A stretch of DNA of 64,000 nt, taken from contig JAOFTV010000005.1 in NCBI GenBank assembly GCA_028045305.1, positions 62,001-126,000 on the forward strand. The letters are read 5' to 3'. Below, piece after piece: positions 1 through 64,000 of the stretch. Each line of letters opens with the position of its first letter. Positions within the stretch are counted from its first letter, which is position 1. The notes beneath the pieces were generated by a model that was given only the letters and a program-made list of their open reading frames with translations, made no database searches and was not told where the DNA came from. Both the position numbers and the translations under genes were made by a program. The stretch is from Opitutales bacterium. Lineage in GTDB: Bacteria; Verrucomicrobiota; Verrucomicrobiia; Opitutales; Seribacteraceae.

Positions 1-1156
1 TCTTGGTCGATCCATGGAGATCAGCCGATCCGCTGATCAGTAGGGGCATTGCCTTGGCCAAATCGTTAATGATCTGACTGCCAGCTGCACGGGTTGCCAC
101 ATTGGCATCCGAGGCAAATTCTTGCACACTGTTGAGTAAATCAACAGGTACATCACGAGATATTCCTGAATCAAGCAGAGCTGCTTTTTCGGGGTTGGCA
201 GAACGCCAGGCGGCGTATGTGGCATCCCATTGCTGGCGGGCTTCACCAAGCTGAGCCTTGCGCTCGGCAAAAAATGCACGGACTTCATCGGACACATAGA
301 ATGTTTCCGCGGGCAGTCCGAGACCCTGACGGGCAGCCTCGGCAAATTTTGCTCCACCCTCTCCATGTCCGGCAGAAGTACCAGCAACTTCGGGTATGCC
401 CTTACCAATGATGGTCTTGATTTCGATAAAAGTGGGCTTTTCGGTATTGCTCCGAGCACGCTCGAGAGCAGCAGAGATCGCAGCCAGATCGTGTCCATCC
501 TCAATCCGTTCAACCGCAAATCCATAAGAGGCAAAACGATCGATCACACTTTCGCTCTGGCTGGCATCGGCCATAGCATCGAGGGTGACATCGTTGGAAT
601 CATAAAGAATGGTCAGGTTGTCCAAGGCAAGGTGACCAGCTAAGGAGGCAGCCTCTGCCGCTACCCCTTCCTGCAAACAACCATCCCCAGCTAGGGCAAA
701 TACTTGATGGTTAAAAATCTCGTGCTCAGAGGTATTAAAATGTGCGGCCGCCATTTTGGAAGCGATAGCCATACCAACCGCATTACCTACGCCCTGCCCG
801 AGTGGACCGGTTGTACACTCAACGCCTGGAGTCTCACCGTATTCAGGATGTCCGGGTGTTTTACTGTGAAGTTTACGGAAGTTCTTTACCTCTTCGAGGG
901 GGAGATCATACCCGGCGAGGTGCAACCAGCCATAAAGGAACATACTGCCATGACCAGCGGATAGAATGAAACGATCGCGGTTGAGCCATTGATCGTCCGA
1001 CGGATCGACTTTTAAATCTTTGCCGAACAGAACGGCTCCAACCTCGGCTGCTCCGAGGGGAAGGCCCAAATGCCCTGAACTGCAGGCGTGAATCGCGTCG
1101 ATGGCCAAGCCACGGGCTTGATCGGCGGCTTGTTGTAGGATTTCTTGGTTTTGCAT
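1..1156 (-). CDS. tkt: Transketolase, N-terminal part (runs off left edge)
   Basis: Transketolase transfers two-carbon ketol units between sugar phosphates in the non-oxidative pentose phosphate pathway, using thiamine diphosphate in the cytosol. About 385 N-terminal residues are visible on the reverse strand, starting [20 protein letters not shown]. Family landmarks are present: a [11 protein letters not shown] block near residue 28, [20 protein letters not shown], the conserved [14 protein letters not shown] block, and the thiamine-binding GDGCLQEG motif followed by ILYDSND. The reading frame is open to the window edge, so the pyrimidine-binding and C-terminal domains lie outside. The start codon ATG is at 1156-1154. 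The protein identity is secure; whether this is the only transketolase of the genome cannot be told. Confidence 0.95.
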
Positions 1157-1234
1157 AACGAAAGTTAGAATTTATAAGAATGAAAGCGTCAATTAAAGCA
1201 ACGGACTCTAAGATGGCGAGCAATTCTTGAAAAG

Positions 1235-1251
1235 TTCGCTAGATGAGCGAA
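1235..1251 (-). terminator. Weak stem-loop downstream of the 1264-2451 gene
   Basis: A six-base stem (TTCGCT / AGCGAA) with a five-base loop lies just past the stop of the reverse-strand gene ending at 1264. On the minus strand it is followed by CTTTTC. The U tract is short, so this is only a weak candidate for a Rho-independent terminator between that gene and transketolase. Confidence 0.3.
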
Positions 1252-1263
1252 GATGGGGAGGAA

Positions 1264-2451
1264 TTATTCCTGGTAAATAACATCGGTTGAGCTAAGCTCC
1301 ACCAAGTTTTCTCCAGGTTCAACATCCACTTCTTTGGACCAAATGGTCACGACATTTGTTTCCACATCCTTATCGATTCCAATGACAAAATATTTATCGT
1401 CCGGAGAAACATTTTCCATCGATGCATTTCCGTATGGATCGGTACGGGCACGACCCACTTTTGCAGAGAGAAGGATGGATTTTACTCCGAGAGCAATCTC
1501 TGGGTTTTGAGAAACATTCTTTTCCGCCTTCGCCCACATTTCTGCAACCGATCTGACCTCTCCGGCAACCAAGGGATCTTTGCTAAGGTCTTGGAGTAAT
1601 TCCTTAAGGTCTTGCGTGGTAAGATAAATCTCAGAAGCTTGGGCTGGATGAATTGTACCATCTCTTGACTGTTTGCGAGCAATAAAATTCAGGCTAGTGC
1701 TGGAGGGAATGTGTGAATTATCTATAATTTCTTTGGTTCTTTTTGGGGAAGAATTAATGACAACTTTTTGAGGACTCGGGATCGGTTGCCTTAGGGATGG
1801 CAAAGACCGGACAGGGTTGGAATATGTTGAAGGTTTTAAATTTATCGGGGAGTGCAAAAATTGTGGAGCAACTTTTAAATTCTCTCTCGCTGCATGGCCA
1901 AGAAAACCGGCAACTGGTTGGTTGGCATATTCATCTTTTAGTAAATTTTCGATAATTCGCTTTTGAGTTTCTTCATTGTATGAAGTCTTCCTCTTCTTGG
2001 ATAGAAATTCATTAAGTTGCTCATCGCTCGCAAGTTCTCCCCTTCTGCGGGGGATCAGTAATTGTGTGGAATCGAAAACTTTTCTTTCCCGAACAAAAAC
2101 TTTTGATGCTGGAGGCTCCAAGGATTTGTAAGAACTCGTAAATTCCTGTGAGTGTACTCTTTTGTTGAGGAGCATAGGATTACGAGCTAAATCATGAAGC
2201 GAGTAAAACTTGAGTGCGGAATTGTCCAAGCACTCATGGAGTGCCAAGGCTTTAGGAAAGAAAAGAGGGGTGGATGAATCGAAACGAGAGAAGTAAACGA
2301 TATCTGCTGCACCCATTTCGTGAAAACGTACTGCATCAGTAAAAAAAGGAGAATCAAGCATAGAAGTTGGGTTCTCTGCTACAAAGGATTCTGCTTTGAG
2401 TAATGATAGACTCAAAGCTAAATAAATTAAAATATAGGGCATGATGGGCAT
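1264..2451 (-). CDS. Exported protein of unknown function
   Basis: I do not recognise this 395-residue protein. It begins with a hydrophobic stretch (residues 5-18) ending near KAES, which looks like a signal peptide, so it is probably periplasmic or surface exposed. The middle (about 100-260) is rich in Lys, Arg, Ser and Pro and looks disordered. The last 130 residues are more ordered: a helical stretch (about 275-320) then a beta-rich tail with repeated VETNVV, VDVEPGENLVEL type segments. An AAGGAAT stretch just upstream of the ATG at 2451 may act as ribosome binding site. It stands alone between transketolase (same strand, downstream) and the divergently transcribed ABC operon. The context gives no clear function. 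Confidence 0.7.
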   Translation of the reverse strand: MPIMPYILIYLALSLSLLKAESFVAENPTSMLDSPFFTDAVRFHEMGAADIVYFSRFDSSTPLFFPKALALHECLDNSALKFYSLHDLARNPMLLNKRVHSQEFTSSYKSLEPPASKVFVRERKVFDSTQLLIPRRRGELASDEQLNEFLSKKRKTSYNEETQKRIIENLLKDEYANQPVAGFLGHAARENLKVAPQFLHSPINLKPSTYSNPVRSLPSLRQPIPSPQKVVINSSPKRTKEIIDNSHIPSSTSLNFIARKQSRDGTIHPAQASEIYLTTQDLKELLQDLSKDPLVAGEVRSVAEMWAKAEKNVSQNPEIALGVKSILLSAKVGRARTDPYGNASMENVSPDDKYFVIGIDKDVETNVVTIWSKEVDVEPGENLVELSSTDVIYQE

Positions 2452-2632
2452 ATTCCTTGAATTGGAATAATATTAACATAACTGCGAACTTATACCCTTG
2501 TAAAGATTTTCTTCTTGAAAGCATCCTCAAGAAGGAATTTTTTGATTCTTTGAACAAAATCAAACTGTGTCATCGCATTGTTTAAATATTTTTATATTAT
2601 ATTATCTTTCATCCCCCATTCCGAAATTACAT

Positions 2633-3361
2633 ATGAACGAACAATCTAGTGAAGAATTCATGATCGAAACCATCGGTCTGAGTAAATATTATGGTGAATT
2701 TATCGCCGTTGAAGACCTCAATATTTCCATACGCAAAGGTGAAGTTGTCGCCTTTCTCGGACCAAATGGTGCCGGTAAGAGTACGACCATGAAAATGCTC
2801 ACCGGATATTTAGCCCCGTCAGCAGGAGTTGCCAAGGTGTGTGGATTGGAAGTGGCAAATAATCGCTCTTTGGTTGCTAACCGTATTGGATATCTTCCAG
2901 AAAATGGTCCGTTGTACGATGAAATGACCCCAATCACTCTACTTAACTTTTTCGGAGATGCCCGTAGTATGGACCCATCCATTAAGAAAGACCGGATTTC
3001 CGAGGTGATCGAACAATGTGCTTTGCAAACCGTGCTTAACAAACCGATAGGGAAACTCTCACGTGGATTCAGACAACGCGTAGGTATGGCAAATGTATTA
3101 CTACACGAACCAGATGTGTTAATCATGGACGAACCGACAGCCGGTCTTGATCCAAATCAAGTTTTAGAAGTTCGTAAGACCATAAAGGGTTTGGGTAAAA
3201 CCATCCTTCTATCCACTCATATTTTACAGGAGGTTCCTGAAGTTGCTGACCGGGTTTTACTAATTAACAACGGTCGATTGATTTTTGAAGGAACTCCTGA
3301 CGAAATAAAGAATGAATCCTCACTAGATACCTGGTTCAACAAACAAACCTTAGCCGCTTAA
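2633..3361 (+). CDS. ABC transporter ATP-binding protein, GldA-like
   Basis: This is the ATPase subunit of an ABC-2 type exporter. It shows the Walker A motif GPNGAGKST near residue 40, the Q-loop region, a signature GKLSRGFRQRVGMA and Walker B VLIMDEPTAGLD followed by the switch histidine in STHIL. At 242 residues it has typical size. The next two genes code for a fused GldF/GldG-like permease and a DUF4340 protein, so the three probably form one membrane complex. GldA of Bacteroidota works with GldF and GldG in gliding and secretion, but the same set occurs in non-gliding bacteria and the substrate here is unknown. The frame is open back to 2567. I chose ATG 2633; ATG 2660 is also possible. 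Neither has a clear ribosome binding site. Confidence 0.88.
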   Translation: MNEQSSEEFMIETIGLSKYYGEFIAVEDLNISIRKGEVVAFLGPNGAGKSTTMKMLTGYLAPSAGVAKVCGLEVANNRSLVANRIGYLPENGPLYDEMTPITLLNFFGDARSMDPSIKKDRISEVIEQCALQTVLNKPIGKLSRGFRQRVGMANVLLHEPDVLIMDEPTAGLDPNQVLEVRKTIKGLGKTILLSTHILQEVPEVADRVLLINNGRLIFEGTPDEIKNESSLDTWFNKQTLAA

Positions 3362-3377
3362 GTTTAGATTTTATCCT

Positions 3378-6365
3378 ATGAACACCCAAGCCGTTCTCGC
3401 CGTCTTCAAACGCAATCTGGCCGCATACTTCGGAAGTCCAAGCGGATATGTTTTTATCTGTGCATTTCTTCTGGCCAGTGGACTTGCTGCCTTTTGGCCG
3501 CAAGAATTCTTCGACTCCAACCTTGCTAACCTCGATCAGTTGAATCGTTTCCTCCCTCATATATTGCTCGGATTTATCCCCGCTATCACCATGAGCATAT
3601 GGGCGGACGAGAGACGCCAAGGAACAGACGAATTGTTACTGACATTACCAGGGAGCGATTTTGATGTTGTGGTAGGAAAATACCTCGGAGCGGTCGCCAT
3701 TTTCTCGGTCTCTTTGATTATTTCATTGATCGCAAATCATTATGTGCTTAGCCAACTGGGCAATCCAGATTTCGGACTTTTGGTTTCCACTTACCTGGGG
3801 TACTGGTTTGTCGGAGTCAGCATGATTGCAATTGGCATGGTTGCTTCCTTTTTAACCGCTAATTTGACCGTGGCTTTTGTCTTGGGTGTAGCCTTTAATG
3901 CTCCCCTTGCCTTAGTGCCTGACTCCGAGTGGGCGATCGCTACAAACTTTCTCGATTTCAGCAGGGGAATTATCAGTACATCAGGCATGATTTTTTTCCT
4001 GGGGTTAGCCCTTTCCATGCTCTACCTTTCTTCCATTCTTATCGGTCGTAGGCACTGGGTTGGTAGCCCCCTTGGAAAATCCAAGTATTCCCACTTTTCC
4101 CTCAGAGTTTTGGCCACCTTGGTGACCGCTTTTGCCCTGACCCAGTATTTTCGAAACCACGATGTCTTAAGGTTGGACGCCACCGCGGAACAACTAAGTA
4201 GCCTGTCCGAGGGATCCATCGACCTGTTGGAAACTTTACAAAATCCCGTGGAAATCGATGCGTTTATATCTCCGGCAGATTCTGTTCCCGAACAGTATGT
4301 TCAGACCCGAATAAATCTTCTTACTGCCCTTCGGGAAATTGACCGGGATACCAAATTGGTATCAGTCAACATTCATATCATTACCCCGGAAGACAATGCA
4401 TCCGCCACCGCGGAAAAATACGGAGTGGAGAACCAAAACGGAGTCACTCCCCCTCTCTTCGTTATGGAAGGTGGACGCATGGTGCCTTGGCAGAAGGATC
4501 TTTACATGGGAATCGTGTGCAAAGGAGATAACGGGCAGCAAACCATTCCTTTTCTTTTTAAAGGACTGCCGGTGGAATACGAAATTGTTCGTACCATCAA
4601 TTCAGTAAGTGGTTCGCAAAAGAAAAAAACACTTGGGGTATTTGCCACCGATGCTCCAGTGCTTGGTACTGCGGGCATGGGAATTATGGGATTCAATCTA
4701 GGTGGAGGTACACCAGCCTGGGAATTTTTTACTGAACTCAATAAACAGTATGATGTTCAGGAAGTTACAGGTGGAGAAATCTCCCCAGATGATTACGACG
4801 CATTGGTTGTAGTTCAGCCCAGTACCCTAGATAATGAAAAAATGGACGATTTGGTAGCCGCAATCAAATCAGGCATACCCACAGCTATTTTTGAAGATCC
4901 ACTTCCATTAATTCAAGGAAGTGTGACTGGAACCTACGAACCTCGCCGTAATAACAACAGCGGTCCTGACCAGGGTGGAAGTGCTCCCGAAAAAGGAGAT
5001 CTTCAAAAATTATGGGATTTATTACAGGTAAATTTTAACCTCAATCCGATTGAGAGGTTGAAAAAAATTCAATCCGAATTATCCAAATTAAAACAAAATG
5101 CTAATCGTAGCTTAGCACCCGCCCGTGGACGTTTCCCTGAGGTAGGCACTTTTTTCTCAAACCTGGACAGCCTAATTAAGAAAGCTTCTGAATATGAAGC
5201 TAGGTTGAATGCAAATGCTTCCTTGTCCCAAAATGATTGGAATAGCCTTAAACTTACCTCTCTGCGAAATGCATTCGAAAAAATGGACAGCAGTCATCCG
5301 ATTCGCAATTTTGTTGAGCAACGCTTGCTTTCGGATTTGGACACCCGGATTGGTGGTCTGCAGGAACGGATATTACGTGATCCTTATAACCCATTCCCCA
5401 AAATTCAACGCTCTGAAAATTTTCCAGACGAATTTGTTTATGTCGGTGGATTGTCCAATTCTTTTCACTCCGAAGCAATTACTTCAGAATTACAATACTG
5501 CCTTTTCACTTGCCCAGGTACTCTTTACCCCAAACCTTCTGCTAACCTAGATTTCCAACCTCTCTTGAGAACTCGTGGGGGTCCACTTGCCGGTACCACA
5601 AGTTTGGAAACTTTTTGGACAGGCGGGGTATTCGGCAGTCCTCGCAGATTTAATCCTGACCGTACTTTGTATCCAGGATCTGGTGGACAGGAAATTATTG
5701 CTGCATCCATTTCTGGAAAATTAGAAGACGGAAACCAAACCAATCAAATCAATGTAATATTGGTAGCTGATGTGGACATGCTCGCCGACCCCTTCTTTAA
5801 CATTCGCAGCCGCGGTCCTGAGTCCGACTTCCCGTTGGATGTCGACAATGTAACTCTTGCACTTAACCTGGTAGATCACTTGTCCGGCGAAGAAAGCCTT
5901 CTCGATATTAGAAACCGCAGGAGGTTGCACCGTACGCTCGAGGAGTTCGAGAAAAGTATAGAAGTTGCCCGAGAGGTTGCTTCCCGAACCATTCAGGAGG
6001 CAGAAAGTTCGATCCAAGGAATCCTTCAGGATGAAAACAGAAAATTGAATGAGGCACTTGCAGATGTACAGAATAACCAAGGCTCAATGACTCAAGGCCA
6101 ATTTATGCAGGTACTACAGACCGAGGCTGCCAAACTGCAAAAGAATTTAGCTAAAAGAGAGCGTGAACTTCGCAAAACCGCTAATGTTAAGATCAAGGAT
6201 GCAGAAAGAAGAAGAGACAGAGAGGTCAGGGAAAAGCAAAGAAGCATACAACGGCTTTCCGTCTTCATTCCTCCCCTGCCCTTACTCCTGATTGCTATCT
6301 TTGTCTTTTACAAGAAAAGACGCACCGAAATCCAAGGAACCGTTGATTCACGGGTCCGATCCTAA
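3378..6365 (+). CDS. Fused ABC-2 permease and GldG-like protein
   Basis: This 995-residue membrane protein joins two parts that are separate genes in gliding Bacteroidota. Residues 1 to about 255 form an ABC-2 permease with roughly six membrane segments and the WADERRQGTDELLLTLP motif typical of GldF-like permeases. From about 275 a GldG-like extracytoplasmic region follows (RINLLTALREI; LVVVQPSTLD; TAIFEDPLPL). Residues 840-960 are a long charged helix, probably coiled coil, ending in one membrane segment (IPPLPLLLIAIFVFY) and a short basic tail. It starts 16 bases after the ATPase gene and is followed 44 bases later by the DUF4340 gene, so one operon is likely. The cargo is not known. A region rich in Pro, Gly and Arg near 510-530 looks like a linker. 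Confidence 0.85.
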   Translation: MNTQAVLAVFKRNLAAYFGSPSGYVFICAFLLASGLAAFWPQEFFDSNLANLDQLNRFLPHILLGFIPAITMSIWADERRQGTDELLLTLPGSDFDVVVGKYLGAVAIFSVSLIISLIANHYVLSQLGNPDFGLLVSTYLGYWFVGVSMIAIGMVASFLTANLTVAFVLGVAFNAPLALVPDSEWAIATNFLDFSRGIISTSGMIFFLGLALSMLYLSSILIGRRHWVGSPLGKSKYSHFSLRVLATLVTAFALTQYFRNHDVLRLDATAEQLSSLSEGSIDLLETLQNPVEIDAFISPADSVPEQYVQTRINLLTALREIDRDTKLVSVNIHIITPEDNASATAEKYGVENQNGVTPPLFVMEGGRMVPWQKDLYMGIVCKGDNGQQTIPFLFKGLPVEYEIVRTINSVSGSQKKKTLGVFATDAPVLGTAGMGIMGFNLGGGTPAWEFFTELNKQYDVQEVTGGEISPDDYDALVVVQPSTLDNEKMDDLVAAIKSGIPTAIFEDPLPLIQGSVTGTYEPRRNNNSGPDQGGSAPEKGDLQKLWDLLQVNFNLNPIERLKKIQSELSKLKQNANRSLAPARGRFPEVGTFFSNLDSLIKKASEYEARLNANASLSQNDWNSLKLTSLRNAFEKMDSSHPIRNFVEQRLLSDLDTRIGGLQERILRDPYNPFPKIQRSENFPDEFVYVGGLSNSFHSEAITSELQYCLFTCPGTLYPKPSANLDFQPLLRTRGGPLAGTTSLETFWTGGVFGSPRRFNPDRTLYPGSGGQEIIAASISGKLEDGNQTNQINVILVADVDMLADPFFNIRSRGPESDFPLDVDNVTLALNLVDHLSGEESLLDIRNRRRLHRTLEEFEKSIEVAREVASRTIQEAESSIQGILQDENRKLNEALADVQNNQGSMTQGQFMQVLQTEAAKLQKNLAKRERELRKTANVKIKDAERRRDREVREKQRSIQRLSVFIPPLPLLLIAIFVFYKKRRTEIQGTVDSRVRS

Positions 6366-6409
6366 GTGCTACCCTTTAACTTCATTTAACCTTTCGCGAT
6401 CTAAAAGTA

Positions 6410-8323
6410 ATGAACGAAAATAAAAAAACCCTGACTTTCCTGGCAGTTGCTGTCTTATCCATTTGCATTGCTACCTTTACCTCACCAACCAAAAGGGACC
6501 CATCAGCCAAGCCCAACTTAATGGGGCAAGCACTCTTTGATTCTTTTGATGCCCGAGCAGTTACCGGAATTGAAATTGTCGAAGTGGATGAAGAAGACAT
6601 CCAGTCCAAGTCAATTGAAGTAACTCAAACAGAAAAGGGATGGTTTATTCGCCGCCCAGGCAAGGCTGACTACCCAGCCAATGCTGACAACCAGTTAAAG
6701 GATGTTGCAAGTATACTGTTTGATCTACGCATCATTGACCAGGCGGGAGAAGGAGCAGGCGAACACACCAAATTCGGCGTACTCAATCCAAGCCAAACTG
6801 ATGCTACGGAATCTGGGATTGGCCGGCTTATTCACTTAAAGAATAACGCGGGGTCAAACCTAGCGAGTTTGATCATCGGTGGAGAGGTCGATGGATTGCC
6901 CAACACATATTATGTGCGTAAACCCGATCAAAACGCAGTTTATCGAGTGGATGTTCGAAACGCGAGAGATGTTTCCTCAAAATTTGTCGATTGGGTCGAG
7001 CAAGATTTCCTCGATCTTGACAAGCGAAAGATTAAACAAGTTACGCTCGATAATTACAATGTGAACTTAGCTAAGGGGCAAATTAACCGTACCAACAAAC
7101 CATTTGTTTTGAATATATCAGATTCAGGATGGAGCCTCTCAGGATCGAAGATTCAAGATGACCAAGAACTCGACAAAGATGTTCTTGATGCAATGAAAGA
7201 TGCACTGGATGACCTTGAAATTATTGATGTTGAAAGAAAGCCCGAAATATTGGTCAAGAACTTGGAACAGGGAAAAGAATTTTTCAGTAATCTTAGGGAT
7301 GCAAACAACCAGGCAGTAGTACAATCCCTCCAGCAAAAAGGATTTTACACCATTGCGTCTAAGAATGCCTCCGGAGAGACTGTTCCACAGGTTGTTTCCA
7401 ATAAAGGTGAAGTTTTAGTTGGGATGGAAAACGGGGTCGAATATGTCTTGCGCTTCGGAGAGATTTATCGTGGACCGGAGGAAGATGTAAACTCCACCGG
7501 TGATAGTCGCTACATCTACGCATTTGCCAGAGTTAATGAATCCTTGCTTTCCCCACCCGAGCTTGAAGCACTTCCTTCAACAAATGGGCCCAAAGGTCCA
7601 GAAGGTAAAAAAGGACCAGTTGCAAGCCCGGGTCCACCACCCAACTTTACTCCACCTTCAGCACCACCTAGCATTACTCCTCCCCCGCCCCCCTCAGTTC
7701 CGCAAACTGCAAAAAAGAAAGCCACAAGTACAGACAAGGAATCAAATCCAGCCAAAGCCTCAGAGAAGGTTAAAAAAGATGCGGAGAAAGATGCAGAAAT
7801 TGCCAGAATCAAATCATCCAATGCACGCAAGCAAAAGGAATACCAGGACAAAGTTGTCAAAGCACGCCAGCGGGCAAAAGAACTCAATCAAGACTTAGCT
7901 GGATGGTACTATGTGATCTCCGATCAAGTGTATAAAAAAATCCGCTTAGACCGCGGCACCTTTGTCAAAAACAAGGATGACCCCGAAGTTGTGCTACCGG
8001 ACGAGATTTCCGCTTCTCACATTCTTATTTCTTACAAGGGAGCAGATCGTGCAGATTCCAAAATCACCCGTACCAAGGAGGCTGCGAAGAAAGAAGCAGT
8101 CCGCATTCGTGGACTCATTGTAAACGAAGGCAAAAACTTTGCCGAAATGGCCAAGCAACATTCCGATGGTCCTTCTGCATCCAAGGGTGGAGACCTTGGC
8201 AAATTCAAGTTTGAAGTTATGGCCAAATCATTTTCTGAAGCAGCTTTTGCACTTGATATTGAAGAGGTTTCCGAAGTTGTAGAAACCGGTTTTGGATACC
8301 ATGTGATCAAGCGCACCAATTAG
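6410..8323 (+). CDS. DUF4340 protein fused to a parvulin-type prolyl isomerase
   Basis: The 637-residue product starts with one hydrophobic segment (about 7-25), so it is anchored or exported. Residues 50 to about 370 match the DUF4340 pattern that usually accompanies GldA/GldFG-like ABC systems. A Pro- and Gly-rich linker (about 390-440) leads into a Lys/Glu/Ala-rich helix, and the last 110 residues are a parvulin (PpiC/SurA type) domain: SASHILISYKG, AEMAKQHSDGPSASKGGDLG, then FSEAAFAL and a final GFGYHVIKR. Parvulins catalyse cis-trans isomerisation of peptidyl-prolyl bonds in the periplasm. As the last gene of the ABC operon it may couple folding of an exported or surface protein to the transporter. 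That link is inference. The domain calls rest on motif recognition only. Confidence 0.85.
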   Translation: MNENKKTLTFLAVAVLSICIATFTSPTKRDPSAKPNLMGQALFDSFDARAVTGIEIVEVDEEDIQSKSIEVTQTEKGWFIRRPGKADYPANADNQLKDVASILFDLRIIDQAGEGAGEHTKFGVLNPSQTDATESGIGRLIHLKNNAGSNLASLIIGGEVDGLPNTYYVRKPDQNAVYRVDVRNARDVSSKFVDWVEQDFLDLDKRKIKQVTLDNYNVNLAKGQINRTNKPFVLNISDSGWSLSGSKIQDDQELDKDVLDAMKDALDDLEIIDVERKPEILVKNLEQGKEFFSNLRDANNQAVVQSLQQKGFYTIASKNASGETVPQVVSNKGEVLVGMENGVEYVLRFGEIYRGPEEDVNSTGDSRYIYAFARVNESLLSPPELEALPSTNGPKGPEGKKGPVASPGPPPNFTPPSAPPSITPPPPPSVPQTAKKKATSTDKESNPAKASEKVKKDAEKDAEIARIKSSNARKQKEYQDKVVKARQRAKELNQDLAGWYYVISDQVYKKIRLDRGTFVKNKDDPEVVLPDEISASHILISYKGADRADSKITRTKEAAKKEAVRIRGLIVNEGKNFAEMAKQHSDGPSASKGGDLGKFKFEVMAKSFSEAAFALDIEEVSEVVETGFGYHVIKRTN

Positions 8324-8395
8324 GATTTATTTTTCCTACTTCACGAAGTTGAGTTTTTAACTTTCGCAACGCTCGTGGAATGGGTAGTATGACCC

Positions 8396-9592
8396 ATGTC
8401 ACTTTCCTTTCTTAAGAAGAAAAACTCTCCCATTTGGGAAAGAATTAAGCACGATGATATCACACGACTGCGCTTAAAGTACGATACATATTATCATATT
8501 TTCGATCACCAGGAAGGTACCCATGTAACCAAAGACGGTAAGGAATATGTCATGCTTTCAAGTAATGACTACCTGGGCCTTACACATCACCCTAAAATCA
8601 AAGAAGCGGGCATTGAAGCTCTCAAACGCTGGGGAAGTAGTACCACTGGAGCACGATTAGCCAATGGAGGGCGCACCTTTCATCGTGAACTTGAAGAGGA
8701 ACTGGCGGACTTCGTAGGAAAAGAATCCTGCCATGTTTTTTCCGCCGGCTATCTCGCCTGCGCTTCATCAGTCACTGGCTTTCTCGGCAGAAAAGATCTG
8801 GTTTTGGCCGATAAAAACTTACACTCCTCTTTATGGAGCGGCATCAAACTGAGCGGTGCACATTGTGAACGATTTGCCCATAATCATCCAGAGCACTTAC
8901 GGGAAATCCTTGAGGCAGAAGATCCTGAAACAGGAAAGGCTGTAGTATTGGAAGGAATTTACTCAATGGAAGGACACATTGCCCGCTTGCCCGAGCTCAA
9001 TGCGATCGCCAAGGAATTTGATTGCTTCACTATTTTAGACGACGCGCATGGTTTTGGTGTTCTGGGTAGAGAAGGTCGTGGCACGGCCGACCATTTTGAC
9101 CTGACTGATCAAATGGATGTGATATCTGGAAGTTTTTCAAAATCACTCTCAGGGATTGGAGGGTTTGTCACTTCCTCCAAAGAAGCCATCGAATACATGA
9201 GGAGTCATTCCAAACAGACAATCTTTTCTGCCGCCCTTACACCCGTGGCTTGTGCCTGTGCCCGGGCAGCTCTCCAAGTCATGCAAGATGAACCCGAGCA
9301 CCGTGAAAGATTATTCAAAAATCTTTCGAGGTACCTATCTTTGCTCAAAGAACTAAACTTGGATACCTGGGAAAGCGAAGCTCCTGCTGTACCGATTGTA
9401 TTGGGAGAAAAAGAAAAAGTTTATTATTTTTGGAAAGCACTTTTGGAAAAAGGAATCTACTCCATCATTTCCATCGCACCCGGCGTACCTCCAGGAAAAG
9501 ATTTAATCCGCACAGCTATTTCAGGGGCTCATACAGACGAAGATCTCGACCGAATTGAAGAGGGCATACGATACGCCGCAACAAAAATATAG
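8396..9592 (+). CDS. Alpha-oxoamine synthase family PLP enzyme (BioF/Kbl/Spt-like)
   Basis: A fold-type I PLP enzyme of 398 residues in the family that condenses an amino acid with an acyl thioester: 8-amino-7-oxononanoate synthase, 2-amino-3-ketobutyrate ligase and serine palmitoyltransferase. Landmarks are SSNDYLGL (55-62), GSSTTGARLANGG, the cofactor-binding LDDAHGFGVLG (214-224) and the Schiff-base lysine K249 in SGSFSKSLSGIGGF. The start ATG at 8396 lies after a 72-base gap from the Gld-like operon. No other bio genes are nearby. An ACP-dehydratase fusion and two glycosyltransferases are the next genes on the other strand, which leaves room for a role in a sphingoid-like or other amino lipid. 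Substrate assignment is not possible from sequence alone. Confidence 0.85.
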   Translation: MSLSFLKKKNSPIWERIKHDDITRLRLKYDTYYHIFDHQEGTHVTKDGKEYVMLSSNDYLGLTHHPKIKEAGIEALKRWGSSTTGARLANGGRTFHRELEEELADFVGKESCHVFSAGYLACASSVTGFLGRKDLVLADKNLHSSLWSGIKLSGAHCERFAHNHPEHLREILEAEDPETGKAVVLEGIYSMEGHIARLPELNAIAKEFDCFTILDDAHGFGVLGREGRGTADHFDLTDQMDVISGSFSKSLSGIGGFVTSSKEAIEYMRSHSKQTIFSAALTPVACACARAALQVMQDEPEHRERLFKNLSRYLSLLKELNLDTWESEAPAVPIVLGEKEKVYYFWKALLEKGIYSIISIAPGVPPGKDLIRTAISGAHTDEDLDRIEEGIRYAATKI

Positions 9593-9635
9593 AAGTTTCT
9601 GAAATATGAAAAAAATTTGATCCCTGTATTAAGGT

Positions 9636-10565
9636 CTAGTTTGCGGTGGAAACTACTACGGGATGCTTTTCCAATTTCATAATCGAAGGGGAAATCTTTC
9701 GGGTGCCAAGAAGAATCCATATAGCTTCCATAAACTTATTAAAATCTGCTCGGTATGGATTAAAAAGGCATTGGAATAAATAGGTTAGTGAATGGAGCTT
9801 CTGATCTATAATTGATTCATTGCTTCTTACACTTTCTCCCCATTTTTCAATAAAGATTTCGAAGTTTCTTTGGTTGTACATTTTTCGGCCGTCCGAAGCA
9901 CCTTTTACATGCTGGATTATGCTATCGTGGGCAACAAAATGTCGACAGCCTGATCGTGCCATACGAATGCATAATTCAACATCCTCACATCCATTGATAT
10001 AAACCTCATCGAATCCATCAAAGGAAAGAAAATTCTCCCTTGTTACTAGTGAACAAGCTGCAGTCACCGCACTCCACTGACGGGTTTTCCCCCTAAACGG
10101 GTTCCATAAATAACCCTGTCCATAATGTCGGGGATTTCCCATCGGCCCAAAAACAACTCCCATGTGGTCGTGAAATATAGAATCAGCAAGTTTTTGTACA
10201 TTACCAACAAATCCGACATTACTATTTGTCTCAAAAACATTAAGCATTGGAAAAAGCCAATTCCCCTGAACAAAAGCATCTGAATTCAGTAGACATAAAT
10301 ATTCACCCTTAGCTTTTCTGGATAAAAAATTGTTATTCTTGGCAAATCCCTTTCTTTGTTCGTTAAAGAAAACACGATGCTTCGACTCCAGAGATTTTAT
10401 AAACTTAGTAGTCTCGTCTTCACTAGCATCATCAATGATCAGGACCTCGTATTTGATTAGGTTTGATAAAGTAACCTCAACGCAGGAGAGGCAACGCTTC
10501 AACTTATCAGCCTGACCATAAACTGAAATAAGAATACTCAACTTTGGGTTCGAATCTTTCACCAA
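9636..10565 (-). CDS. Family 2 glycosyltransferase
   Basis: The 309-residue protein has the GT-A fold signature of family GT2: LSILISVYGQADKLKRCL at the N-terminus, VLIIDDASEDET near residue 40, a DxD-like LLNSDAFV near 94, and the late FDGFDEVYINGCEDVELCIRMARSG block (about residue 180) that carries the catalytic acid region. Such enzymes move a sugar from a nucleotide sugar to a lipid or glycan acceptor on the cytosolic face of the membrane. The start codon is TTG (10565) or GTG (10562); there is no ATG nearby. It lies 4 bases downstream of the GT4 gene on the same strand, so the two are probably cotranscribed. Donor and acceptor are unknown. Confidence 0.85.
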   Translation of the reverse strand: MVKDSNPKLSILISVYGQADKLKRCLSCVEVTLSNLIKYEVLIIDDASEDETTKFIKSLESKHRVFFNEQRKGFAKNNNFLSRKAKGEYLCLLNSDAFVQGNWLFPMLNVFETNSNVGFVGNVQKLADSIFHDHMGVVFGPMGNPRHYGQGYLWNPFRGKTRQWSAVTAACSLVTRENFLSFDGFDEVYINGCEDVELCIRMARSGCRHFVAHDSIIQHVKGASDGRKMYNQRNFEIFIEKWGESVRSNESIIDQKLHSLTYLFQCLFNPYRADFNKFMEAIWILLGTRKISPSIMKLEKHPVVVSTAN

Positions 10566-10569
10566 TCAA

Positions 10570-11760
10570 TTAATTTCCATAAACCTCCAATAACTTGCGC
10601 CCATTCCGAGATGAGTCAAAGTTTTCTCGTGCGATGAGCTGAGCATTTTTTCGGATTGAAATATAATTCTGCGGAAATTTCCAAAAATCTAAAAGCAGTA
10701 AATTCCAGGAGTTATAATCTTCCGGATTCATTGAAAAACCCGACTCTCCATCAACGAAAGCCTCCGGTGCTCCAGCTCGATCAGACGCTAAAACTAACAT
10801 ACCTGCAGACAATGCTTCCGGTACGACATTGGGTATGCCATCTCTATCCCCTCTTGAATCAACAATTCCCGTAAATAGAAAAGCGTCATATTCCAAATAC
10901 AACGGCTTGACAGCCTTTTGCTTAAGAGATCCCGAAAAGGAAACTTCATTCCTAAGTCCCAAACGATCTCTTTCAACAATCAAGTCCCTATTTAAAGGAC
11001 CATTGCCTATAATTTTTAAAGAAAACAGAACGCCTGACCTCTTCAGCAATGCTGCAATCTTAAGCATGTGAAAATAACCTTTTTTTTCCACGAGCCTGCC
11101 TACACTCAAGAGCTTGATCGTTTTGCCCTTACCCAATGCGAAGCATTCTCTCTTCGGCCATTCAGACAAACTTCTTCTGACAACTTTAACATCTGCAGGT
11201 TTGACTCCCAACTGATAAAGTCGATGGGCAGTTGATCTAGAAGAAGTTCTCACAAACTTTGCACTTGTTAGCTTCATTTGAAGTAACCAGTCCCCTCCAT
11301 TGCGAAAAACATCATAAGCATGAGCACCTAAAGAAAACTCAATCGATTGAAGTTTGCTTATGGTAAGGGCAGCTGTGGCTGGCATAGTTGCCCAAACTGC
11401 ATGAATCAAGCGATAATCCTTCCTCTTAAAGTTTTTTGCTTCGATTAATGCAAATCCAAGACCAAGAAAGGTTTCGCACCAATTTTGAAAACTATGGCAT
11501 GGCCTGGACCACAAATACAATAAAACATCCCTGCATTCTCGAGGTTTTAAAAAGAACCAGTAAGGAATCCAGAAAGGGAGTAAAGCCAGTTTGCTTAGTT
11601 GAAATTTGTATATTTTTCTATCTTCCCACGAATTTTCCCCTTTCCAAATCGAATAAATATTTGGAAAGAATTCAAATTCAGCGAGTGCCCGCAACTCTCG
11701 CCTAACAAAGGTTTCGGTAGGTCGCGGGAAAGTTGCGTAAAGAAAAGCTACCTTATTCAA
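10570..11760 (-). CDS. Family 4 glycosyltransferase
   Basis: A GT-B glycosyltransferase of 396 residues. The C-terminal half shows the GT4 donor-binding pattern: KLLSVGRLVEKKGYFHMLK (about 220-240), the LKIIGNGPL strand, and GIPNVVPEALSAGMLVLASDRAGAPE with the ExxxxG-type glutamate motif, followed by a final NGRKLLEVY helix. The N-terminal MNKVAFLYATFPRPTETFVRRELRAL resembles exopolysaccharide GT4 enzymes of the 'colanic acid' type. The likely start is TTG at 11760, because the conserved FPRPTETF segment begins right after it. It precedes the GT2 gene by 4 bases and follows the ACP-FabZ gene by 31 bases on the same strand. The product is unknown. Confidence 0.85.
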   Translation of the reverse strand: MNKVAFLYATFPRPTETFVRRELRALAEFEFFPNIYSIWKGENSWEDRKIYKFQLSKLALLPFWIPYWFFLKPRECRDVLLYLWSRPCHSFQNWCETFLGLGFALIEAKNFKRKDYRLIHAVWATMPATAALTISKLQSIEFSLGAHAYDVFRNGGDWLLQMKLTSAKFVRTSSRSTAHRLYQLGVKPADVKVVRRSLSEWPKRECFALGKGKTIKLLSVGRLVEKKGYFHMLKIAALLKRSGVLFSLKIIGNGPLNRDLIVERDRLGLRNEVSFSGSLKQKAVKPLYLEYDAFLFTGIVDSRGDRDGIPNVVPEALSAGMLVLASDRAGAPEAFVDGESGFSMNPEDYNSWNLLLLDFWKFPQNYISIRKNAQLIARENFDSSRNGRKLLEVYGN

Positions 11761-11791
11761 GGCATTAAGCTAAAAATTTTAAAATAAAGAA

Positions 11792-12742
11792 TTAACCGTT
11801 GAACTTTACAAACCTAGGAGATTCATCTGATGACTTACCATTCTCATTAGGTGTATTCCCGTTAGCATGAACCCTTTGGCTACTTCCGGAGGATTCTTGC
11901 TTCTGTCCATCCATGACCGGGAAATAATCAAACGCCAATTTAATTTCTTGTGCTGTGGCGGTCTTTTCGCCACCAACATTGATTTCTCCACTGAAACAGG
12001 CAAGCGGGTGTCGAACCCGGGAAACTCTAATCTTCATAGATAATTTGTCCCCTGGTTGACAAATCCTTCGGCACTTCACCCCGTCGCATGAAGTAAAAAA
12101 TATGGTCTTGGGATCAACTTTTTCAGTCAACCCAGCATGTTCCCCCTTAAGAAGATAAAAAACGCACAATTGACCAAGTGCTTCGATCATAATGGAAGCA
12201 GGAAAAATAGGTTGCTCCTTAAAGTGCCCCTCGAGGAAATACTCATTTCCAGTAATCTTGTAATCTCCACGAACCTCATCACCTTCAACGGTCACACTTT
12301 CCAAAAAGAGGAAAGGGTCTTTGTGAGGCATTAACGAAGCAACCTCTTCGATTCTAAAAGTCTTGGATCTTTTGGGAGGTTCCACGCCCATTGCTTTTGC
12401 GTTGAGGTAGGCTTTCACATCACCCACTGTTCTAAGATCTCTGAGTTCTTCATTATCGATGCTAACTTGTAAGGTTTGCTCAACTAGCATGACAACTTCG
12501 AGCATGGTCAGCGAATCCATGCCTAAATCCTCATACATGCGCAATGTGTCATCACTTTTGGCAAGGATTTCTCTTTGATCGGGCTCCAAGTGCCTGTCAA
12601 TGATTCCCATGACAATGATTTCAATTTGTACGACATCCTTATTTTTACGGAACTGAAGTGCTGCTTCATATGTTCCGGCGGGGCATCTTTTAAGAAGCTC
12701 CTTGAGGTCTTCTTCGAGAGCGGCTGGGGATTCCTCTTTCAT
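11792..12742 (-). CDS. Acyl carrier protein fused to FabZ-like hot-dog dehydratase
   Basis: The 316-residue protein has two catalytic parts. Residues about 35-115 are an acyl carrier domain with the phosphopantetheine serine S77 in EDLGMDSLTMLE. Residues about 130-270 are a FabZ-like hot-dog fold: LMPHKDPFLFLE, with the active-site histidine, then EGHFKEQPIFPASIMIEALGQL, with the paired glutamate. FabZ removes water from 3-hydroxyacyl-ACP. A linked carrier suggests a dedicated acyl chain rather than bulk fatty acid synthesis. The C-terminal 45 residues are polar and look disordered. It heads a minus-strand run with two glycosyltransferases, and AcpS, which would load the carrier, is encoded at 17843-18250. 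The pathway is not identified. Confidence 0.88.
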   Translation of the reverse strand: MKEESPAALEEDLKELLKRCPAGTYEAALQFRKNKDVVQIEIIVMGIIDRHLEPDQREILAKSDDTLRMYEDLGMDSLTMLEVVMLVEQTLQVSIDNEELRDLRTVGDVKAYLNAKAMGVEPPKRSKTFRIEEVASLMPHKDPFLFLESVTVEGDEVRGDYKITGNEYFLEGHFKEQPIFPASIMIEALGQLCVFYLLKGEHAGLTEKVDPKTIFFTSCDGVKCRRICQPGDKLSMKIRVSRVRHPLACFSGEINVGGEKTATAQEIKLAFDYFPVMDGQKQESSGSSQRVHANGNTPNENGKSSDESPRFVKFNG

Positions 12743-12775
12743 AGAACTGTTACTGTAGGATTAGGGTATATTGTG

Positions 12776-12813
12776 AGTAAAGTTTTTACAGAATTGTAAA
12801 CTTAGTCTTTACT
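12776..12813. promoter_or_regulatory. Nested inverted repeats and possible trpS promoter
   Basis: The 86-base gap between the divergent ACP-FabZ and trpS genes holds two nested dyads: AGTAAAG (12776-12782) pairs with CTTTACT (12807-12813), and inside it TTTACA (12785-12790) pairs with TGTAAA (12795-12800) around GAAT. Read on the plus strand, TTTACA also matches a -35 box (5 of 6) and, 17 bases on, TTTACT matches a -10 box (4 of 6), placing a start just before the trpS ATG. It could be an operator, a promoter, or both. Confidence 0.4.
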
Positions 12814-12828
12814 GATTTCTCTTTTATC

Positions 12829-13920
12829 ATGGACAAGAATGCTACATCGGGCAAACCAAAACCTGTAATCCTCACTTGTGCTCAACCCACTGGCAATTTA
12901 ACATTGGGAAATTATCTTGGAGCAGTAAAGAATTGGTCGTCCATGCTCGACGATTACGAGTGTTATTTTGGAATCGTCGATTTACACGCGATCACCCTAC
13001 CGCCAAAGCCCTCAGTTCTTCGCCAAAACATATATTCATGCATCGCTCAATACTTAGCCTGTGGATTGAATCCTAAAAAATGTCATCAATTTATACAGTC
13101 CCATGTTATTGGACACACTGACCTTGCATGGATTCTTACCTGCATGACACCGATCGGGGAATTACAAAGAATGACCCAGTTTAAGGACAAGGCAGCCAAG
13201 CTTGGATTCAAGGCGGTTGATGAAAAAGACTCAAATGATATCAAATTTACTCACGAGGGTGTGCGGGCTCAGGCTTCCATTAATGCTGGACTGCTCTGCT
13301 ATCCGGTGCTCATGGCTGCAGATATTCTATTATACAACGCAGATCTCGTACCGGTCGGGGAAGATCAACGTCAACATTTGGAACTGTGCCGGGACTTGGC
13401 CGGTCGATTTAATCAAAAATATTCTGAAACTTTTAAGATACCCGAGGCCTATGTTCCTAAAACAGGTGCCCGTATCATGTCCCTCGCAGATCCCACCCGT
13501 AAGATGTCAAAGTCTGATGAAAATGAACGGGCCACCTTATTCGTGCTCGATGAACCTGGACAAATCAAAAAGAAGATTGGATCAGCAGTTACGGATTCGG
13601 AGGCGGAAATCAAAGCGGTGTCCACAAAACCGGGTGTTTCCAACTTACTCACGATTCACTCATCCCTATCCGGAGAAACTATTCAAAACTTGGAATCTCA
13701 CTTTCTAGGTAAGGGCTATGGAGAGCTTAAGGGTGAAGTAATTGAATTACTCGTGGAAAACCTACGACCTGTTCGGGAGTCTTTTGCCGATTTAATCAAA
13801 GATAAAAACTACTTGGATTCTGTTCTCAAAGATGGTGCTCAGGCTGCACAAAAAAGAGCTTTTAAAATCCTTTCAAAGGTTCAAAGAAAGATTGGTTTGC
13901 CTGAAAAGCCGAGAGATTGA
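12829..13920 (+). CDS. trpS: Tryptophan-tRNA ligase
   Basis: Class I aminoacyl-tRNA synthetase that charges tRNA-Trp in the cytosol. The 363-residue protein carries the HIGH-type motif as TGNLTLGNYLG (about residues 21-31) and the KMSKS loop exactly (RKMSKSDENE, about residue 225). Also seen are GIVDLHAIT, the VLMAADILLYNADLVPVGEDQRQHLEL block typical of TrpS, and a C-terminal helical region. Length is normal for the bacterial enzyme, with a small insertion around residues 120-145 (KAVDEKDSND). It starts at ATG 12829 opposite the ACP-FabZ gene. Confidence in function is high. Confidence 0.96.
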   Translation: MDKNATSGKPKPVILTCAQPTGNLTLGNYLGAVKNWSSMLDDYECYFGIVDLHAITLPPKPSVLRQNIYSCIAQYLACGLNPKKCHQFIQSHVIGHTDLAWILTCMTPIGELQRMTQFKDKAAKLGFKAVDEKDSNDIKFTHEGVRAQASINAGLLCYPVLMAADILLYNADLVPVGEDQRQHLELCRDLAGRFNQKYSETFKIPEAYVPKTGARIMSLADPTRKMSKSDENERATLFVLDEPGQIKKKIGSAVTDSEAEIKAVSTKPGVSNLLTIHSSLSGETIQNLESHFLGKGYGELKGEVIELLVENLRPVRESFADLIKDKNYLDSVLKDGAQAAQKRAFKILSKVQRKIGLPEKPRD

Positions 13921-13941
13921 TCATGCTTAGATAAATTTTTC

Positions 13942-13967
13942 GCTTGGTTTTCACCCAAAAACCAAGC
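13942..13967. other. Strong intergenic hairpin after trpS
   Basis: A perfect ten-base inverted repeat (GCTTGGTTTT / AAAACCAAGC) with a six-base loop lies 22 bases after the trpS stop. Neither strand has a U tract directly after the stem, so it is not a standard Rho-independent terminator. It ends 24 bases before the next gene's start and may protect the trpS mRNA end or regulate the next gene. Confidence 0.5.
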
Positions 13968-13991
13968 ATTACATCCAAAGGTGAATGGTTG

Positions 13992-15347
13992 ATGGACAAC
14001 GATTTTGAAAGTGAAAACAAGGGCTTAGGCAAAGGGCCGTTTTATGGTGCTGCCGCCTTCATTTTTGTAGTCTTGGCCCTTTTTGCTTCAGCAACTCTTA
14101 AAGAACATGGGACTTTGGGACACTGGGATATTGCCTCTTGCATGCTCGGTAGCGGTCTTATTGCTATCCTGCTTTTTCTTCCCCATTTCTTAGATGGTAT
14201 TATCGAGAGGCTTGAAGATTCAAGCAGTCGAGCGGATGCTGAATTGGCAAATAAAGCATTTCTTGAACTCAAGGAGGTAAGATCGGAACTTGATGCTCTC
14301 GCAGTTAAAATTGATAAGGTTCCAACCTTGGTCGACAAAATTGTATCTGAATTAATGATAGATGGAAGCGAGCAATCCACTAATAACATACCTGAAGGCC
14401 TCAAAGATTTTATTTCACAAATAGATTCCAAACTCGCCCGAATTGAAGAAACAAATATATCTCCCGATCTGCTCCCAGACCCCGAACTAAAAGAAATTAA
14501 GGAGAGTTTGTTAAACTTGACCGAGCAAGTTGACTTACTCCAGAAGAAATTTGAATCTAGTGATAAAATAAAAGTGTCAGAATCCTTGGTTAAGGAGAAA
14601 CAAAGTTCCAAAGACACGACTTCCCTCGAAGAGAATACTCCCGAATCGAATGCCGAGATTCAAATGATCAAGGAACCTAATCAGGAAAAGATTGTTGAGG
14701 AACTTATTGAAAAGGAGGTGGATGAACCCATCATTCAGGACAAACCAAGTACTGAAGATACATTAGAATTGGAAGAAGAACCATTTAATCCCCTTGGAAA
14801 TCCCGATGAGGAAAAGCCAGAATTGCAGGACATGGTAATAGTCGGATCCGACTCCAACAAAACTGAAAAGGATGACTCTCTCAATCAACCAGAAGATTCC
14901 AATAAACTGATAGAGAAAGATCAGTCCAAGAATATCCAAGAAAAACAAACTAACATGTCGGAAGAACTGGCCCTAGGACTACCCGACCCCGAGGAGACCT
15001 TACGAAAAGTTGATGCCCTGCTCGCGGGTGAAGAGATTTCACAAAAAGAGGAAAAGACTACCAGTATTGAAGAAACTAAAGATAAAAACGGTACTACCAC
15101 AGTAGTTGCAAATGTTATGATTGGAATAGGCAATAAGCCCTACTTACGGGGCGAAGGCCCTGGACTTAACTGGGACAAAGGTGTATCGATGAATTTTCTA
15201 GAAATTGGAAAGTGGGCATGGTCACCGCCTAAAAAAAATGCTTCGCTTACCGTTCAGGTTTATCGAAACGATAAAGACCCTGACAAAAGCGGTAAGGTAG
15301 AGGTAAAACCAGGACAAAAACTGGAAATAACACCAGAGTTTTCTTAG
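13992..15347 (+). CDS. Membrane-anchored acidic coiled-coil protein, unknown function
   Basis: I do not recognise the whole protein (451 residues). Two hydrophobic segments near the N-terminus (about 19-36 and 50-65) form a membrane hairpin. A heptad-rich helix follows (about 70-190: RADAELANKAFLELKEVRSEL and on), then a long, very acidic, low-complexity region rich in Glu, Lys, Pro and Ser. The last 80 residues are a compact beta domain (VANVMIGIGNKPYLRGEGPG, NWDKG, IGKWAWSPP, VYRNDKDPDKSG) that looks like a small carbohydrate-binding-type module. That resemblance is my inference. I chose ATG 13992 because AAAGGTG lies just upstream and a hairpin occupies the ground before it; the frame is open back to 13944. 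Its 3' end overlaps the convergent nucleotidyltransferase by 4 bases. Confidence 0.75.
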   Translation: MDNDFESENKGLGKGPFYGAAAFIFVVLALFASATLKEHGTLGHWDIASCMLGSGLIAILLFLPHFLDGIIERLEDSSSRADAELANKAFLELKEVRSELDALAVKIDKVPTLVDKIVSELMIDGSEQSTNNIPEGLKDFISQIDSKLARIEETNISPDLLPDPELKEIKESLLNLTEQVDLLQKKFESSDKIKVSESLVKEKQSSKDTTSLEENTPESNAEIQMIKEPNQEKIVEELIEKEVDEPIIQDKPSTEDTLELEEEPFNPLGNPDEEKPELQDMVIVGSDSNKTEKDDSLNQPEDSNKLIEKDQSKNIQEKQTNMSEELALGLPDPEETLRKVDALLAGEEISQKEEKTTSIEETKDKNGTTTVVANVMIGIGNKPYLRGEGPGLNWDKGVSMNFLEIGKWAWSPPKKNASLTVQVYRNDKDPDKSGKVEVKPGQKLEITPEFS

Positions 15348-16276
15348 AAAATAGAAGCTGGGTACGAGCCCTTGCTAATTAATTGTTGGATTGAATTGAT
15401 CACTAATTCCTTATCTTCCCTGTAAGTCACACCCATCCATTGGCAAGAAGCAAGGTTTGCCCGGAATACCGCTGTTCCCGACTTAATCCAGAGGTCCACC
15501 GCAGCAGGTAAGTAGAATTCATCGGTTGTTAAATCGGGAGTTCTCTCAATAAATTTTTTCAATTCAATTTCCAAGGCCGGAAAAACGGTTGAAGGGAAGG
15601 CCCATACATTCATCGATACAGTTTCTTCCCCAGAAAGAAAAAGAGACTCGCCCCGAGAATTTTTACCGGAAATTCTACTTTCAGAATGGGCAATGCCTGA
15701 CCATTCCTCAACCGCTTGCAAGTTACCTTCCTTAATCTTGCAAATTCCCCGACTGACTGAGCCGTTTGATGAAAGGGTTTCCTTTAAGAGATACCCAACC
15801 ATCGATCCTATCATCTTTCCATCTGAGGAACCGCAATCTACGAAAGAAGAAATCGAATCGATTAAGGCGGAAAAAGTGGCGGCACCATAAAAATCATCCG
15901 CATTGATTACGGCAAATGGACTACCTTTCAACACATTACGGGCACACCAAACTGCGTGTCCTGTACCCCATGGCTTTTCCCGGCAGACCATAATATCTGT
16001 ACCTTCAGGAAGGTCATCCACTTTTTGGTAGGCATATTCAACCTCCATCTTATTTGCGTACTTCCTTCCAATTTGTTGATCAAATACCTCCTGCATTTCT
16101 TCACGAATCAAAAAAACAACGCGGGAAAATCCGGCTTTTCTCGCATCGTACAAGGAGTAATCCATTAGAGTTTCTCCATTCGGACCTATGGGATCGACCT
16201 GCTTGAGACCACCATACCGACTGCCCATTCCGGCAGCCAGTACGAGTAAAGATGAAGGGGGTTGATTAGAAGTCAT
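15344..16276 (-). CDS. Sugar-nucleotide pyrophosphorylase family protein
   Basis: A 310-residue nucleotidyltransferase of the sugar-phosphate type. The N-terminus has the glycine-rich nucleotide-binding loop (LVLAAGMGSRYGGLKQ), then GPNGETLMDYSLYDARKAGF; about residue 100 is the PWGTGHAVWCARN motif and shortly after VINADDFYG with the metal-binding aspartates. Such enzymes make NDP-sugars from a sugar-1-phosphate and NTP, feeding polysaccharide synthesis. The exact sugar and nucleotide cannot be assigned. Its start overlaps the end of the upstream nnr gene by 11 bases, so it is part of the minus-strand run pdxJ-acpS-nnr. Confidence 0.82.
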   Translation of the reverse strand: MTSNQPPSSLLVLAAGMGSRYGGLKQVDPIGPNGETLMDYSLYDARKAGFSRVVFLIREEMQEVFDQQIGRKYANKMEVEYAYQKVDDLPEGTDIMVCREKPWGTGHAVWCARNVLKGSPFAVINADDFYGAATFSALIDSISSFVDCGSSDGKMIGSMVGYLLKETLSSNGSVSRGICKIKEGNLQAVEEWSGIAHSESRISGKNSRGESLFLSGEETVSMNVWAFPSTVFPALEIELKKFIERTPDLTTDEFYLPAAVDLWIKSGTAVFRANLASCQWMGVTYREDKELVINSIQQLISKGSYPASIF

Positions 16277-17843
16277 TTCTTAATGCAAAAGATAAATAGT
16301 CTAGAATCTGAGTGGTATTCACAGCCTCTTGTCCATGCTGCCTGGCCAGTGCTTCCGCTGCACGGCCATGCCAAAGTGTACCTAGTGCAGTACTATCCAC
16401 AAGTGAGCGTCCGCCCCGTGCCATCAAGGATCCAATGATACCACTGAGTAAATCTCCACTTCCTCCACGGGCCAAAAGAGAAGTTCCGGAAAATAAATGA
16501 AGAACGGATCCCCCAAAAATGACTTGTGAATGTGGACCTTTTCGCAGGATCACTCCAGGGAAATCAGCAAGGTATTCTTCTACCTTCTTTTTTTCCGATA
16601 TTCGCTTAAGTTCTCCCTCATGGGGCGTGAGGACGAATCGAACCTTATTCTCACAGGAATCAATAATTTCGTGGCGGAGGGCATCGGCATCCAAAAGAAT
16701 TGAGCCCGAAAAAAGTTTACATGCTTCGCGAATCAAAGAATGAGATTCTGGATCAGACCCGATTCCCGGCCCCACCATCATCGCATCGACATGATCAATA
16801 GATTGTCGAATTTTGCCCAAACCTTCGAGGGCAAGCCCACCATCTGGAGTCTCTGGCATAGGCACCCACATGGCCTCCGGACAAGCCGAAACAAAGGAGG
16901 CGTGTAAAGACTCCGGTACGCAACAGGTAAGCAACCCTACCCCTGAGCGTAAAGCCGCACGGGCACACATGAGGGCGGCACCTCCAAGTTCTCTGGATCC
17001 CACAATAGCAAGAAGATGTCCAAAGTCTCTCTTATCACACTGCACGGGTCGTAATTTTCGCAGAACAGGAAGTGCAGATGAACACAGAACCTTGGAATGT
17101 TTGGTATACTTTTCTTTTTCCGCACTCTTGAAAAAACCAAAGTCCAAATACCTGAGTCTTCCGATCCAAGGTTGATTAAAGGGTTCTAAAACCGGAGTTT
17201 TAACAATTCCTGTACAGTAAGTAAAATCTGCCCGAAAGGGCTCAGTTTCAGCGGGTAACGACTCCGATATCCCACTGGGCATATCAACAGATACTCTTAC
17301 GACAATTTGATTGGTTTGATTGAATAAACGAATCCAGCCGTCCAATGGACTTTCCAGCCCTGGACGCCCCTGCATGCCAAGCACGCCATCGATGACTAAA
17401 TCAAAGCCCCGGTCTTTGGTAAGTTCGTAAAAGGTTTGATCCATCTTTTCCTGGTTCATTCCTCGGGCAGATGGAATGATCTCCAGTCTCTTCGATGCAA
17501 ACTCAATCAATTCTTCAAAGGCACGCTGGGTCATGGGTTTGCAATCATCCTTAGGTGCCCATTGCCAAACCACAGCCCGGGCAGTGGGTATGGTCCGCAA
17601 AAAACGTTTGGCCGCCAGCAATGAATCAGCACCATTATGCCCCTTCCCCACCAAAACCAATAATCTCGGACGGTGCGGAATGGTGCGCAGTTCGCGCATA
17701 TCTCGGAGTGCGGAATCCGCTACTGCTTCGCCCGCCCGATTAATGACCTCCCATTGAAAATCTTCGTTTCCCCCGAAATAATCCTCCTCAAAAGCAATGG
17801 CCTCAGAAGGTTTTAAAATGGGATCTTGGGGCAAAATATCCAC
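16266..17843 (-). CDS. nnr: Bifunctional NAD(P)HX epimerase/dehydratase
   Basis: The 525-residue enzyme repairs hydrated NADH and NADPH. The N-terminal half is the epimerase domain (YjeF_N): LVLVGKGHNGADSLLAAKRF near residue 60 and the VIDGVLGMQGRP block near 150. The C-terminal half is the ADP- or ATP-dependent dehydratase with a ribokinase-like fold: FGHLLAIVGSRELGGAALMCARAALRSG, then MVGPGIGSDPES, LLDADAL, LTPHEGEL and the anion-hole GGSGDLLSGIIGSLMARGG. Length is normal for the fused form. The start is GTG at 17843, overlapping the acpS stop by one base, which suggests translational coupling. The two domains are complete. Confidence 0.95.
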   Translation of the reverse strand: MDILPQDPILKPSEAIAFEEDYFGGNEDFQWEVINRAGEAVADSALRDMRELRTIPHRPRLLVLVGKGHNGADSLLAAKRFLRTIPTARAVVWQWAPKDDCKPMTQRAFEELIEFASKRLEIIPSARGMNQEKMDQTFYELTKDRGFDLVIDGVLGMQGRPGLESPLDGWIRLFNQTNQIVVRVSVDMPSGISESLPAETEPFRADFTYCTGIVKTPVLEPFNQPWIGRLRYLDFGFFKSAEKEKYTKHSKVLCSSALPVLRKLRPVQCDKRDFGHLLAIVGSRELGGAALMCARAALRSGVGLLTCCVPESLHASFVSACPEAMWVPMPETPDGGLALEGLGKIRQSIDHVDAMMVGPGIGSDPESHSLIREACKLFSGSILLDADALRHEIIDSCENKVRFVLTPHEGELKRISEKKKVEEYLADFPGVILRKGPHSQVIFGGSVLHLFSGTSLLARGGSGDLLSGIIGSLMARGGRSLVDSTALGTLWHGRAAEALARQHGQEAVNTTQILDYLSFALRNDF

Positions 17844-18250
17844 TACTTGATTAGAACAACCACCGCAGAAGCAATTTCCTTTAAGTGGGAAAGACTGATC
17901 AGGGCAGAAGAGGCATGCATACCCGCTAAGGCTAACTTTCCATGTTCAGTAAAAAGAGCAATCGGTTGACCACTCTGGGCCTTATCCACCTGCATATCCA
18001 GCCATCCAAACTCCTTACCAATGCCTGTACCCAAAGCTTTTGAAACCGCTTCCTTCGCAGCAAATCGGGCGGCCAGGCAAGGGGCGGGATCTGTCCGTTG
18101 CAGGCAAATCTCTTGCTCCTGCTCACTGAATACTTTGGAAAGAAAGGACTCTCCGTGACGCTCCATGGATTCTCGAATCCGGGATACTTCAATCTGGTCG
18201 ATTCCTACACCCACCACATTTGATCCTTGAGGAATGTCAGGTAGATTCAT
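17843..18250 (-). CDS. acpS: Holo-[acyl-carrier-protein] synthase
   Basis: AcpS transfers the 4'-phosphopantetheine arm from coenzyme A to the serine of acyl carrier proteins. The 135-residue protein has the two family motifs: VGVGIDQIEVSRI (about 14-26, with the metal-binding aspartate) and CLAARFAAKEAVSKALGTGIG (about 58-78, with the glutamate and lysine). Its start ATG overlaps the pdxJ stop as TGATG, and its stop overlaps the nnr start. The acpS-nnr and pdxJ-acpS neighbourhoods are common in bacteria. It is the obvious loader for the ACP-FabZ fusion encoded at 11792-12742. Confidence 0.95.
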   Translation of the reverse strand: MNLPDIPQGSNVVGVGIDQIEVSRIRESMERHGESFLSKVFSEQEQEICLQRTDPAPCLAARFAAKEAVSKALGTGIGKEFGWLDMQVDKAQSGQPIALFTEHGKLALAGMHASSALISLSHLKEIASAVVVLIK

Positions 18251-18996
18251 CAGGAATTAAGCAATCGCCTCATGGTGGAGACTGCCTCAGAAAGTCCATG
18301 CTCAATAGACCGGCAAATAATACTGTGTCCGATATTAAATTCGGTCACCTTATTTAATTTCTTGGCTCCGGTTACATTTTCATAATTGATTCCATGCCCA
18401 GCATTAACCTGCAAGCCAAGGGAAAGCCCTACATCCATGCCCACCTTAAGGGTGGAAAATTCTTTCTCCCGCATTTCTGAATCCGGCCAAGCCCGAGCAA
18501 AGCTCCCCGTGTGTAACTCTACCCAAGGGGATTCTATTTTTGCGGAAGCTTCCAATTGACGGGGATCCGGGTCAATAAACATACTGGTAGGAATATTTTG
18601 CTGGGTAAAAGCCTGGACCGCTTCTCGTGAACGCTGCAAATTACCCACCACATCCAGACCACCCTCAGTGGTTACTTCCATACGGTTTTCTGGAACCAGG
18701 CACACGCTGTCCGGCTTGAGGGAAAGAGCAAGTTCAACCATTTCTGCGGACAAGGAAACTTCCAGATTCAGCCGGGTTTTCTTTCGTTCTAGATACCTTT
18801 GGACATCTTCCACCTGAACATGACGGCGATCCTCTCGAACATGCATGGTGATACCATCCGCACCGGCGTCCTCTGCCAACCAGGCCATGGCAGCTGGATC
18901 AGGCTCAACAAAGCCACCATGGGTGTTAGCTTCGTCCCGATATCTAGCTTGTCGCAAAGTTGCGACATGATCAATATTCACTCCTAATAAAATCAC
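18250..18996 (-). CDS. pdxJ: Pyridoxine 5'-phosphate synthase
   Basis: PdxJ closes the pyridoxine ring from 1-deoxy-D-xylulose 5-phosphate and 3-amino-2-oxopropyl phosphate in the DXP-dependent vitamin B6 pathway. The 248-residue protein begins LLGVNIDHVATLRQARY, a near-exact family signature, and continues with DAGADGITMHVREDRRHV, LNLEVSLS (with the catalytic glutamate), SLFIDPD-like SMFIDPDP and VNAGHGINYENV with the late histidine. The TIM-barrel length is normal. The start is GTG at 18996. It is the first gene of a tightly overlapping minus-strand set with acpS and nnr. Many PLP enzymes lie in this window (glyA, the oxoamine synthase, two aminotransferases). Confidence 0.96.
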   Translation of the reverse strand: MILLGVNIDHVATLRQARYRDEANTHGGFVEPDPAAMAWLAEDAGADGITMHVREDRRHVQVEDVQRYLERKKTRLNLEVSLSAEMVELALSLKPDSVCLVPENRMEVTTEGGLDVVGNLQRSREAVQAFTQQNIPTSMFIDPDPRQLEASAKIESPWVELHTGSFARAWPDSEMREKEFSTLKVGMDVGLSLGLQVNAGHGINYENVTGAKKLNKVTEFNIGHSIICRSIEHGLSEAVSTMRRLLNS

Positions 18997-19017
18997 TCTA
19001 ACAGATAATAGGTTCTT

Positions 19018-19782
19018 TTAGGCCAAACTCAATCGACTTTGCTCAAATGTGTTCGATTGTTCGATCTTTGGTTCCTTCAGAATATTTCGTAGAAAGCGTG
19101 GACGATGATGTTCTGTGGGACCGTGTTCTTCCAAAGCCTTCAAATGAACGGGTGCTCCATATCCCTTATTCGATGCAAATCCATAATGAGGAAATTGGCG
19201 ATCCAGTTGGTGCATTCTTTGATCACGGGTGACCTTGGCCAAAAGAGAGGCCATGGCCACAGCCAAAGAGATGGTATCTCCCTTGATCAATCCCAGGTGA
19301 CGAATTGGTAAGCGCTTCATCGGCCGACCGTCCACCAACACTCGCCACTGCAAATCCTCTGAAACATCCTGAGTAAATAAATCCGCTTCCTGAGACTGAG
19401 AGGGGAACCAAAGCCCCTTGCTTTTTACAGATGCTGCCTCCATTGCCCGTTGCATGGCCAGGCAAGTCGCCCCGACAATGTTATGCTCTTCAATTTCCTC
19501 AACTGTTGCCGAGCCAGTCGCCCCAAAAAGCTTTCCTTCCTCTATCCAGCTATGTATTTTTTGGAAAAGGATATTTCTTTCCGCTTCAGAAAATTGCTTG
19601 GAATCATTTATCTTTTCGACCGCTTTGCGATTTTTTGAGTCAGAAAAAAAAGAACTGGGCAAAATTGTACAACCTGCCACCACCGGACCGGCCAAGCATC
19701 CGCGCCCTGCCTCGTCCACTCCCACAACACCAGGTACTCCTTTGACGAGTTTGCGATCATGAGTCCATCGCGGATTAGGCAT
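19018..19782 (-). CDS. rnhB: Ribonuclease HII
   Basis: RNase HII nicks RNA in RNA-DNA hybrids and removes single ribonucleotides from DNA. The protein (about 254 residues) has VVGVDEAGRGCLAGPVVAGC near residue 22, with the DEAGRG catalytic signature, a WRVLVDG aspartate and the LAVAMASLLAKVTRDQRM block with the last acidic residue. I chose ATG 19782, which overlaps the rnhC stop as TAATG; an upstream start at 19797 (MEKKI) is possible. The protein is longer than most HII enzymes because of an insertion around residues 105-140 (KGLWFPSQSQEADLFTQ). It is immediately downstream of rnhC, so both RNase H2-type enzymes seem to be made from one transcript. Confidence 0.93.
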   Translation of the reverse strand: MPNPRWTHDRKLVKGVPGVVGVDEAGRGCLAGPVVAGCTILPSSFFSDSKNRKAVEKINDSKQFSEAERNILFQKIHSWIEEGKLFGATGSATVEEIEEHNIVGATCLAMQRAMEAASVKSKGLWFPSQSQEADLFTQDVSEDLQWRVLVDGRPMKRLPIRHLGLIKGDTISLAVAMASLLAKVTRDQRMHQLDRQFPHYGFASNKGYGAPVHLKALEEHGPTEHHRPRFLRNILKEPKIEQSNTFEQSRLSLA

Positions 19783-20783
19783 TATTTTCTTCTCCAATTC
19801 GGATTCCAGGCTTTTTTAGCGGGAGGAGTTTTGCCCATCGCCTCATAAGCTGTCTTGAAATGAAGTTTACAAAACTCGCCCATTCGCTCCTCCCCGAGTT
19901 GTTGAAATAATTCCCGGGCCGCCTGTTTGGCTTGAGCACCTGATCCCTTCGGCAAGGTACGCCCGGACAATTCCTCAAGTTTTTTCATTTGTTCGAGCCA
20001 GGTAGCCCGGGCGATAATGGAGGCCGCAGCCACCACCGGATCTTCCTCCGCCTTGGTTCTCATCTGTAAATCAAAGGAGGAATCCTTAACATACTGTTGA
20101 ACCAGCGGCTGCTTAGAAAATTGATCGAGCAGTCCCCATTTTGGCTGCCTGACCTCCAAGGCATCCAAAAGAGCACGGCCATGCAACCAGGCAAGTAACT
20201 TGTTCAAATTCTGTCCAAATTTGTCATAAAGTTCATTGTACTTGAGCATACCAGAATAAGCGGTCTTTACGACCACACCCTGGGTTTCTTTGATCTGCTT
20301 TGCCATTTTAACAATAGCTCCATCCGTTATGGTCTTACTGTCTCGAATACCTGCCTCCATCCACTTTCGTACCATATCTCCATCTGCGACAACACAGGCA
20401 GAAACCACTGGGCCGAACAAATCGCCCTTTCCACTTTCATCCAGACCGGCATGTGGATCAAACCATTCAGGATTATTGACTTCCTCATATCCAAGCAAAA
20501 ATTCACCGGTCACTTCGGGTTCCAAAATATTACTAACAAAATCCTCCGTTTTTCCTCCCTGTACCACGAGTTTGCCACTTTCATAAGCAACCACCTTTAC
20601 ACCATCTCCATTAAAGGCATGCCGGGCGTATGGAACCTCCCGGGTTGGCCAACCCCGCCCCTCTAATGCTGCGCCCAGCTTGTCCATCTGTCCACTGGTC
20701 AATTTGAGGGTGTAGGAGGTTTTCTTTTTTGGTTGCTTACCTGATTGATTATTTGCCGGACTTGCCATTTCACCCTTATCCAT
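19782..20783 (-). CDS. rnhC: Ribonuclease HIII
   Basis: RNase HIII degrades RNA in RNA-DNA hybrids and is related to HII but carries an extra N-terminal substrate-binding domain. Here residues about 20-100 form that TBP-like domain (YTLKLTSGQMDKLGAALEGR), and the catalytic domain follows with HAGLDESGKGDLFGPVV, where DESGKGD is the HIII form of the active-site motif, DSKTI, and the AAASIIARATWLEQM block. The Lys/Arg-rich C-terminus is normal. I chose ATG 20783 (MDKGEMASPANN) because the open frame upstream runs into the divergent mutY gene. Only 33 bases separate the two starts. It overlaps rnhB by one base. Confidence 0.93.
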   Translation of the reverse strand: MDKGEMASPANNQSGKQPKKKTSYTLKLTSGQMDKLGAALEGRGWPTREVPYARHAFNGDGVKVVAYESGKLVVQGGKTEDFVSNILEPEVTGEFLLGYEEVNNPEWFDPHAGLDESGKGDLFGPVVSACVVADGDMVRKWMEAGIRDSKTITDGAIVKMAKQIKETQGVVVKTAYSGMLKYNELYDKFGQNLNKLLAWLHGRALLDALEVRQPKWGLLDQFSKQPLVQQYVKDSSFDLQMRTKAEEDPVVAAASIIARATWLEQMKKLEELSGRTLPKGSGAQAKQAARELFQQLGEERMGEFCKLHFKTAYEAMGKTPPAKKAWNPNWRRK

Positions 20784-20816
20784 GAGAAAGAGAGTTAAAA
20801 AACGCAACAGCCAAGC

Positions 20817-21860
20817 ATGGAAAATTCTCTTAAAACCACATGGATTCAATCCAAAGAAAAGCTCGGGCAATACCGAATTTCACTGCTTAACTGGTTTGAT
20901 GAACAAAGAAGAGATCTTCCTTGGCGACAAGATCCTTCTCTATACAAGACTGTGGTTTCGGAATTTATGCTTCAACAAACAAGGGTATCCACAGTCATTC
21001 CCTATTTTACAAATTGGTTAAATAAATTTCCCGATTTTTATTCTCTCAACCAAGCTGATGAGAAAGATGTTCTCAAAGCCTGGGAAGGATTGGGTTATTA
21101 TTCCCGTGCCCGCAATCTTCACCAATTGTCCAAAACCGCCGCAAACTGGAAACATCCACCAGTGTCTGTAAAAGAGTGGCAGACTCTGCCCGGAGTCGGG
21201 CCCTACATTGCCGCGGCAGTTACCAGTATTTCCTTAGATCAACCTGAGGCTGTTTGCGACGGGAATGTGGTGCGGGTGCTCAGCCGTCTCTTTGCCATTT
21301 CCGAAATTTTTAAGGACGGTGCAACCGCACAGAAAAAACTTCGTCCACTTGCCCAAAAGCTTATTAATTCGGGTCGCCCCGGAGATTATAACCAGGCAGT
21401 CATGGAACTCGGTGCAACGGTATGCCATCGTTCATCTCCCTTGTGCTCAACCTGCCCGATTCTTTCCTACTGTGAGTCGGGCAGACAAGGAGACTGGGCA
21501 GATCGTCCTCAGATCGCCCGCAAAGCAAAAAAAACAGCCAGTATTCGGAGGTACTGGGTTGAGTCCCAAAGCAGCCTGTTAGTCCATGCCTCCAAAAAGA
21601 ATCGACTGCAAGGAGTCTATGAACTGCCCGACAAATTACCTTACTCAGGAAACTTCACGGATCTAAATAGCCAGGTTTTGGCTATCCGTAAGCGAACCAT
21701 TGGTCGTGTCGAATACACCGAGGAAATTCATCAACCACCCCAAATCCCTCTTTTGCCAGATCCCCTACCCCAAGGGTATACCTGGATGAAATGGTCGGAA
21801 CTGGAAAACTTCACTCTCTCAGGTCCTCATCGAAAATGGATTGAGGAACTACGAGACTAG
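20817..21860 (+). CDS. mutY: A/G-specific adenine glycosylase
   Basis: MutY removes adenine mispaired with 8-oxoguanine. The 347-residue protein shows FMLQQTRVSTVIPY with the catalytic glutamate region just before (VVSE), the helix-hairpin-helix LPGVGPYIAAAV (about 123-134), the catalytic aspartate in VCDGNVVRVLSR, and the iron-sulfur cysteines in CHRSSPLCSTCPILSYC (spacing C-X6-C-X2-C-X5-C). The C-terminal NUDIX-like 8-oxoG recognition domain is short but present (SSLLVHASKKNRLQGVYELP). It is transcribed away from rnhC, with a very short shared promoter region. Its 3' end overlaps the convergent small membrane protein gene by 50 bases. Confidence 0.95.
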   Translation: MENSLKTTWIQSKEKLGQYRISLLNWFDEQRRDLPWRQDPSLYKTVVSEFMLQQTRVSTVIPYFTNWLNKFPDFYSLNQADEKDVLKAWEGLGYYSRARNLHQLSKTAANWKHPPVSVKEWQTLPGVGPYIAAAVTSISLDQPEAVCDGNVVRVLSRLFAISEIFKDGATAQKKLRPLAQKLINSGRPGDYNQAVMELGATVCHRSSPLCSTCPILSYCESGRQGDWADRPQIARKAKKTASIRRYWVESQSSLLVHASKKNRLQGVYELPDKLPYSGNFTDLNSQVLAIRKRTIGRVEYTEEIHQPPQIPLLPDPLPQGYTWMKWSELENFTLSGPHRKWIEELRD

Positions 21861-22071
21861 CGATTCCTCCAAAAGTAAAAGATGCAAGGAATAAGAGAGA
21901 CCAAGGTTCCATATAAATAAATCTGCCAAACTTCTTTAAAAAATAGGTGTATGAAAGAAGAAAGATTGAACAAAGCAGGGTGACAAAGGAGGGGCGCTTC
22001 CTGGAGTATTTATAGTACCCCAGACCTATTGCAAAAAAGAGCAAAACACCGAACAATCTTTCAAAACTCAC
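21811..22071 (-). CDS. Small membrane protein
   Basis: An 86-residue ORF starting GTG at 22071, only 14 bases after the mpl stop on the same strand. It is very hydrophobic, with about three membrane segments (LFGVLLFFAIGLGYY; FVTLLCSIFLLSYTYF; WSLLFLASFTFGGIASLVV) separated by basic loops, and no recognised family. The position directly behind mpl and the regular hydrophobic pattern support a real gene. Against it, the last 50 bases overlap the end of mutY on the other strand, and there is no clear ribosome binding site. Confidence 0.5.
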   Translation of the reverse strand: MSFERLFGVLLFFAIGLGYYKYSRKRPSFVTLLCSIFLLSYTYFLKKFGRFIYMEPWSLLFLASFTFGGIASLVVPQSIFDEDLRE

Positions 22072-22085
22072 GGTATACAGGAAGA

Positions 22086-23534
22086 CTAATTTCGAACGAC
22101 TTTCACAAACTCTTGGATGACTCCATCAAAAGATCCATTGGAAAAAAACACCACCATTGATTTGAGTTTCGAAGTACTATCAAATTCATCTCGAAGAAAG
22201 TCTCCAAGTTTGCGGTTGCTCTCAAAGGCATTTGCTTGCCTACCCTTTGCCCTAATAAACTCAACGATCTCTTGGGTATCTATTCTTTTTTCTGGAGCAA
22301 TTCGTTCGGCCCTGTGAACTTGTCCAATCAAGGCATGATCAGCCAAAGCAAGGGACTCCGCGAAACGATCCTGAAAAACATTGGTCACCGCGGTATTACT
22401 ACGGGGTTCAAAACAGGCAATAATTTTTCTGTCTGGCCAACGGGACCGCAGGGATTCCAATGCTCCAGAAATTGCGGTTGGATGATGGGCGAAGTCGGAT
22501 AAGACCAATAAATTTTCCTGGTCTAATAAAACTTCCTGACGGCGCTTTACTCCCCTACAGTTCGAATAATCAATTTCTTTGGCTCCCAAAAATGGATTTT
22601 CAGAAACAGACTGCTGGTCCCGATCAAAAGATTGAACGAGGGACGCGGACAGTATAGCCATCGCTAAATTTCGGGCATTAAACAGACCAGGCATGCCAAA
22701 CCTTATCTGCCTGACCAATTCTCCCCGCCAAACCAGATCAAATTGGCTCCCAGTTATATCTTCCTCAAAGTTGGCAATTACTAAGTCGTTGGATTTTTCC
22801 ACGCCAACAGAAAATACTTCAGTCCATGGAGAATCAGGCAAGGCGAGCAGGTTAGGATCATCTCCATTTCGTAAAACATATCCATTCGATGGAACAATCC
22901 GTAAGAGATGAGAAAAACTGCGTGATATATCTGCCAAGTCCCTAAAAATATCTCCGTGATCAAATTCCAGGTTATTGAGAATCAATATGCGTGGACGATA
23001 ATGGATAAATTTGCTGCGTTTATCAAAAAATGAAGAATCATATTCATCTCCTTCAATTACAAAGGGGGCAGACAAACCACCAAGTTCATTACCAGCAGGC
23101 AGGTCGAGCGGTACTCCTCCGATCAAATAACCAGGATTTATCGCGGATGAGTGTAAGGAATATGCGGTTAGTGCGGTGGTTGTGGTTTTTCCATGAGTTC
23201 CTGCAACCACAATGGAAGGACGGTTTCCAATCAAATCCTCGCCAATTAATTGAGGCAAAGAAACAAATGGAGTCTCTCGATCAATTAAAAGTTTTTCTAC
23301 CTGTGGATTCCCCCGGGAAACTGCATTGCCCACTACCACACGGTCTGGCTGCCAGTTAGTCATTTCTTCTTCAGCAAACCCTTCAAATAATTGAATGCCA
23401 GAATCTTCCAACACCTCGGACATAGGTGGATAAACCCCAGCATCGGAACCCGCCACTTCGTGGCCCATTTTTTTGAGCAATACAGCCGCATTACCCATAG
23501 CCGTCCCACATATTCCAATAAAAAATACCCGCAT
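22086..23534 (-). CDS. mpl: UDP-MurNAc:L-Ala-gamma-D-Glu-meso-DAP ligase
   Basis: Mpl attaches the murein tripeptide recovered from old peptidoglycan back onto UDP-MurNAc, using ATP. The 482-residue protein starts VFFIGICGTAMGNAAVLLKKMGHEVAGSD, the Mur ligase N-terminal Rossmann motif in its Mpl form, and has the ATP loop VVAGTHGKTTTTALTAY near residue 110. VIEGDEYDSSFFDKRSKFIHYRP is an Mpl signature, as is SDFAHHPTAISGAL in the C-terminal domain. It implies that the organism makes and recycles meso-diaminopimelate peptidoglycan. A start at ATG 23534 is clear. It is divergent from purD with an 86-base gap. Confidence 0.94.
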   Translation of the reverse strand: MRVFFIGICGTAMGNAAVLLKKMGHEVAGSDAGVYPPMSEVLEDSGIQLFEGFAEEEMTNWQPDRVVVGNAVSRGNPQVEKLLIDRETPFVSLPQLIGEDLIGNRPSIVVAGTHGKTTTTALTAYSLHSSAINPGYLIGGVPLDLPAGNELGGLSAPFVIEGDEYDSSFFDKRSKFIHYRPRILILNNLEFDHGDIFRDLADISRSFSHLLRIVPSNGYVLRNGDDPNLLALPDSPWTEVFSVGVEKSNDLVIANFEEDITGSQFDLVWRGELVRQIRFGMPGLFNARNLAMAILSASLVQSFDRDQQSVSENPFLGAKEIDYSNCRGVKRRQEVLLDQENLLVLSDFAHHPTAISGALESLRSRWPDRKIIACFEPRSNTAVTNVFQDRFAESLALADHALIGQVHRAERIAPEKRIDTQEIVEFIRAKGRQANAFESNRKLGDFLRDEFDSTSKLKSMVVFFSNGSFDGVIQEFVKVVRN

Positions 23535-23620
23535 AGAAACATTGAAAATAGGGCGGATGGAAGAAAGGCAAAGACAAATTGCCTCGACTTCATCAAATGA
23601 TTCAAGAAAACCAATAGAGA

Positions 23621-24907
23621 ATGAATGAAAAAAACCTTAACATTCTCGTCCTTGGCAGTGGTGGGCGCGAACACACACTTGCCAAAATCTGTTCTCAAAG
23701 TCCCCTCGTTAATGAGGTGTTAGTCGCTCCTGGCAATGGAGGTATCGAGCAGGAATTCCGTGTCCTTCCCGTAGCTGTTGAAGACAACGAAAGTATTTTA
23801 AACATAGCGAAAGCGGAAGAGATCGATCTTGTAGTGGTCGGCCCCGAAGTCCCTCTCTGCAATGGAGTGGTCGACGCCTTGAATGAAGCGGGCGTCCTTG
23901 CTTACGGGCCCAATGCAGCATGCGCAAGACTTGAGGGGAGCAAAGCATTCTCCAAAGACTTTCTTGCCCGACATAACATTCCCACCGCTGAATATGGCAA
24001 TTTTTGCGAGGTTGAACCCGCTCTTGAATATTTACAATCCTGCTCTCTACCCGTGGTGGTAAAAGCTAGTGGTTTGGCCGCCGGTAAGGGTGTGATTATT
24101 TGCAACAGTAAAGAGGAAGCGGAAACAGAGATACACGACATGCTCAGTGGAAATCGTTTTGGTGCAAGCGGAAGCGAAGTGGTGATCGAAGAATTTCTAG
24201 AAGGAGAGGAAGCCTCCCTCCATTTAATTTGTTCAGGTGAAAATTATGTTACTCTGCCAATGAGCCAGGATCATAAAAAGGTTGGCGAAGGAGATACGGG
24301 TCCTAACACCGGGGGAATGGGAGCTTATGCACCCACTTCTTTGGTGAGTCCATCCATGCTTGCCGAATATGAGGTGAGTATCGTTCGTCCAACTTTGGCC
24401 GGATTAAAGTCGGAAGGTATGGAATTTCGCGGAACCCTGTATATTGGATTAATGCTTACGAAATCGGGCCCCAAAGTGTTGGAATTTAATGTTCGCTTTG
24501 GCGATCCCGAAACCCAAGTAATTTTACCCCTGGTCGATCAAGACCTTGTTCCCGTACTTATTTCCTCGGCCAAAGGAGAACCCTTGCCTGAGCAACTCAG
24601 AATAAAACAGGAATTTGCCATGGTAGTCGTATTAGCAAGCAAAGGATATCCCGGGTCTTACCCAAAGGGAGATACAATCACCCAACCCGCCACCCTTCCC
24701 TCTTCCACTCTGCTTATTCATGCTGGAACAACCTCGACTGCCGATGGTTGTGTTGTCAGTTCTGGCGGACGTGTGCTGGGTGCTGTTGGTACTGGTAACA
24801 GCCTACAGGAAGCCAAGGAATCAGCTTACAATTTATGCGAATCCGTTGATTTTTCTTCAAAATATTACCGGAAAGATATTGGATATCGTGAATTTTCCCG
24901 TTCCTAG
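23621..24907 (+). CDS. purD: Phosphoribosylamine-glycine ligase
   Basis: PurD makes glycinamide ribonucleotide, the second step of purine synthesis. The 428-residue protein has the ATP-grasp layout: LVLGSGGREHTLAK at the N-terminus, VVVGPEVPLCNGVVDAL, KAFSKDFLARHNIPTA, VVVKASGLAAGKGVIIC with the nucleotide-binding lysines, VIEEFLEGEEASL, the QDHKKVGEGDTGPNTGGMGAY signature and the metal-binding FNVRFGDPETQ. Length is normal. It is followed 52 bases later by the phosphatase gene and then glyA. GlyA supplies glycine, so the pairing makes metabolic sense. Confidence 0.96.
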   Translation: MNEKNLNILVLGSGGREHTLAKICSQSPLVNEVLVAPGNGGIEQEFRVLPVAVEDNESILNIAKAEEIDLVVVGPEVPLCNGVVDALNEAGVLAYGPNAACARLEGSKAFSKDFLARHNIPTAEYGNFCEVEPALEYLQSCSLPVVVKASGLAAGKGVIICNSKEEAETEIHDMLSGNRFGASGSEVVIEEFLEGEEASLHLICSGENYVTLPMSQDHKKVGEGDTGPNTGGMGAYAPTSLVSPSMLAEYEVSIVRPTLAGLKSEGMEFRGTLYIGLMLTKSGPKVLEFNVRFGDPETQVILPLVDQDLVPVLISSAKGEPLPEQLRIKQEFAMVVVLASKGYPGSYPKGDTITQPATLPSSTLLIHAGTTSTADGCVVSSGGRVLGAVGTGNSLQEAKESAYNLCESVDFSSKYYRKDIGYREFSRS

Positions 24908-24959
24908 GTAGGTTCGCCCTTGCCATTAACTCGTTTGCTGATGAAAGTTAGCAAAGCAG

Positions 24960-25463
24960 ATGGGCAAGAAGAGTCGTACGAAAAAAGAGAAAAAAGAACT
25001 TAAGAAAGTTCTTTTTGTCTGCACGGCAAATGTTTGCAGAAGCCCGATGGCCGAACGTTTATTTGCCAAGGCAATGGACGAAACAAATAGTTCCCAAAAA
25101 ATCCAGGCTTATTCAGCCGGTTTATCGGCAATGGATAGCGATAAAGCATCACAAAATTCGATCGATGCCTGTGAAGAGGTTAATATCGACATTACCGATC
25201 ATCGTAGTTCTAACCTTACACGCACGTCCCTCCAGGAAGCCTCTGTTGTGTTTTGCATGACCGAATCGCACCGTACATTGATAAATATGTACTTCGAACT
25301 ACCCGAAGGCTATCCCATTTTTTTGATGAGAGAATTTTTAGAAGGAGAAACCAAGGAACTCCCAGATCCTTACGGTCAGGATATTAAGGTTTACCGTCAA
25401 TGCAGGGACCGCATGCTCGAGGCGATTCCATCTTTGATAAACTGGGTTGAGAAAAACCTCTAA
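24960..25463 (+). CDS. Low molecular weight protein phosphatase
   Basis: The 167-residue protein has the low-molecular-weight tyrosine phosphatase P-loop VLFVCTANVCRSPMAE, with nucleophile C21 and R27 of the CX5R motif, and the general-acid region LPDPYGQD near residue 138. These enzymes remove phosphate from protein tyrosine or arginine; in polysaccharide systems (Wzb type) they act on tyrosine kinases of chain-length control. The N-terminal 16 residues are unusually rich in Lys and Glu. It lies between purD and glyA on the same strand, 24 bases before glyA. An arsenate-reductase-type role cannot be excluded, but the DPYG motif favours a phosphatase. Confidence 0.88.
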   Translation: MGKKSRTKKEKKELKKVLFVCTANVCRSPMAERLFAKAMDETNSSQKIQAYSAGLSAMDSDKASQNSIDACEEVNIDITDHRSSNLTRTSLQEASVVFCMTESHRTLINMYFELPEGYPIFLMREFLEGETKELPDPYGQDIKVYRQCRDRMLEAIPSLINWVEKNL

Positions 25464-25487
25464 ATTTTTAGTCTTTATCTACATAAC

Positions 25488-26780
25488 ATGACGATCAAAA
25501 CTGATACACCATCCACCCTTCTTTCTTCCACGCTGGACGCACGTTCCCTTTCTGAGATTGATCCTCAAATCCACCAAGCAATCGAACAGGAGAGACAAAG
25601 ACAACAATCCCATATTGAACTAATTGCATCCGAAAACTTTACCCTGCCTGCAATTATCGAAGCAACAGGTAGTATATTGACCAACAAATACGCCGAAGGA
25701 TACCCCGCCAAAAGATACTATGGAGGTTGCGAACATGTTGATGTAGCTGAAAGTTTGGCGATTGAAAGGGCCAAGCGGCTTTTTGGAGCAGACCATGCAA
25801 ATGTACAGCCGCACTCTGGCAGCCAAGCCAATACCGCAGTTTACTTTGCCATGCTCCAACCGGGTGACAAGATTCTTACTATGAGTCTGCAGGACGGGGG
25901 ACACCTCACCCATGGGCATCCCAAAAATTGCAGTGGCATGCTGTACGAAGTAATTAATTACGGAGTCGACACTGCCACTGGCAGAATTGATTACGACTCC
26001 ATCGAGGCTTTGGCAGAAAAAGAAAAACCAAAGCTCATTACGGTTGGAGCTTCTGCCTATTCGAGAACGATTGATTTTGAGCGAATGGGTAAGATTGCCC
26101 GAGCCCACGATGCACTACTACTAGCTGACATTGCACATATTGCCGGATTGGTTGCTGCTGGGCTACATCCATCTCCCGTGCCCCATGCAGACTTTGTTAC
26201 CACAACCACTCACAAAACCCTGCGAGGTCCGCGGGGAGGATTAATTCTTTGTAAAGAACAGCATGCAAAAGCCATTGATTCCTCAGTTTTTCCCGGAAAC
26301 CAAGGTGGTCCGCTAATGCATGTAATAGCAGCTAAAGCTACCTGTTTTCAGGAAGCTGGAAAATCGGAATTTGTCGATTACCAAAAACAAGTAATAACAA
26401 ACGCCAGTGCAATGGCCAATGCCTTGTCTGGTCATGGGTTTCATGTCGTAAGTGGGGGCACGGATAATCACCTACTCCTCTTAGACCTTCGACCATCCCA
26501 TCCTGAGATGACCGGCAAGGTTGCACAGCTTGCACTCGAAGGAGCCAACCTTACATTAAATAGAAATACAGTTCCGGCAGAGACACGAAGTCCATTCCAA
26601 ACCAGTGGTTTGCGCATTGGAACACCTGCAGTTACCTCTAGGGGCATGAAAGTGGAGGATATGGAAATTATTGCGGAAATTATTTACGAAATTTTGCAAG
26701 CTCCAGATGATATGTCCATGCTTGAACTACAAAAAGAGAAGTCACTTGCTCTTTGTGGAAGGTTTCCTTTACCCTATTGA
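25488..26780 (+). CDS. glyA: Serine hydroxymethyltransferase
   Basis: GlyA interconverts serine and glycine with tetrahydrofolate, feeding one-carbon units and purine synthesis. The 430-residue PLP enzyme shows [15 protein letters not shown], the [20 protein letters not shown] block, [15 protein letters not shown], the cofactor aspartate and histidine in [19 protein letters not shown], and the Schiff-base lysine in [14 protein letters not shown]. The substrate-binding arginine lies in [17 protein letters not shown]. Length is normal. It follows the phosphatase gene closely. After it comes a 31-base gap and the pseudopilin gene. Confidence 0.96.
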
Positions 26781-26811
26781 TTTAAAACTAAGAACTAAAG
26801 TCTAGCACATC

Positions 26812-27528
26812 ATGAAAAAAAATAATTCTCACCGTAAAGGGTTCACACTGATCGAGCTTCTCGTTGTTATTACCATCATCGGAATATTGGCAGGCATAGC
26901 TTTTGTAGGTTTTGGAGATGTATTTGGAACTGCTGGTCGCACCGCAGCTCAAAAAAATCTCAAAACCGTTTATGAGAGCTTAGCAGCAAAAACCCGTAAT
27001 TTCCCCACTACTGATGATGTAGGATCGGCCGAAGAATTTGCTGCGTGGTTCCGCAAAAAAACCAAGGATACCAGACCCGAACTTTGGTTTCTTCCGGACG
27101 ACGAAATGGTTGTCGAACTCAACGAAGATGGTAGCGACGGTGTGCCTGCAAACATTCCAGCTGATGGAAGCGAATTTACAGCATCCCAAAAAGAAGCACT
27201 TGGCTATGCAGTAGCGGTTCCCCGTTCTGGTGATGCCAAAAGCCGCAGTTTCGTCACTAATTTAGAAAGTGGCCCCTTCCCTATCATGTGGACTGCAGGA
27301 TTGGAAGGGCAACGCTGGAGCGACAACTCGCCATGGGCCGGTGAAGGCGGGCATGTACTTTTCAGTGATGGTACAGTGAGATGGTTTGAAGAAACTTCCA
27401 AAAATGATACCGGTGTTTTCACCAAAGCTGTAGACAAAGGAGAAGATGTTCCGGAATCTTTTGAAAGTACTGAATCGATTACGGATGCGGTGCCTTCATC
27501 ATGGGAGATTTACGACGGTCGGAAGTAA
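26812..27528 (+). CDS. Type IV pilin-like (pseudopilin) protein
   Basis: The 238-residue protein has a short basic leader and the prepilin peptidase motif KGFTLIELLVVITIIGILAGIAF (cleavage after G10), followed by the hydrophobic N-terminal helix of type II secretion pseudopilins and type IV pilins. The remainder is a globular domain with GEGGHVLFSDGTVRWF near residue 180, a pattern also seen in the many H-X9-DG prepilin-like proteins of Verrucomicrobiota and Planctomycetota. No prepilin peptidase or secretion genes are nearby, so it probably uses a system encoded elsewhere. Function beyond membrane-tethered surface or secretion role is unknown. Confidence 0.85.
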   Translation: MKKNNSHRKGFTLIELLVVITIIGILAGIAFVGFGDVFGTAGRTAAQKNLKTVYESLAAKTRNFPTTDDVGSAEEFAAWFRKKTKDTRPELWFLPDDEMVVELNEDGSDGVPANIPADGSEFTASQKEALGYAVAVPRSGDAKSRSFVTNLESGPFPIMWTAGLEGQRWSDNSPWAGEGGHVLFSDGTVRWFEETSKNDTGVFTKAVDKGEDVPESFESTESITDAVPSSWEIYDGRK

Positions 27529-27549
27529 TCTCACAATTTCTACACTTAC

Positions 27550-29565
27550 GTGGGCAAAACCACAGTCCGCGGAACTCTGTCCTTTGGTCGCAATGGACGC
27601 TCGCGAGTTATTTTTGAAGATAGCAGCGATTCGATATCCTTAGCTCGCGGAAACAGCGGTACTGGTCTGCATGGTGACATAGTTGAATTATTCAGACTCC
27701 CACCCAAAAAAAAAGACCGAAAGAAAAAGGGTACAAAACCAAAACCTCCTAGGTACGAAGTTGGAAAAATCGTAAAGCGCAATACCGACGAATTCCTTGG
27801 TCATTTTAGCCAAGAAATTGGCCGTCCAATGGTGCGCTCAGAAAATTCGCGTGTACCTGTCCCTTTTAAAGTTATGGGGGACACAAGAAATGCTCAGGAA
27901 CAGGATAAGGTGCTGGTCAAATTTGTACGATGGGAAGCTCCATCCCGTGTGCCAACCTGCAGGATCATCAAAGTCCTCGGTCCCGGAAACGATGCCCGAA
28001 CCGATCACAAGGGTATTCTTGCCAAATATGGACTCTCCCAATCATTCCCTCCTAAAGTAGAGGAGGAAGCCAAAGCCTTTGGAGAAAAGGTAACAGCAAA
28101 GGATCGAAAGGGAAGAAAGGATATGCGTAATATTTTCACCCTCACGATCGATCCATTGGACGCTCGCGATTTTGACGACGCGATTTCTATGAACATGCTA
28201 GATAAAGGTGAGTTCGAGATAGGGGTACACATTGCCGATGTATCTCATTATGTAAAACGTGGTTCCTCATTGGATAATGAAGCTAGAAAACGAGCGAACT
28301 CCACTTATCTTGTTGGGGAAGTCGTCCCCATGCTCCCACACTCTTTATCTAGCGGAATATGCAGTTTGGTGGAGGGAGAAGAACGCTTGGTAAAATCTGT
28401 TATTTTCCGGTTCTCTGCAAACTTCGAACTCCTGGGAAACCACCTTTTTGAATCTGTTATTCGAAGTGACAAAAGACTCACTTACGAACAAGCACTGCTC
28501 TTCTTGAAAAAAGAAAGTTTGAAAGAAATTCTCGAGGTATCCCCTCCGCCGAGTCGATATTCGGGCAATCCCGGTATCCCGCTAAAAGATGTTAACGAAT
28601 CCATTCTTCAAAAAATTCATCAAACCGTTCAAGCACTTGGCAAAATCGCCGCATCTCTTCGCCATAAAAGAATGGAGAACGGATCTTTGGAACTTTCTTC
28701 TTTCGAGGTAAAAATTCTCGTTGATGATATGGGACAACCTGAAAAGATTTATCAAAATACGGGTGACGAAAGCCATCAATTGATCGAGGAATTCATGCTT
28801 TTGGCCAACCAAACAATAGCCCGCCAAACTCGCAAACGAAGGCTTCCTGTAGTATACCGCACTCACCCCGACCCCGACCCTGACAACTTGCAAGAATTAA
28901 GACACTTCATGTCTCTCTTTGGCATAACCTGTGGAGAATTAACCATTCGCAAAGAAGTGAAAAAAATGCTCGCACAGATCAAGCGATCTCCCATTTCACA
29001 AGTATTAAGAATCAAATTTCTTCGGAGTTTGCAACAGGCCTGCTACCGGGCTAGTCCGGACGGGCATTATGGATTGGCAATGCAAGATTATCTGCATTTC
29101 ACCTCACCCATTCGCAGGTATGCAGATTTAGTCACACATCGTGCGGTTGAATCAATAATCAGAAAGAACTCCAATAAAAACTCCTCAACAGAATCTCTCG
29201 AAGGACTGGCTAAGAAACTTTCGGTAAGTGAAAGAAACAGTATAGATGCGGAACGGGAATCCGTAAAAGACAAATTAATCTTGTATTACAAACGGGACTT
29301 GGAAAGTAGAAAACCCGTTAAACATGAAGCTTTAATTACTGAGATAAATCGGCGTGGATTTTTCGTAGAATTGACGCTGACTCTTGCCCGTGGCTTTGTT
29401 CCCATTCGTACCTTACCCCGGGAACTCGGTTATCGAATGACTTCAAGTGGGACATCTTTGGTAGGAAGAAACCCAAAGAACAAATTAAAAATTGGACAGT
29501 CTTTAATGGTTCAAATTGATAAGATCAATGCCCTGGACAAGCAAATGGACTTTCGTCTGGTCTGA
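27550..29565 (+). CDS. rnr: RNase R family 3'-5' exoribonuclease
   Basis: A 671-residue RNase II/RNB superfamily exoribonuclease that degrades structured RNA. It begins with OB-fold cold-shock-like domains (about 1-160), then the RNB catalytic domain from about 190: TLTIDPLDARDFDDAISM carries the catalytic aspartates, VHIADVSHYVKRGSSLDNEA follows, then the LANQTIAR helix, YRTHPDPDPDNL, and the late HFTSPIRRYADLVTHRAV motif. A C-terminal S1 RNA-binding domain ends the protein. The start is GTG at 27550 in the same frame as the preceding pilin gene, 21 bases after its TAA stop. There is no obvious ribosome binding site. RNase II cannot be fully excluded, but the domain order fits RNase R. Confidence 0.9.
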   Translation: MGKTTVRGTLSFGRNGRSRVIFEDSSDSISLARGNSGTGLHGDIVELFRLPPKKKDRKKKGTKPKPPRYEVGKIVKRNTDEFLGHFSQEIGRPMVRSENSRVPVPFKVMGDTRNAQEQDKVLVKFVRWEAPSRVPTCRIIKVLGPGNDARTDHKGILAKYGLSQSFPPKVEEEAKAFGEKVTAKDRKGRKDMRNIFTLTIDPLDARDFDDAISMNMLDKGEFEIGVHIADVSHYVKRGSSLDNEARKRANSTYLVGEVVPMLPHSLSSGICSLVEGEERLVKSVIFRFSANFELLGNHLFESVIRSDKRLTYEQALLFLKKESLKEILEVSPPPSRYSGNPGIPLKDVNESILQKIHQTVQALGKIAASLRHKRMENGSLELSSFEVKILVDDMGQPEKIYQNTGDESHQLIEEFMLLANQTIARQTRKRRLPVVYRTHPDPDPDNLQELRHFMSLFGITCGELTIRKEVKKMLAQIKRSPISQVLRIKFLRSLQQACYRASPDGHYGLAMQDYLHFTSPIRRYADLVTHRAVESIIRKNSNKNSSTESLEGLAKKLSVSERNSIDAERESVKDKLILYYKRDLESRKPVKHEALITEINRRGFFVELTLTLARGFVPIRTLPRELGYRMTSSGTSLVGRNPKNKLKIGQSLMVQIDKINALDKQMDFRLV

Positions 29566-29613
29566 TCTTTCTTGCTCCTGCATTGATCTTCGCTTATCGG
29601 TGCGTCGATTCTC

Positions 29614-30141
29614 ATGTCTTATCAATTTCATCAACAATTATCCCGTGTTTGGGAAAAAGCAGTATCTCTTTATTGTGCCGGTAATTCGCATGCAGACACT
29701 TTTCCTATTGAAAATGACATGCCTCGGTTAAACAGCTGGGGAATCAAAAAAATCGACATCTTTGATTATGCAGAGGATTGGTGCCTGTATCAAGAACCTG
29801 ACCTTCTCACCTTTGTGCTGGTGCACTATGAGAGATATTCTTATTTCCTTGAAGAACAACATGGCATGTTTTCCCAAGAACAGATCAACCCTGCCGAATT
29901 GCCGCACAAATCAGAGAAGGTTGTTGGGGTTGTATGGTTGCCAAGAATTCTGCCCAAAGCACGGGCGAAATTAAGAGGAGAACTTCCCTCCGAAGTCATG
30001 TACGGATGTGGTGGAGACCGTCATTTTTTTCAAACCAACAATATTCATCCCGCTGAATTCCTTAGAATTACCCGCCGATACATGAATGATGATCAGGCAA
30101 TCATTCAATGGGTATTGAATAGGAAAAATTCACAAACTTAA
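29614..30141 (+). CDS. DUF5069-type protein
   Basis: The 175-residue protein has the motif VVWLPRILPKARAKLRGELP near residue 108, matching the DUF5069 pattern of Verrucomicrobiota and Planctomycetota, and a later HPAEFLRITRRYMND. The N-terminal half has no recognised motif; it is rich in aromatic residues. No signal peptide or membrane segment is seen, so it is probably cytosolic. Function is unknown. It sits 48 bases after RNase R and 30 bases before the DapF homologue on the same strand. The family match rests on one motif. Confidence 0.6.
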   Translation: MSYQFHQQLSRVWEKAVSLYCAGNSHADTFPIENDMPRLNSWGIKKIDIFDYAEDWCLYQEPDLLTFVLVHYERYSYFLEEQHGMFSQEQINPAELPHKSEKVVGVVWLPRILPKARAKLRGELPSEVMYGCGGDRHFFQTNNIHPAEFLRITRRYMNDDQAIIQWVLNRKNSQT

Positions 30142-30171
30142 TAATAATTCTGGCTCCAAACTTATCATCTT

Positions 30172-31014
30172 ATGATTTTTGAAAAATACCACGCTCTTGG
30201 AAACGACTACCTCGTCTATGATCCTCGCACCACAAACCATGAATTTTCTATCGAAGAAACCGTTCGTATTTGCCATAGGAACTTTGGATTGGGATCGGAC
30301 GGTATTCTTGTTGGTCCCCTTCCCTCAAACAAAGCAGAGTTTGGACTACGCATTCTCAACCCCGATGGTAGCGAAGCGGAAAAAAGTGGCAATGGCTTAC
30401 GTATATTTGCCAGGTATTTGCGGGATTCCAAATTAGTAAGCGATCAACCTTTTAGCGTGGACACCCTTGGAGGAGTTGTGACATGCGAGGTTTCAAATGA
30501 CAAATCTGTTATTTCAGTAGAAATGGGAACAGTAAGTTTTCACAGTGAGGTAATCCCAATTTCTGTGGATGGAAATCCTCGGGAAATATTAAATGAAGAA
30601 ATCAAACTTTCTGATACATCATTTACTTACTTTGGGGCGACAATTGGCAATCCTCATTGCGTTGTCCCCCTAGAAAAAGTGTCAGAATCAATCGCCCGCA
30701 AATACGGGACAGAACTAGAAAATCATAAAAACTTTCCAAACCGTACAAATGTTCAATTTCTTCAGGTCATTAACCGTAACCGCATAAAAATAGAAATTTG
30801 GGAGCGAGGAGCAGGATACACTCTTGCTTCCGGTAGCAGCAGTTCGGCAGCAGGTGCGGTAGCTCGAAAAATGGGGGCTTGTGATGAAGAGATTACTGTT
30901 GAAATGCCTGGAGGAGAGATTTTCCTGCACATCGATCAGAAATATAATGTGCTCATGAAAGGGTCAGCCACCCGAGTTGGTCAAATGATCCTTGCCCCTG
31001 AATGCTTGTCTTGA
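30172..31014 (+). CDS. DapF-family epimerase homologue with both catalytic Cys replaced by Ser
   Basis: The 280-residue protein has the diaminopimelate epimerase fold and length, with FEKYHALGNDYLVYD, NPDGSEAEKSGNGLRIFARYL and ERGAGYTLASGSSSSAAGAV. In DapF the two catalytic residues are cysteines, in the CGNG and ACGTG motifs. Here they are Ser72 (AGT) and Ser220 (TCC). With Ser at both positions the usual two-base thiol racemisation would be lost or much weaker. It may catalyse another proton transfer, act on another substrate or be a non-catalytic homologue. I have not given the symbol dapF for that reason. It follows the DUF5069 gene and precedes the ribosomal genes. Confidence 0.85.
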   Translation: MIFEKYHALGNDYLVYDPRTTNHEFSIEETVRICHRNFGLGSDGILVGPLPSNKAEFGLRILNPDGSEAEKSGNGLRIFARYLRDSKLVSDQPFSVDTLGGVVTCEVSNDKSVISVEMGTVSFHSEVIPISVDGNPREILNEEIKLSDTSFTYFGATIGNPHCVVPLEKVSESIARKYGTELENHKNFPNRTNVQFLQVINRNRIKIEIWERGAGYTLASGSSSSAAGAVARKMGACDEEITVEMPGGEIFLHIDQKYNVLMKGSATRVGQMILAPECLS

Positions 31015-31066
31015 TCACATTGGACTTACTTGCTGTCGATTTTGGTTGCCGAAATTCAAACTGGCT

Positions 31067-31135
31067 ATGGATGAGGAAACCAAGATCGAACTTGCCAAGA
31101 AGCTAAGAAATTGGTTTTTTAGAGGATTTCCTTAA
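31067..31135 (+). CDS. Possible 22-residue leader peptide upstream of rplU
   Basis: A short ORF ([22 protein letters not shown]) ends 4 bases before the rplU ATG. It has an ATG and an even charge pattern but no strong ribosome binding site. It could be a translated leader coupled to rplU, or chance. It lies in a 125-base gap in which I see no other feature. Confidence 0.25.
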
Positions 31136-31139
31136 AACC

Positions 31140-31457
31140 ATGAAAGCCACTATCCGCACCCAAGGCAGTCAGTTCGTCGTTGAAAAAGGCGACAAGCTAT
31201 TTGTTAACCGCTATCCCGAAACCAAAGAAGGTGATCAAGTCAAGATCGATGATGTCCTCATGTTAGTTGAGGACGGCAAGTCAACATTTGGATCACCTAC
31301 AGTTGAAGGGGCATCCGTAACTGCCAAAATTCTTGAAAACAAAAAGGACAAGAAAGTAATGGTTTTCAAAAAGAAACGCCGTCAAGGCTACAAGCGTAGA
31401 CGTGGTCATCGCCAGCTCTTATCCGTCATCGAGATCGAATCAATCGATCATAAATAA
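31140..31457 (+). CDS. rplU: 50S ribosomal protein L21
   Basis: A 105-residue protein with the L21 layout: [21 protein letters not shown] at the N-terminus, [32 protein letters not shown] in the middle, and the RNA-binding [21 protein letters not shown] near the end. L21 binds 23S rRNA in the large subunit. It directly precedes rpmA, the normal order in bacteria. Start ATG 31140. Confidence 0.97.
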
Positions 31458-31483
31458 TTTCAGACTAAACACACACTTTTGTC

Positions 31484-31729
31484 ATGGCACATAAAAAAGG
31501 ACAGGGAACTTCAAGAAACGGACGCGACAGCAACAGCAAACGATTGGGAGTCAAAAAATTCGGTGGCGAATCTGTACTCGCGGGAAACATTATTCTGCGC
31601 CAACGTGGAACTAAATACCATCCGGGAAAAAATGTTGGACTGGGAAAAGACTTTACCCTCTTTGCACTCACTCCCGGAAAGGTAGAATTTGACAAACCCC
31701 ACAGATTGGTAAACGTCGTCTCTAACTGA
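31484..31729 (+). CDS. rpmA: 50S ribosomal protein L27
   Basis: An 81-residue protein starting [20 protein letters not shown], the hallmark L27 N-terminus that reaches the peptidyl transferase centre, then [28 protein letters not shown]. The start begins directly with AHKKG and no longer propeptide is present. It lies 26 bases after rplU. In many bacteria obgE follows, but here the next gene codes for a YceH-like protein. Confidence 0.97.
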
Positions 31730-31781
31730 ATCGGTACTTTTTCCCTTTCCTTTTGGGTTGTTTGGTTAGCAACAAATTAAG

Positions 31782-32525
31782 ATGCTTGAACCAAACTCAG
31801 ATAGTTCACAGGATGAAAATTCTGAGTATGCAGACTCCGCTAAGGATGATCTTGTACAGTTAAATTTTGAGGAAACGAGGGTACTTGCTTCTTTGATAGA
31901 AAAGGAGTTAACCACTCCAGAGTACTACCCAATGAGTCTCAATGGCTTAGTCAATGCTTGCAACCAAAAGAACAACCGACTTCCAAAGACGAGCTTAGAC
32001 GACGATCAAATTAATCGTGCAATTGAAGACTTAAGAATAAAAAGACTTGTGCATCGTGTCGATTTAGTGGGTTCACGAGTTCCCAAATTTCAACACAATG
32101 CCGAAAAGGAACTCGATTTAATCAAAGCAGAAAGAGCCCTTATTGCCGAACTCCTAAACCGTGGACCTCAAACTGGTGGAGAACTGAATAATCGGGCAGA
32201 CCGGATGTTCGAATTCGATGGTTTACAGGATGTCGAAGACACCCTGACAGATATGATGGAACGTACACCGAGTTTGGTCGGCTTGATGGAAGCTAGACCC
32301 GGCCAAAAAGAATCACGCTGGTTTCACAAGTTTGCCCCTCCTCCTCAACTCGAAGAATTGAATGATGGCAGTGCAGTTTACGTCCCAGCACCTGATCAAA
32401 GGCTTGACCAATTGGACAATGTACTTTCAGAATTTAATGATTTAAAAGAAGAGGTCGAAGCTTTGCGCTACCAAGTTAGAGAATTAACCGACGATTTTCG
32501 GAATTTTCGCAAGCAATTTGAATAA
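31782..32525 (+). CDS. YceH family (DUF480) protein
   Basis: The 247-residue protein matches the YceH/DUF480 family: NFEETRVLASLIEKELTTPEYYPMSLNGLVNACNQKNNR near residue 30, then the second winged-helix part with LLNRGPQTGGELNNRADRMFEF near residue 130. Two wHTH-like domains are expected from the family. The acidic N-terminal 25 residues look disordered. The C-terminus ends in a coiled-coil stretch (LRYQVRELTDDFRNF). Function is unknown in bacteria in general. It follows rpmA by 52 bases on the same strand and ends 29 bases before the convergent fcl gene. Confidence 0.85.
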   Translation: MLEPNSDSSQDENSEYADSAKDDLVQLNFEETRVLASLIEKELTTPEYYPMSLNGLVNACNQKNNRLPKTSLDDDQINRAIEDLRIKRLVHRVDLVGSRVPKFQHNAEKELDLIKAERALIAELLNRGPQTGGELNNRADRMFEFDGLQDVEDTLTDMMERTPSLVGLMEARPGQKESRWFHKFAPPPQLEELNDGSAVYVPAPDQRLDQLDNVLSEFNDLKEEVEALRYQVRELTDDFRNFRKQFE

Positions 32526-32554
32526 GACCTTCTGAAAGAGGGAAGCCTTGTGGA

Positions 32555-33496
32555 TTAGAGACGGGTTGTACCAGACTGCAATCCTGTCAAAAAGTCATCA
32601 TACGCTGACTTCACACCTTCCTCAAAAGCTATATTTGCCTTCCATCCCAATGAGTTAATCAAGGAAACATCAAGCCTTTTTACGAGCATGCCATCAAGTT
32701 TATCAAGGTCGTGAGTGATTGCACCTTCAAATCCTATTGTTTTCTTAACTAAATGAGCAATTTCTAAAATCGAATGATCTGTGCCCGTACCAAGGTTTAC
32801 CCAGTCAGGAGGTTGCTCCATTCCCAGAAGAAACAGCACTCCACTCGCAAGATCATCCACATGCATTAACTCGCGCCGAGGTTTGCCCGTCCCCCAGATC
32901 ATAACTTCATCTGCTCCGTTTTCCTTAGCCTCATGAAAACGCCGGATTAGCGCAGGTAAAACATGGGAGTTTTCCCCATGATAGTTATCTCCAGGACCAT
33001 ATAGGTTCGTGGGCATAGCACTGTGATAAAGTACCCCGTATTGGTTTCGATAATGCCGGCACATTTCCAAGCCCGCAATTTTAGCAAGGGCGTAAGCCTC
33101 ATTAGTTTTCTCCAAAGGACCAGTTAGAAGATACTCTTCCTTGATCGGCTGTTCACAAGCACGCGGGTATATGCAGGAACTTCCCAAATTCAAAACGCGT
33201 CCGACTTCATTCTCCCAAGCTGCATGGATCAAATTTGTATTGATTAATAGATTTTGATGAATGAATTCAGCAGGATAGGTATTATTGGCATGAATACCCC
33301 CAACCTTTGCCGCAGCATTAATTACAATATCAGGCTGTTCCAACCTTATAAATTCAGAAACCGCAGATTGGCTTAGTAAATCAAGCTCATTGCGCGAAAC
33401 CAATAACAATTCATAATTGGCCGCTTGTTCCTTAAATGCACGTACCAAGGCAGAACCAACCATGCCGCGGTGCCCGCTGACAAAAATTTTTAACAT
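32555..33496 (-). CDS. fcl: GDP-L-fucose synthase
   Basis: Converts GDP-4-keto-6-deoxy-D-mannose to GDP-L-fucose by epimerisation and NADPH reduction. The 313-residue SDR-type protein has [18 protein letters not shown] as nucleotide-binding loop, [21 protein letters not shown], the catalytic LGSSCIYP serine and cysteine, and [23 protein letters not shown] with the YxxxK pair. All are diagnostic of Fcl/WcaG. Its ATG overlaps the gmd stop by one base (TAATG). With gmd it gives a complete GDP-mannose to GDP-fucose branch, used for surface polysaccharide. Confidence 0.95.
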
Positions 33497-34512
33497 TAAG
33501 CGAGGTTTGCTTGAGCCAAAGCCTGTTCCTGCTTGGCAATTTTCATGTCTTCTTCAACCATTAAAGACACAAGGTCCTTGAATGTAGTCTTGGGCTCCCA
33601 GCCCAATTGCTCCTTCGCTTTTTGTGGATTACCAATCAATAAGTCGACTTCTGCCGGACGCTCGTATTTTTGATCGAATCCAACATATTCATTCCAGTCC
33701 ATATCCAAGCATGCAAATGTTTCTTCAAGAAATTCCCGGACTGTATGAGTCTCATTGGTTGCAATAACGAAATCATCTGGTTTGTCCTGCTGAAGCATAA
33801 GCCACATGGCTTCCACATATTCCTTGGCATATCCCCAATCTCTTTTTGAATCTAAATTTCCAAGAATTAATTTCTTTTGCAGTCCCAGTTTTATACGGGT
33901 AGCAGCCCGGGTAATTTTTCGGGTGACAAAGGTTTCGCCACGGCGTGGAGATTCGTGATTAAACAAAATGCCACTACTGGCATGCATGCCGTAAGATTCC
34001 CGATAATTAACTGTTAACCAATGGGCATATACCTTTGCACAGGCATAAGGTGAACGCGGCCAAAAAGGAGTAGTTTCAACCTGAGGTACTTCCTGTACCT
34101 TACCATACATCTCTGAGGAAGATGCTTGATAATACCTGACCTTTTTCACAAGACCAGCCTCCCGAATCGCTTCCAAAATACGAACAGCAGCCAACCCCGT
34201 AACATCACCAGTATACTCTGGAATATCAAATGACACCCGTACATGGCTCTGCGCACCTAGGTTATAAATCTCGTCAGGTTGTAATTCGTAAAGCAATTTA
34301 ACCAATTGTACGGCATCAGCCAAATCACCGTAATGAAGATAAAGGTTCGTGTTATCGACTAACGGGTCCTTATAGAGATGATCCAATCGATCGGTATTAA
34401 AAGTGGATGCACGACGGACAATCCCATGTACTTCATATCCTTTATCGAGAAGAAGTTCGGCAAGATAAGATCCATCCTGACCAGTAATTCCAGTTACGAG
34501 AGCTTTTTTCAT
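33496..34512 (-). CDS. gmd: GDP-mannose 4,6-dehydratase
   Basis: First enzyme of the GDP-fucose branch: makes GDP-4-keto-6-deoxy-D-mannose with bound NADP. The 338-residue protein has [72 protein letters not shown] with the active-site residues, and [12 protein letters not shown] with the YxxxK motif. The C-terminal [20 protein letters not shown] is also typical. Its 124-base upstream region, shared with the divergent tRNA-Val, holds its promoter. Length is slightly shorter than the E. coli enzyme. Confidence 0.95.
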
Positions 34513-34594
34513 AAGCTTTACTTAAATCTTATTCTTAAATCATCGTAAAGAGCGTATACTCTAAAAATTGAACGAGGTTTATCTTTCAACTACA

Positions 34595-34622
34595 TTGACT
34601 TAAACATCTTCTCTTCTATCAT
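34595..34622 (+). promoter_or_regulatory. Promoter of tRNA-Val
   Basis: A -35 box TTGACT (34595-34600) and a -10 box TATCAT (34617-34622) are separated by 16 bases, both 5 of 6 to consensus. The tRNA starts 15 bases after the -10 box, so this is a good sigma-70-type promoter for it. Confidence 0.65.
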
Positions 34623-34636
34623 AGGTATTTTAATTT

Positions 34637-34713
34637 GGGGGATTAGCTCAGTTGGTTAGAGCGCATGCATGACACGCATGAGGTCGCTGGTTCGAATCCA
34701 GTATCTCCCACCA
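34637..34713 (+). tRNA. tRNA-Val (anticodon GAC)
   Basis: A 77-base cloverleaf can be folded by eye: acceptor GGGGGAT / ATCTCCC, D-stem GCTC / GAGC, anticodon stem CATGC / GCATG around loop ATGACAC, T-stem GCTGG / CCAGT around TTCGAAT, discriminator A and an encoded CCA end. The loop gives anticodon GAC, which reads GUC and GUU valine codons. Confidence 0.95.
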
Positions 34714-34743
34714 CTTTTTAAGCTTATTTTTCAAAAAAAAAGA

Positions 34744-34929
34744 ATGTCCCAAAGCCGTAGCAAAATTGAATGGATTATAATTATTGGTTTAACCATTCTA
34801 TTCGGGGTAATTTGGTTGTTTGCACATTGGAATCTTTCCCGCAAACCTCCTTATCACAAAGGCCCGGGAAGCCCAGGTTATGTTGACCCCGCACCCCCGC
34901 CCTCCTCAAAAAGTTACCTTAGTGACTAA
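34744..34929 (+). CDS. Small single-pass membrane protein
   Basis: A 61-residue ORF starting MSQSRSKIEW with one clear membrane helix (IIIIGLTILFGVIWLFAHW) and a Pro-rich, positively charged tail with GPGSPGYVDPAPPPSS. No family recognised. The frame is open upstream into the tRNA, so the start ATG 34744 is the first reasonable one after it. Its stop overlaps the GTG of the following dehydrogenase reading frame by 8 bases, which suggests coupled translation. The broken downstream gene makes the purpose unclear. Confidence 0.55.
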   Translation: MSQSRSKIEWIIIIGLTILFGVIWLFAHWNLSRKPPYHKGPGSPGYVDPAPPPSSKSYLSD

Positions 34930-35599
34930 ACTCGTTTGTATAAGCGGATGTTCGCGTGGCTTAGGCAGGGCCATGGCAATTGAATTTTCTAAAAGAGGTT
35001 GGAGAGTAGCTGGTGGTGCCCGTAATGCCATTGCACTCGACGAACTAAAGGCCGAGCTAACCACCGAACATTTCTTTTATCCTTTTGACACCACTTAACC
35101 AGTAGAAGTCGAGACTTTTGCAAATTTAACTGAGCAAGCATTGGGCGTTCCCGACCTTTTGGTAAATAATGCCGGATTGATCAATAAAAACGCGCCCCTT
35201 ACTCAAGTTCAACCCGATGAATTTGCCTCAGTCTTAGCAGTAAACCTAGGAGGCATTCACAATATGATTCGGGCTTTTGTCCCAATGATGGAAAAAGCGG
35301 GTCGCGGAATCATTGCAAATTTCAGTTCCTATTGGGTACAATCCACCGCCCCCGAAGTTGGCCCATACTGTGCCACAAAATGGGGAGTTGAGGGATTAAC
35401 CCGTTCACTTGCTCAGGAACTTCCCAGTGACTTAGGCACCGTTGCTTTTAATCCTGGAGTTATCAACACTGACATGTTGCGTTCAACCTTTGGAGACCAA
35501 GCATTAGCATATCCATGTCCAAAAGATTGGGCAAAGGGTGCTGTTACCCGCTTAGAAAAACTGTCTCCTTCAGACAATGGAAATTCTTCCAACCCATAA
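34922..35599 (+). pseudogene. Short-chain dehydrogenase interrupted by one in-frame TAA
   Basis: The reading frame from GTG 34922 to the stop at 35597-35599 codes for a complete short-chain dehydrogenase apart from one TAA at 35096-35098, after codon 58. The halves stay in the same frame, so a single substitution is enough to explain it (for example CAA to TAA). Before it: LVCISGCSRGLGRAMAIEF, the TGxxxGxG-type NAD(P) loop. After it: LLVNNAG, SSYWVQS and the catalytic YCATKWG (YxxxK). All active-site residues are kept, so the lesion looks recent, or is a sequence error, or is read through. Typical SDR length (about 225). The 35141-35599 piece has its own ATG but lacks the cofactor loop. Confidence 0.85.
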
Positions 35600-35656
35600 A
35601 TTAATTATTTATTTTTTTTGCTTTCCCAAAATCGAAAGAAGAGAGATAGTTTTTAT

Positions 35657-35956
35657 ATGCTCATACACTCCGTGATTTTTTGGCTCAAAAAGAACCTTAC
35701 AGAGGAAGATATCATCTTGTTTGAACAAAACGTTCGTTTACTAGAGAAGATTTCCGCCGTTGAGCAACTATTTGTCGGTCGCCCTTCAGCGACCGCCAAG
35801 CGCCCCGTTATTGACGACTCTTACGATTTCTGCCTCACGGTTGTACTAAAAAATTTAGCGGCCCACGATGCGTATCAACAAGACCCCTTACACTTGGATT
35901 TTATAAACAGGTGTTCCCACATGTGGGAACGAGTTAAGATTTACGACGCTGATTAG
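35657..35956 (+). CDS. Dabb domain (stress-responsive A/B barrel) protein
   Basis: A 99-residue protein starting MLIHSVIFWLKKNLTEED, the usual start of the Dabb family, with FVGRPSATAKRPVIDDSYDFCLTVVLKNLAAHDAYQQDPLHLDFI, the histidine-containing second half. Dabb proteins are small ferredoxin-like dimers of mostly unknown role. I chose ATG 35657 because the family begins with MxxHxVxFW; the frame is open back to 35618. It lies 57 bases after the broken dehydrogenase on the same strand and may belong to its transcript. Confidence 0.8.
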   Translation: MLIHSVIFWLKKNLTEEDIILFEQNVRLLEKISAVEQLFVGRPSATAKRPVIDDSYDFCLTVVLKNLAAHDAYQQDPLHLDFINRCSHMWERVKIYDAD

Positions 35957-36003
35957 TCTGCCAATATCCGCCTGGATAAAATTAACTCTCTAATATTGGT
36001 TAA

Positions 36004-36273
36004 CTAAAGGACGATAGCAAGTTTGCTTGCTTCTTGCGGACTTTCCCTAAGGGCGGTTTTAAACTCCTCGATATCAAAGTCGGCAACTATAAAATCTCCA
36101 TTTTTAAGGGTGGGTGTCTTGGTCTGACCACTTATGGCTTCAAGTTCTGACATGCGCGAAGGATCTGTCCGAACATCAACCAATTCGACTTCCAATCCAA
36201 CTTTTGAAAAGTATTCAAGTGCATCGGCACACCAAGGGCAGCCTTGTTTAACATATAATATTGGTTTACTCAT
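36004..36273 (-). CDS. Glutaredoxin-like protein
   Basis: An 89-residue thioredoxin-fold protein with active site GCPWCADAL near residue 11, TPTL cis-proline segment near 53 and a short final helix. Glutaredoxins reduce disulfides or mixed glutathione disulfides in the cytosol. The CPWC motif and small size fit the glutaredoxin/NrdH group. The lone position, divergent from the UvrA-family gene and convergent with the Dabb gene, says little about the partner. Confidence 0.82.
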   Translation of the reverse strand: MSKPILYVKQGCPWCADALEYFSKVGLEVELVDVRTDPSRMSELEAISGQTKTPTLKNGDFIVADFDIEEFKTALRESPQEASKLAIVL

Positions 36274-36372
36274 CCAGATTTACTTAAGCAGAAGACTGCT
36301 TTTCGCAATCAACTTCTTTGAATCCGGCTTGTCCCTTGCGTATTCCGCCAGCATTATGGTGTTAACGACTTA

Positions 36373-39255
36373 ATGAACCCATCCGTCCAATCATCTCCCT
36401 TTCATGCAAAAAATATTTTTGTTAAGGGTGCCAGGGAAAATAATTTGCGCGAGGTTACGGTATCTTTCCCAAGAGGTAAATTGGTAGGGGTGACGGGAGT
36501 GAGCGGATCAGGGAAATCATCTTTGGTATTTGATGTTTTGGCAGCGGAGGGACACCGAAAATACGTTGAGAGTTTATCAACCAAAGCGAGACAAGCTTTA
36601 GAAAAGGTCGCCAGACCGGATGTTGATTTTGTCGAAGGTCTATCTCCTGTACTTTCAATTGAGCAAATATCTGCGAGATCTGCAGGCCCTCGCAGTACTG
36701 TAGCCACAGCAACCGAGATTGCAGACTATGCCCGTTTGTTATGGGCAACTGCAGGTACGCCCCATTGCCCAAAAGACGGATCTCCTGTTACTCGAAGATC
36801 ACTAGATCTATGCGTGGAGGAACTCATGCACAAAGGAATGGGCAAAAGATTAATCCTTTTAGCGCCTTGGATGAATGCCAAGGCCTCGGTACTTCGTGAA
36901 GAAGCGGAAGGCTTGGAAAGGCGAGGCTTCCAACGATTGCGCATTAATGGAAAAATTAAGCGACTTGATGATCATGATCTAATCCCCTCTGGCACCAGAG
37001 GAAAAGAAATATCTGTAGATCTGGTAATCGATCGCTTGGCCATAAAGGAGGATTCCAGAAGCCGCCTCGCAGATTCTCTTGAACTGGCATTTGAGGAGGG
37101 AGAGGAGCGAGCTCTTGCTTTGATCGAACAAGCGGACGGAGAGATGGAGGAAGTTCCCCTTTCAGAAGGATTTGCCTGTAATACGTGTGGATCGACCTAC
37201 CCTACCCCTACCCCGAAACTTTTTTCATGGAACCATCCTGACGGGGCCTGTTCGAATTGTGGAGGACTGGGAGAAGTTCTTCGCTTCAGAGAGGATTTAA
37301 TCATCCCGGATCCTACAATTTCTTTAAATAAAGGAGCGATTAAGCCTTGGCGGTTGGGTTCCCGCAAGATGATCACTTTGCGAAAAAATTTGCTCAAGGC
37401 ATTGTCTGAACAAATGGGTTTGGACTTAAAAAAGCCATGGAATAAATTATCCAAAAAGGAGCAAAAGTTTTTACTGCACGGCGATAAGGATCAAAACTTT
37501 GAAATTAAACTGGAATTTGGACGTGGTAAAAAGGCAAAGATACAACCGTTCCCTGGAGTATTTGAAGATCTCCAGGAAACCATGCGTTCTACGACCAGTG
37601 ACAACCTGCGAGCCAAATTAGTTACTTACCAATACGGGACAATTTGCGAACCTTGCAAAGGTAGCCGACTTTCCTCCTATTCACGATCTGTCCTTCTAGC
37701 TGGGTGTTCATTAGAAGATTTTTTTTCCTGGCCCACGGCACAGGCCTGGGAGTTCATCCAAAAAAAAGCTCGTAAGGATGAGAGCTGTTTACAAGTCGAA
37801 GATGCTTTGCACGGTCTTGAACAGCGCCTTGGTTTTATTAATAAAGTTGGCCTTGGTTACTTAGGGCTTGATCGGCCTTATCGAAGTTTAAGCGGTGGAG
37901 AGGCCCAACGTGCCCGACTCGCCACCCAATTGGGCATGGGCCTCGTTGGAGTGATTTATGCCCTCGACGAACCGAGTGTGGGCCTGCACCCTGCCGATCA
38001 TGATCGATTAATCAAAGTATTGCTGGGCTTAAGAGACCGTGGAAATACGGTGATCGTGGTGGAGCACGATGCAGAAACCTTGAGAGCTTGCGATCATTTG
38101 ATCGAAGTGGGTCCTGGTCCTGGTACCGAAGGAGGAAATTTAATTTTTGAAGGAGATTTAAGGGCTTGTATTAAATCTAAGGAAAGTAGGAGTGGTTCCT
38201 TTCTTTGTGGTGAAGAAAAAATCGAACGGGATGGGAAAGCAAAAAAACCCGGTATAGCATGTATTTTGGTCAAGCAGGCACGTGCAAATAACCTGCAAAA
38301 AATTGATGCCTCCTTTCCGGTTGGTCTATTAACGGTAGTTTGTGGAGTATCTGGCTCCGGAAAGAGTTCTTTGGTTAATGAAGTTTTGGCGAAATCTGCT
38401 GCTCACGAACTTCACCGGTCAAAACAATTACCTGGAGCACATGGAGGGATTGAAGGAATTGAAAATTTTGATCAGGCAGTCAGGATTGATCAGTCTCCCA
38501 TCGGAAAAAGTCCGAGATCCAATCCAGCGACCTATGTTAAATTGTTTGATCAGTTGCGCAGTCTCTTTTCCAAATGTTCTCTGAGTAAAATTCGTGGGTA
38601 CGGGCCAGGACGTTTTAGCTTTAATATACCTGGTGGACGGTGTGAAAGATGTAAAGGGGATGGCTTGGTCAAACTGGACATGCAATTCCTGGCCGATGTT
38701 TATGTGGAATGCGAGAGTTGTCATGGTAAACGCTATAATCGAGAAACCCTGGAAGTTCGCTATCGTGGAAGAAATATTTCTGAGGTTCTTGAACTGACGG
38801 TTTCTGAAGCCAAAGAATTATTTTCCAAACACCCTGCTATTATTAATAAGTTGGAGACCTTGGATGCTGTGGGACTTGGGTATTTAAAACTCGGACAGGC
38901 TGCCAATACCTTGTCTGGTGGAGAAGCCCAACGCCTAAAACTTTCCTTAGAACTTAGCCGAAAACAAAGCGGGCGGACCCTTTATCTTTTGGATGAACCC
39001 ACTACCGGTCTCCACTGGGCAGACATTCAGCGCCTGCTCGATTTACTCTTTAAATTAAGAGATGGCGGAAATACTCTTGTTGTAATCGAGCACAATTTGG
39101 ATGTTGTTCGATTGGCCGACCATGTGATTGAAATCGGACCAGGCGGAGGCAAAGCTGGCGGAAAATTGATTTTCGAGGGAACTCCCGAACAACTTGCAAA
39201 AGAAAATACCCCCACCGGGAAATTCCTTGCCAAACACCTCGCTCAATTCGCATAA
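36373..39255 (+). CDS. uvrA: UvrA-family excinuclease ATPase, divergent
   Basis: The 960-residue protein has the two nucleotide-binding halves of UvrA: GVSGSGKSSLVFDVLAAEGHRKYVESLSTKARQ (Walker A about 47), the first signature SLSGGEAQRARLATQLG with LDEPSVGLHPAD, then a second Walker A GVSGSGKSSLVNEV and TLSGGEAQRLKL with LLDEPTTGLHWAD. Zinc-finger cysteines CNTCG...CSNCG and CERCKGDG...CESCHGK are kept, and the UvrB-binding region (about 130-250) is present. UvrA finds helix-distorting DNA damage for UvrB/UvrC. The SLSTKARQALEK and IEQISARSAGP segments differ from the usual SLSAYARQFL and IDQK forms, so it may be a second UvrA paralogue. Confidence 0.85.
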   Translation: MNPSVQSSPFHAKNIFVKGARENNLREVTVSFPRGKLVGVTGVSGSGKSSLVFDVLAAEGHRKYVESLSTKARQALEKVARPDVDFVEGLSPVLSIEQISARSAGPRSTVATATEIADYARLLWATAGTPHCPKDGSPVTRRSLDLCVEELMHKGMGKRLILLAPWMNAKASVLREEAEGLERRGFQRLRINGKIKRLDDHDLIPSGTRGKEISVDLVIDRLAIKEDSRSRLADSLELAFEEGEERALALIEQADGEMEEVPLSEGFACNTCGSTYPTPTPKLFSWNHPDGACSNCGGLGEVLRFREDLIIPDPTISLNKGAIKPWRLGSRKMITLRKNLLKALSEQMGLDLKKPWNKLSKKEQKFLLHGDKDQNFEIKLEFGRGKKAKIQPFPGVFEDLQETMRSTTSDNLRAKLVTYQYGTICEPCKGSRLSSYSRSVLLAGCSLEDFFSWPTAQAWEFIQKKARKDESCLQVEDALHGLEQRLGFINKVGLGYLGLDRPYRSLSGGEAQRARLATQLGMGLVGVIYALDEPSVGLHPADHDRLIKVLLGLRDRGNTVIVVEHDAETLRACDHLIEVGPGPGTEGGNLIFEGDLRACIKSKESRSGSFLCGEEKIERDGKAKKPGIACILVKQARANNLQKIDASFPVGLLTVVCGVSGSGKSSLVNEVLAKSAAHELHRSKQLPGAHGGIEGIENFDQAVRIDQSPIGKSPRSNPATYVKLFDQLRSLFSKCSLSKIRGYGPGRFSFNIPGGRCERCKGDGLVKLDMQFLADVYVECESCHGKRYNRETLEVRYRGRNISEVLELTVSEAKELFSKHPAIINKLETLDAVGLGYLKLGQAANTLSGGEAQRLKLSLELSRKQSGRTLYLLDEPTTGLHWADIQRLLDLLFKLRDGGNTLVVIEHNLDVVRLADHVIEIGPGGGKAGGKLIFEGTPEQLAKENTPTGKFLAKHLAQFA

Positions 39256-39263
39256 GATTAGAG

Positions 39264-40442
39264 ATGCAAGTGGGTATGCCAGATGAAATCAATGCCAAGG
39301 AAGACGAACCCGACCTACTGAGCACCAAAAGAAATGCCTTTTGGCATCTATGGAAAAGGAGGGCCTTACTCATCATCGCCCTGCTCATCCTCCTGGTTCC
39401 ACTGTACGGAACCTTTGAACCGTTATTTGAATTCATTCTCTTTGCGGTATCTCTTTCCACCCTGACCTTCCCCATCTTTTTTGTACCAATCAAACGATTT
39501 GCAAAAAGAATATTTCCATCGATGCAAGATCAGCGACTGTCTGAGCTTTGCGCTGTTCTTTCCACACTCTCTCTTCTCCTCGTACTTTTATCTCCCTTGT
39601 TTCTGTTACTTTGGGATGCATCCGGAGAAAAGCAGGGCTTAATCGATGTGGTATGGTCTTTGGCGTTGGGGGAAGAATCCGCAAAGAATACTCTATTGCG
39701 TGGAGTATCCGAACAAATCCAGCAAATCCAAACCATCTTCCCGCGTCTGCCCATTGACGAAACCAAAGCACTTGAATTTGTAGCCAACTTAGTAGGAGAT
39801 ACCCGAGAATTCTCAGGAACTTTTATTGAATTCCTTTTTAAGGGGACAAGGGGGTTTGTTGCTGAACTTGCCCTCGCCTTGATTGCCCTCTCCTTTCTCT
39901 ATGCACATGGCGGCAGTTTTGTAAGGAACACCCTCAAAGCAGGTGGATTTAGCAGTAAGGAAACTTCATCGTGGTTTCAGCTCCACCGCATGATCACTCT
40001 TCGCTTGCTCAACGATACTGTGCTCACCTCTTTAATTCGAGGAATCGCCATGGGTATAGTTGCTCATTTTGTTGGAGGCTTTGTCTTTCTCCCGATCTTT
40101 TTAATAGGAGCCTTTGTTGGTCTGGTACCAGTTGTCGGGAGTGCCATGGTTTGGTTACCTGTATCTTCGATCATTTGGACTCGTGGTGAACCCATGACAG
40201 CCATGGCAGTGGCAGGTCTTTGTATTTTGATCAATTACCTAATTAGTCGTGCACGAGCTGGCATGGGCAAAAGATTGCACGAACAGGGTGCCTGGTTAAG
40301 TTTTATGCTATTCTTGGGAATTATCGGAGGCATATTAGCCTACGGACCACAAGGGTTTGTAATTGGACCAATGGCAGTTGTACTGGCTTATGGACTGGTA
40401 CGTTTTCTCAGTGAACAGTCAGGGGAAAGAACCTCTATTTGA
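39264..40442 (+). CDS. AI-2E family permease-like membrane protein
   Basis: A 392-residue integral membrane protein with about eight membrane segments. The pattern matches the AI-2E (UPF0118/TqsA-like) family: two early membrane helices, a soluble helical middle (about 130-180), then IALSFLYAHGG and the conserved FLIGAFVGLVPVVGSAMVWLP, ILINYLISR and LGIIGGILAYGPQGFVIGPMAVVL. Members export small molecules or act as sodium/proton antiporters; the substrate is not predictable. It begins 9 bases after the UvrA-family gene, so they may share a transcript. ATG 39276 is an alternative start. Confidence 0.82.
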   Translation: MQVGMPDEINAKEDEPDLLSTKRNAFWHLWKRRALLIIALLILLVPLYGTFEPLFEFILFAVSLSTLTFPIFFVPIKRFAKRIFPSMQDQRLSELCAVLSTLSLLLVLLSPLFLLLWDASGEKQGLIDVVWSLALGEESAKNTLLRGVSEQIQQIQTIFPRLPIDETKALEFVANLVGDTREFSGTFIEFLFKGTRGFVAELALALIALSFLYAHGGSFVRNTLKAGGFSSKETSSWFQLHRMITLRLLNDTVLTSLIRGIAMGIVAHFVGGFVFLPIFLIGAFVGLVPVVGSAMVWLPVSSIIWTRGEPMTAMAVAGLCILINYLISRARAGMGKRLHEQGAWLSFMLFLGIIGGILAYGPQGFVIGPMAVVLAYGLVRFLSEQSGERTSI

Positions 40443-40470
40443 CCGGATTTGTTCGATAATGCTTGGCCAC

Positions 40471-40488
40471 AGGCAGGTATGCCTGCCT
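40471..40488. other. Short palindromic hairpin between convergent genes
   Basis: Seven-base arms AGGCAGG / CCTGCCT around TATG lie between the ends of the permease gene (40442) and the aminotransferase gene (40498). It could act as a bidirectional terminator stem, but neither side has a run of T. Confidence 0.35.
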
Positions 40489-40497
40489 TGTACACCC

Positions 40498-41685
40498 TCA
40501 AGCCAAAGATTGGCAAAAGGATTTTAATCTGTCCAAGCCCTTCTCAATAATTTCGTCAGATGTGGCGTAACTTAGTCGAATGTAACCATCGGCCCCAAAG
40601 GCGTGCCCCGATACGACCGCCACATTTTCCTGCTCTAATAAACGGGCTGAAAACTCTTCCGAGGATAAACCAAAGGAAGATACCTTGGGGAATAAATAAA
40701 AGGCTCCCTGTGATCGTAAGCATTCAATACCCGGAATGTCATTTAATCCATCGAGCAAAAGAAGGCGGCGGCGGTCAAAATGTACAAGCATATCCTGTAC
40801 AGCTTGCATAGCTTGGTCCCAGTTTTGCACTGCCGCTAAGGCTCCGTATTGAGCAAAGGTAGTCGCATTGGAAGAAGTCTGGCTCTGTAGGTTGGCCACA
40901 GCCTTGGCTATGGTAGGGTTGGCCACCAAGGTACCAAGTCTCCACCCGGTCATGGAAAAGGTCTTACTGAATCCAGAGACTGTAATTACACGATCACGGG
41001 CTTCATCAGAAAAAGAGGCAGGGCGATGGTGAACTGAACCGTCGTAAAGTAAATACTCATAAATCTCATCAGACATGACCAATATGTCTTTGCGAATGGC
41101 AAGATCAAGAATCGCTTCCATTTCCGATCGATCATACAAACAACCAGTTGGATTAGATGGGCTATTTAGAATCAATAATTTGGTTGCGGGAGTAAGAGCC
41201 TCTTCAATTTGATCGGGTGTAATCTTAAAACCTTGATCATCCCCAGCTAAAACAATTTTGGGAGTGGCTCCGGCAAGCTTTGCCATCTCGGGATAACTAA
41301 CCCAGTAGGGTGCAGGAATGAGCACCTCATCTCCCGGGCCACAGGTGGCAAGAATTGCAAGGTAACAAGAATATTTACCACCTGGACTAACTACGATCTG
41401 TGCAGGGTTGGCTTCGGCAATAACGCCATGTTGATGGTATTGATCAGCCAGGGCCTGGCGAAGTTCAGGAAGGCCGGGGGCAGCGGCATATTTGGTTTTG
41501 CCATCCGTAAGAGCCTGTGCGCAGGCATCCTTGATAAATTGTGGAGTATCAAAATCTGGTTCACCAGCTCCAAATCCGCAGACATCATGCCCAGCAGCCT
41601 TCAGGGCCTTGGCTTTGGCATCAACTGCCAGCGTGGGAGAAGGGGCGATATTTTTTGCCCAAGAAGATAAATAATCCGAACTCAT
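40498..41685 (-). CDS. Aspartate aminotransferase-type PLP enzyme
   Basis: The 395-residue class I aminotransferase has [18 protein letters not shown] near residue 38, [17 protein letters not shown], the [12 protein letters not shown] cofactor loop, [13 protein letters not shown] with the substrate-linked Asn, [11 protein letters not shown], and the Schiff-base lysine in [16 protein letters not shown]. These fit the aspartate aminotransferase Ib subgroup, which makes aspartate from oxaloacetate and glutamate and often takes prephenate or other amino acids as well. It is monocistronic in appearance, convergent with the permease gene. ATG at 41685. Confidence 0.88.
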
Positions 41686-41752
41686 GATTGTTGTGGAAGA
41701 GAAAAAATGGAAAGCTCAAATCGAGCAAGATGTTTTCGTATAAAAGTTGTGC

Positions 41753-42631
41753 CTAGATGGGATCCAAAATAATGGAAGATAAGGCAATGGGTAAAGCAAG
41801 ACCCGAGGGTTGAAAAGCAGAAATTGGGAGATCGAGGTCATGTGCAACGGCTTGCAATTCAAAACGGGTTCGTGATTTGGAGTCACGATCTTTCACATCA
41901 ATCGATTTCACAAGCCATTGGTCATTGATTTTCTTGAAGCTTTGTAGGGAAAATGTACGTGCAGGCAGAATTCCTCCATCCATATGCTCGATCCTAAGAG
42001 GAGCATCATAAGAATCATCCAAGGCAAGGCGTACGGCCTTAAGCGAGGGCATAAAGGTATTCCCTTGATTGGAAGGCGTAAAAACGAACAGATGTGATGG
42101 TCGACCACATACGCGACCTGATTTTTGGTATTCTACGGGCCAATTAATGAAAGGCATCAAAAGATCAAAAGGAGAATGATTTATTCCGTTTTTCCAAGGA
42201 GATCGCCAATTCTCAGGAGTGAGCACCCGGGCTTTTTCTGCACCGACTTCCCATTTCCACGCTTTGGAATTGATAAGGTTACGAACCAGTAAAAAGGAAG
42301 ATAATCGATCCAAATCCTGCGGATTGGTAATTAAATCAACCCGCAAATTAGACGAATAAGGAGAGGGTCCGGACAAAAAACCATGACAAACCTCAGCCAT
42401 GCCCGTTTGACGATAGTGTGTAAACTGGAAACGATATATGTATGCCCTATGATGGGCCTTCTGAGACGCTCCAAAAAATGCCTGTCTAAATTGATCAAGC
42501 CGCTTCTTAGCCTGCTCTTCATTTAGTATAGGGGCAAACCCACGGGCGGGAAAGGGAGCTTGGGCGCAAACGAAAAATCCTAAAAGATTAAACCCTAAAA
42601 GAAACAAAAAATAGCGAGCATGTAATCTCAC
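41753..42631 (-). CDS. Exported LolA-like protein
   Basis: The 292-residue protein starts (GTG 42631) with a clear signal peptide, basic then FLFLLGFNLLGFFVCAQA, cleaved near residue 24. The C-terminal half resembles the outer-membrane lipoprotein sorting/TP-0789-type fold: LRIEHMDGGILPARTFSLQSF, WLVKSIDVKDRDSKSRTRFELQAV and ending in DLDLPISAFQPSG. Such periplasmic proteins bind acyl chains and carry lipoproteins or similar lipids, but the sequence match is by pattern only. It lies 27 bases downstream of secG on the same strand, with which it may be cotranscribed. Confidence 0.6.
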   Translation of the reverse strand: MRLHARYFLFLLGFNLLGFFVCAQAPFPARGFAPILNEEQAKKRLDQFRQAFFGASQKAHHRAYIYRFQFTHYRQTGMAEVCHGFLSGPSPYSSNLRVDLITNPQDLDRLSSFLLVRNLINSKAWKWEVGAEKARVLTPENWRSPWKNGINHSPFDLLMPFINWPVEYQKSGRVCGRPSHLFVFTPSNQGNTFMPSLKAVRLALDDSYDAPLRIEHMDGGILPARTFSLQSFKKINDQWLVKSIDVKDRDSKSRTRFELQAVAHDLDLPISAFQPSGLALPIALSSIILDPI

Positions 42632-42658
42632 TACATTACCCTACAAATTGATTAAAAA

Positions 42659-43081
42659 CTAGGGCGAGGCGTTTCCCTCTTGAACAGGAACCTCTTGAAC
42701 CGAAGAGGCGGGTACACCTTCAGGAACAGGAAGGTCCGCAGATACTGGAGCATCTGCGGTAATATCCGTGGATGTAGACTCAGGCAACTGAAGGTCACCC
42801 GGAACAACCGTTGGAGCGACGCTGCCAGAACGCAAAAGTTCCTCCCCAGAACCGGCCTCGCTTTGATAGAGAGCATATAAGCCGAATGACAGGATGAAGA
42901 AAAATAGGATCCCCCAAACCGTGAGCTTCGACAGTTGGGCGGCTGATCCAGCTCCCAAGTATTGATCTGCAGTACCTCCGCCAAGAGCAGAACCCATGCC
43001 TCCAGAAGTACGTTGAATCAAAATCAACAGCACGACGGCTAAGCATAAAAGAATCAAAAGTGTGGTTAAGAATACGATCAT
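42659..43081 (-). CDS. secG: Preprotein translocase subunit SecG
   Basis: SecG is the small auxiliary subunit of the SecYEG channel. The protein (140 residues from ATG 43081) starts with a membrane helix MIVFLTTLLILLCLAVVLLILIQ, the RTSGGMGSALGGG loop, then AAQLSKLTVWGILFFFILSFGLYAL, the second helix. This SecG core is followed by an unusually long 65-residue tail rich in Pro, Val, Glu and Ser. The frame is open to 43135, but a start there would add an unusual N-terminal extension, so 43081 is preferred. It is encoded between parB and the LolA-like gene. Confidence 0.9.
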   Translation of the reverse strand: MIVFLTTLLILLCLAVVLLILIQRTSGGMGSALGGGTADQYLGAGSAAQLSKLTVWGILFFFILSFGLYALYQSEAGSGEELLRSGSVAPTVVPGDLQLPESTSTDITADAPVSADLPVPEGVPASSVQEVPVQEGNASP

Positions 43082-43169
43082 GACAGGATATAAAGTAAGG
43101 TTTGAAAATGGAGTATTACACTTAAAAGGCAACACCCTTTCCTGAGACTAAAAAATTATTAGTTAAAAT

Positions 43170-44129
43170 CTATGTATCAAACTTAGAGAGGAAAATTCGC
43201 AGATCTTCTTCGCCCTTAAAGGAAAACGATATAGTTCCCTTCCCGCCCGCCGTAGATTTGATCTTTACTTTTCTTCCAGTCGAACGAGCTGCAGCTTTGG
43301 AAAGTTCTTCAAATTGAACCGATGAAGAATTCCTCCTTTGCAAAAGAACACCCGATTGAGCAGGGCTACTTAACAATGCATCTTCGATTTGTCGAACGGT
43401 CCAACCTTCTAAGACGGCTTGCCGACCAATGAATAATCGATGTTCCGGATCTTCAATACCGAGCAAAACCTTGGCATGACCAACGGATAGCTCCCCGTCA
43501 GAAAGTAACCTTTTTAATTCACCATCTAGTTGTAGAAGGCGCATGAAGTTAGTGATATGGGTCCGGCTTTTCCCCATGCGCTCTGCCACTTCTTGCTGAG
43601 TAAGATTAAAATCAGCGACTAGTGATTGGTAACCCATTGCTTCTTCGACCGGGTTTAGTTCTTCCCGTTGTAAATTTTCAATAAGGGAAAGACTGGCGGA
43701 AGAAAGATCACTGGCATCGAGCAACCGGGCCAAAATGGTGGATTTCCCCAGATGTTGATGAGCCCGCCAACGACGCTCACCGGCAATCAATTCATAACCT
43801 TTATCAGTCGGGCGAACCACGATAGGTTGCAAGAGGCCCTCAGATTCAATACTGGCCGCCAAATCCCTAATCGCTTCAGGATCAATAACTTTACGAGGTT
43901 GATGTGGGTTGGGAACGACTTGGTCAATGGCGAGTTTCTGCAACTGATTACTTGCCTGCTCAACTTTAGCCTCAACTGGTAGGACTGTTGCTTTCTCAGT
44001 TACCAAAACTTTTTCGGGAACAGGTTTGGAAATTGGGAGAACTGACTCTTGGGAAAGGGCAGTCCCCTCCCCACCACTTGCAATTAAACTACCAAGTCCG
44101 CGCCCTAATCTACGATTTGGTGTATTCAT
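43170..44129 (-). CDS. parB: ParB family chromosome partitioning protein
   Basis: ParB binds parS sites near the origin and, with CTP and ParA, drives chromosome segregation. The 319-residue protein starts RRLGRGLGSLIASGG, then has the VPNPHQPRKVIDPEAI entry to the N-terminal domain, the CTP-binding ELIAGERRWRAHQHLG (about 115-130), the NLQREELNPVEEAMGY block and a helix-turn-helix NLTQQEVAERMGKSRTHITNFMRLLQL. No parA gene is adjacent; the genes either side code for a LysM protein and SecG. I see no parS site close by. Confidence 0.93.
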   Translation of the reverse strand: MNTPNRRLGRGLGSLIASGGEGTALSQESVLPISKPVPEKVLVTEKATVLPVEAKVEQASNQLQKLAIDQVVPNPHQPRKVIDPEAIRDLAASIESEGLLQPIVVRPTDKGYELIAGERRWRAHQHLGKSTILARLLDASDLSSASLSLIENLQREELNPVEEAMGYQSLVADFNLTQQEVAERMGKSRTHITNFMRLLQLDGELKRLLSDGELSVGHAKVLLGIEDPEHRLFIGRQAVLEGWTVRQIEDALLSSPAQSGVLLQRRNSSSVQFEELSKAAARSTGRKVKIKSTAGGKGTISFSFKGEEDLRIFLSKFDT

Positions 44130-44143
44130 GTCATTTTAATGGT

Positions 44144-44758
44144 TTATTTTTGAGGCACAAATAATTCACGACCTACAAATACTTTGGTTGGATCGGCAAT
44201 TTGGTTGGCATTAATGATCCAAGATACCTTAGACTTATATTTTTGAGCGATGCTGCTAACCGTCTCTCCCTTCTCGACCTTGTGCACAAATCCATTCTTT
44301 GGATAGTCGCTTGAAAAACTCGGAGCATTCGACTCCTTGGAGGCACTAGCGGATGCAGAGACTTGTTCAAAACCCCGATTCATTTGCTCAATGATTTGTT
44401 GAAATTTCTTATTCAACTCATCTTGCATGGAATTACGGTCTCTTTCGCTCTGTTTGAGAGTAAGTTCCAAAACTTGTAAGCGATTTTGCATTTCCAAAAC
44501 AAGGGTACTCTCAGTTCCTTTGTCCTGCTTCCTTGAACGATCAGCTTGATCGATAGCCATTTTTAATTGGACGTTTTCACGCCTGAGCATTTCCACTTCG
44601 CTACGCAGACCGGCAACCTCACGGTTAACAAGTTCTAAATCCTGCTTGATATTAGCCAATAAAATCTTGGTGTTTTCCTGAGCAAAAGATGCAACAGATA
44701 AGCAAACAAACAAAGATATACCGCACACGAAAGCCAAAGGCTTTTTATTTCCCAACAT
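44144..44758 (-). CDS. Exported coiled-coil protein with C-terminal LysM
   Basis: The 204-residue protein has a signal peptide (LAFVCGISLFVCLSVASFAQ, cleaved after about residue 27), a long heptad-rich helix (about 30-125), a Ser/Ala-rich linker, and a C-terminal LysM domain (about 152-204): HKVEKGETVSSIAQKYKSKV, SWIINANQI, and VGRELFVPQ. LysM binds N-acetylglucosamine chains, so it is probably a periplasmic protein attached to peptidoglycan. I chose ATG 44758; an upstream GTG 44767 is also possible. It is 14 bases upstream of parB on the same strand. Confidence 0.8.
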   Translation of the reverse strand: MLGNKKPLAFVCGISLFVCLSVASFAQENTKILLANIKQDLELVNREVAGLRSEVEMLRRENVQLKMAIDQADRSRKQDKGTESTLVLEMQNRLQVLELTLKQSERDRNSMQDELNKKFQQIIEQMNRGFEQVSASASASKESNAPSFSSDYPKNGFVHKVEKGETVSSIAQKYKSKVSWIINANQIADPTKVFVGRELFVPQK

Positions 44759-44834
44759 AAACTCCACACTTCTAAAGTATGTACCTGAGGATGAGAATCA
44801 AGAAATCTTTTACTAAATATATATCTTTGAAAAA

Positions 44835-45809
44835 TTAACTCACGAGTTTCCGAGATTCAGAGGGCAAAGAAAATGAAATTTTGGAGGGCAAAGAATAACC
44901 CCGTAAAAAATCGGAAATGGGTAGCATTTTACCTCCTGGTTTTTGTAACTCGCTTATGTTAATCGCACCCAAACCTGTTCCGATGATTAAAGAATCAACA
45001 TCTTCCTCATACCTCTGCCCAGGCTTCAAATTAAAATCCCTCGAATCTTTTTCCATTCTGCCCACCCGTAAGATTGTATCTCCATCTAAAAAATAGGAAC
45101 CCGGCCATCCCGCAAATGCACGGTTTCGACAAACCAGTTCATCAGCAGACAAAGAAAAATCCATTCTTCCATCCGCTTTATTTAATTTCCTGCAATAAGT
45201 GGCATCTTTTTCTATCTGTTCAACTTTTTGAAAAATTCTAGATATTAAAGTTGGCAAAGATCGATTTATCAGAGGGATACAAGCTTTTGCAATTTTTCCA
45301 CGTGCGGAAATTCCTGTATCTTCGGATGTAATATATATGCTCTCCGAATCAATAATAGGCCCAGCATCCATTTTCGGAATGACTTGCATCAATGTAACCC
45401 CAGTTGTGTCCTCTCCCATAGCTATAGATGTTTCGATCGGGGATGCCCCCCGATATTTAGGCAGGAGCGAAGCATGCAAATTAAAACATCCTAATGGGGC
45501 TGCGTCGAGGAGTGCTTGCTTGAGGATATGACCGTAGGCCATTACCAAAATAAGGTCCACCCCTAGCTCCTTTATCCATGTTACTTCTTCGATGCCTGGT
45601 TTCTGAGGGTCTCTTACCGGAACCGAGGATTCGATTGCCCATAGTTTAATGGGATTCGACTGTAGAGTTCGTCCCCGCCCTGATCGTCGGTCAGGTTGAG
45701 TAAGCACGGCAGAGATTTCAATATTATCAAAGGAGGTGCTCATAGCTTGCAAGCAAGGCAGAGCGATCTCATCCGATCCAAAAAAGGCAATCTTTACATG
45801 CTTATTCAT
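44835..45809 (-). CDS. fmt: Methionyl-tRNA formyltransferase
   Basis: Fmt formylates the initiator Met-tRNA with 10-formyltetrahydrofolate. The protein (324 residues from ATG 45809; a TTG at 45812 is the next possible start) shows IAFFGSDEIALPCL, the LVMAYGHILKQALLD block, the catalytic FNLHASLLPKYRGASPIETSI with the Asn, His and later Asp (TGVTLMQVIPKMDAGPII), and a C-terminal OB-like domain with GWPGSYFLDGDTILRVGRM. Length is normal. def, often a partner, is not adjacent. Confidence 0.95.
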   Translation of the reverse strand: MNKHVKIAFFGSDEIALPCLQAMSTSFDNIEISAVLTQPDRRSGRGRTLQSNPIKLWAIESSVPVRDPQKPGIEEVTWIKELGVDLILVMAYGHILKQALLDAAPLGCFNLHASLLPKYRGASPIETSIAMGEDTTGVTLMQVIPKMDAGPIIDSESIYITSEDTGISARGKIAKACIPLINRSLPTLISRIFQKVEQIEKDATYCRKLNKADGRMDFSLSADELVCRNRAFAGWPGSYFLDGDTILRVGRMEKDSRDFNLKPGQRYEEDVDSLIIGTGLGAINISELQKPGGKMLPISDFLRGYSLPSKISFSLPSESRKLVS

Positions 45810-45867
45810 CAATACAAAGTAGCAACCCTATCAAGGTTTTAAACGATCGTCAAAATTGCTTATTGGC

Positions 45868-45896
45868 ACAAAAAAAGCCGTTTAAAAATAAACGGC
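45868..45896 (-). terminator. Rho-independent terminator of der
   Basis: An eight-base stem (GCCGTTTA / TAAACGGC) with a four-base loop is followed on the minus strand by a run of T. It lies 41 bases after the der stop, so it most likely ends that transcript. Confidence 0.85.
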
Positions 45897-45936
45897 CTTC
45901 ATACAAATAAAAAAACTAGTTATATGAGGTCTGTAT

Positions 45937-47340
45937 CTACGCTGATTTTTTTACGTCTTGGTAACGGGCCTCTTTTCCGGCGAGAGAAAATTTTAGAGGA
46001 CATCCGGATAAACCAAACTTTTTTTGGATTCCTTTTTCGAGGTAGCGACGATAAGGCTCGTCCAATTTATGTTCCTGATTGCAGAACAATTTGATTCTGA
46101 AAGGTCTTTTGTCCACCTGGACGGCGTAAAATATCTTAAACCTTTTTCCACCAACCTTGGCTGGTGGGCGGTGTTCGAACATGTCCGAGATTAATTTGTT
46201 AAGTGCTGATGTGGAAATGGCTTTTTCCATACGGGCGTCCAAGTCCCGAGCGACTTGTAAAAAATCCTGCATCGCATAGCCGGACTTTGCAGAAACGAAA
46301 CAAATCGGTGAATCCGGCAGGAAAAACATCTCTTTGCGTACCGATTGCAAGTAGGCTTTGCGAAAGGCGTGCTCGTCTTCATACCCAGGTAAGGGATCTT
46401 TTCGGAAACCATCCAACGCCAAGTCCCATTTGTTAACCAAAATGGCTAGAGCTTTTCCTTCTTGAAGTGCGTGGTCAGCGAGAATCTTGTCCTGCTTAGT
46501 CACCCCTTCCCTAGCATCGAGCACAAGAAAAACGACATCCACTTCTTCAATCGCATGCTTGGTACGGACAGAAGAGAAATAGTCAAGAGAGGTATCGACC
46601 CGTTTTCTACGCTTCAGACCCGCGGTATCAAATAAACGAAATTTCCATGGGTCTTCGTTGCCTTCGCATTGGTAATCAAGATCGAGTTCCACCGTTTCAC
46701 GAGTGGTTCCAGGAACATCGCTAACAATTAATCTTTCCATGTTCAGCAAACGATTGCAAAGCGAGGATTTTCCCACATTAGGCCGCCCAATAAAAGCGAT
46801 ACGGGTACGGAGAATGTCCTGCTCGCCTGAGGGTAAAATCGGTGCCGGAAGAAGTTCCTGAAAAAGATCCATTAAACCATGAACTCCATGCCCATGTTCG
46901 GCAGATACTCCAACCTGGCGTGAAAAGCCTAATCGCTTGAACTCCTCGAAGGAATAACCGTCTTCAGGGTCATCCATTTTGTTTACAACGAGTATTGGTT
47001 GCTTACCCATCTTGCGAAACTTTTGAGCTAAAGTTTGATCGAGGGGCAACAGTCCAGTGCGAGCATCCACAACGAAGAGGAGAAGGTCGGCAGCATGTAT
47101 GGCAAAATCGGCTTGCTCCTCAGTGGCATTTTGAATGTCAACCGGAGTCATTTCTGGAGTCATACCAATCCCACCCGTATCCATAAGCACATATCCTTGC
47201 GGACTGTCTGCCACCACCACATCACGAGTCACTCCCGGACGATCGTGTACGATAGATATACGCTTCTCCGCTAAACGATTGAATAACCGACTTTTACCGA
47301 CGTTTGGTCGGCCCACAATGGCAATGCTTGAATTCACCAA
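45937..47340 (-). CDS. der: Ribosome assembly GTPase Der
   Basis: Der (EngA) has two tandem GTPase domains and assists 50S subunit assembly. The 467-residue protein has IAIVGRPNVGKSRLFNRL, DTGGIGM and VNKMD in the first, and IAFIGRPNVGKSSLCNRLL, DTAGLKRRKRV and VNKWD in the second, with the KH-like C-terminal domain from about 370 (VGGKRFKIFYAVQVDKRPF). The start is TTG 47340 or GTG 47337; no ATG lies near, and there is no clear ribosome binding site. A good terminator follows. Confidence 0.96.
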   Translation of the reverse strand: MVNSSIAIVGRPNVGKSRLFNRLAEKRISIVHDRPGVTRDVVVADSPQGYVLMDTGGIGMTPEMTPVDIQNATEEQADFAIHAADLLLFVVDARTGLLPLDQTLAQKFRKMGKQPILVVNKMDDPEDGYSFEEFKRLGFSRQVGVSAEHGHGVHGLMDLFQELLPAPILPSGEQDILRTRIAFIGRPNVGKSSLCNRLLNMERLIVSDVPGTTRETVELDLDYQCEGNEDPWKFRLFDTAGLKRRKRVDTSLDYFSSVRTKHAIEEVDVVFLVLDAREGVTKQDKILADHALQEGKALAILVNKWDLALDGFRKDPLPGYEDEHAFRKAYLQSVRKEMFFLPDSPICFVSAKSGYAMQDFLQVARDLDARMEKAISTSALNKLISDMFEHRPPAKVGGKRFKIFYAVQVDKRPFRIKLFCNQEHKLDEPYRRYLEKGIQKKFGLSGCPLKFSLAGKEARYQDVKKSA

Positions 47341-47362
47341 TTAAAAAGATTCGGAGTATTCC

Positions 47363-48562
47363 TTAGCCCGCGGCCGAAACGGACTGTCCTTCTGCCCGTA
47401 CTTGATCCGCGAATCGTTCCATCCGATTCGTAGCTTCAACTAACTTATCGTAGGAGGTAGAAAAGCTAGCTCTTATATGCCCCTTACCGTGAGGACCAAA
47501 GGCCGTACCAGGAACAACGGCTACTTCTGCCTCTCGTAATAGACGGTGACAAAATTCCACCTCATCAAGACCGGTACTATTTGAAACAGCAGGAAATGCA
47601 TAAAAAGAACCACGGGGCAAGTGACAATCGAGCCCCATTTCATTAAACCTGCGAACTACAAAGTCTCTGCGTTTTGCATATTGATCGCGCATTTTGGCTA
47701 CCTCTTCAGATCCATTGCGTAAGGCTTCGATGGCTGCTTCCTGACTCAGGATGGGTGCACACATCATGCAATACTGGTGAATTTTCATCATTGCTTCGAT
47801 CAACCAATCCGGCCCGCAGGCAAATCCAACTCGAAAGCCTGTCATTGCAAAGGCTTTGGAAAACCCGTGAAGAAAAATGGTTCTTTCCTGCATACCTGGT
47901 AAGGCGGCTATACTTAAATGTTCACCCTCGTAAGTTAATTCGGCATATATTTCATCACTTATGACGATGAGGTCTTTTTCGACTGCAAACTTTGCCAATC
48001 TTTCCAACCTCTCACGGTCAGCCGTTCCACCAGTCGGATTGGTAGGGAAATTGAGCATTAATATTTTGCAACCTGGCTGCCAGGCTCTTTCAAAAGCTTC
48101 AGGGTCGAGAGCAAATGAGCTTTCAGGGTTTGTAGCTACCGGAATTGCTTCTCCAAAAGCCAGGGCAATGCTGGGTGCATAGGAAACATAACAAGGCTCA
48201 TGATAAAGAACTTTGTCACCTGGGTTGATCAAAGCACGCAAAGCAATATCAATTGCCTCGGAAACTCCAACCGTTACCAAGACCTCGCTTTTAGGATCAT
48301 AACCCGGACCAAAATGCTTTTCAACATAGGTGGATATTTCTTTCCTAAGCGATAGAAGGCCACGGTTGTCAGTGTAGGATGTTTTTCCACGCTCAAGGGC
48401 AAAGATTGAAGATTCCCGAATTTTCCAGGGGGTTATAAAATCAGGCTCACCGATGCCCAACGAGATGGCTTGAGGCATTTCCGAAACAATCGCAAAAAAA
48501 TCCCGAATTCCAGAACGGGGCAATCCACGCACATGCTCGGCAATATATTCTTCAGGGTTCAT
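47363..48562 (-). CDS. Class I aminotransferase, Lrp-linked
   Basis: The 399-residue PLP enzyme has ISLGIGEPDFITPWKI near residue 34, KTSYTDNRGLLSLRKEI, TVGVSEAIDIALRA, LNFPTNPTGG, SDEIYAELTY and the Schiff-base FLHGFSKAFAMTGFRVGFA. It fits the alanine/aspartate/aromatic aminotransferase group that is often paired with an Lrp-type regulator. Here the regulator gene is directly upstream with an 8-base gap, so the two are probably cotranscribed and the enzyme's substrate may be the regulator's ligand. The exact substrate is unknown. Confidence 0.88.
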   Translation of the reverse strand: MNPEEYIAEHVRGLPRSGIRDFFAIVSEMPQAISLGIGEPDFITPWKIRESSIFALERGKTSYTDNRGLLSLRKEISTYVEKHFGPGYDPKSEVLVTVGVSEAIDIALRALINPGDKVLYHEPCYVSYAPSIALAFGEAIPVATNPESSFALDPEAFERAWQPGCKILMLNFPTNPTGGTADRERLERLAKFAVEKDLIVISDEIYAELTYEGEHLSIAALPGMQERTIFLHGFSKAFAMTGFRVGFACGPDWLIEAMMKIHQYCMMCAPILSQEAAIEALRNGSEEVAKMRDQYAKRRDFVVRRFNEMGLDCHLPRGSFYAFPAVSNSTGLDEVEFCHRLLREAEVAVVPGTAFGPHGKGHIRASFSTSYDKLVEATNRMERFADQVRAEGQSVSAAG

Positions 48563-48570
48563 GAAAAAAT

Positions 48571-49053
48571 TTAAGCGCTAACAGCTGGTTTTTCCGGATT
48601 TTCTCCTTCGTCGCTAAGAAGATGTCCGTGTTCCTTGTAGGAACGAAGCAAAAAATGGGTGGCTGTGGAAAGCACCCCATCAATGGTGGCAAGCCTTTCG
48701 GAAACAAAGCTGGCCACGGAATGAAGGTTTTTTCCTTTTACGATGACCAAAAGATCGTAAGCACCTGACATTAGATGGCATGCCTCGACTTCTTCAAACT
48801 TGGAAATTCGGTGAGCCAAACGGTCAAATCCACCTTCTCTCTCCGGACTGATCTTTACTTCAATCACCGAACGAACTTCATTGCTCTCGGCTTTGGTCGG
48901 ATTTAGCAATGGAACCCAGCCAAGCAAAGAACCATTTGTACGCAAAGATTGAATCTCTGACTCCACCTCTTCGACGGTACGGCCCAAGATTTTAGCCAAA
49001 ACCTCTGGGTTTGGATCTGCAGTTTCTTGAATGGTGCTAATAAGGTCGCTCAT
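48571..49053 (-). CDS. Lrp/AsnC family transcription regulator
   Basis: A 160-residue protein with an N-terminal winged helix-turn-helix (about 8-52: PNPEVLAKILGRTVEEVESEIQSL) and a C-terminal RAM-type ligand domain (about 63-140: VRSVIEVKISPEREGGFDRLA, VEACHLMSGAYDLLVIVKG). Lrp-type proteins sense amino acids and control their metabolism. It heads an operon with the aminotransferase, 8 bases apart. The N-terminal HTH is less standard than in Lrp itself. Confidence 0.88.
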   Translation of the reverse strand: MSDLISTIQETADPNPEVLAKILGRTVEEVESEIQSLRTNGSLLGWVPLLNPTKAESNEVRSVIEVKISPEREGGFDRLAHRISKFEEVEACHLMSGAYDLLVIVKGKNLHSVASFVSERLATIDGVLSTATHFLLRSYKEHGHLLSDEGENPEKPAVSA

Positions 49054-49142
49054 GGAAAGATAACTATACTATCAATCGTGAATAACTCGGTAAAGAAGCA
49101 AAGGCAGGCAGATTCTGTTTGGTACATGGGGAATCTTTTTCT

Positions 49143-49718
49143 TCAGAATGAACCTAAATTTTCTGTATCATCCATTTCCAAAAGAAGCATCAAAATCGCA
49201 TTTAATCCAATGGAATGGGTAATTTCTCCCTTTTTAACAAGATCTTTGAGCTCGGTTAAAGGATACAACTCAGTGATCAGTTCTTCATGTTGGTCAAAAT
49301 TAAGTTCCGCCGTTTTTTTGGCATTACTCACAAGCATAACATGGCAACGATTGGATAAAATGGCCGCATTTGGGCAGACAACTCCAAGTAACTTTGGGTT
49401 TTCTCCCACATAGCCAGTTTCCTCTTGTAATTCACGAATACCCGCAATTAAAGGATCTTCACCTTTTTCAACTACTCCGCCTGGTGGTTCGAGCGAATAG
49501 TCCTGAGTTCCATAACGAAATTGACGAACGAGAATGAGTTCATTCTGAGGTGTGATCGCCAAAACATTGACCCAGTCGTTAGTGTTGAGAACAAAAAAAT
49601 CTCCCTCCACACCATCAGATCGTCTTTTCAAACGCTGTTTTCGTACTTCGAAGATTCGACAATCAGAATGGATTTCATCTGTTTGAAGATCCCATGGACT
49701 TGGCAGGTTTTTATCCAT
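49143..49718 (-). CDS. NUDIX hydrolase
   Basis: The 191-residue protein has the full NUDIX box GGVVEKGEDPLIAGIRELQEETGYVG (about 85-110, with the R-E-L-Q-E-E-T-G core), the preceding LILVRQFRYGTQDYSLEPPGG that fits ADP-ribose pyrophosphatase-like enzymes, and a C-terminal beta part. These hydrolyse nucleoside diphosphates linked to another group. The start ATG 49718 overlaps the gmhB stop as TGATG, a coupled arrangement. The substrate is unknown. Confidence 0.88.
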   Translation of the reverse strand: MDKNLPSPWDLQTDEIHSDCRIFEVRKQRLKRRSDGVEGDFFVLNTNDWVNVLAITPQNELILVRQFRYGTQDYSLEPPGGVVEKGEDPLIAGIRELQEETGYVGENPKLLGVVCPNAAILSNRCHVMLVSNAKKTAELNFDQHEELITELYPLTELKDLVKKGEITHSIGLNAILMLLLEMDDTENLGSF

Positions 49719-50263
49719 CACAGCCTTAACCCCAAACTCACAAATTCTCCTAAATCAGAAAAAATAGGTACTCCCATTTCAAAAGCTCGTGCTTGGATCT
49801 CTTCTTCAATTGGCTTGCCTGAACGAACGAGTGCACCGCGAATACCTGCATCCAGTCCGGTTTGTGGATCTATCCATTTATCCCCAATGATCCAGCATTC
49901 CGCAGCTAAAAGGTCATATTTTTCAATCATTTCTTTTTCAAAAAGGGGGCATGGTTTTCGATAGCCACCAGTTTGGCCAGGAGATTCCGGAGCAATACAT
50001 ACCTCGGTAAAAAAATCATCCGACCATTCAAATTCTTGGTGCATTCGAGCATTGCATGCATGAACATCTGGCCAATCATAATACCCACGGGCAATACCAG
50101 ATTGATTGGTATGCATAAAAAGTAGATAGCCATGTTTTTTTGCTTTCTGTAAAGCAGCCCCTACACCATTGATGACTTTCAAATGGTTCGGATCTTTTAA
50201 GTAATGAGCATCCTCGATCAAGGTGCCATCCCGATCCAAAAACAAAGCCTTATTAGAAGGCAT
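49718..50263 (-). CDS. gmhB: D,D-heptose 1,7-bisphosphate phosphatase-like HAD protein
   Basis: A 181-residue HAD phosphatase with KALFLDRDGTLIED (motif I, nucleophile Asp), MHTNQSGIARGYY (motif II), GYRKPCPLFEKEMIEKY (motif III) and the final IGDKWIDPQTGLDAG (motif IV). This is the GmhB type, which removes the 7-phosphate from heptose-1,7-bisphosphate. The zinc-loop cysteines of classic GmhB are incomplete: CIAPESPGQTGGYRKPCP lacks the usual histidine and one cysteine. It sits directly downstream of the heptose kinase gene (2-base gap) and overlaps the NUDIX gene. Confidence 0.85.
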   Translation of the reverse strand: MPSNKALFLDRDGTLIEDAHYLKDPNHLKVINGVGAALQKAKKHGYLLFMHTNQSGIARGYYDWPDVHACNARMHQEFEWSDDFFTEVCIAPESPGQTGGYRKPCPLFEKEMIEKYDLLAAECWIIGDKWIDPQTGLDAGIRGALVRSGKPIEEEIQARAFEMGVPIFSDLGEFVSLGLRL

Positions 50264-50265
50264 AA

Positions 50266-51219
50266 TTATGAAGAAAGAGCGATAATTTCTTCAGGGGAAA
50301 CATTTGCAGTACCCACTTTACCAACCACTACTCCAGCCGCTAAATTGGCAAATCCTGCAGCCTGGTCGAACGACTGTCCGGCAACAAGAGCCATAGATAA
50401 GGAGGCAATTACCGTATCTCCAGCACCGGAGACATCAAAGACCTCGCGAGCGGCAGTGGGTATAGTGCATTCGACTTTTCCCTGCTTTGCAAGTAGCATA
50501 CCCTCCCCGCCCAAAGTTACCGCGAGTAAGCGTGGAGAAAACTTATTAAAGATTTGGGCAACCACTTTTTCCTGCGGAAAAGGATCCCGTGTTTCCCGGG
50601 AAAGTCCGGCAAGTTCGAGAGCTTCCAAACGGTTGGGTGTCAAAAGATCGGGCTTTGAATAATCAAGCAAACGGCTAGGCTTTGGATCGACCGCAAGGAA
50701 GCTCGCATTCGCACGAACCAAGGCAAGGAGCTGATTGGTGACAAATCCCTTGCCGTAATCTGAAACAATCACTGCATCAGCCTGGCTGGCTTTTTTGCTA
50801 ATCAAATCTCCAACTATGTTTAAATCAGGGTGATATTGATCAATGGAAGATTCTCGATCTACCCGGCAGATTTGTTGATTTGAGGCAGTCACCCGTGATT
50901 TACTTATAGTTGGAACCGATGAAAAACGGAAAGATTGATCGACCTGGATTTCTTGATTTCCCAAAATTTCGACTAATTCATCTCCACGCTCATCCTGACC
51001 AAACCATCCGATTGCTTCCACATTGGCTCCCAGCGAGCGTAAATTAAGAGCTACATTGGCGGCCCCGCCAGCGACCGAACGTTCTTCTCGCACAGCTAAT
51101 ACAGGTACGGGTGCCTCAGGAGATATCCTGCTTACCTCACCAATTATGTAGCGATCGAGCATAACATCCCCAATCACTAATACGCGAAGGCTCTTGATCT
51201 GTTCGAGAAGATCTTTCAT
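50266..51219 (-). CDS. hldE1: D-glycero-beta-D-manno-heptose-7-phosphate kinase
   Basis: PfkB-family sugar kinase of 317 residues. It has RVLVIGDVMLDRYIIGEVSRISPEAPVPVL, characteristic of the RfaE1/HldE kinase domain, the GGAANVALNLRSLGANVEAIGWFG block and the terminal GAGDTVIASLSMALVAGQ with the catalytic aspartate. It phosphorylates heptose 7-phosphate in the ADP-heptose pathway for LPS core. The nucleotidyltransferase half of HldE is missing, so that activity must be encoded elsewhere. I chose ATG 51219; a TTG at 51222 is just upstream. It lies just upstream of gmhB. Confidence 0.9.
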   Translation of the reverse strand: MKDLLEQIKSLRVLVIGDVMLDRYIIGEVSRISPEAPVPVLAVREERSVAGGAANVALNLRSLGANVEAIGWFGQDERGDELVEILGNQEIQVDQSFRFSSVPTISKSRVTASNQQICRVDRESSIDQYHPDLNIVGDLISKKASQADAVIVSDYGKGFVTNQLLALVRANASFLAVDPKPSRLLDYSKPDLLTPNRLEALELAGLSRETRDPFPQEKVVAQIFNKFSPRLLAVTLGGEGMLLAKQGKVECTIPTAAREVFDVSGAGDTVIASLSMALVAGQSFDQAAGFANLAAGVVVGKVGTANVSPEEIIALSS

Positions 51220-51230
51220 CAAATAGAGTT

Positions 51231-51755
51231 ATGAGTATGCGACTTTTTTGTCATCTGCCAATCGTCTTCCTCTTAGGAATAATCATATCCTGCAAGGAAA
51301 ATTCCACACCTCCTAAAGTTGGGCAAGTCCAAGAAAAATATGATATTAAAATTGGTGACTGTCTGCTGAAGTTGGAACTGGCAAAAACACCGGATCAAAG
51401 AGAGACCGGCTTGATGCACCGAGATAAATTAATTGCAGGAGAAGGAATGATTTTTGTTTTTGAAACTCCACAACCTCAAAGATTTTGGATGAAAAATACA
51501 CGGATCCCCTTGGATATTGGATATTTTTCTGCTGACGGAAGATTATTGGAACTACACCGTGGTCGCCCTTACGATTTGTCAGGTATGCCCTCCAAGTCCA
51601 ATAATTTACAATTTGTGGTGGAACTGGGGATCGGAGAATTTAGCAGGTTGGGTATAAAACTGGGAGACCGCATTGATTTAAAGATGTTAGCCGAAGCAAT
51701 ATCTTACAGTGGTGGATTTCCACGCCACTATAACCTGCAAAGTTATGCTCGGTAA
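51231..51755 (+). CDS. DUF192 lipoprotein
   Basis: The 174-residue protein has a basic, hydrophobic leader (RLFCHLPIVFLLGIIISC) ending in a lipobox cysteine at about residue 21, then the DUF192 domain: KLELAKTPDQRETGLMHRDKL, EGMIFVFETPQPQRFWMKNTRIPLDIGYFSADGRLLEL and FVVELGIGEFSRLGIKLGDRI. DUF192 function is unknown. A lipid anchor to the inner or outer membrane is inferred. It is divergent from hldE1 and its 3' end overlaps galE (convergent) by 13 bases. Confidence 0.85.
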   Translation: MSMRLFCHLPIVFLLGIIISCKENSTPPKVGQVQEKYDIKIGDCLLKLELAKTPDQRETGLMHRDKLIAGEGMIFVFETPQPQRFWMKNTRIPLDIGYFSADGRLLELHRGRPYDLSGMPSKSNNLQFVVELGIGEFSRLGIKLGDRIDLKMLAEAISYSGGFPRHYNLQSYAR

Positions 51756-52765
51756 CCGTTCGGGTTTTTACGCTGCCAATGCCAAGCATCGGCAAGCATT
51801 TCTTCCAAAGTTTTCATCGTCTTCCAACCCAGTATTTTTTCGGCACGGGAAGGATCTGCCCAAGCCTCGGTAACATCACCCGGACGCCGGGCGGCAAGCT
51901 CGTATGGAATTTTTGTTCCAGTTGCTTTTTCGAAAGCAGAAATTACTTCGAGCACACTGGACCCTCGACCAGTGCCAAGGTTGCAAACTAAGCCCTCCCC
52001 TCGTTGTTCAATCGCCTGCAAGGCTTTTAAATGAGCATTTGCTAAATCGACCACGTGTAAATAATCACGGATGGCAGTTCCATCACGGGTCGGATAATCG
52101 CTTCCAAAAACTCTTAACTTTTTGAGCTTGCCTGAAGCCACTTGGCAGACAAAGGGAACCAAGTTATCGGGAATGCCTTGCGGGTCTTCCCCTATCTTTC
52201 CACTTGGATGTGCACCCACGGGATTGAAGTACCGAAGTACGGCAGCCCGAAATGATGGTTGGGCGGCGGCATGATCACGAATAATTTCTTCCATTTGGAA
52301 TTTTGTACGACCGTATGGACTGGATACCCCACCTACCGGATGAGACTCATCAAGGGGTACTCGATCAGGCTCACCATAAACCGTACAAGAGGAACTGAAA
52401 ACAAGTTCATTAACTCCAGCACTCTGCATAGCTTGAAGCAAGGAGATGGAACCAGAAACATTATTTCGATAATATTTAAGAGGGTATTCAGTCGATTCGC
52501 CCACTGCCTTGAGAGCAGCAAAATGAATCACTGCTTCAATATCGGAATGCCCGGAAAATAAAGAATTTAAAACTTTTTCATCCGCCACATCTCCTTCAAT
52601 TAAAACTGGAGTTTGCCCCGCAAGTTCAGCCACCCTCTTAATAGATTCTGGAAAAGAGTTTGAAAAATTGTCTAGCACAACCACTTCGTAACCGGCTTCC
52701 AATAACACCAGAGTGGTATGGCTACCGATATATCCCGCTCCCCCTGTGACCAAAATCTTCTTCAT
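51743..52765 (-). CDS. galE: UDP-glucose 4-epimerase
   Basis: Interconverts UDP-glucose and UDP-galactose (or the GlcNAc/GalNAc pair) with bound NAD. The 340-residue protein has ILVTGGAGYIGSHTTLVLLEAGYEVVVLDN, VIHFAALKAVGES, FSSSCTVYGEPDRVPLDE and the YxxxK region in SPYGRTKFQMEE, and the C-terminal GTGRGSSVLEVISAFE and RRPGDVTEAWADPSRA. It is the last gene of the surface-polysaccharide cluster, overlapping the sugar transferase gene by 4 bases. Confidence 0.94.
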   Translation of the reverse strand: MKKILVTGGAGYIGSHTTLVLLEAGYEVVVLDNFSNSFPESIKRVAELAGQTPVLIEGDVADEKVLNSLFSGHSDIEAVIHFAALKAVGESTEYPLKYYRNNVSGSISLLQAMQSAGVNELVFSSSCTVYGEPDRVPLDESHPVGGVSSPYGRTKFQMEEIIRDHAAAQPSFRAAVLRYFNPVGAHPSGKIGEDPQGIPDNLVPFVCQVASGKLKKLRVFGSDYPTRDGTAIRDYLHVVDLANAHLKALQAIEQRGEGLVCNLGTGRGSSVLEVISAFEKATGTKIPYELAARRPGDVTEAWADPSRAEKILGWKTMKTLEEMLADAWHWQRKNPNGYRA

Positions 52766-54084
52766 CGGCTTCCCTTCATAATAGAGCGTAAGGTTGACAA
52801 AATAATTTCCAAATCCAAGAAGAAGGAGGCGTTTTTGACATAGAACAAGTCATAAGATAATTTTTCCTCTGAACTTTCGAGGTCCGATGCGTATTGGTAT
52901 TTAATCTGAGCCCATCCCGTAATCCCTGGCTTGAGCAGGTAGCGGCATTTCCAGAAAGGGGAGATTCGCTCGATCTCTTCATCCAGTTCCGGTCTTTCGG
53001 GACGAGGGCCAACGAGGGACATCTCTCCTTTGATGACATTCCAAAGCTGAGGGATTTCATCGATTCTGGTCTTGCGCAGAAAGCGACCCACTAAAGTCAC
53101 GCGATTATCCTGCTGCTGAGCCCACTGAGCCCCTCCTCCTTCGGCATCTTGCCTCATTGTGCGCAACTTAAACAGAGTGTAAGGGCGGCCAAGATAACCT
53201 GTTCTTGTTTGATGAAAAAATATAGGAAAACCCGAATCAAGGAGGATGGCGAGACTGGCGAGCAACAAAATGGGAAGAGAAAGGACCAATCCAAGGGAGG
53301 CAAATAAAAGGTCGTTCAATCGCTTGACCCTTCGAACGATAGGATCGCGTTGGCGGAGGTTGAGCTTGGTCAGCCAAGCGGCGTCCACTTCCGCCGGAGG
53401 AATCCTTTGGCAAAAGGTTTCCACGAAGGCCGCAATTCCCATGACCCGCACCCCGGATGCAAGCAGCGGCATGACCGGCACTTCACTTTCCTGCTCCTCC
53501 TCAATCAGGAGCAATTCCACCCCTTCGGAATCGCATCCTAGAAGCAGGGAGTCTTTGTCCATTGCATCACCTTCCAAATCCACCCAGGCAACCTTTGCCG
53601 CCTCTGGCCCGAGATAATCGCGAATTTGCTCCCTTCGATCAACCGAAGCCAAGACCAGGGTTCTCCACTGATTCCCCTGAGACAAAGTGCCTAGCAGTGA
53701 TAGAAAGAGGTAAGCAAGTAACCCAAGCCCGCCCAGCATCTTGAGGGCGGCAAAACGACCCACGAAATCAAACTCGATCGTCCAAACCAAAATGATGAGG
53801 GCCAAGACAGCAAGACCAGAAGAGACCAAGGCAAGAAAAACCCTTTTCCATTCTCCGCTTCTTCGCTGATCGACGAAAAGACCGCTGACTTCTCCGCCCA
53901 GTAAAAAAAAGACCCCGAAAGATGCGGCGTAGAAAAGCAATCGTTCCCGATTTACCTGCAGCAAGGTCTCACTGGTCGGCGAAAGATAGAGGGTGACGAA
54001 TAGGCACACTCCCATGGCGATCAATTGGCAAACTGCCAGTTTAGCCACTTTGCTAAGGTTCCAATGCTCTGGTTTTGCGATCAT
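52762..54084 (-). CDS. Polyprenyl-phosphate sugar phosphotransferase (WcaJ/WbaP-like)
   Basis: The 440-residue protein starts chain assembly by moving a sugar phosphate to undecaprenyl phosphate. Residues 1-150 hold about five membrane segments; the last 190 hold the bacterial sugar-transferase domain with the reentrant hairpin LLFASLGLVLSLPILLLASLAI, FHQTRTGYLGRPYTLFKLRTM, GRFLRKTRIDEIPQLWNVI, MSLVGPRPERPEL and KPGITGWAQI. These match the polyisoprenyl-phosphate hexose-1-phosphate transferase type. It overlaps galE by 4 bases downstream and a GT4 gene by 4 bases upstream. Confidence 0.93.
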   Translation of the reverse strand: MIAKPEHWNLSKVAKLAVCQLIAMGVCLFVTLYLSPTSETLLQVNRERLLFYAASFGVFFLLGGEVSGLFVDQRRSGEWKRVFLALVSSGLAVLALIILVWTIEFDFVGRFAALKMLGGLGLLAYLFLSLLGTLSQGNQWRTLVLASVDRREQIRDYLGPEAAKVAWVDLEGDAMDKDSLLLGCDSEGVELLLIEEEQESEVPVMPLLASGVRVMGIAAFVETFCQRIPPAEVDAAWLTKLNLRQRDPIVRRVKRLNDLLFASLGLVLSLPILLLASLAILLDSGFPIFFHQTRTGYLGRPYTLFKLRTMRQDAEGGGAQWAQQQDNRVTLVGRFLRKTRIDEIPQLWNVIKGEMSLVGPRPERPELDEEIERISPFWKCRYLLKPGITGWAQIKYQYASDLESSEEKLSYDLFYVKNASFFLDLEIILSTLRSIMKGSR

Positions 54085-55229
54085 CCTTTTTTCAATTCTC
54101 CAAGAATGGAGGAGAAATGCAAGGAAGCGAGCTTACGCCGGCCAAAATCCATCCGGTGCTGGAGAGCCTGATCTCGCAGAAGAGACCACCGGGCAGAATC
54201 TTGTTTCAATTCGACGATGGATTGGGCAACTTCCTGCGGAGACACCTTAGTAAAGGAAACTCCACATCCCATTCTCTCAACCGCGTCTGCCAGTTCCCCC
54301 TCGGGACCAACGAGCATCGGCAACCCAGCTCCAAGAAAATCATAGGCCTTGGCAGGGAAAGCTTTTTTCATGGCAGGCAATTCCCGAAGGAGGCAGAGCC
54401 CGAGGTGACAGGACGCCAACTGCTTGGCTAAATCATCTAATTGCATCGCAGGCAGGATGCTCAGGTTACCGCAATCGGCTCGGCGAAGCTCCTCAGGGAG
54501 ATCACCAATCATAAGGAAACGAATCGACGGATCTGCTCTTTCGACCAGCTTCATTACCTCCAGGTAGGTTTGAAGATCATAAAAACGCCCAAGCCTTCCA
54601 TGGTATACCACCGTAAACTCCGTAGCCTTGTCCACATAGAGTAAATCTTCAGTAAATACTTCCTCGTCGTAACCATTGGGAAGGAGGTGCGTTTCCTTCG
54701 CTGGAAACGCTTCACCAATCTCCAGCTTTAGTCCATGAGTCACAGTGGTAAGCGAGATCGCACCCGAACAGATCCAGCGTTCCAAAGCACTAAAACTTTT
54801 GTGCAAAATGCCTGATCCACTCAAGACTCCAAGGTCTACCAAAACCCGAGGATAGCGGTCGCGCACATCCATGAAATATGGAACCCCACTGCATCGGGCA
54901 AAGGCCGAGCAAATGCAAGCCATGAAAAAAGGAGGTGAGGTGATGAGGCAAAGCTTTGCTTTTCGGCATTTCAAAAAAATTCTAAGCCCTAGATCGAGCC
55001 CCAGAAAAACTTCCTGAATTAGCCGAAAAATTAGGCTAGCTCGACCACAAGGCGCTGAAAAGAACGATCTTTCAACCAACTGCGTGTTAGCTTCGGCTGA
55101 CCTTGAGGTCAGGACCCTAACATTTACTCCGAGATTTTCTAAGATATCGACCCAGGGTCTTATTCGTGAAGCAGCCGCAGCCGGCATCGGAGCATATTCG
55201 GAGGAAACTAGGAGAATCAATTCCTTCAA
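54081..55229 (-). CDS. Family 4 glycosyltransferase (WbuB-like)
   Basis: A GT-B glycosyltransferase of 382 residues. The N-terminus ILLVSSEYAPMPAAAASRIRPWVDIL and the middle FTVVYHGRLGRFYDL, LMIGDLPEEL, LGLCLLRELPAMKKAFPAKAYDFLGAGLPMLVG fit the WbuB-type GT4 enzymes of O-antigen loci. The start is TTG at 55229, overlapping the upstream gene's TGA; no ATG is present before the conserved N-terminal segment. The sugar and acceptor are not known. The gene lies in an uninterrupted minus-strand run. Confidence 0.85.
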   Translation of the reverse strand: MKELILLVSSEYAPMPAAAASRIRPWVDILENLGVNVRVLTSRSAEANTQLVERSFFSAPCGRASLIFRLIQEVFLGLDLGLRIFLKCRKAKLCLITSPPFFMACICSAFARCSGVPYFMDVRDRYPRVLVDLGVLSGSGILHKSFSALERWICSGAISLTTVTHGLKLEIGEAFPAKETHLLPNGYDEEVFTEDLLYVDKATEFTVVYHGRLGRFYDLQTYLEVMKLVERADPSIRFLMIGDLPEELRRADCGNLSILPAMQLDDLAKQLASCHLGLCLLRELPAMKKAFPAKAYDFLGAGLPMLVGPEGELADAVERMGCGVSFTKVSPQEVAQSIVELKQDSARWSLLRDQALQHRMDFGRRKLASLHFSSILGELKKG

Positions 55230-56380
55230 ATTATAACATGTTCTTTAGAGGAAAGGGATTTTCGATAATCCCCAACCACTCGTTGGGCAATCTTTCTCGG
55301 GTCATGCCAATTCTTTAAATAGGCCAGACCTCGCTCTGCCAAAGACACTCGTTCTTCTGAGCTCATTTGCATAACACCCATCAATTTTTCTTCCAGTGAA
55401 CTTTCATCCGCATTAATGATGGGCAAATCGGCAAGCATTCTGGGGGGCACAAAGGGCAACCCCCTACCCTTTATGAAGCATAGGACAGGCTTGCCCAAAG
55501 CCATGACCTCTAAAGAGACCACTCCATACCAGCCAATGACCAACTGATCGATGAAAAGGTCGATTTCCTGGTATTTCTTCTGAGCATCTTCTCTGCTCAA
55601 GCCTTCGATTAGTTCGAGACGAACTTTGATACCTTTGGACCTCAAATTTTGGACAACTCCAATAACTTCATCCGTTCCCTTAACCATTCGATGGGTGGGA
55701 GCATGACCCACCACAAATTCACTGCCTTGATTGAATGGAAGTATTTGAGGATTCAAACCTGCTTCGGTAGCATAAGGAAGAAATTCGGAACCCTTGGGCA
55801 AAACTTCGAGTAAATCAGGATTGAGGGAATAAATTTTGTCTGCGACTCCCGCCAGTAAGGTTTTTTTTCGTCTGATCGAATTATTGGTTTTCCCCGACCT
55901 GCCAATTACTTCTTCGGCAAGACCGCTTTGCTGGTGTTTTTCAACAAAGCATTGGGTCTCGCGAGCGTCTGATCCTTGAAAGGTTAAAAAAAACGCCTTT
56001 TTTTTAGCTCCGAGGCGATGCAAGGCAATCTCGGATCGGAGCAAACCTAGAGCGTACAGGCGAATCATTTTTCGTAAAGGCTTCGGAAAAAGAGATTCCT
56101 TGGGATGAGCCTCATCCCCAAAGAAGGGTGTGATGAAGCGACCATTATTGAGATGTACGATTCCCGTCTGTGCAACCGATCTCAAAAGAAGGAGCCAGCG
56201 GCTGATTTCCGATTGTAAAAGAGACCGGTTGTCGAAATAAGATACAGTTTCAGAAACGCTCGTGAAGGGATTTTTCCCCTCGCAAAAGCAGGTGCTTGTC
56301 AGTCCTAATTGCCTCTCATACTTCGCTAAAATCTCTGGATGCCCACCTACTTGTTCTGGGCAATGAATAACAGAAACCAT
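55226..56380 (-). CDS. GT-B glycosyltransferase with HAPTHRMVKGT motif
   Basis: A 384-residue GT-B-like protein. It opens MVSVIHCPEQVGGHPEI and has no membrane segment. The C-terminal half has VVGHAPTHRMVKGTDEVIGVV (about 243), a long helix region, then FIDQLVIGWYGVVSLEVMALGKPVL with the acidic donor-site residue. The same pattern recurs in the two glycosyltransferases at 57396-58688 and 58701-59996. It is followed by a 4-base overlap with the WbuB-like gene. A 106-base AT-rich gap separates it from the epimerase gene upstream. Substrate unknown. Confidence 0.75.
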   Translation of the reverse strand: MVSVIHCPEQVGGHPEILAKYERQLGLTSTCFCEGKNPFTSVSETVSYFDNRSLLQSEISRWLLLLRSVAQTGIVHLNNGRFITPFFGDEAHPKESLFPKPLRKMIRLYALGLLRSEIALHRLGAKKKAFFLTFQGSDARETQCFVEKHQQSGLAEEVIGRSGKTNNSIRRKKTLLAGVADKIYSLNPDLLEVLPKGSEFLPYATEAGLNPQILPFNQGSEFVVGHAPTHRMVKGTDEVIGVVQNLRSKGIKVRLELIEGLSREDAQKKYQEIDLFIDQLVIGWYGVVSLEVMALGKPVLCFIKGRGLPFVPPRMLADLPIINADESSLEEKLMGVMQMSSEERVSLAERGLAYLKNWHDPRKIAQRVVGDYRKSLSSKEHVII

Positions 56381-56486
56381 TATCTTTTAAAATAATTCCT
56401 AATAGGACTTTTTAGATTCTAAATTTTTAAAAAGAGGAGATATATTAAGTAAGCAATAAAATGAAGATTCTTAATATCTTTAAATT

Positions 56487-57374
56487 TTATTTCAAATATG
56501 GTGAATTAATTTCAAGTTCAGAGAGTATATCTGATAATCTAATGTTAGGATGATGAAGTTCTTTAGAAATTAATGCAATATCACCTACGAGGTCATCAGA
56601 AACTCCCACTGTAATTTCATATTTTGGCAGCTTACCCAAGTATGTACCGAATAAATCACATATCTCTCGAATCGATAATATCTCAGGTCCACCCATATTG
56701 TAAGTCCGACTTTCCTTACACTTTAATGTTAATGTCGAGGTTAATACTTTTACTGCGTCATTTACATGAATAGGATTTATTCTAATTCCGTTTTCCCCCG
56801 AAAGAAGAATAGGCTTACCAACAAGTACATTATCAAATAATCGTGTTATCAACATAGATCTGTCTTGCGTTTGACCATAGATAAAAAAAGGTCTGACCGT
56901 GAGGACCTGAAATTCAGTCGAGTAGCTTTGTGCAAGAATTTCACTACAAGCTTTACTTCCTAAGTAATACCCTAATTCTCCAACAGGAACAGTCGGTGCA
57001 TTTTCATGAAATGGTTTACTCCCAGTTCCATAAATGCCTCCTGATGAGGAATAAACAAATTTTCCCACTCCAGATTTCCTTGCATAATCAAGAAGCTTTG
57101 CTGTTGAATTAACATTTACTTGAAACATATCAGGAGCCCCACTTGGGAAATCACGAAACTTATCTGATTGGGCTAAATGGAAGATTACATCAATATTAGA
57201 AGGTAGAGCAGATATGTTCCAATTAGTGGATAAATCAATCTTAACATCTTCGTAGTTACCAGAGACAGATCCGCTTCTAGTAACTCCAAATAAGTTGTGA
57301 CCTAATTTTTGCAAGTCATCAACAAGGTGGGTTCCTATTAGACCAGTTACTCCTGTTATTAAAATATTAGTCAT
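56487..57374 (-). CDS. NAD-dependent nucleotide-sugar epimerase/dehydratase
   Basis: An extended short-chain dehydrogenase of 295 residues with ILITGVTGLIGTHLVDDL, VIFHLAQSDKF, VYSSSGGIYG and YYLGSKACSE (YxxxK pair). C-terminal MGGPEILSIREICDLFG is typical. It acts on an NDP-sugar, type not predictable. The gene lies in the AT-rich part of the cluster, and the residue preferences (Ile, Asn, Lys) shift accordingly. About 21 bases separate it from the upstream glycosyltransferase gene. Confidence 0.88.
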   Translation of the reverse strand: MTNILITGVTGLIGTHLVDDLQKLGHNLFGVTRSGSVSGNYEDVKIDLSTNWNISALPSNIDVIFHLAQSDKFRDFPSGAPDMFQVNVNSTAKLLDYARKSGVGKFVYSSSGGIYGTGSKPFHENAPTVPVGELGYYLGSKACSEILAQSYSTEFQVLTVRPFFIYGQTQDRSMLITRLFDNVLVGKPILLSGENGIRINPIHVNDAVKVLTSTLTLKCKESRTYNMGGPEILSIREICDLFGTYLGKLPKYEITVGVSDDLVGDIALISKELHHPNIRLSDILSELEINSPYLK

Positions 57375-57395
57375 TCACGATTTAATTTAGTTACT

Positions 57396-58688
57396 TTAAT
57401 CAATAATTCTATTCTGCACTAATGGATGCTTTATCCTTGGAATCCGATTGGGATATTCACCAAGTATGGGGTGGTAGAGGTTAATTATAGAATCTTTTTT
57501 ACCGTAAATGTAATCAAATACATTTTCGAAAAGATATTGGGCAGAATCAAGACCATGGTATTTTTCAACATACTCTCTTCCTGCACGACCCAAGTCAGAT
57601 CTAAGCTCTGGATTTGTAATTAATTTTCTTAAAACATCAGTAATATTTTCAGGAGTTGCAGAAACCAAAGGACATTCATTCAAGAAAGACCATCGCCGCA
57701 TAGGAAGCGTGTATGTTTCATCTTCAAGGTTAGATATAGTAGGTATTCCAGCAGCCATACCCTCTAAAGCGCTAAGGCCATGACCAGTTCCAATTATTTG
57801 TTCAACCAAAATATCAGCTTCCTTTGATAATATACTTCTAACTTCATCATTTTTCATCCTCTCCAGAAGTTTTAATTCAACCTTAAGTCCCTCGGATTGC
57901 AATTTCTCTACCGCACTAATTATGAACTCTGTACCTTTACAACCCCTATGATTAGGGGAGTGGACAAGGACAACATCAGACTCGGGAACACTTGATGTAG
58001 AGGTCCTTGTGCTAATATTCCAATCATTAAGATCAAGTACTAATGAACTTGGTGCTAATACATCCCATCTACCAATGCCATCAAAGCCCATCATTCCAGG
58101 AATAACAACATCAGCATGTTTATTCCAATAGTTTATATCTTTTGATATTTGATGCTGTTGCCTTGAAGCAAATGGATAGGATATCATTAAAGCATGTGCC
58201 CATGCCGTTGACTTAATTTCTTTATAAACATGAGCATCGCTACCGTAGGGAATAATAACAATTTTTTTTTGAGCTAACTTTAATAATTGTGCCTGGAAAT
58301 ACCTTAGAGAAGTTTTCTGCAAAAAAAACCCACGATAGGATAGTACAAAAATATCGTACTTTAATAGGGATTCAGTAAAAGCTAAAAAAATCCGAACAGG
58401 GTACGGGAAATATTTATATCTATAAGTAATAATATTATCCCAATCATCTTTTTTACTAATAGAATCAAAAATAGGAAATACAAATGTTTCTGATTTTAAT
58501 CCAATCTGTACTAATGATTTACTCCAATAAATATTGTTAAGTAGTGGTGCACTTCCAAATACAATGCTTAAATTTTTTAAATCTTTTTGTTTGTTAATCT
58601 TTAAAAAATTCGACAACCCTTGAACCGCACTCACAATGAAAAGAAATGGTACAAAAATAAATGTGCATAAATATTTTATAGTGCTCAT
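57396..58688 (-). CDS. GT-B glycosyltransferase with HSPNHRGCKGT motif
   Basis: The 430-residue protein starts with a hydrophobic segment (LCTFIFVPFLFIVSAVQGLS), likely a membrane anchor. From about residue 240 it has VLVHSPNHRGCKGTEFIISAVEKL, then KEADILVEQIIGTGHGLSALEGMAAGIPTI and the LGRAGREYVEKYH end helix. It is related to 55226-56380 and 58701-59996. The gene lies 12 bases after the next upstream glycosyltransferase. The acceptor is unknown. Confidence 0.72.
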   Translation of the reverse strand: MSTIKYLCTFIFVPFLFIVSAVQGLSNFLKINKQKDLKNLSIVFGSAPLLNNIYWSKSLVQIGLKSETFVFPIFDSISKKDDWDNIITYRYKYFPYPVRIFLAFTESLLKYDIFVLSYRGFFLQKTSLRYFQAQLLKLAQKKIVIIPYGSDAHVYKEIKSTAWAHALMISYPFASRQQHQISKDINYWNKHADVVIPGMMGFDGIGRWDVLAPSSLVLDLNDWNISTRTSTSSVPESDVVLVHSPNHRGCKGTEFIISAVEKLQSEGLKVELKLLERMKNDEVRSILSKEADILVEQIIGTGHGLSALEGMAAGIPTISNLEDETYTLPMRRWSFLNECPLVSATPENITDVLRKLITNPELRSDLGRAGREYVEKYHGLDSAQYLFENVFDYIYGKKDSIINLYHPILGEYPNRIPRIKHPLVQNRIID

Positions 58689-58700
58689 AAAAACCCTAAA

Positions 58701-59996
58701 TTAATTGGATTTAACTTTATAAAATGCCTTCTCAAGATCAGGGTGATGAGAAAGTTGTAGTGCATCGATGCCATAGGTATCGATGAGGTTGGTTATTACT
58801 TTTTTGATGGAACTAAAAGAAACTCCACCACCATGGACATAACATACTGAACTAGGTTCGACCCACCAGTGCTTAGGTATGTCGTTTTTAATTAGTCTAA
58901 GATATCGCTCTGCTACTTTTGGAGCTGACCATTTATTTTGAACAAAATATTTTGCTTTCATGCCCATGTCTAATCTGTAATCATTACAAATAATAAGTTT
59001 CTCAATTGAAGCTTCAATTGAATCAGGGTGGCAAGATATTACAGGTGGCCACATTGAATCTCGTACGAAATCTTTTAATTCTTTTAATTTATAACCACCA
59101 ACAACAGTTGGCTTCCCATACCAAGCTGCTTCAGTTGCAAGTCCTGCCATGGGAGTATCGCTGTATATTTGATCTACAACAAAATCGCACTTTTGAATCT
59201 CATCAACCACAACACTATTAGCTTTATTTTTGATTAATATAAAATCAATTTCATAACCTTTTAATATTAATTTGTTAATTACTAGTTTTATAATTTCAGT
59301 ACCTTTGGCAATTGGGTTACTGGGTGAATGAAGAACTCTAACACGATTTGATATTTTAACTTTTGAATTAGGTTTCTCATCAAAATCACAGGGAATGCCA
59401 AGTGATAGAGAATTTATAAACTTAGATGGAGAAAAAGCATGGTTAGTATACGGTGCACCAACTATGATATCGGCGTATTTAAAATGATAATTTACTAACT
59501 TTTTTTTACGCAAAGTAGAATTAACCAAATAGGAGTTTGAAAGAAACTTATTTTGAGGTGAAAGAACAACTCCATTTGTGTAAGGAGGTCGGGCTTCAGA
59601 TCCGTGAGATAAAATAGAAATAATTTTTTTATTAAAAAAATGTAAAACAGGTAAATCTAAATTTTTAAAAATTAAAGTTTTTCCATAGCCAAAAATAAAA
59701 ATATCGTATTTCATTAATGAATATAGAAAAAAACATAATTGTGTAAATAAAATTATTGTATTATTGAAAAAAATAAAAGACTTAGATGTATTTCTCGAAT
59801 TCACAAAGTTCAAATACTTAATAATTCTAACTAAAATGTTAGTTTTAGTTTCGCCAGCGTAATTAAATGGATTTGATTGATAAGTTAAAAAGTCACAATC
59901 ATGACCTAGAATATGAAATCCTTTAGTAAGGTTTTTATAAAATCCTGCCACCTCATAAGTACCTATGAAAATATAAGAAGGTTTTTTTTTATACAC
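58701..59996 (-). CDS. GT-B glycosyltransferase with HSPSNPIAKGT motif
   Basis: A 431-residue protein starting GTG at 59996, with N-terminal SYIFIGTYEVAGFYKNLTKGF and a hydrophobic region around 75-95. The motif VLHSPSNPIAKGTEIIKLVI (about 245) and FVVDQIYSDTPMAGLATEAAWYGKPTVVG mirror the two neighbouring glycosyltransferases. Very Lys-, Asn- and Ile-rich, in line with its AT-rich DNA. It lies 61 bases downstream of the acyltransferase gene on the same strand. Confidence 0.72.
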   Translation of the reverse strand: MYKKKPSYIFIGTYEVAGFYKNLTKGFHILGHDCDFLTYQSNPFNYAGETKTNILVRIIKYLNFVNSRNTSKSFIFFNNTIILFTQLCFFLYSLMKYDIFIFGYGKTLIFKNLDLPVLHFFNKKIISILSHGSEARPPYTNGVVLSPQNKFLSNSYLVNSTLRKKKLVNYHFKYADIIVGAPYTNHAFSPSKFINSLSLGIPCDFDEKPNSKVKISNRVRVLHSPSNPIAKGTEIIKLVINKLILKGYEIDFILIKNKANSVVVDEIQKCDFVVDQIYSDTPMAGLATEAAWYGKPTVVGGYKLKELKDFVRDSMWPPVISCHPDSIEASIEKLIICNDYRLDMGMKAKYFVQNKWSAPKVAERYLRLIKNDIPKHWWVEPSSVCYVHGGGVSFSSIKKVITNLIDTYGIDALQLSHHPDLEKAFYKVKSN

Positions 59997-60057
59997 AGAT
60001 TAATAAGTTCTAGGGAATTTAGAGTAGAATATATCGACTGTTTCCTCATTCTCTAAT

Positions 60058-60951
60058 TTAAAGTTTTGATACTTTGTACTTTTGCTTAATGTAGTCTTTA
60101 TGATTGATAGAGAAATAGCCCGTGACATGACCATTTGACTCAACATCATTTATTACTGTAGATCCAATTGTAATTCTAGCATTATTACAAATGCGAATAC
60201 CATTTGAGATAGTAGAATTTGGTCCAACCCAAACTTCATCACCAATTTCGACTGACCCACAGATAGTGGAACCTGATGCTATTAAGGTTTTATGACCTAT
60301 TTTAACCCCATGAGCAATATGGCACATGGTATCTATCTTTGTAAAATCACCAATCTCTGTATCTCTTCTTCCTAAACCCCTTGCAATTGTACAATTTGAT
60401 AAAATCTCAACATTATGTCCAATACGGACTGAACCGGAATGCGGTATCAGGATATTTTGATCATTAATTTGCTTTACTTCAAAACCCTCACAACCGATAC
60501 GAGTTCCGGATGATATTCTCACATTACTTTCAATATAACTATTTTCATAAATAGTTACATTCTCCTCAATGTGACAATTGTCACCAATGTGTACATTTTT
60601 AGTGGGAATTTTAACACTTTTATCTATATGGGTATTTGAACCTACATACGATTCCTCATTTACTCCATAATGATTTGTATATTCAGATAAATAATTATGT
60701 ATTTTATAAAAAGACTCCACAGGATTGTTTGATGTTGCAACAGCTATATCCTTAAAATCACTGACAAATGATTCTTTTGTAATTATTGCAACAATTCCTG
60801 AGTTTTTTAAATAATTATAAAATCTCTTATCATAGTAAATTGTTAAAGAATTATCGGAACAATCATCAATCATTCCAAGGTCATCAAAACCCCCATCAAT
60901 AACGACATTCAGATTTCCAATTTTAGTAAAATCTGATAACTTATACTTCAT
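60058..60951 (-). CDS. LpxD-like hexapeptide acyltransferase
   Basis: A 297-residue protein. The first 100 residues form an uncommon N-terminal domain, and the rest is a left-handed beta-helix built of hexapeptide repeats (IGDNCHIEENVTIYENSYIES; IGHNVEILSNCTIARG; IGDEVWVGPNSTISNGI). CHIAHGVKIGH has the histidine placed like the catalytic residue of LpxD and related N-acyltransferases. It may acylate a UDP-amino sugar or an assembled glycan, or be a chain-modifying enzyme. It is part of the polysaccharide gene set, so I do not call it a lipid A gene. Spacing to the deacetylase gene is 18 bases. Confidence 0.8.
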   Translation of the reverse strand: MKYKLSDFTKIGNLNVVIDGGFDDLGMIDDCSDNSLTIYYDKRFYNYLKNSGIVAIITKESFVSDFKDIAVATSNNPVESFYKIHNYLSEYTNHYGVNEESYVGSNTHIDKSVKIPTKNVHIGDNCHIEENVTIYENSYIESNVRISSGTRIGCEGFEVKQINDQNILIPHSGSVRIGHNVEILSNCTIARGLGRRDTEIGDFTKIDTMCHIAHGVKIGHKTLIASGSTICGSVEIGDEVWVGPNSTISNGIRICNNARITIGSTVINDVESNGHVTGYFSINHKDYIKQKYKVSKL

Positions 60952-60969
60952 AAATACACTTATTAAGAT

Positions 60970-61680
60970 CTAATCAATAAGATCTAATAACCTATTTCTT
61001 GTCCCATAACCACGGTGTTTATACAACTTTAATTTGGATGGAACCTTATGATATTTCCGTAATTCGTTATATAATTCAGAGCCATTTGAATTTATAAAAA
61101 CATGTATAGGATGAAAGTTAAATATTACTAAATTGTCTTTTTGGGACAAGAGTTTAAAGTCCTTAATTTTTTTTATATCCCACGCATATTCATCAGTCCA
61201 AGAAAAAGGTGCTTTAATCATATTATTTGCTGAAACCCATGGCTTTAGTCCAATGCCAGAAAATTCTGGTATATAATCATTGGATTCATGAGTAATGCCT
61301 AACTTTCTAAATGCTTCTGATATTGGCCCACTTTGGGTAATTGAGTGACTTCTTACAGATTTACAATTGGGGATAAACTTCAAGACATTTTCAATTACCT
61401 CATTAATAGTACCCCCCTTACAATTGTCGCCCTGAAGTAAAAAATTGAAATTCGGGTGTATGCCCATTTCTAGCTTTTCATTCTCATAAATTCTCTCAAT
61501 TAATGGAGTTTCATGAGTCATGAAAAAAGTGGCACTAACTCCAGCTTGCTCAACCAAGTCGAGTGTGTCACTCAATATTTCATCATGAGCCCAATCGACA
61601 TCAAAAGTTAGAAAAACTCTATTCTGCCAGCTTAAAGGTTCAAGTGGATCGATTTCACAAATCTTCCCAAAATCCTTCAC
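60970..61680 (-). CDS. Polysaccharide deacetylase-like protein
   Basis: A 236-residue protein with VFLTFDVDWAHDEILSDTLDLV near residue 20, matching the first NodB/polysaccharide-deacetylase motif, a second MGIHPNFNF with the histidine, RSHSITQ and a later HPIHVF near residue 192. These residues could form a metal site for removing N-acetyl groups from a sugar. The start is GTG 61680, overlapping the downstream stop of the FAD gene as GTGA. Function in the cluster is inferred from context. Confidence 0.72.
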   Translation of the reverse strand: MKDFGKICEIDPLEPLSWQNRVFLTFDVDWAHDEILSDTLDLVEQAGVSATFFMTHETPLIERIYENEKLEMGIHPNFNFLLQGDNCKGGTINEVIENVLKFIPNCKSVRSHSITQSGPISEAFRKLGITHESNDYIPEFSGIGLKPWVSANNMIKAPFSWTDEYAWDIKKIKDFKLLSQKDNLVIFNFHPIHVFINSNGSELYNELRKYHKVPSKLKLYKHRGYGTRNRLLDLID

Positions 61681-63050
61681 GCAAATTGTAGTGTCTTTTT
61701 GTAAATATCTTCAAGGACTTCATTTTGAAAAAATAAATCTCCTTGAGCACCTATTCCCCCGACCATGATGTTCTTTGGAAGTAAATTTTTTAAATATAAC
61801 CAAAGTTCAGACATACTTGTTAAATTCTGGACAGAAGGTGTAGGAAAACCAGATGGAAGATCCCTGATGTTTTTGAATTCTAAATCTGAAGAACTAAGAA
61901 ATGATATTTCTTTTAGTTGATCCAGGCAGTTTTGAATAAGGTTTCCGGACTTACTCTCATTGTCTCCCAGGACTTCAATGGATAGTCTTCTATCCATTGA
62001 GTCTCTGGTGATAGCAGCATAATTGGTCACCCGATACCAATCACAGAAGGGATCCAGACCAAGGAGATAACAGAGGTCACCATCGCACGGTTCTCTTAAT
62101 ACAACATCAATTACCCGATGTCTCATGGGTTTCTCGAAACCAAAGTTAGTTAGATTTGTGCCAAGAACTTTTGCGGTGCCAATGACTCCATTTGAAAAAA
62201 TTACTTTTTCGGCTCTTAATGAATTAATCGTTCCGCTTGAATGACTAAGAGAAAATTCTAATGCATTAATGTCGAAGGAGTTTATTGTGCAGTCATTCAA
62301 AATCCTAACATCATGTTGAGTAAGATGTTTCGTAAGTCCCTCAATAAATGCTCTAGAACCGTTTTCTTTTGAATAAAAACTACGCCTACCATGATGCAAG
62401 TTCCTTGGTAAATTTCTTTGCTCCGGAATTGCAACCAAAGAACGATACAAACTATCTTCACTGCGACTTAACCATTCTTTCTCTTCATCAAGAATTACCC
62501 TCGTCCACCCAGTCAATAGTAGGGAAAAGGCTGAAATTGAATTAATACTCAAGTCGAATGTGTGTTCAAAGATTGGTGCAATTACATTTTGTGTGAATTC
62601 TTTACCAAAACGAGCGGTAGCAACATTATCTAAACTGACTTCGCGTCGAATGAGAGGTACTTCTTCGAGATCATTAAGGTGCTTTAAAATCGATTTTAAA
62701 ATATTGTTATTTTTATATTGGCGTAAGTCGGGAAAATGAGAGTTTTTTTGTAAATTTCTATTAAAAACGGTTCCACAGATGTCTCCTTGTCCAATAGGAA
62801 AGCGTATCAGATCGGAAGAGGGAACTGAATTAAGTAATAATTGATCTAATTCTTGGTTTCCTGTTTCTTGAAAAATATGAGTGCCAGTATCGAAATATAA
62901 ATTTTCGTCTTCATACTCAATACCCGCTAATAGACCACCGAGATTTTTGTCTTTCTCGACGATCGTAATTTTCGCTGAGGGATTTCCTTTAAGCAAGGCG
63001 TGCGCACTGACTAAACCAGAAATGCCACCGCCTATGATCACATAATTCAC
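61677..63050 (-). CDS. FAD/NAD(P)-dependent amine-oxidase-like oxidoreductase
   Basis: The 457-residue protein starts (GTG 63050) with the dinucleotide loop VIIGGGISGLVSAHALLKG and VEKDKNLGGLLAG, then FDTGTHIF near residue 54, a pattern of UDP-galactopyranose mutase-like and protoporphyrinogen oxidase-like flavoproteins. The C-terminal MVGGIGAQGDLFF contributes to the flavin site. Such proteins in polysaccharide loci may oxidise or isomerise a sugar. No exact reaction can be given. It overlaps both neighbours by 4 bases. Confidence 0.75.
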   Translation of the reverse strand: MNYVIIGGGISGLVSAHALLKGNPSAKITIVEKDKNLGGLLAGIEYEDENLYFDTGTHIFQETGNQELDQLLLNSVPSSDLIRFPIGQGDICGTVFNRNLQKNSHFPDLRQYKNNNILKSILKHLNDLEEVPLIRREVSLDNVATARFGKEFTQNVIAPIFEHTFDLSINSISAFSLLLTGWTRVILDEEKEWLSRSEDSLYRSLVAIPEQRNLPRNLHHGRRSFYSKENGSRAFIEGLTKHLTQHDVRILNDCTINSFDINALEFSLSHSSGTINSLRAEKVIFSNGVIGTAKVLGTNLTNFGFEKPMRHRVIDVVLREPCDGDLCYLLGLDPFCDWYRVTNYAAITRDSMDRRLSIEVLGDNESKSGNLIQNCLDQLKEISFLSSSDLEFKNIRDLPSGFPTPSVQNLTSMSELWLYLKNLLPKNIMVGGIGAQGDLFFQNEVLEDIYKKTLQFA

Positions 63051-63694
63051 TTATCGGCGGAATAGATATTGTCAGGTCTATGAATCTCATCATTTTTCCA
63101 TACGATAAGAGTCATCTCATAAGGTAAGAGATCATGCCTTAATTTAAACCGACGCGATAATTTATTGGAGCAAAACTCAACAATTTCACTAGGTGAGAAG
63201 TGCTGAGCTTTGGATTGCTTAAAGTCGACTAAACTACTGAGGAAATCACAAACTAAAATTTCATTAGTGATGGAAAATAAATATTCAATTCGCTCTAATG
63301 CATATTCTTTAGAGATTATCTCAGAGTCGTGGGTCATTAAGTTAAAAACGCCGCTTGCAAATACAATATCATATTCTCCGCAGATTGGACGAGTTGGATC
63401 AATAAGATCAAAACAAGCTTTGGGATACTTTAATTTACAAGAGTCAATAAACTGAGGAACCATATCTATCCCTGTATATTCAAAAGAAAATTTTGTTTTG
63501 GATAGATAATCGTAGAGATATCCTAGTCCACACCCGTAGTCTAAAATCTTTAATCCATTTTTATTAACTTGCTCCTTAATTGCTCGAAAACGTAGATGAC
63601 TTCTTCCCTTTGGTGTTAGCAGTGAAGCAGGGGAATCTCCATGACACCGAAGGGCTTCAACATACATACCTTTTATCTCTTCAAAACCTTCCAT
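63047..63694 (-). CDS. SAM-dependent methyltransferase
   Basis: A 215-residue class I methyltransferase with the SAM motif ILDYGCGLGYLYDYL near residue 50, then YTGIDMVPQFIDSC and DIVFASGVFN as motif II-III. It could methylate a sugar of the surface glycan or another small molecule. It overlaps the oxidoreductase gene by 4 bases. The upstream FemAB-like gene ends 3 bases before its start. Confidence 0.82.
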   Translation of the reverse strand: MEGFEEIKGMYVEALRCHGDSPASLLTPKGRSHLRFRAIKEQVNKNGLKILDYGCGLGYLYDYLSKTKFSFEYTGIDMVPQFIDSCKLKYPKACFDLIDPTRPICGEYDIVFASGVFNLMTHDSEIISKEYALERIEYLFSITNEILVCDFLSSLVDFKQSKAQHFSPSEIVEFCSNKLSRRFKLRHDLLPYEMTLIVWKNDEIHRPDNIYSADK

Positions 63695-63697
63695 TTT

Positions 63698-64000
63698 CTA
63701 ATATTTATATAAATAATAATAAGGAAATTCTTTAACTAAAGAATCACGGGGAATTTCAAAGATTTTATTGGAGCGCACTTGATTAAAATATCGATAAGGT
63801 TTATCGAATGCACCCCATCTACTTTTAAAGCGATAAACTCCAGTTTGACTTTCCCAGGTCCCCCCCCAGTTCCATAGTTTTGAACCACTGCCACCACATA
63901 GCTTCATTACTTTATAAATTAAAGCAGATAGTGCTTGTGTATCTTTATAACTTTCTTCAACGACAGGAGTAAAATACTCTACTGTTTGAAGACATCTAAT
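63698..64000 (-). CDS. FemAB/GNAT-like protein, C-terminal part (runs off right edge)
   Basis: About 100 C-terminal residues are visible on the minus strand, with the frame open to the window edge. They carry KLWNWGGTWESQTGVYRFKSRWGA followed by the FDKPYRYF segment, which looks like the end of a GNAT/FemAB-type peptidoglycan-bridge or acyl transfer protein. It may add an amino acid or acyl group to a sugar of the glycan. The assignment rests on this tail only. Confidence 0.55.
   Translation of the reverse strand: MRCLQTVEYFTPVVEESYKDTQALSALIYKVMKLCGGSGSKLWNWGGTWESQTGVYRFKSRWGAFDKPYRYFNQVRSNKIFEIPRDSLVKEFPYYYLYKY

Follow-up and report, generated by a model that had tools for sequence, protein, structure and literature searches.

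The window (the whole 64,000-nucleotide stretch analysed) encodes a predicted DapF-type protein on the forward strand and an Mpl-like ligase on the reverse strand. The features referred to in the text are as follows.

22086–23534, reverse strand: Mpl-like murein peptide ligase, indicating a meso-DAP peptidoglycan context; TIGR01081 (mpl) is the best NCBIfam match, at 351 bits, which is below the cut-off of 388.7
30172–31014, forward strand: predicted Ser/Ser DapF-type diaminopimelate epimerase of 280 amino acids, with ATG start and TGA end; TIGR00652 and PF01678 matches and AF2 model
30382–30384, forward strand: codon of Lys71, clade-specific and adjoining Ser72; Met, Thr, Leu or Gln in Cys/Cys enzymes
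30385–30387, forward strand: Ser72 codon AGT, site of catalytic Cys73 (Haemophilus influenzae numbering), directly before helix 73–85 in the model
30802–30807, forward strand: Glu211-Arg212, equivalents of Glu215/Arg216, which grip the distal DAP end in Anabaena DapF (PMC12039745); invariant in the clade
30817–30819, forward strand: codon of Tyr216, clade-specific and four residues before Ser220; Glu, Val, Ile or Asn in Cys/Cys enzymes
30829–30831, forward strand: Ser220 codon TCC, site of catalytic Cys217 (H. influenzae numbering), directly before helix 221–233 in the model

Immediately upstream of dapF is a DUF5069 gene (29614–30141); L052, a locus from the same family, has a relative of it in the same position, and at locus L066 another is found about 3.6 kb upstream. 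The sole RNA family match (Rfam) within 24000–40000 was a tRNA gene at 34637–34710.

The predicted protein scored 232.1 bits against the NCBIfam DapF model TIGR00652 (curated cut-off 114.65) and 177 bits against Pfam DAP_epimerase PF01678 (cut-off 34.7). Its AF2 model (pLDDT 93.4) superposes on solved DapF structures at Z scores of 33–36 and has the two-half pseudosymmetric DapF fold (Z of 36.5 to 8qzy_A and 33.7 to 9mro_A). Identity over the structure matches to DapF and O-ureidoserine racemase was 25–35%; members of the proline racemase superfamily (4HypE, t3HypD) share the fold at Z scores of no more than 27.4 and 11–17% identity. Both the textbook and the recent account of DapF rest on a thiol/thiolate pair. 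This two-cysteine feature was tested and is absent from the window protein, which has Ser72 and Ser220 in its place and was therefore not classed as a canonical Cys/Cys epimerase.

Alignment with solved DapFs places Ser72 on the first catalytic cysteine (SEAEKSGNG against SEPEMCGNG) and Ser220 on the second (TLASGSSSS against TLACGTGAC). The first-pass annotation, which had reported that both cysteines are replaced and that the serine codons differ (AGT and TCC), was correct on both counts. It had also argued that the double substitution is no chance error, and this holds: the same serines are found in every congener and the codons switch between AGY and TCN at both sites, so that chance or sequencing error is ruled out. 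Among 171 distinct Ser/Ser sequences, Ser72 is encoded by AGY in 122 and by TCN in 49, and Ser220 by TCN in 154 and by AGY in 17. Although one base change would turn AGC or TCC into a cysteine codon, cysteine was restored at neither site in any of these sequences. Two further residues accompany the serines, Lys71 and Tyr216, each kept in 170 of the 171 sequences (the exceptions being Ile71 in L046 and Asn216 in L129) and neither was seen in the Cys/Cys copies read. Tyr13 and Ser42 are likewise frequent in the Ser/Ser clade, but they are not diagnostic, being shared by some Cys/Cys copies. The divergent copy L046 comes from a reduced genome of 0.9 Mb (G041, 93% complete), in which no MurE or LysA match was found.

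The 233 DapF copies that were read comprised 207 Ser/Ser and 26 Cys/Cys copies and no mixed Ser/Cys copy. A tree had been proposed at first pass as a check for a Ser/Ser clade, and such a clade exists and is large: after removal of the catalytic columns and the columns coupled to them, the 66 Ser/Ser rows of a 92-row tree formed one side of one branch (SH-aLRT 100). The clade extends from Opitutales to other Verrucomicrobiota families, cyanobacteria (Fortiea, Dulcicalothrix, Westiellopsis, Aphanothece), planctomycetes (the complete genome of Adhaeretor mobilis and one Sedimentisphaerales MAG) and a few MAGs labelled Deltaproteobacteria, Proteobacteria or SAR324. A motif scan of contigs contributed 80 loci, which are skewed to the Ser/Ser type because DGSEAEKS and KYHALGND served as scan motifs; the genome searches do not have this bias. 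In four cyanobacterial genomes the Ser/Ser copy stands alongside a canonical DapF, which suggests that the two types may not be fully interchangeable there. Dulcicalothrix desertica (G385) carries two Ser/Ser copies and one Cys/Cys DapF (L162, L176, L181), and the Cys/Cys copy of genome G342 has an intact frame with a stop at its natural end. As to whether the Ser/Ser form is a known subfamily, NCBIfam has no model of its own for the clade, and no description was found in the searchable literature, from which subscription journals are mostly excluded. On the sequence evidence, the Ser/Ser DapF appears to be a distinct and apparently undescribed variant of DapF.

A second, Cys/Cys DapF was found neither in the window genome (77% complete) nor in seven congeners (85–94% complete), which agree with it in having no second DapF of any kind that we could find. 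Genome content was compared across 204 Opitutales genomes, comprising the window genome and others of at least 95% completeness, and in most of the 204, complete ones included, the sole DapF is of the Ser/Ser type. Among 57 relatives, a second copy (Cys/Cys, L049) is present in G008 alone; another genome, G042, has a single Cys/Cys DapF (L050) and no Ser/Ser copy. About 22 Opitutales genomes have, in place of the Ser/Ser type, only a distant DapF match (E values of 1e-14 to 1e-23), which is probably Cys/Cys, as read in G042 and judged from the score in the others.

Ddh (meso-DAP dehydrogenase) yields meso-DAP without DapF. No DapF match was obtained in 11 of the 204 genomes, and Ddh is present in 8 of these 11 versus 5 of the 193 with DapF (Fisher P = 3e-9; 8e-4 if genus g39 is reduced to a single entry). 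The eight genomes represent about three independent losses (g39, G051 and G462): the congeners of G051 (G414, G416, G417) have a close Ser/Ser-like DapF match, and those of G462 (G134, G463) have both DapF and Ddh. Three genomes of 95–97% completeness (G333, G415, G515) have neither a DapF match nor Ddh, possibly because of missing assembly or another route to meso-DAP; DapL is present in G333. The product of DapL is LL-DAP. The window genome has DapL above the cut-off (557 bits), as do most of the Ser/Ser genomes that were checked; the four DapF-less Ddh genomes checked gave no match of that strength. The window genome also encodes MurE with the DNPR motif (PMC3681970) and a LysA-like gene that scores below its cut-off. 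This combined pattern of Ddh, DapL, MurE and the LysA-like gene is what would be expected if the Ser/Ser protein makes meso-DAP. The first-pass annotation had reasoned from Mpl that a real DAP epimerase is needed somewhere, and we judge it right that a source of meso-DAP is required; its interpretation as a whole is partly supported. As to an epimerase elsewhere, no second DapF was found in the genome, in its congeners or in most of the order, while genomes that lack the Ser/Ser type mostly carry Ddh if they are DapF-less and otherwise a distant DapF.

The DAP contacts of Anabaena DapF are N13, N66, N77, N164, N197, E215 and R216, together with backbone groups (PMC12039745). Their equivalents in the window protein (N11, N63, N74, N160, N193, E211 and R212) hardly vary across the clade, with Ser at 193 in L200. 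Because all DAP-contacting residues are kept, the earlier suggestion of another substrate is unsupported, and of its two proposals, another substrate or a new mechanism, the second is the better. Several DapF-like proteins have proved to have other substrates (PMC11602996, PMC8225329), but it is most improbable that the window protein is a racemase or epimerase of that kind, like HisR, CntK, DcsC and PddB within the DapF fold: contacts to both ends of the substrate are preserved, the score exceeds the DapF equivalog cut-off, and no conserved or specialised gene cluster surrounds Ser/Ser dapF across the 14 loci compared (cyanobacterial, planctomycete and other). The model for CntK (histidine racemase CntK/HisR, cut-off 300 bits) did not match the window protein at any E value up to 0.001 and gave 18.9 bits for the cyanobacterial Ser/Ser copy L060.

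We consider it likely that the window gene encodes the cell's working DAP epimerase, converting LL-DAP to meso-DAP, and that it belongs to a distinct DapF clade in which Ser72 and Ser220 replace the thiol/thiolate pair. Like the canonical cysteines, the two serines would occupy the N-terminal ends of the two central helices, one on either side of the substrate alpha-carbon; one would accept the alpha proton and the other would give one back from the opposite face. Probable effects of Lys71 and Tyr216, acquired with the serines, are on the pair's charge or pKa, and the extra substitutions of the clade may be what enables serine to work. With much lower probability, the protein is a DAP epimerase in which Lys71, Tyr216 or both do the acid/base work and the serines merely shape the pocket. 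The tight coupling of both residues to the serines and their absence from Cys/Cys copies would fit this, as would the location of the residue preceding the first cysteine in a loop that curves around the substrate (PMC12039745). However, each of the two residues has an exception in the clade whereas the serines have none, and the crystal structure of a Ser/Cys epimerase of the superfamily has serine on one substrate face (PMC4113996).

We also lean, with less assurance than for the function itself, towards a further view: cofactor-independent 1,1-proton transfer at an amino-acid alpha-carbon would be carried out by a naturally occurring Ser/Ser pair without any thiol, and most of the order would obtain its meso-DAP from this source alone. 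An alcohol is a far weaker acid than a thiol, which weighs against Ser/Ser catalysis. So do the C67S and C209S mutants of the Cys/Cys relative HisR, which lost most of their activity and had greatly reduced turnover (PMC11602996), and no Ser/Ser enzyme of such a kind was found in the literature searched. The HisR mutants would also suit a protein that no longer epimerises DAP but binds it in some other role, the wall then containing LL-DAP or a different diamino acid. The canonical copy retained beside the Ser/Ser copy in cyanobacteria points the same way, as does the wall chemistry of these bacteria: DAP was for a long time reported to be lacking in them, as in Coraliomargarita (PMC3035286), and ornithine is present in hydrolysates (PMC5303756, PMC3035286). 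Such a loss is nevertheless unlikely, given the MurE DNPR motif and the LysA-like gene and, in addition, the presence of Ddh in most genomes that lost Ser/Ser dapF, since such a replacement is not expected for a pseudoenzyme. In Lacunisphaera and Opitutus, DAP was later detected by GC/MS at about one tenth of the Escherichia coli level, and thin-layer chromatography of Opitutaceae gave no DL-DAP, the isomer being left unassigned in that study (PMC5303756); the recent Opitutia species papers that we searched contain no report of DAP stereochemistry. Scarce DAP would fit a slow enzyme and would fit other causes as well. The Ser/Ser DapF is relevant to the long-standing question of why DAP is scarce or goes undetected in Opitutales.

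A working DAP epimerase at this locus is compatible with a second activity. The protein could possibly, though this is not the reading we favour, supply both meso-DAP and D-glutamate like the DapF of Chlamydia trachomatis, which has both activities (PMC5885031), and this would explain the absence of MurI in most of the genomes that carry it. MurI is missing from the window genome and from most Ser/Ser genomes tested, and is present in five of six DapF-less Ddh Opitutales (G199, G226, G347, G525, G462). This pattern is not significant once genus g39 is collapsed (P = 0.16), however, and MurI is also missing from Opitutales without a Ser/Ser copy (G042, G274, G503, G522). The window protein moreover scored just 66.1 bits against the bifunctional DapF/glutamate racemase model NF038284, for which the cut-off is 350.

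If true, catalysis by a thiol-free Ser/Ser pair would run counter to the idea that a thiolate base is indispensable in this enzyme family. Because the clade is large and natural, lacks both thiols, keeps all substrate contacts and mostly occurs as the sole copy in the genomes read, it allows this requirement to be tested directly. The clade is also relevant to inhibition: aziridine-type DapF inhibitors form a bond with the catalytic cysteines (PMC12039745), and Ser/Ser proteins have no cysteines at these sites.

The closest known systems are the canonical DapF enzymes of Anabaena (9MRO), Arabidopsis thaliana (3EJX), H. influenzae (1GQZ), E. coli (4IJZ) and Pseudomonas aeruginosa (8QZY), with which the window protein shares the fold (at the Z scores given above), the DAP-contacting residues, the catalytic positions at helix termini and the place in the pathway. 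It differs from them in the change of both cysteines to serine, in the clade-specific Lys71 and Tyr216 and in overall sequence (about 32–36% identity). Engineered counterparts exist in the H. influenzae DapF mutants C73S (2Q9H) and C217S (2Q9J), whose positions match Ser72 and Ser220; these are laboratory single mutants of a Cys/Cys enzyme, whereas the window protein has a natural double change with accompanying substitutions. Within the superfamily fold, the 4-hydroxyproline 2-epimerase B9JQV3 of Agrobacterium vitis (4LB0) is active with a Ser93/Cys pair, so that serine is able to replace one catalytic cysteine in an active two-base epimerase (PMC4113996); in contrast to the Ser/Ser window protein it has one serine and one cysteine, acts on another substrate and is 13% identical to the window model. 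A thiol-free pair, Ser90/Thr256, is found in the 3-hydroxyproline dehydratase B9K4G4 (4K7G), which has the fold in common and in which serine is the proposed base (PMC4113996), but that enzyme catalyses a one-base dehydration of 3-hydroxyproline, as opposed to epimerisation on two faces.
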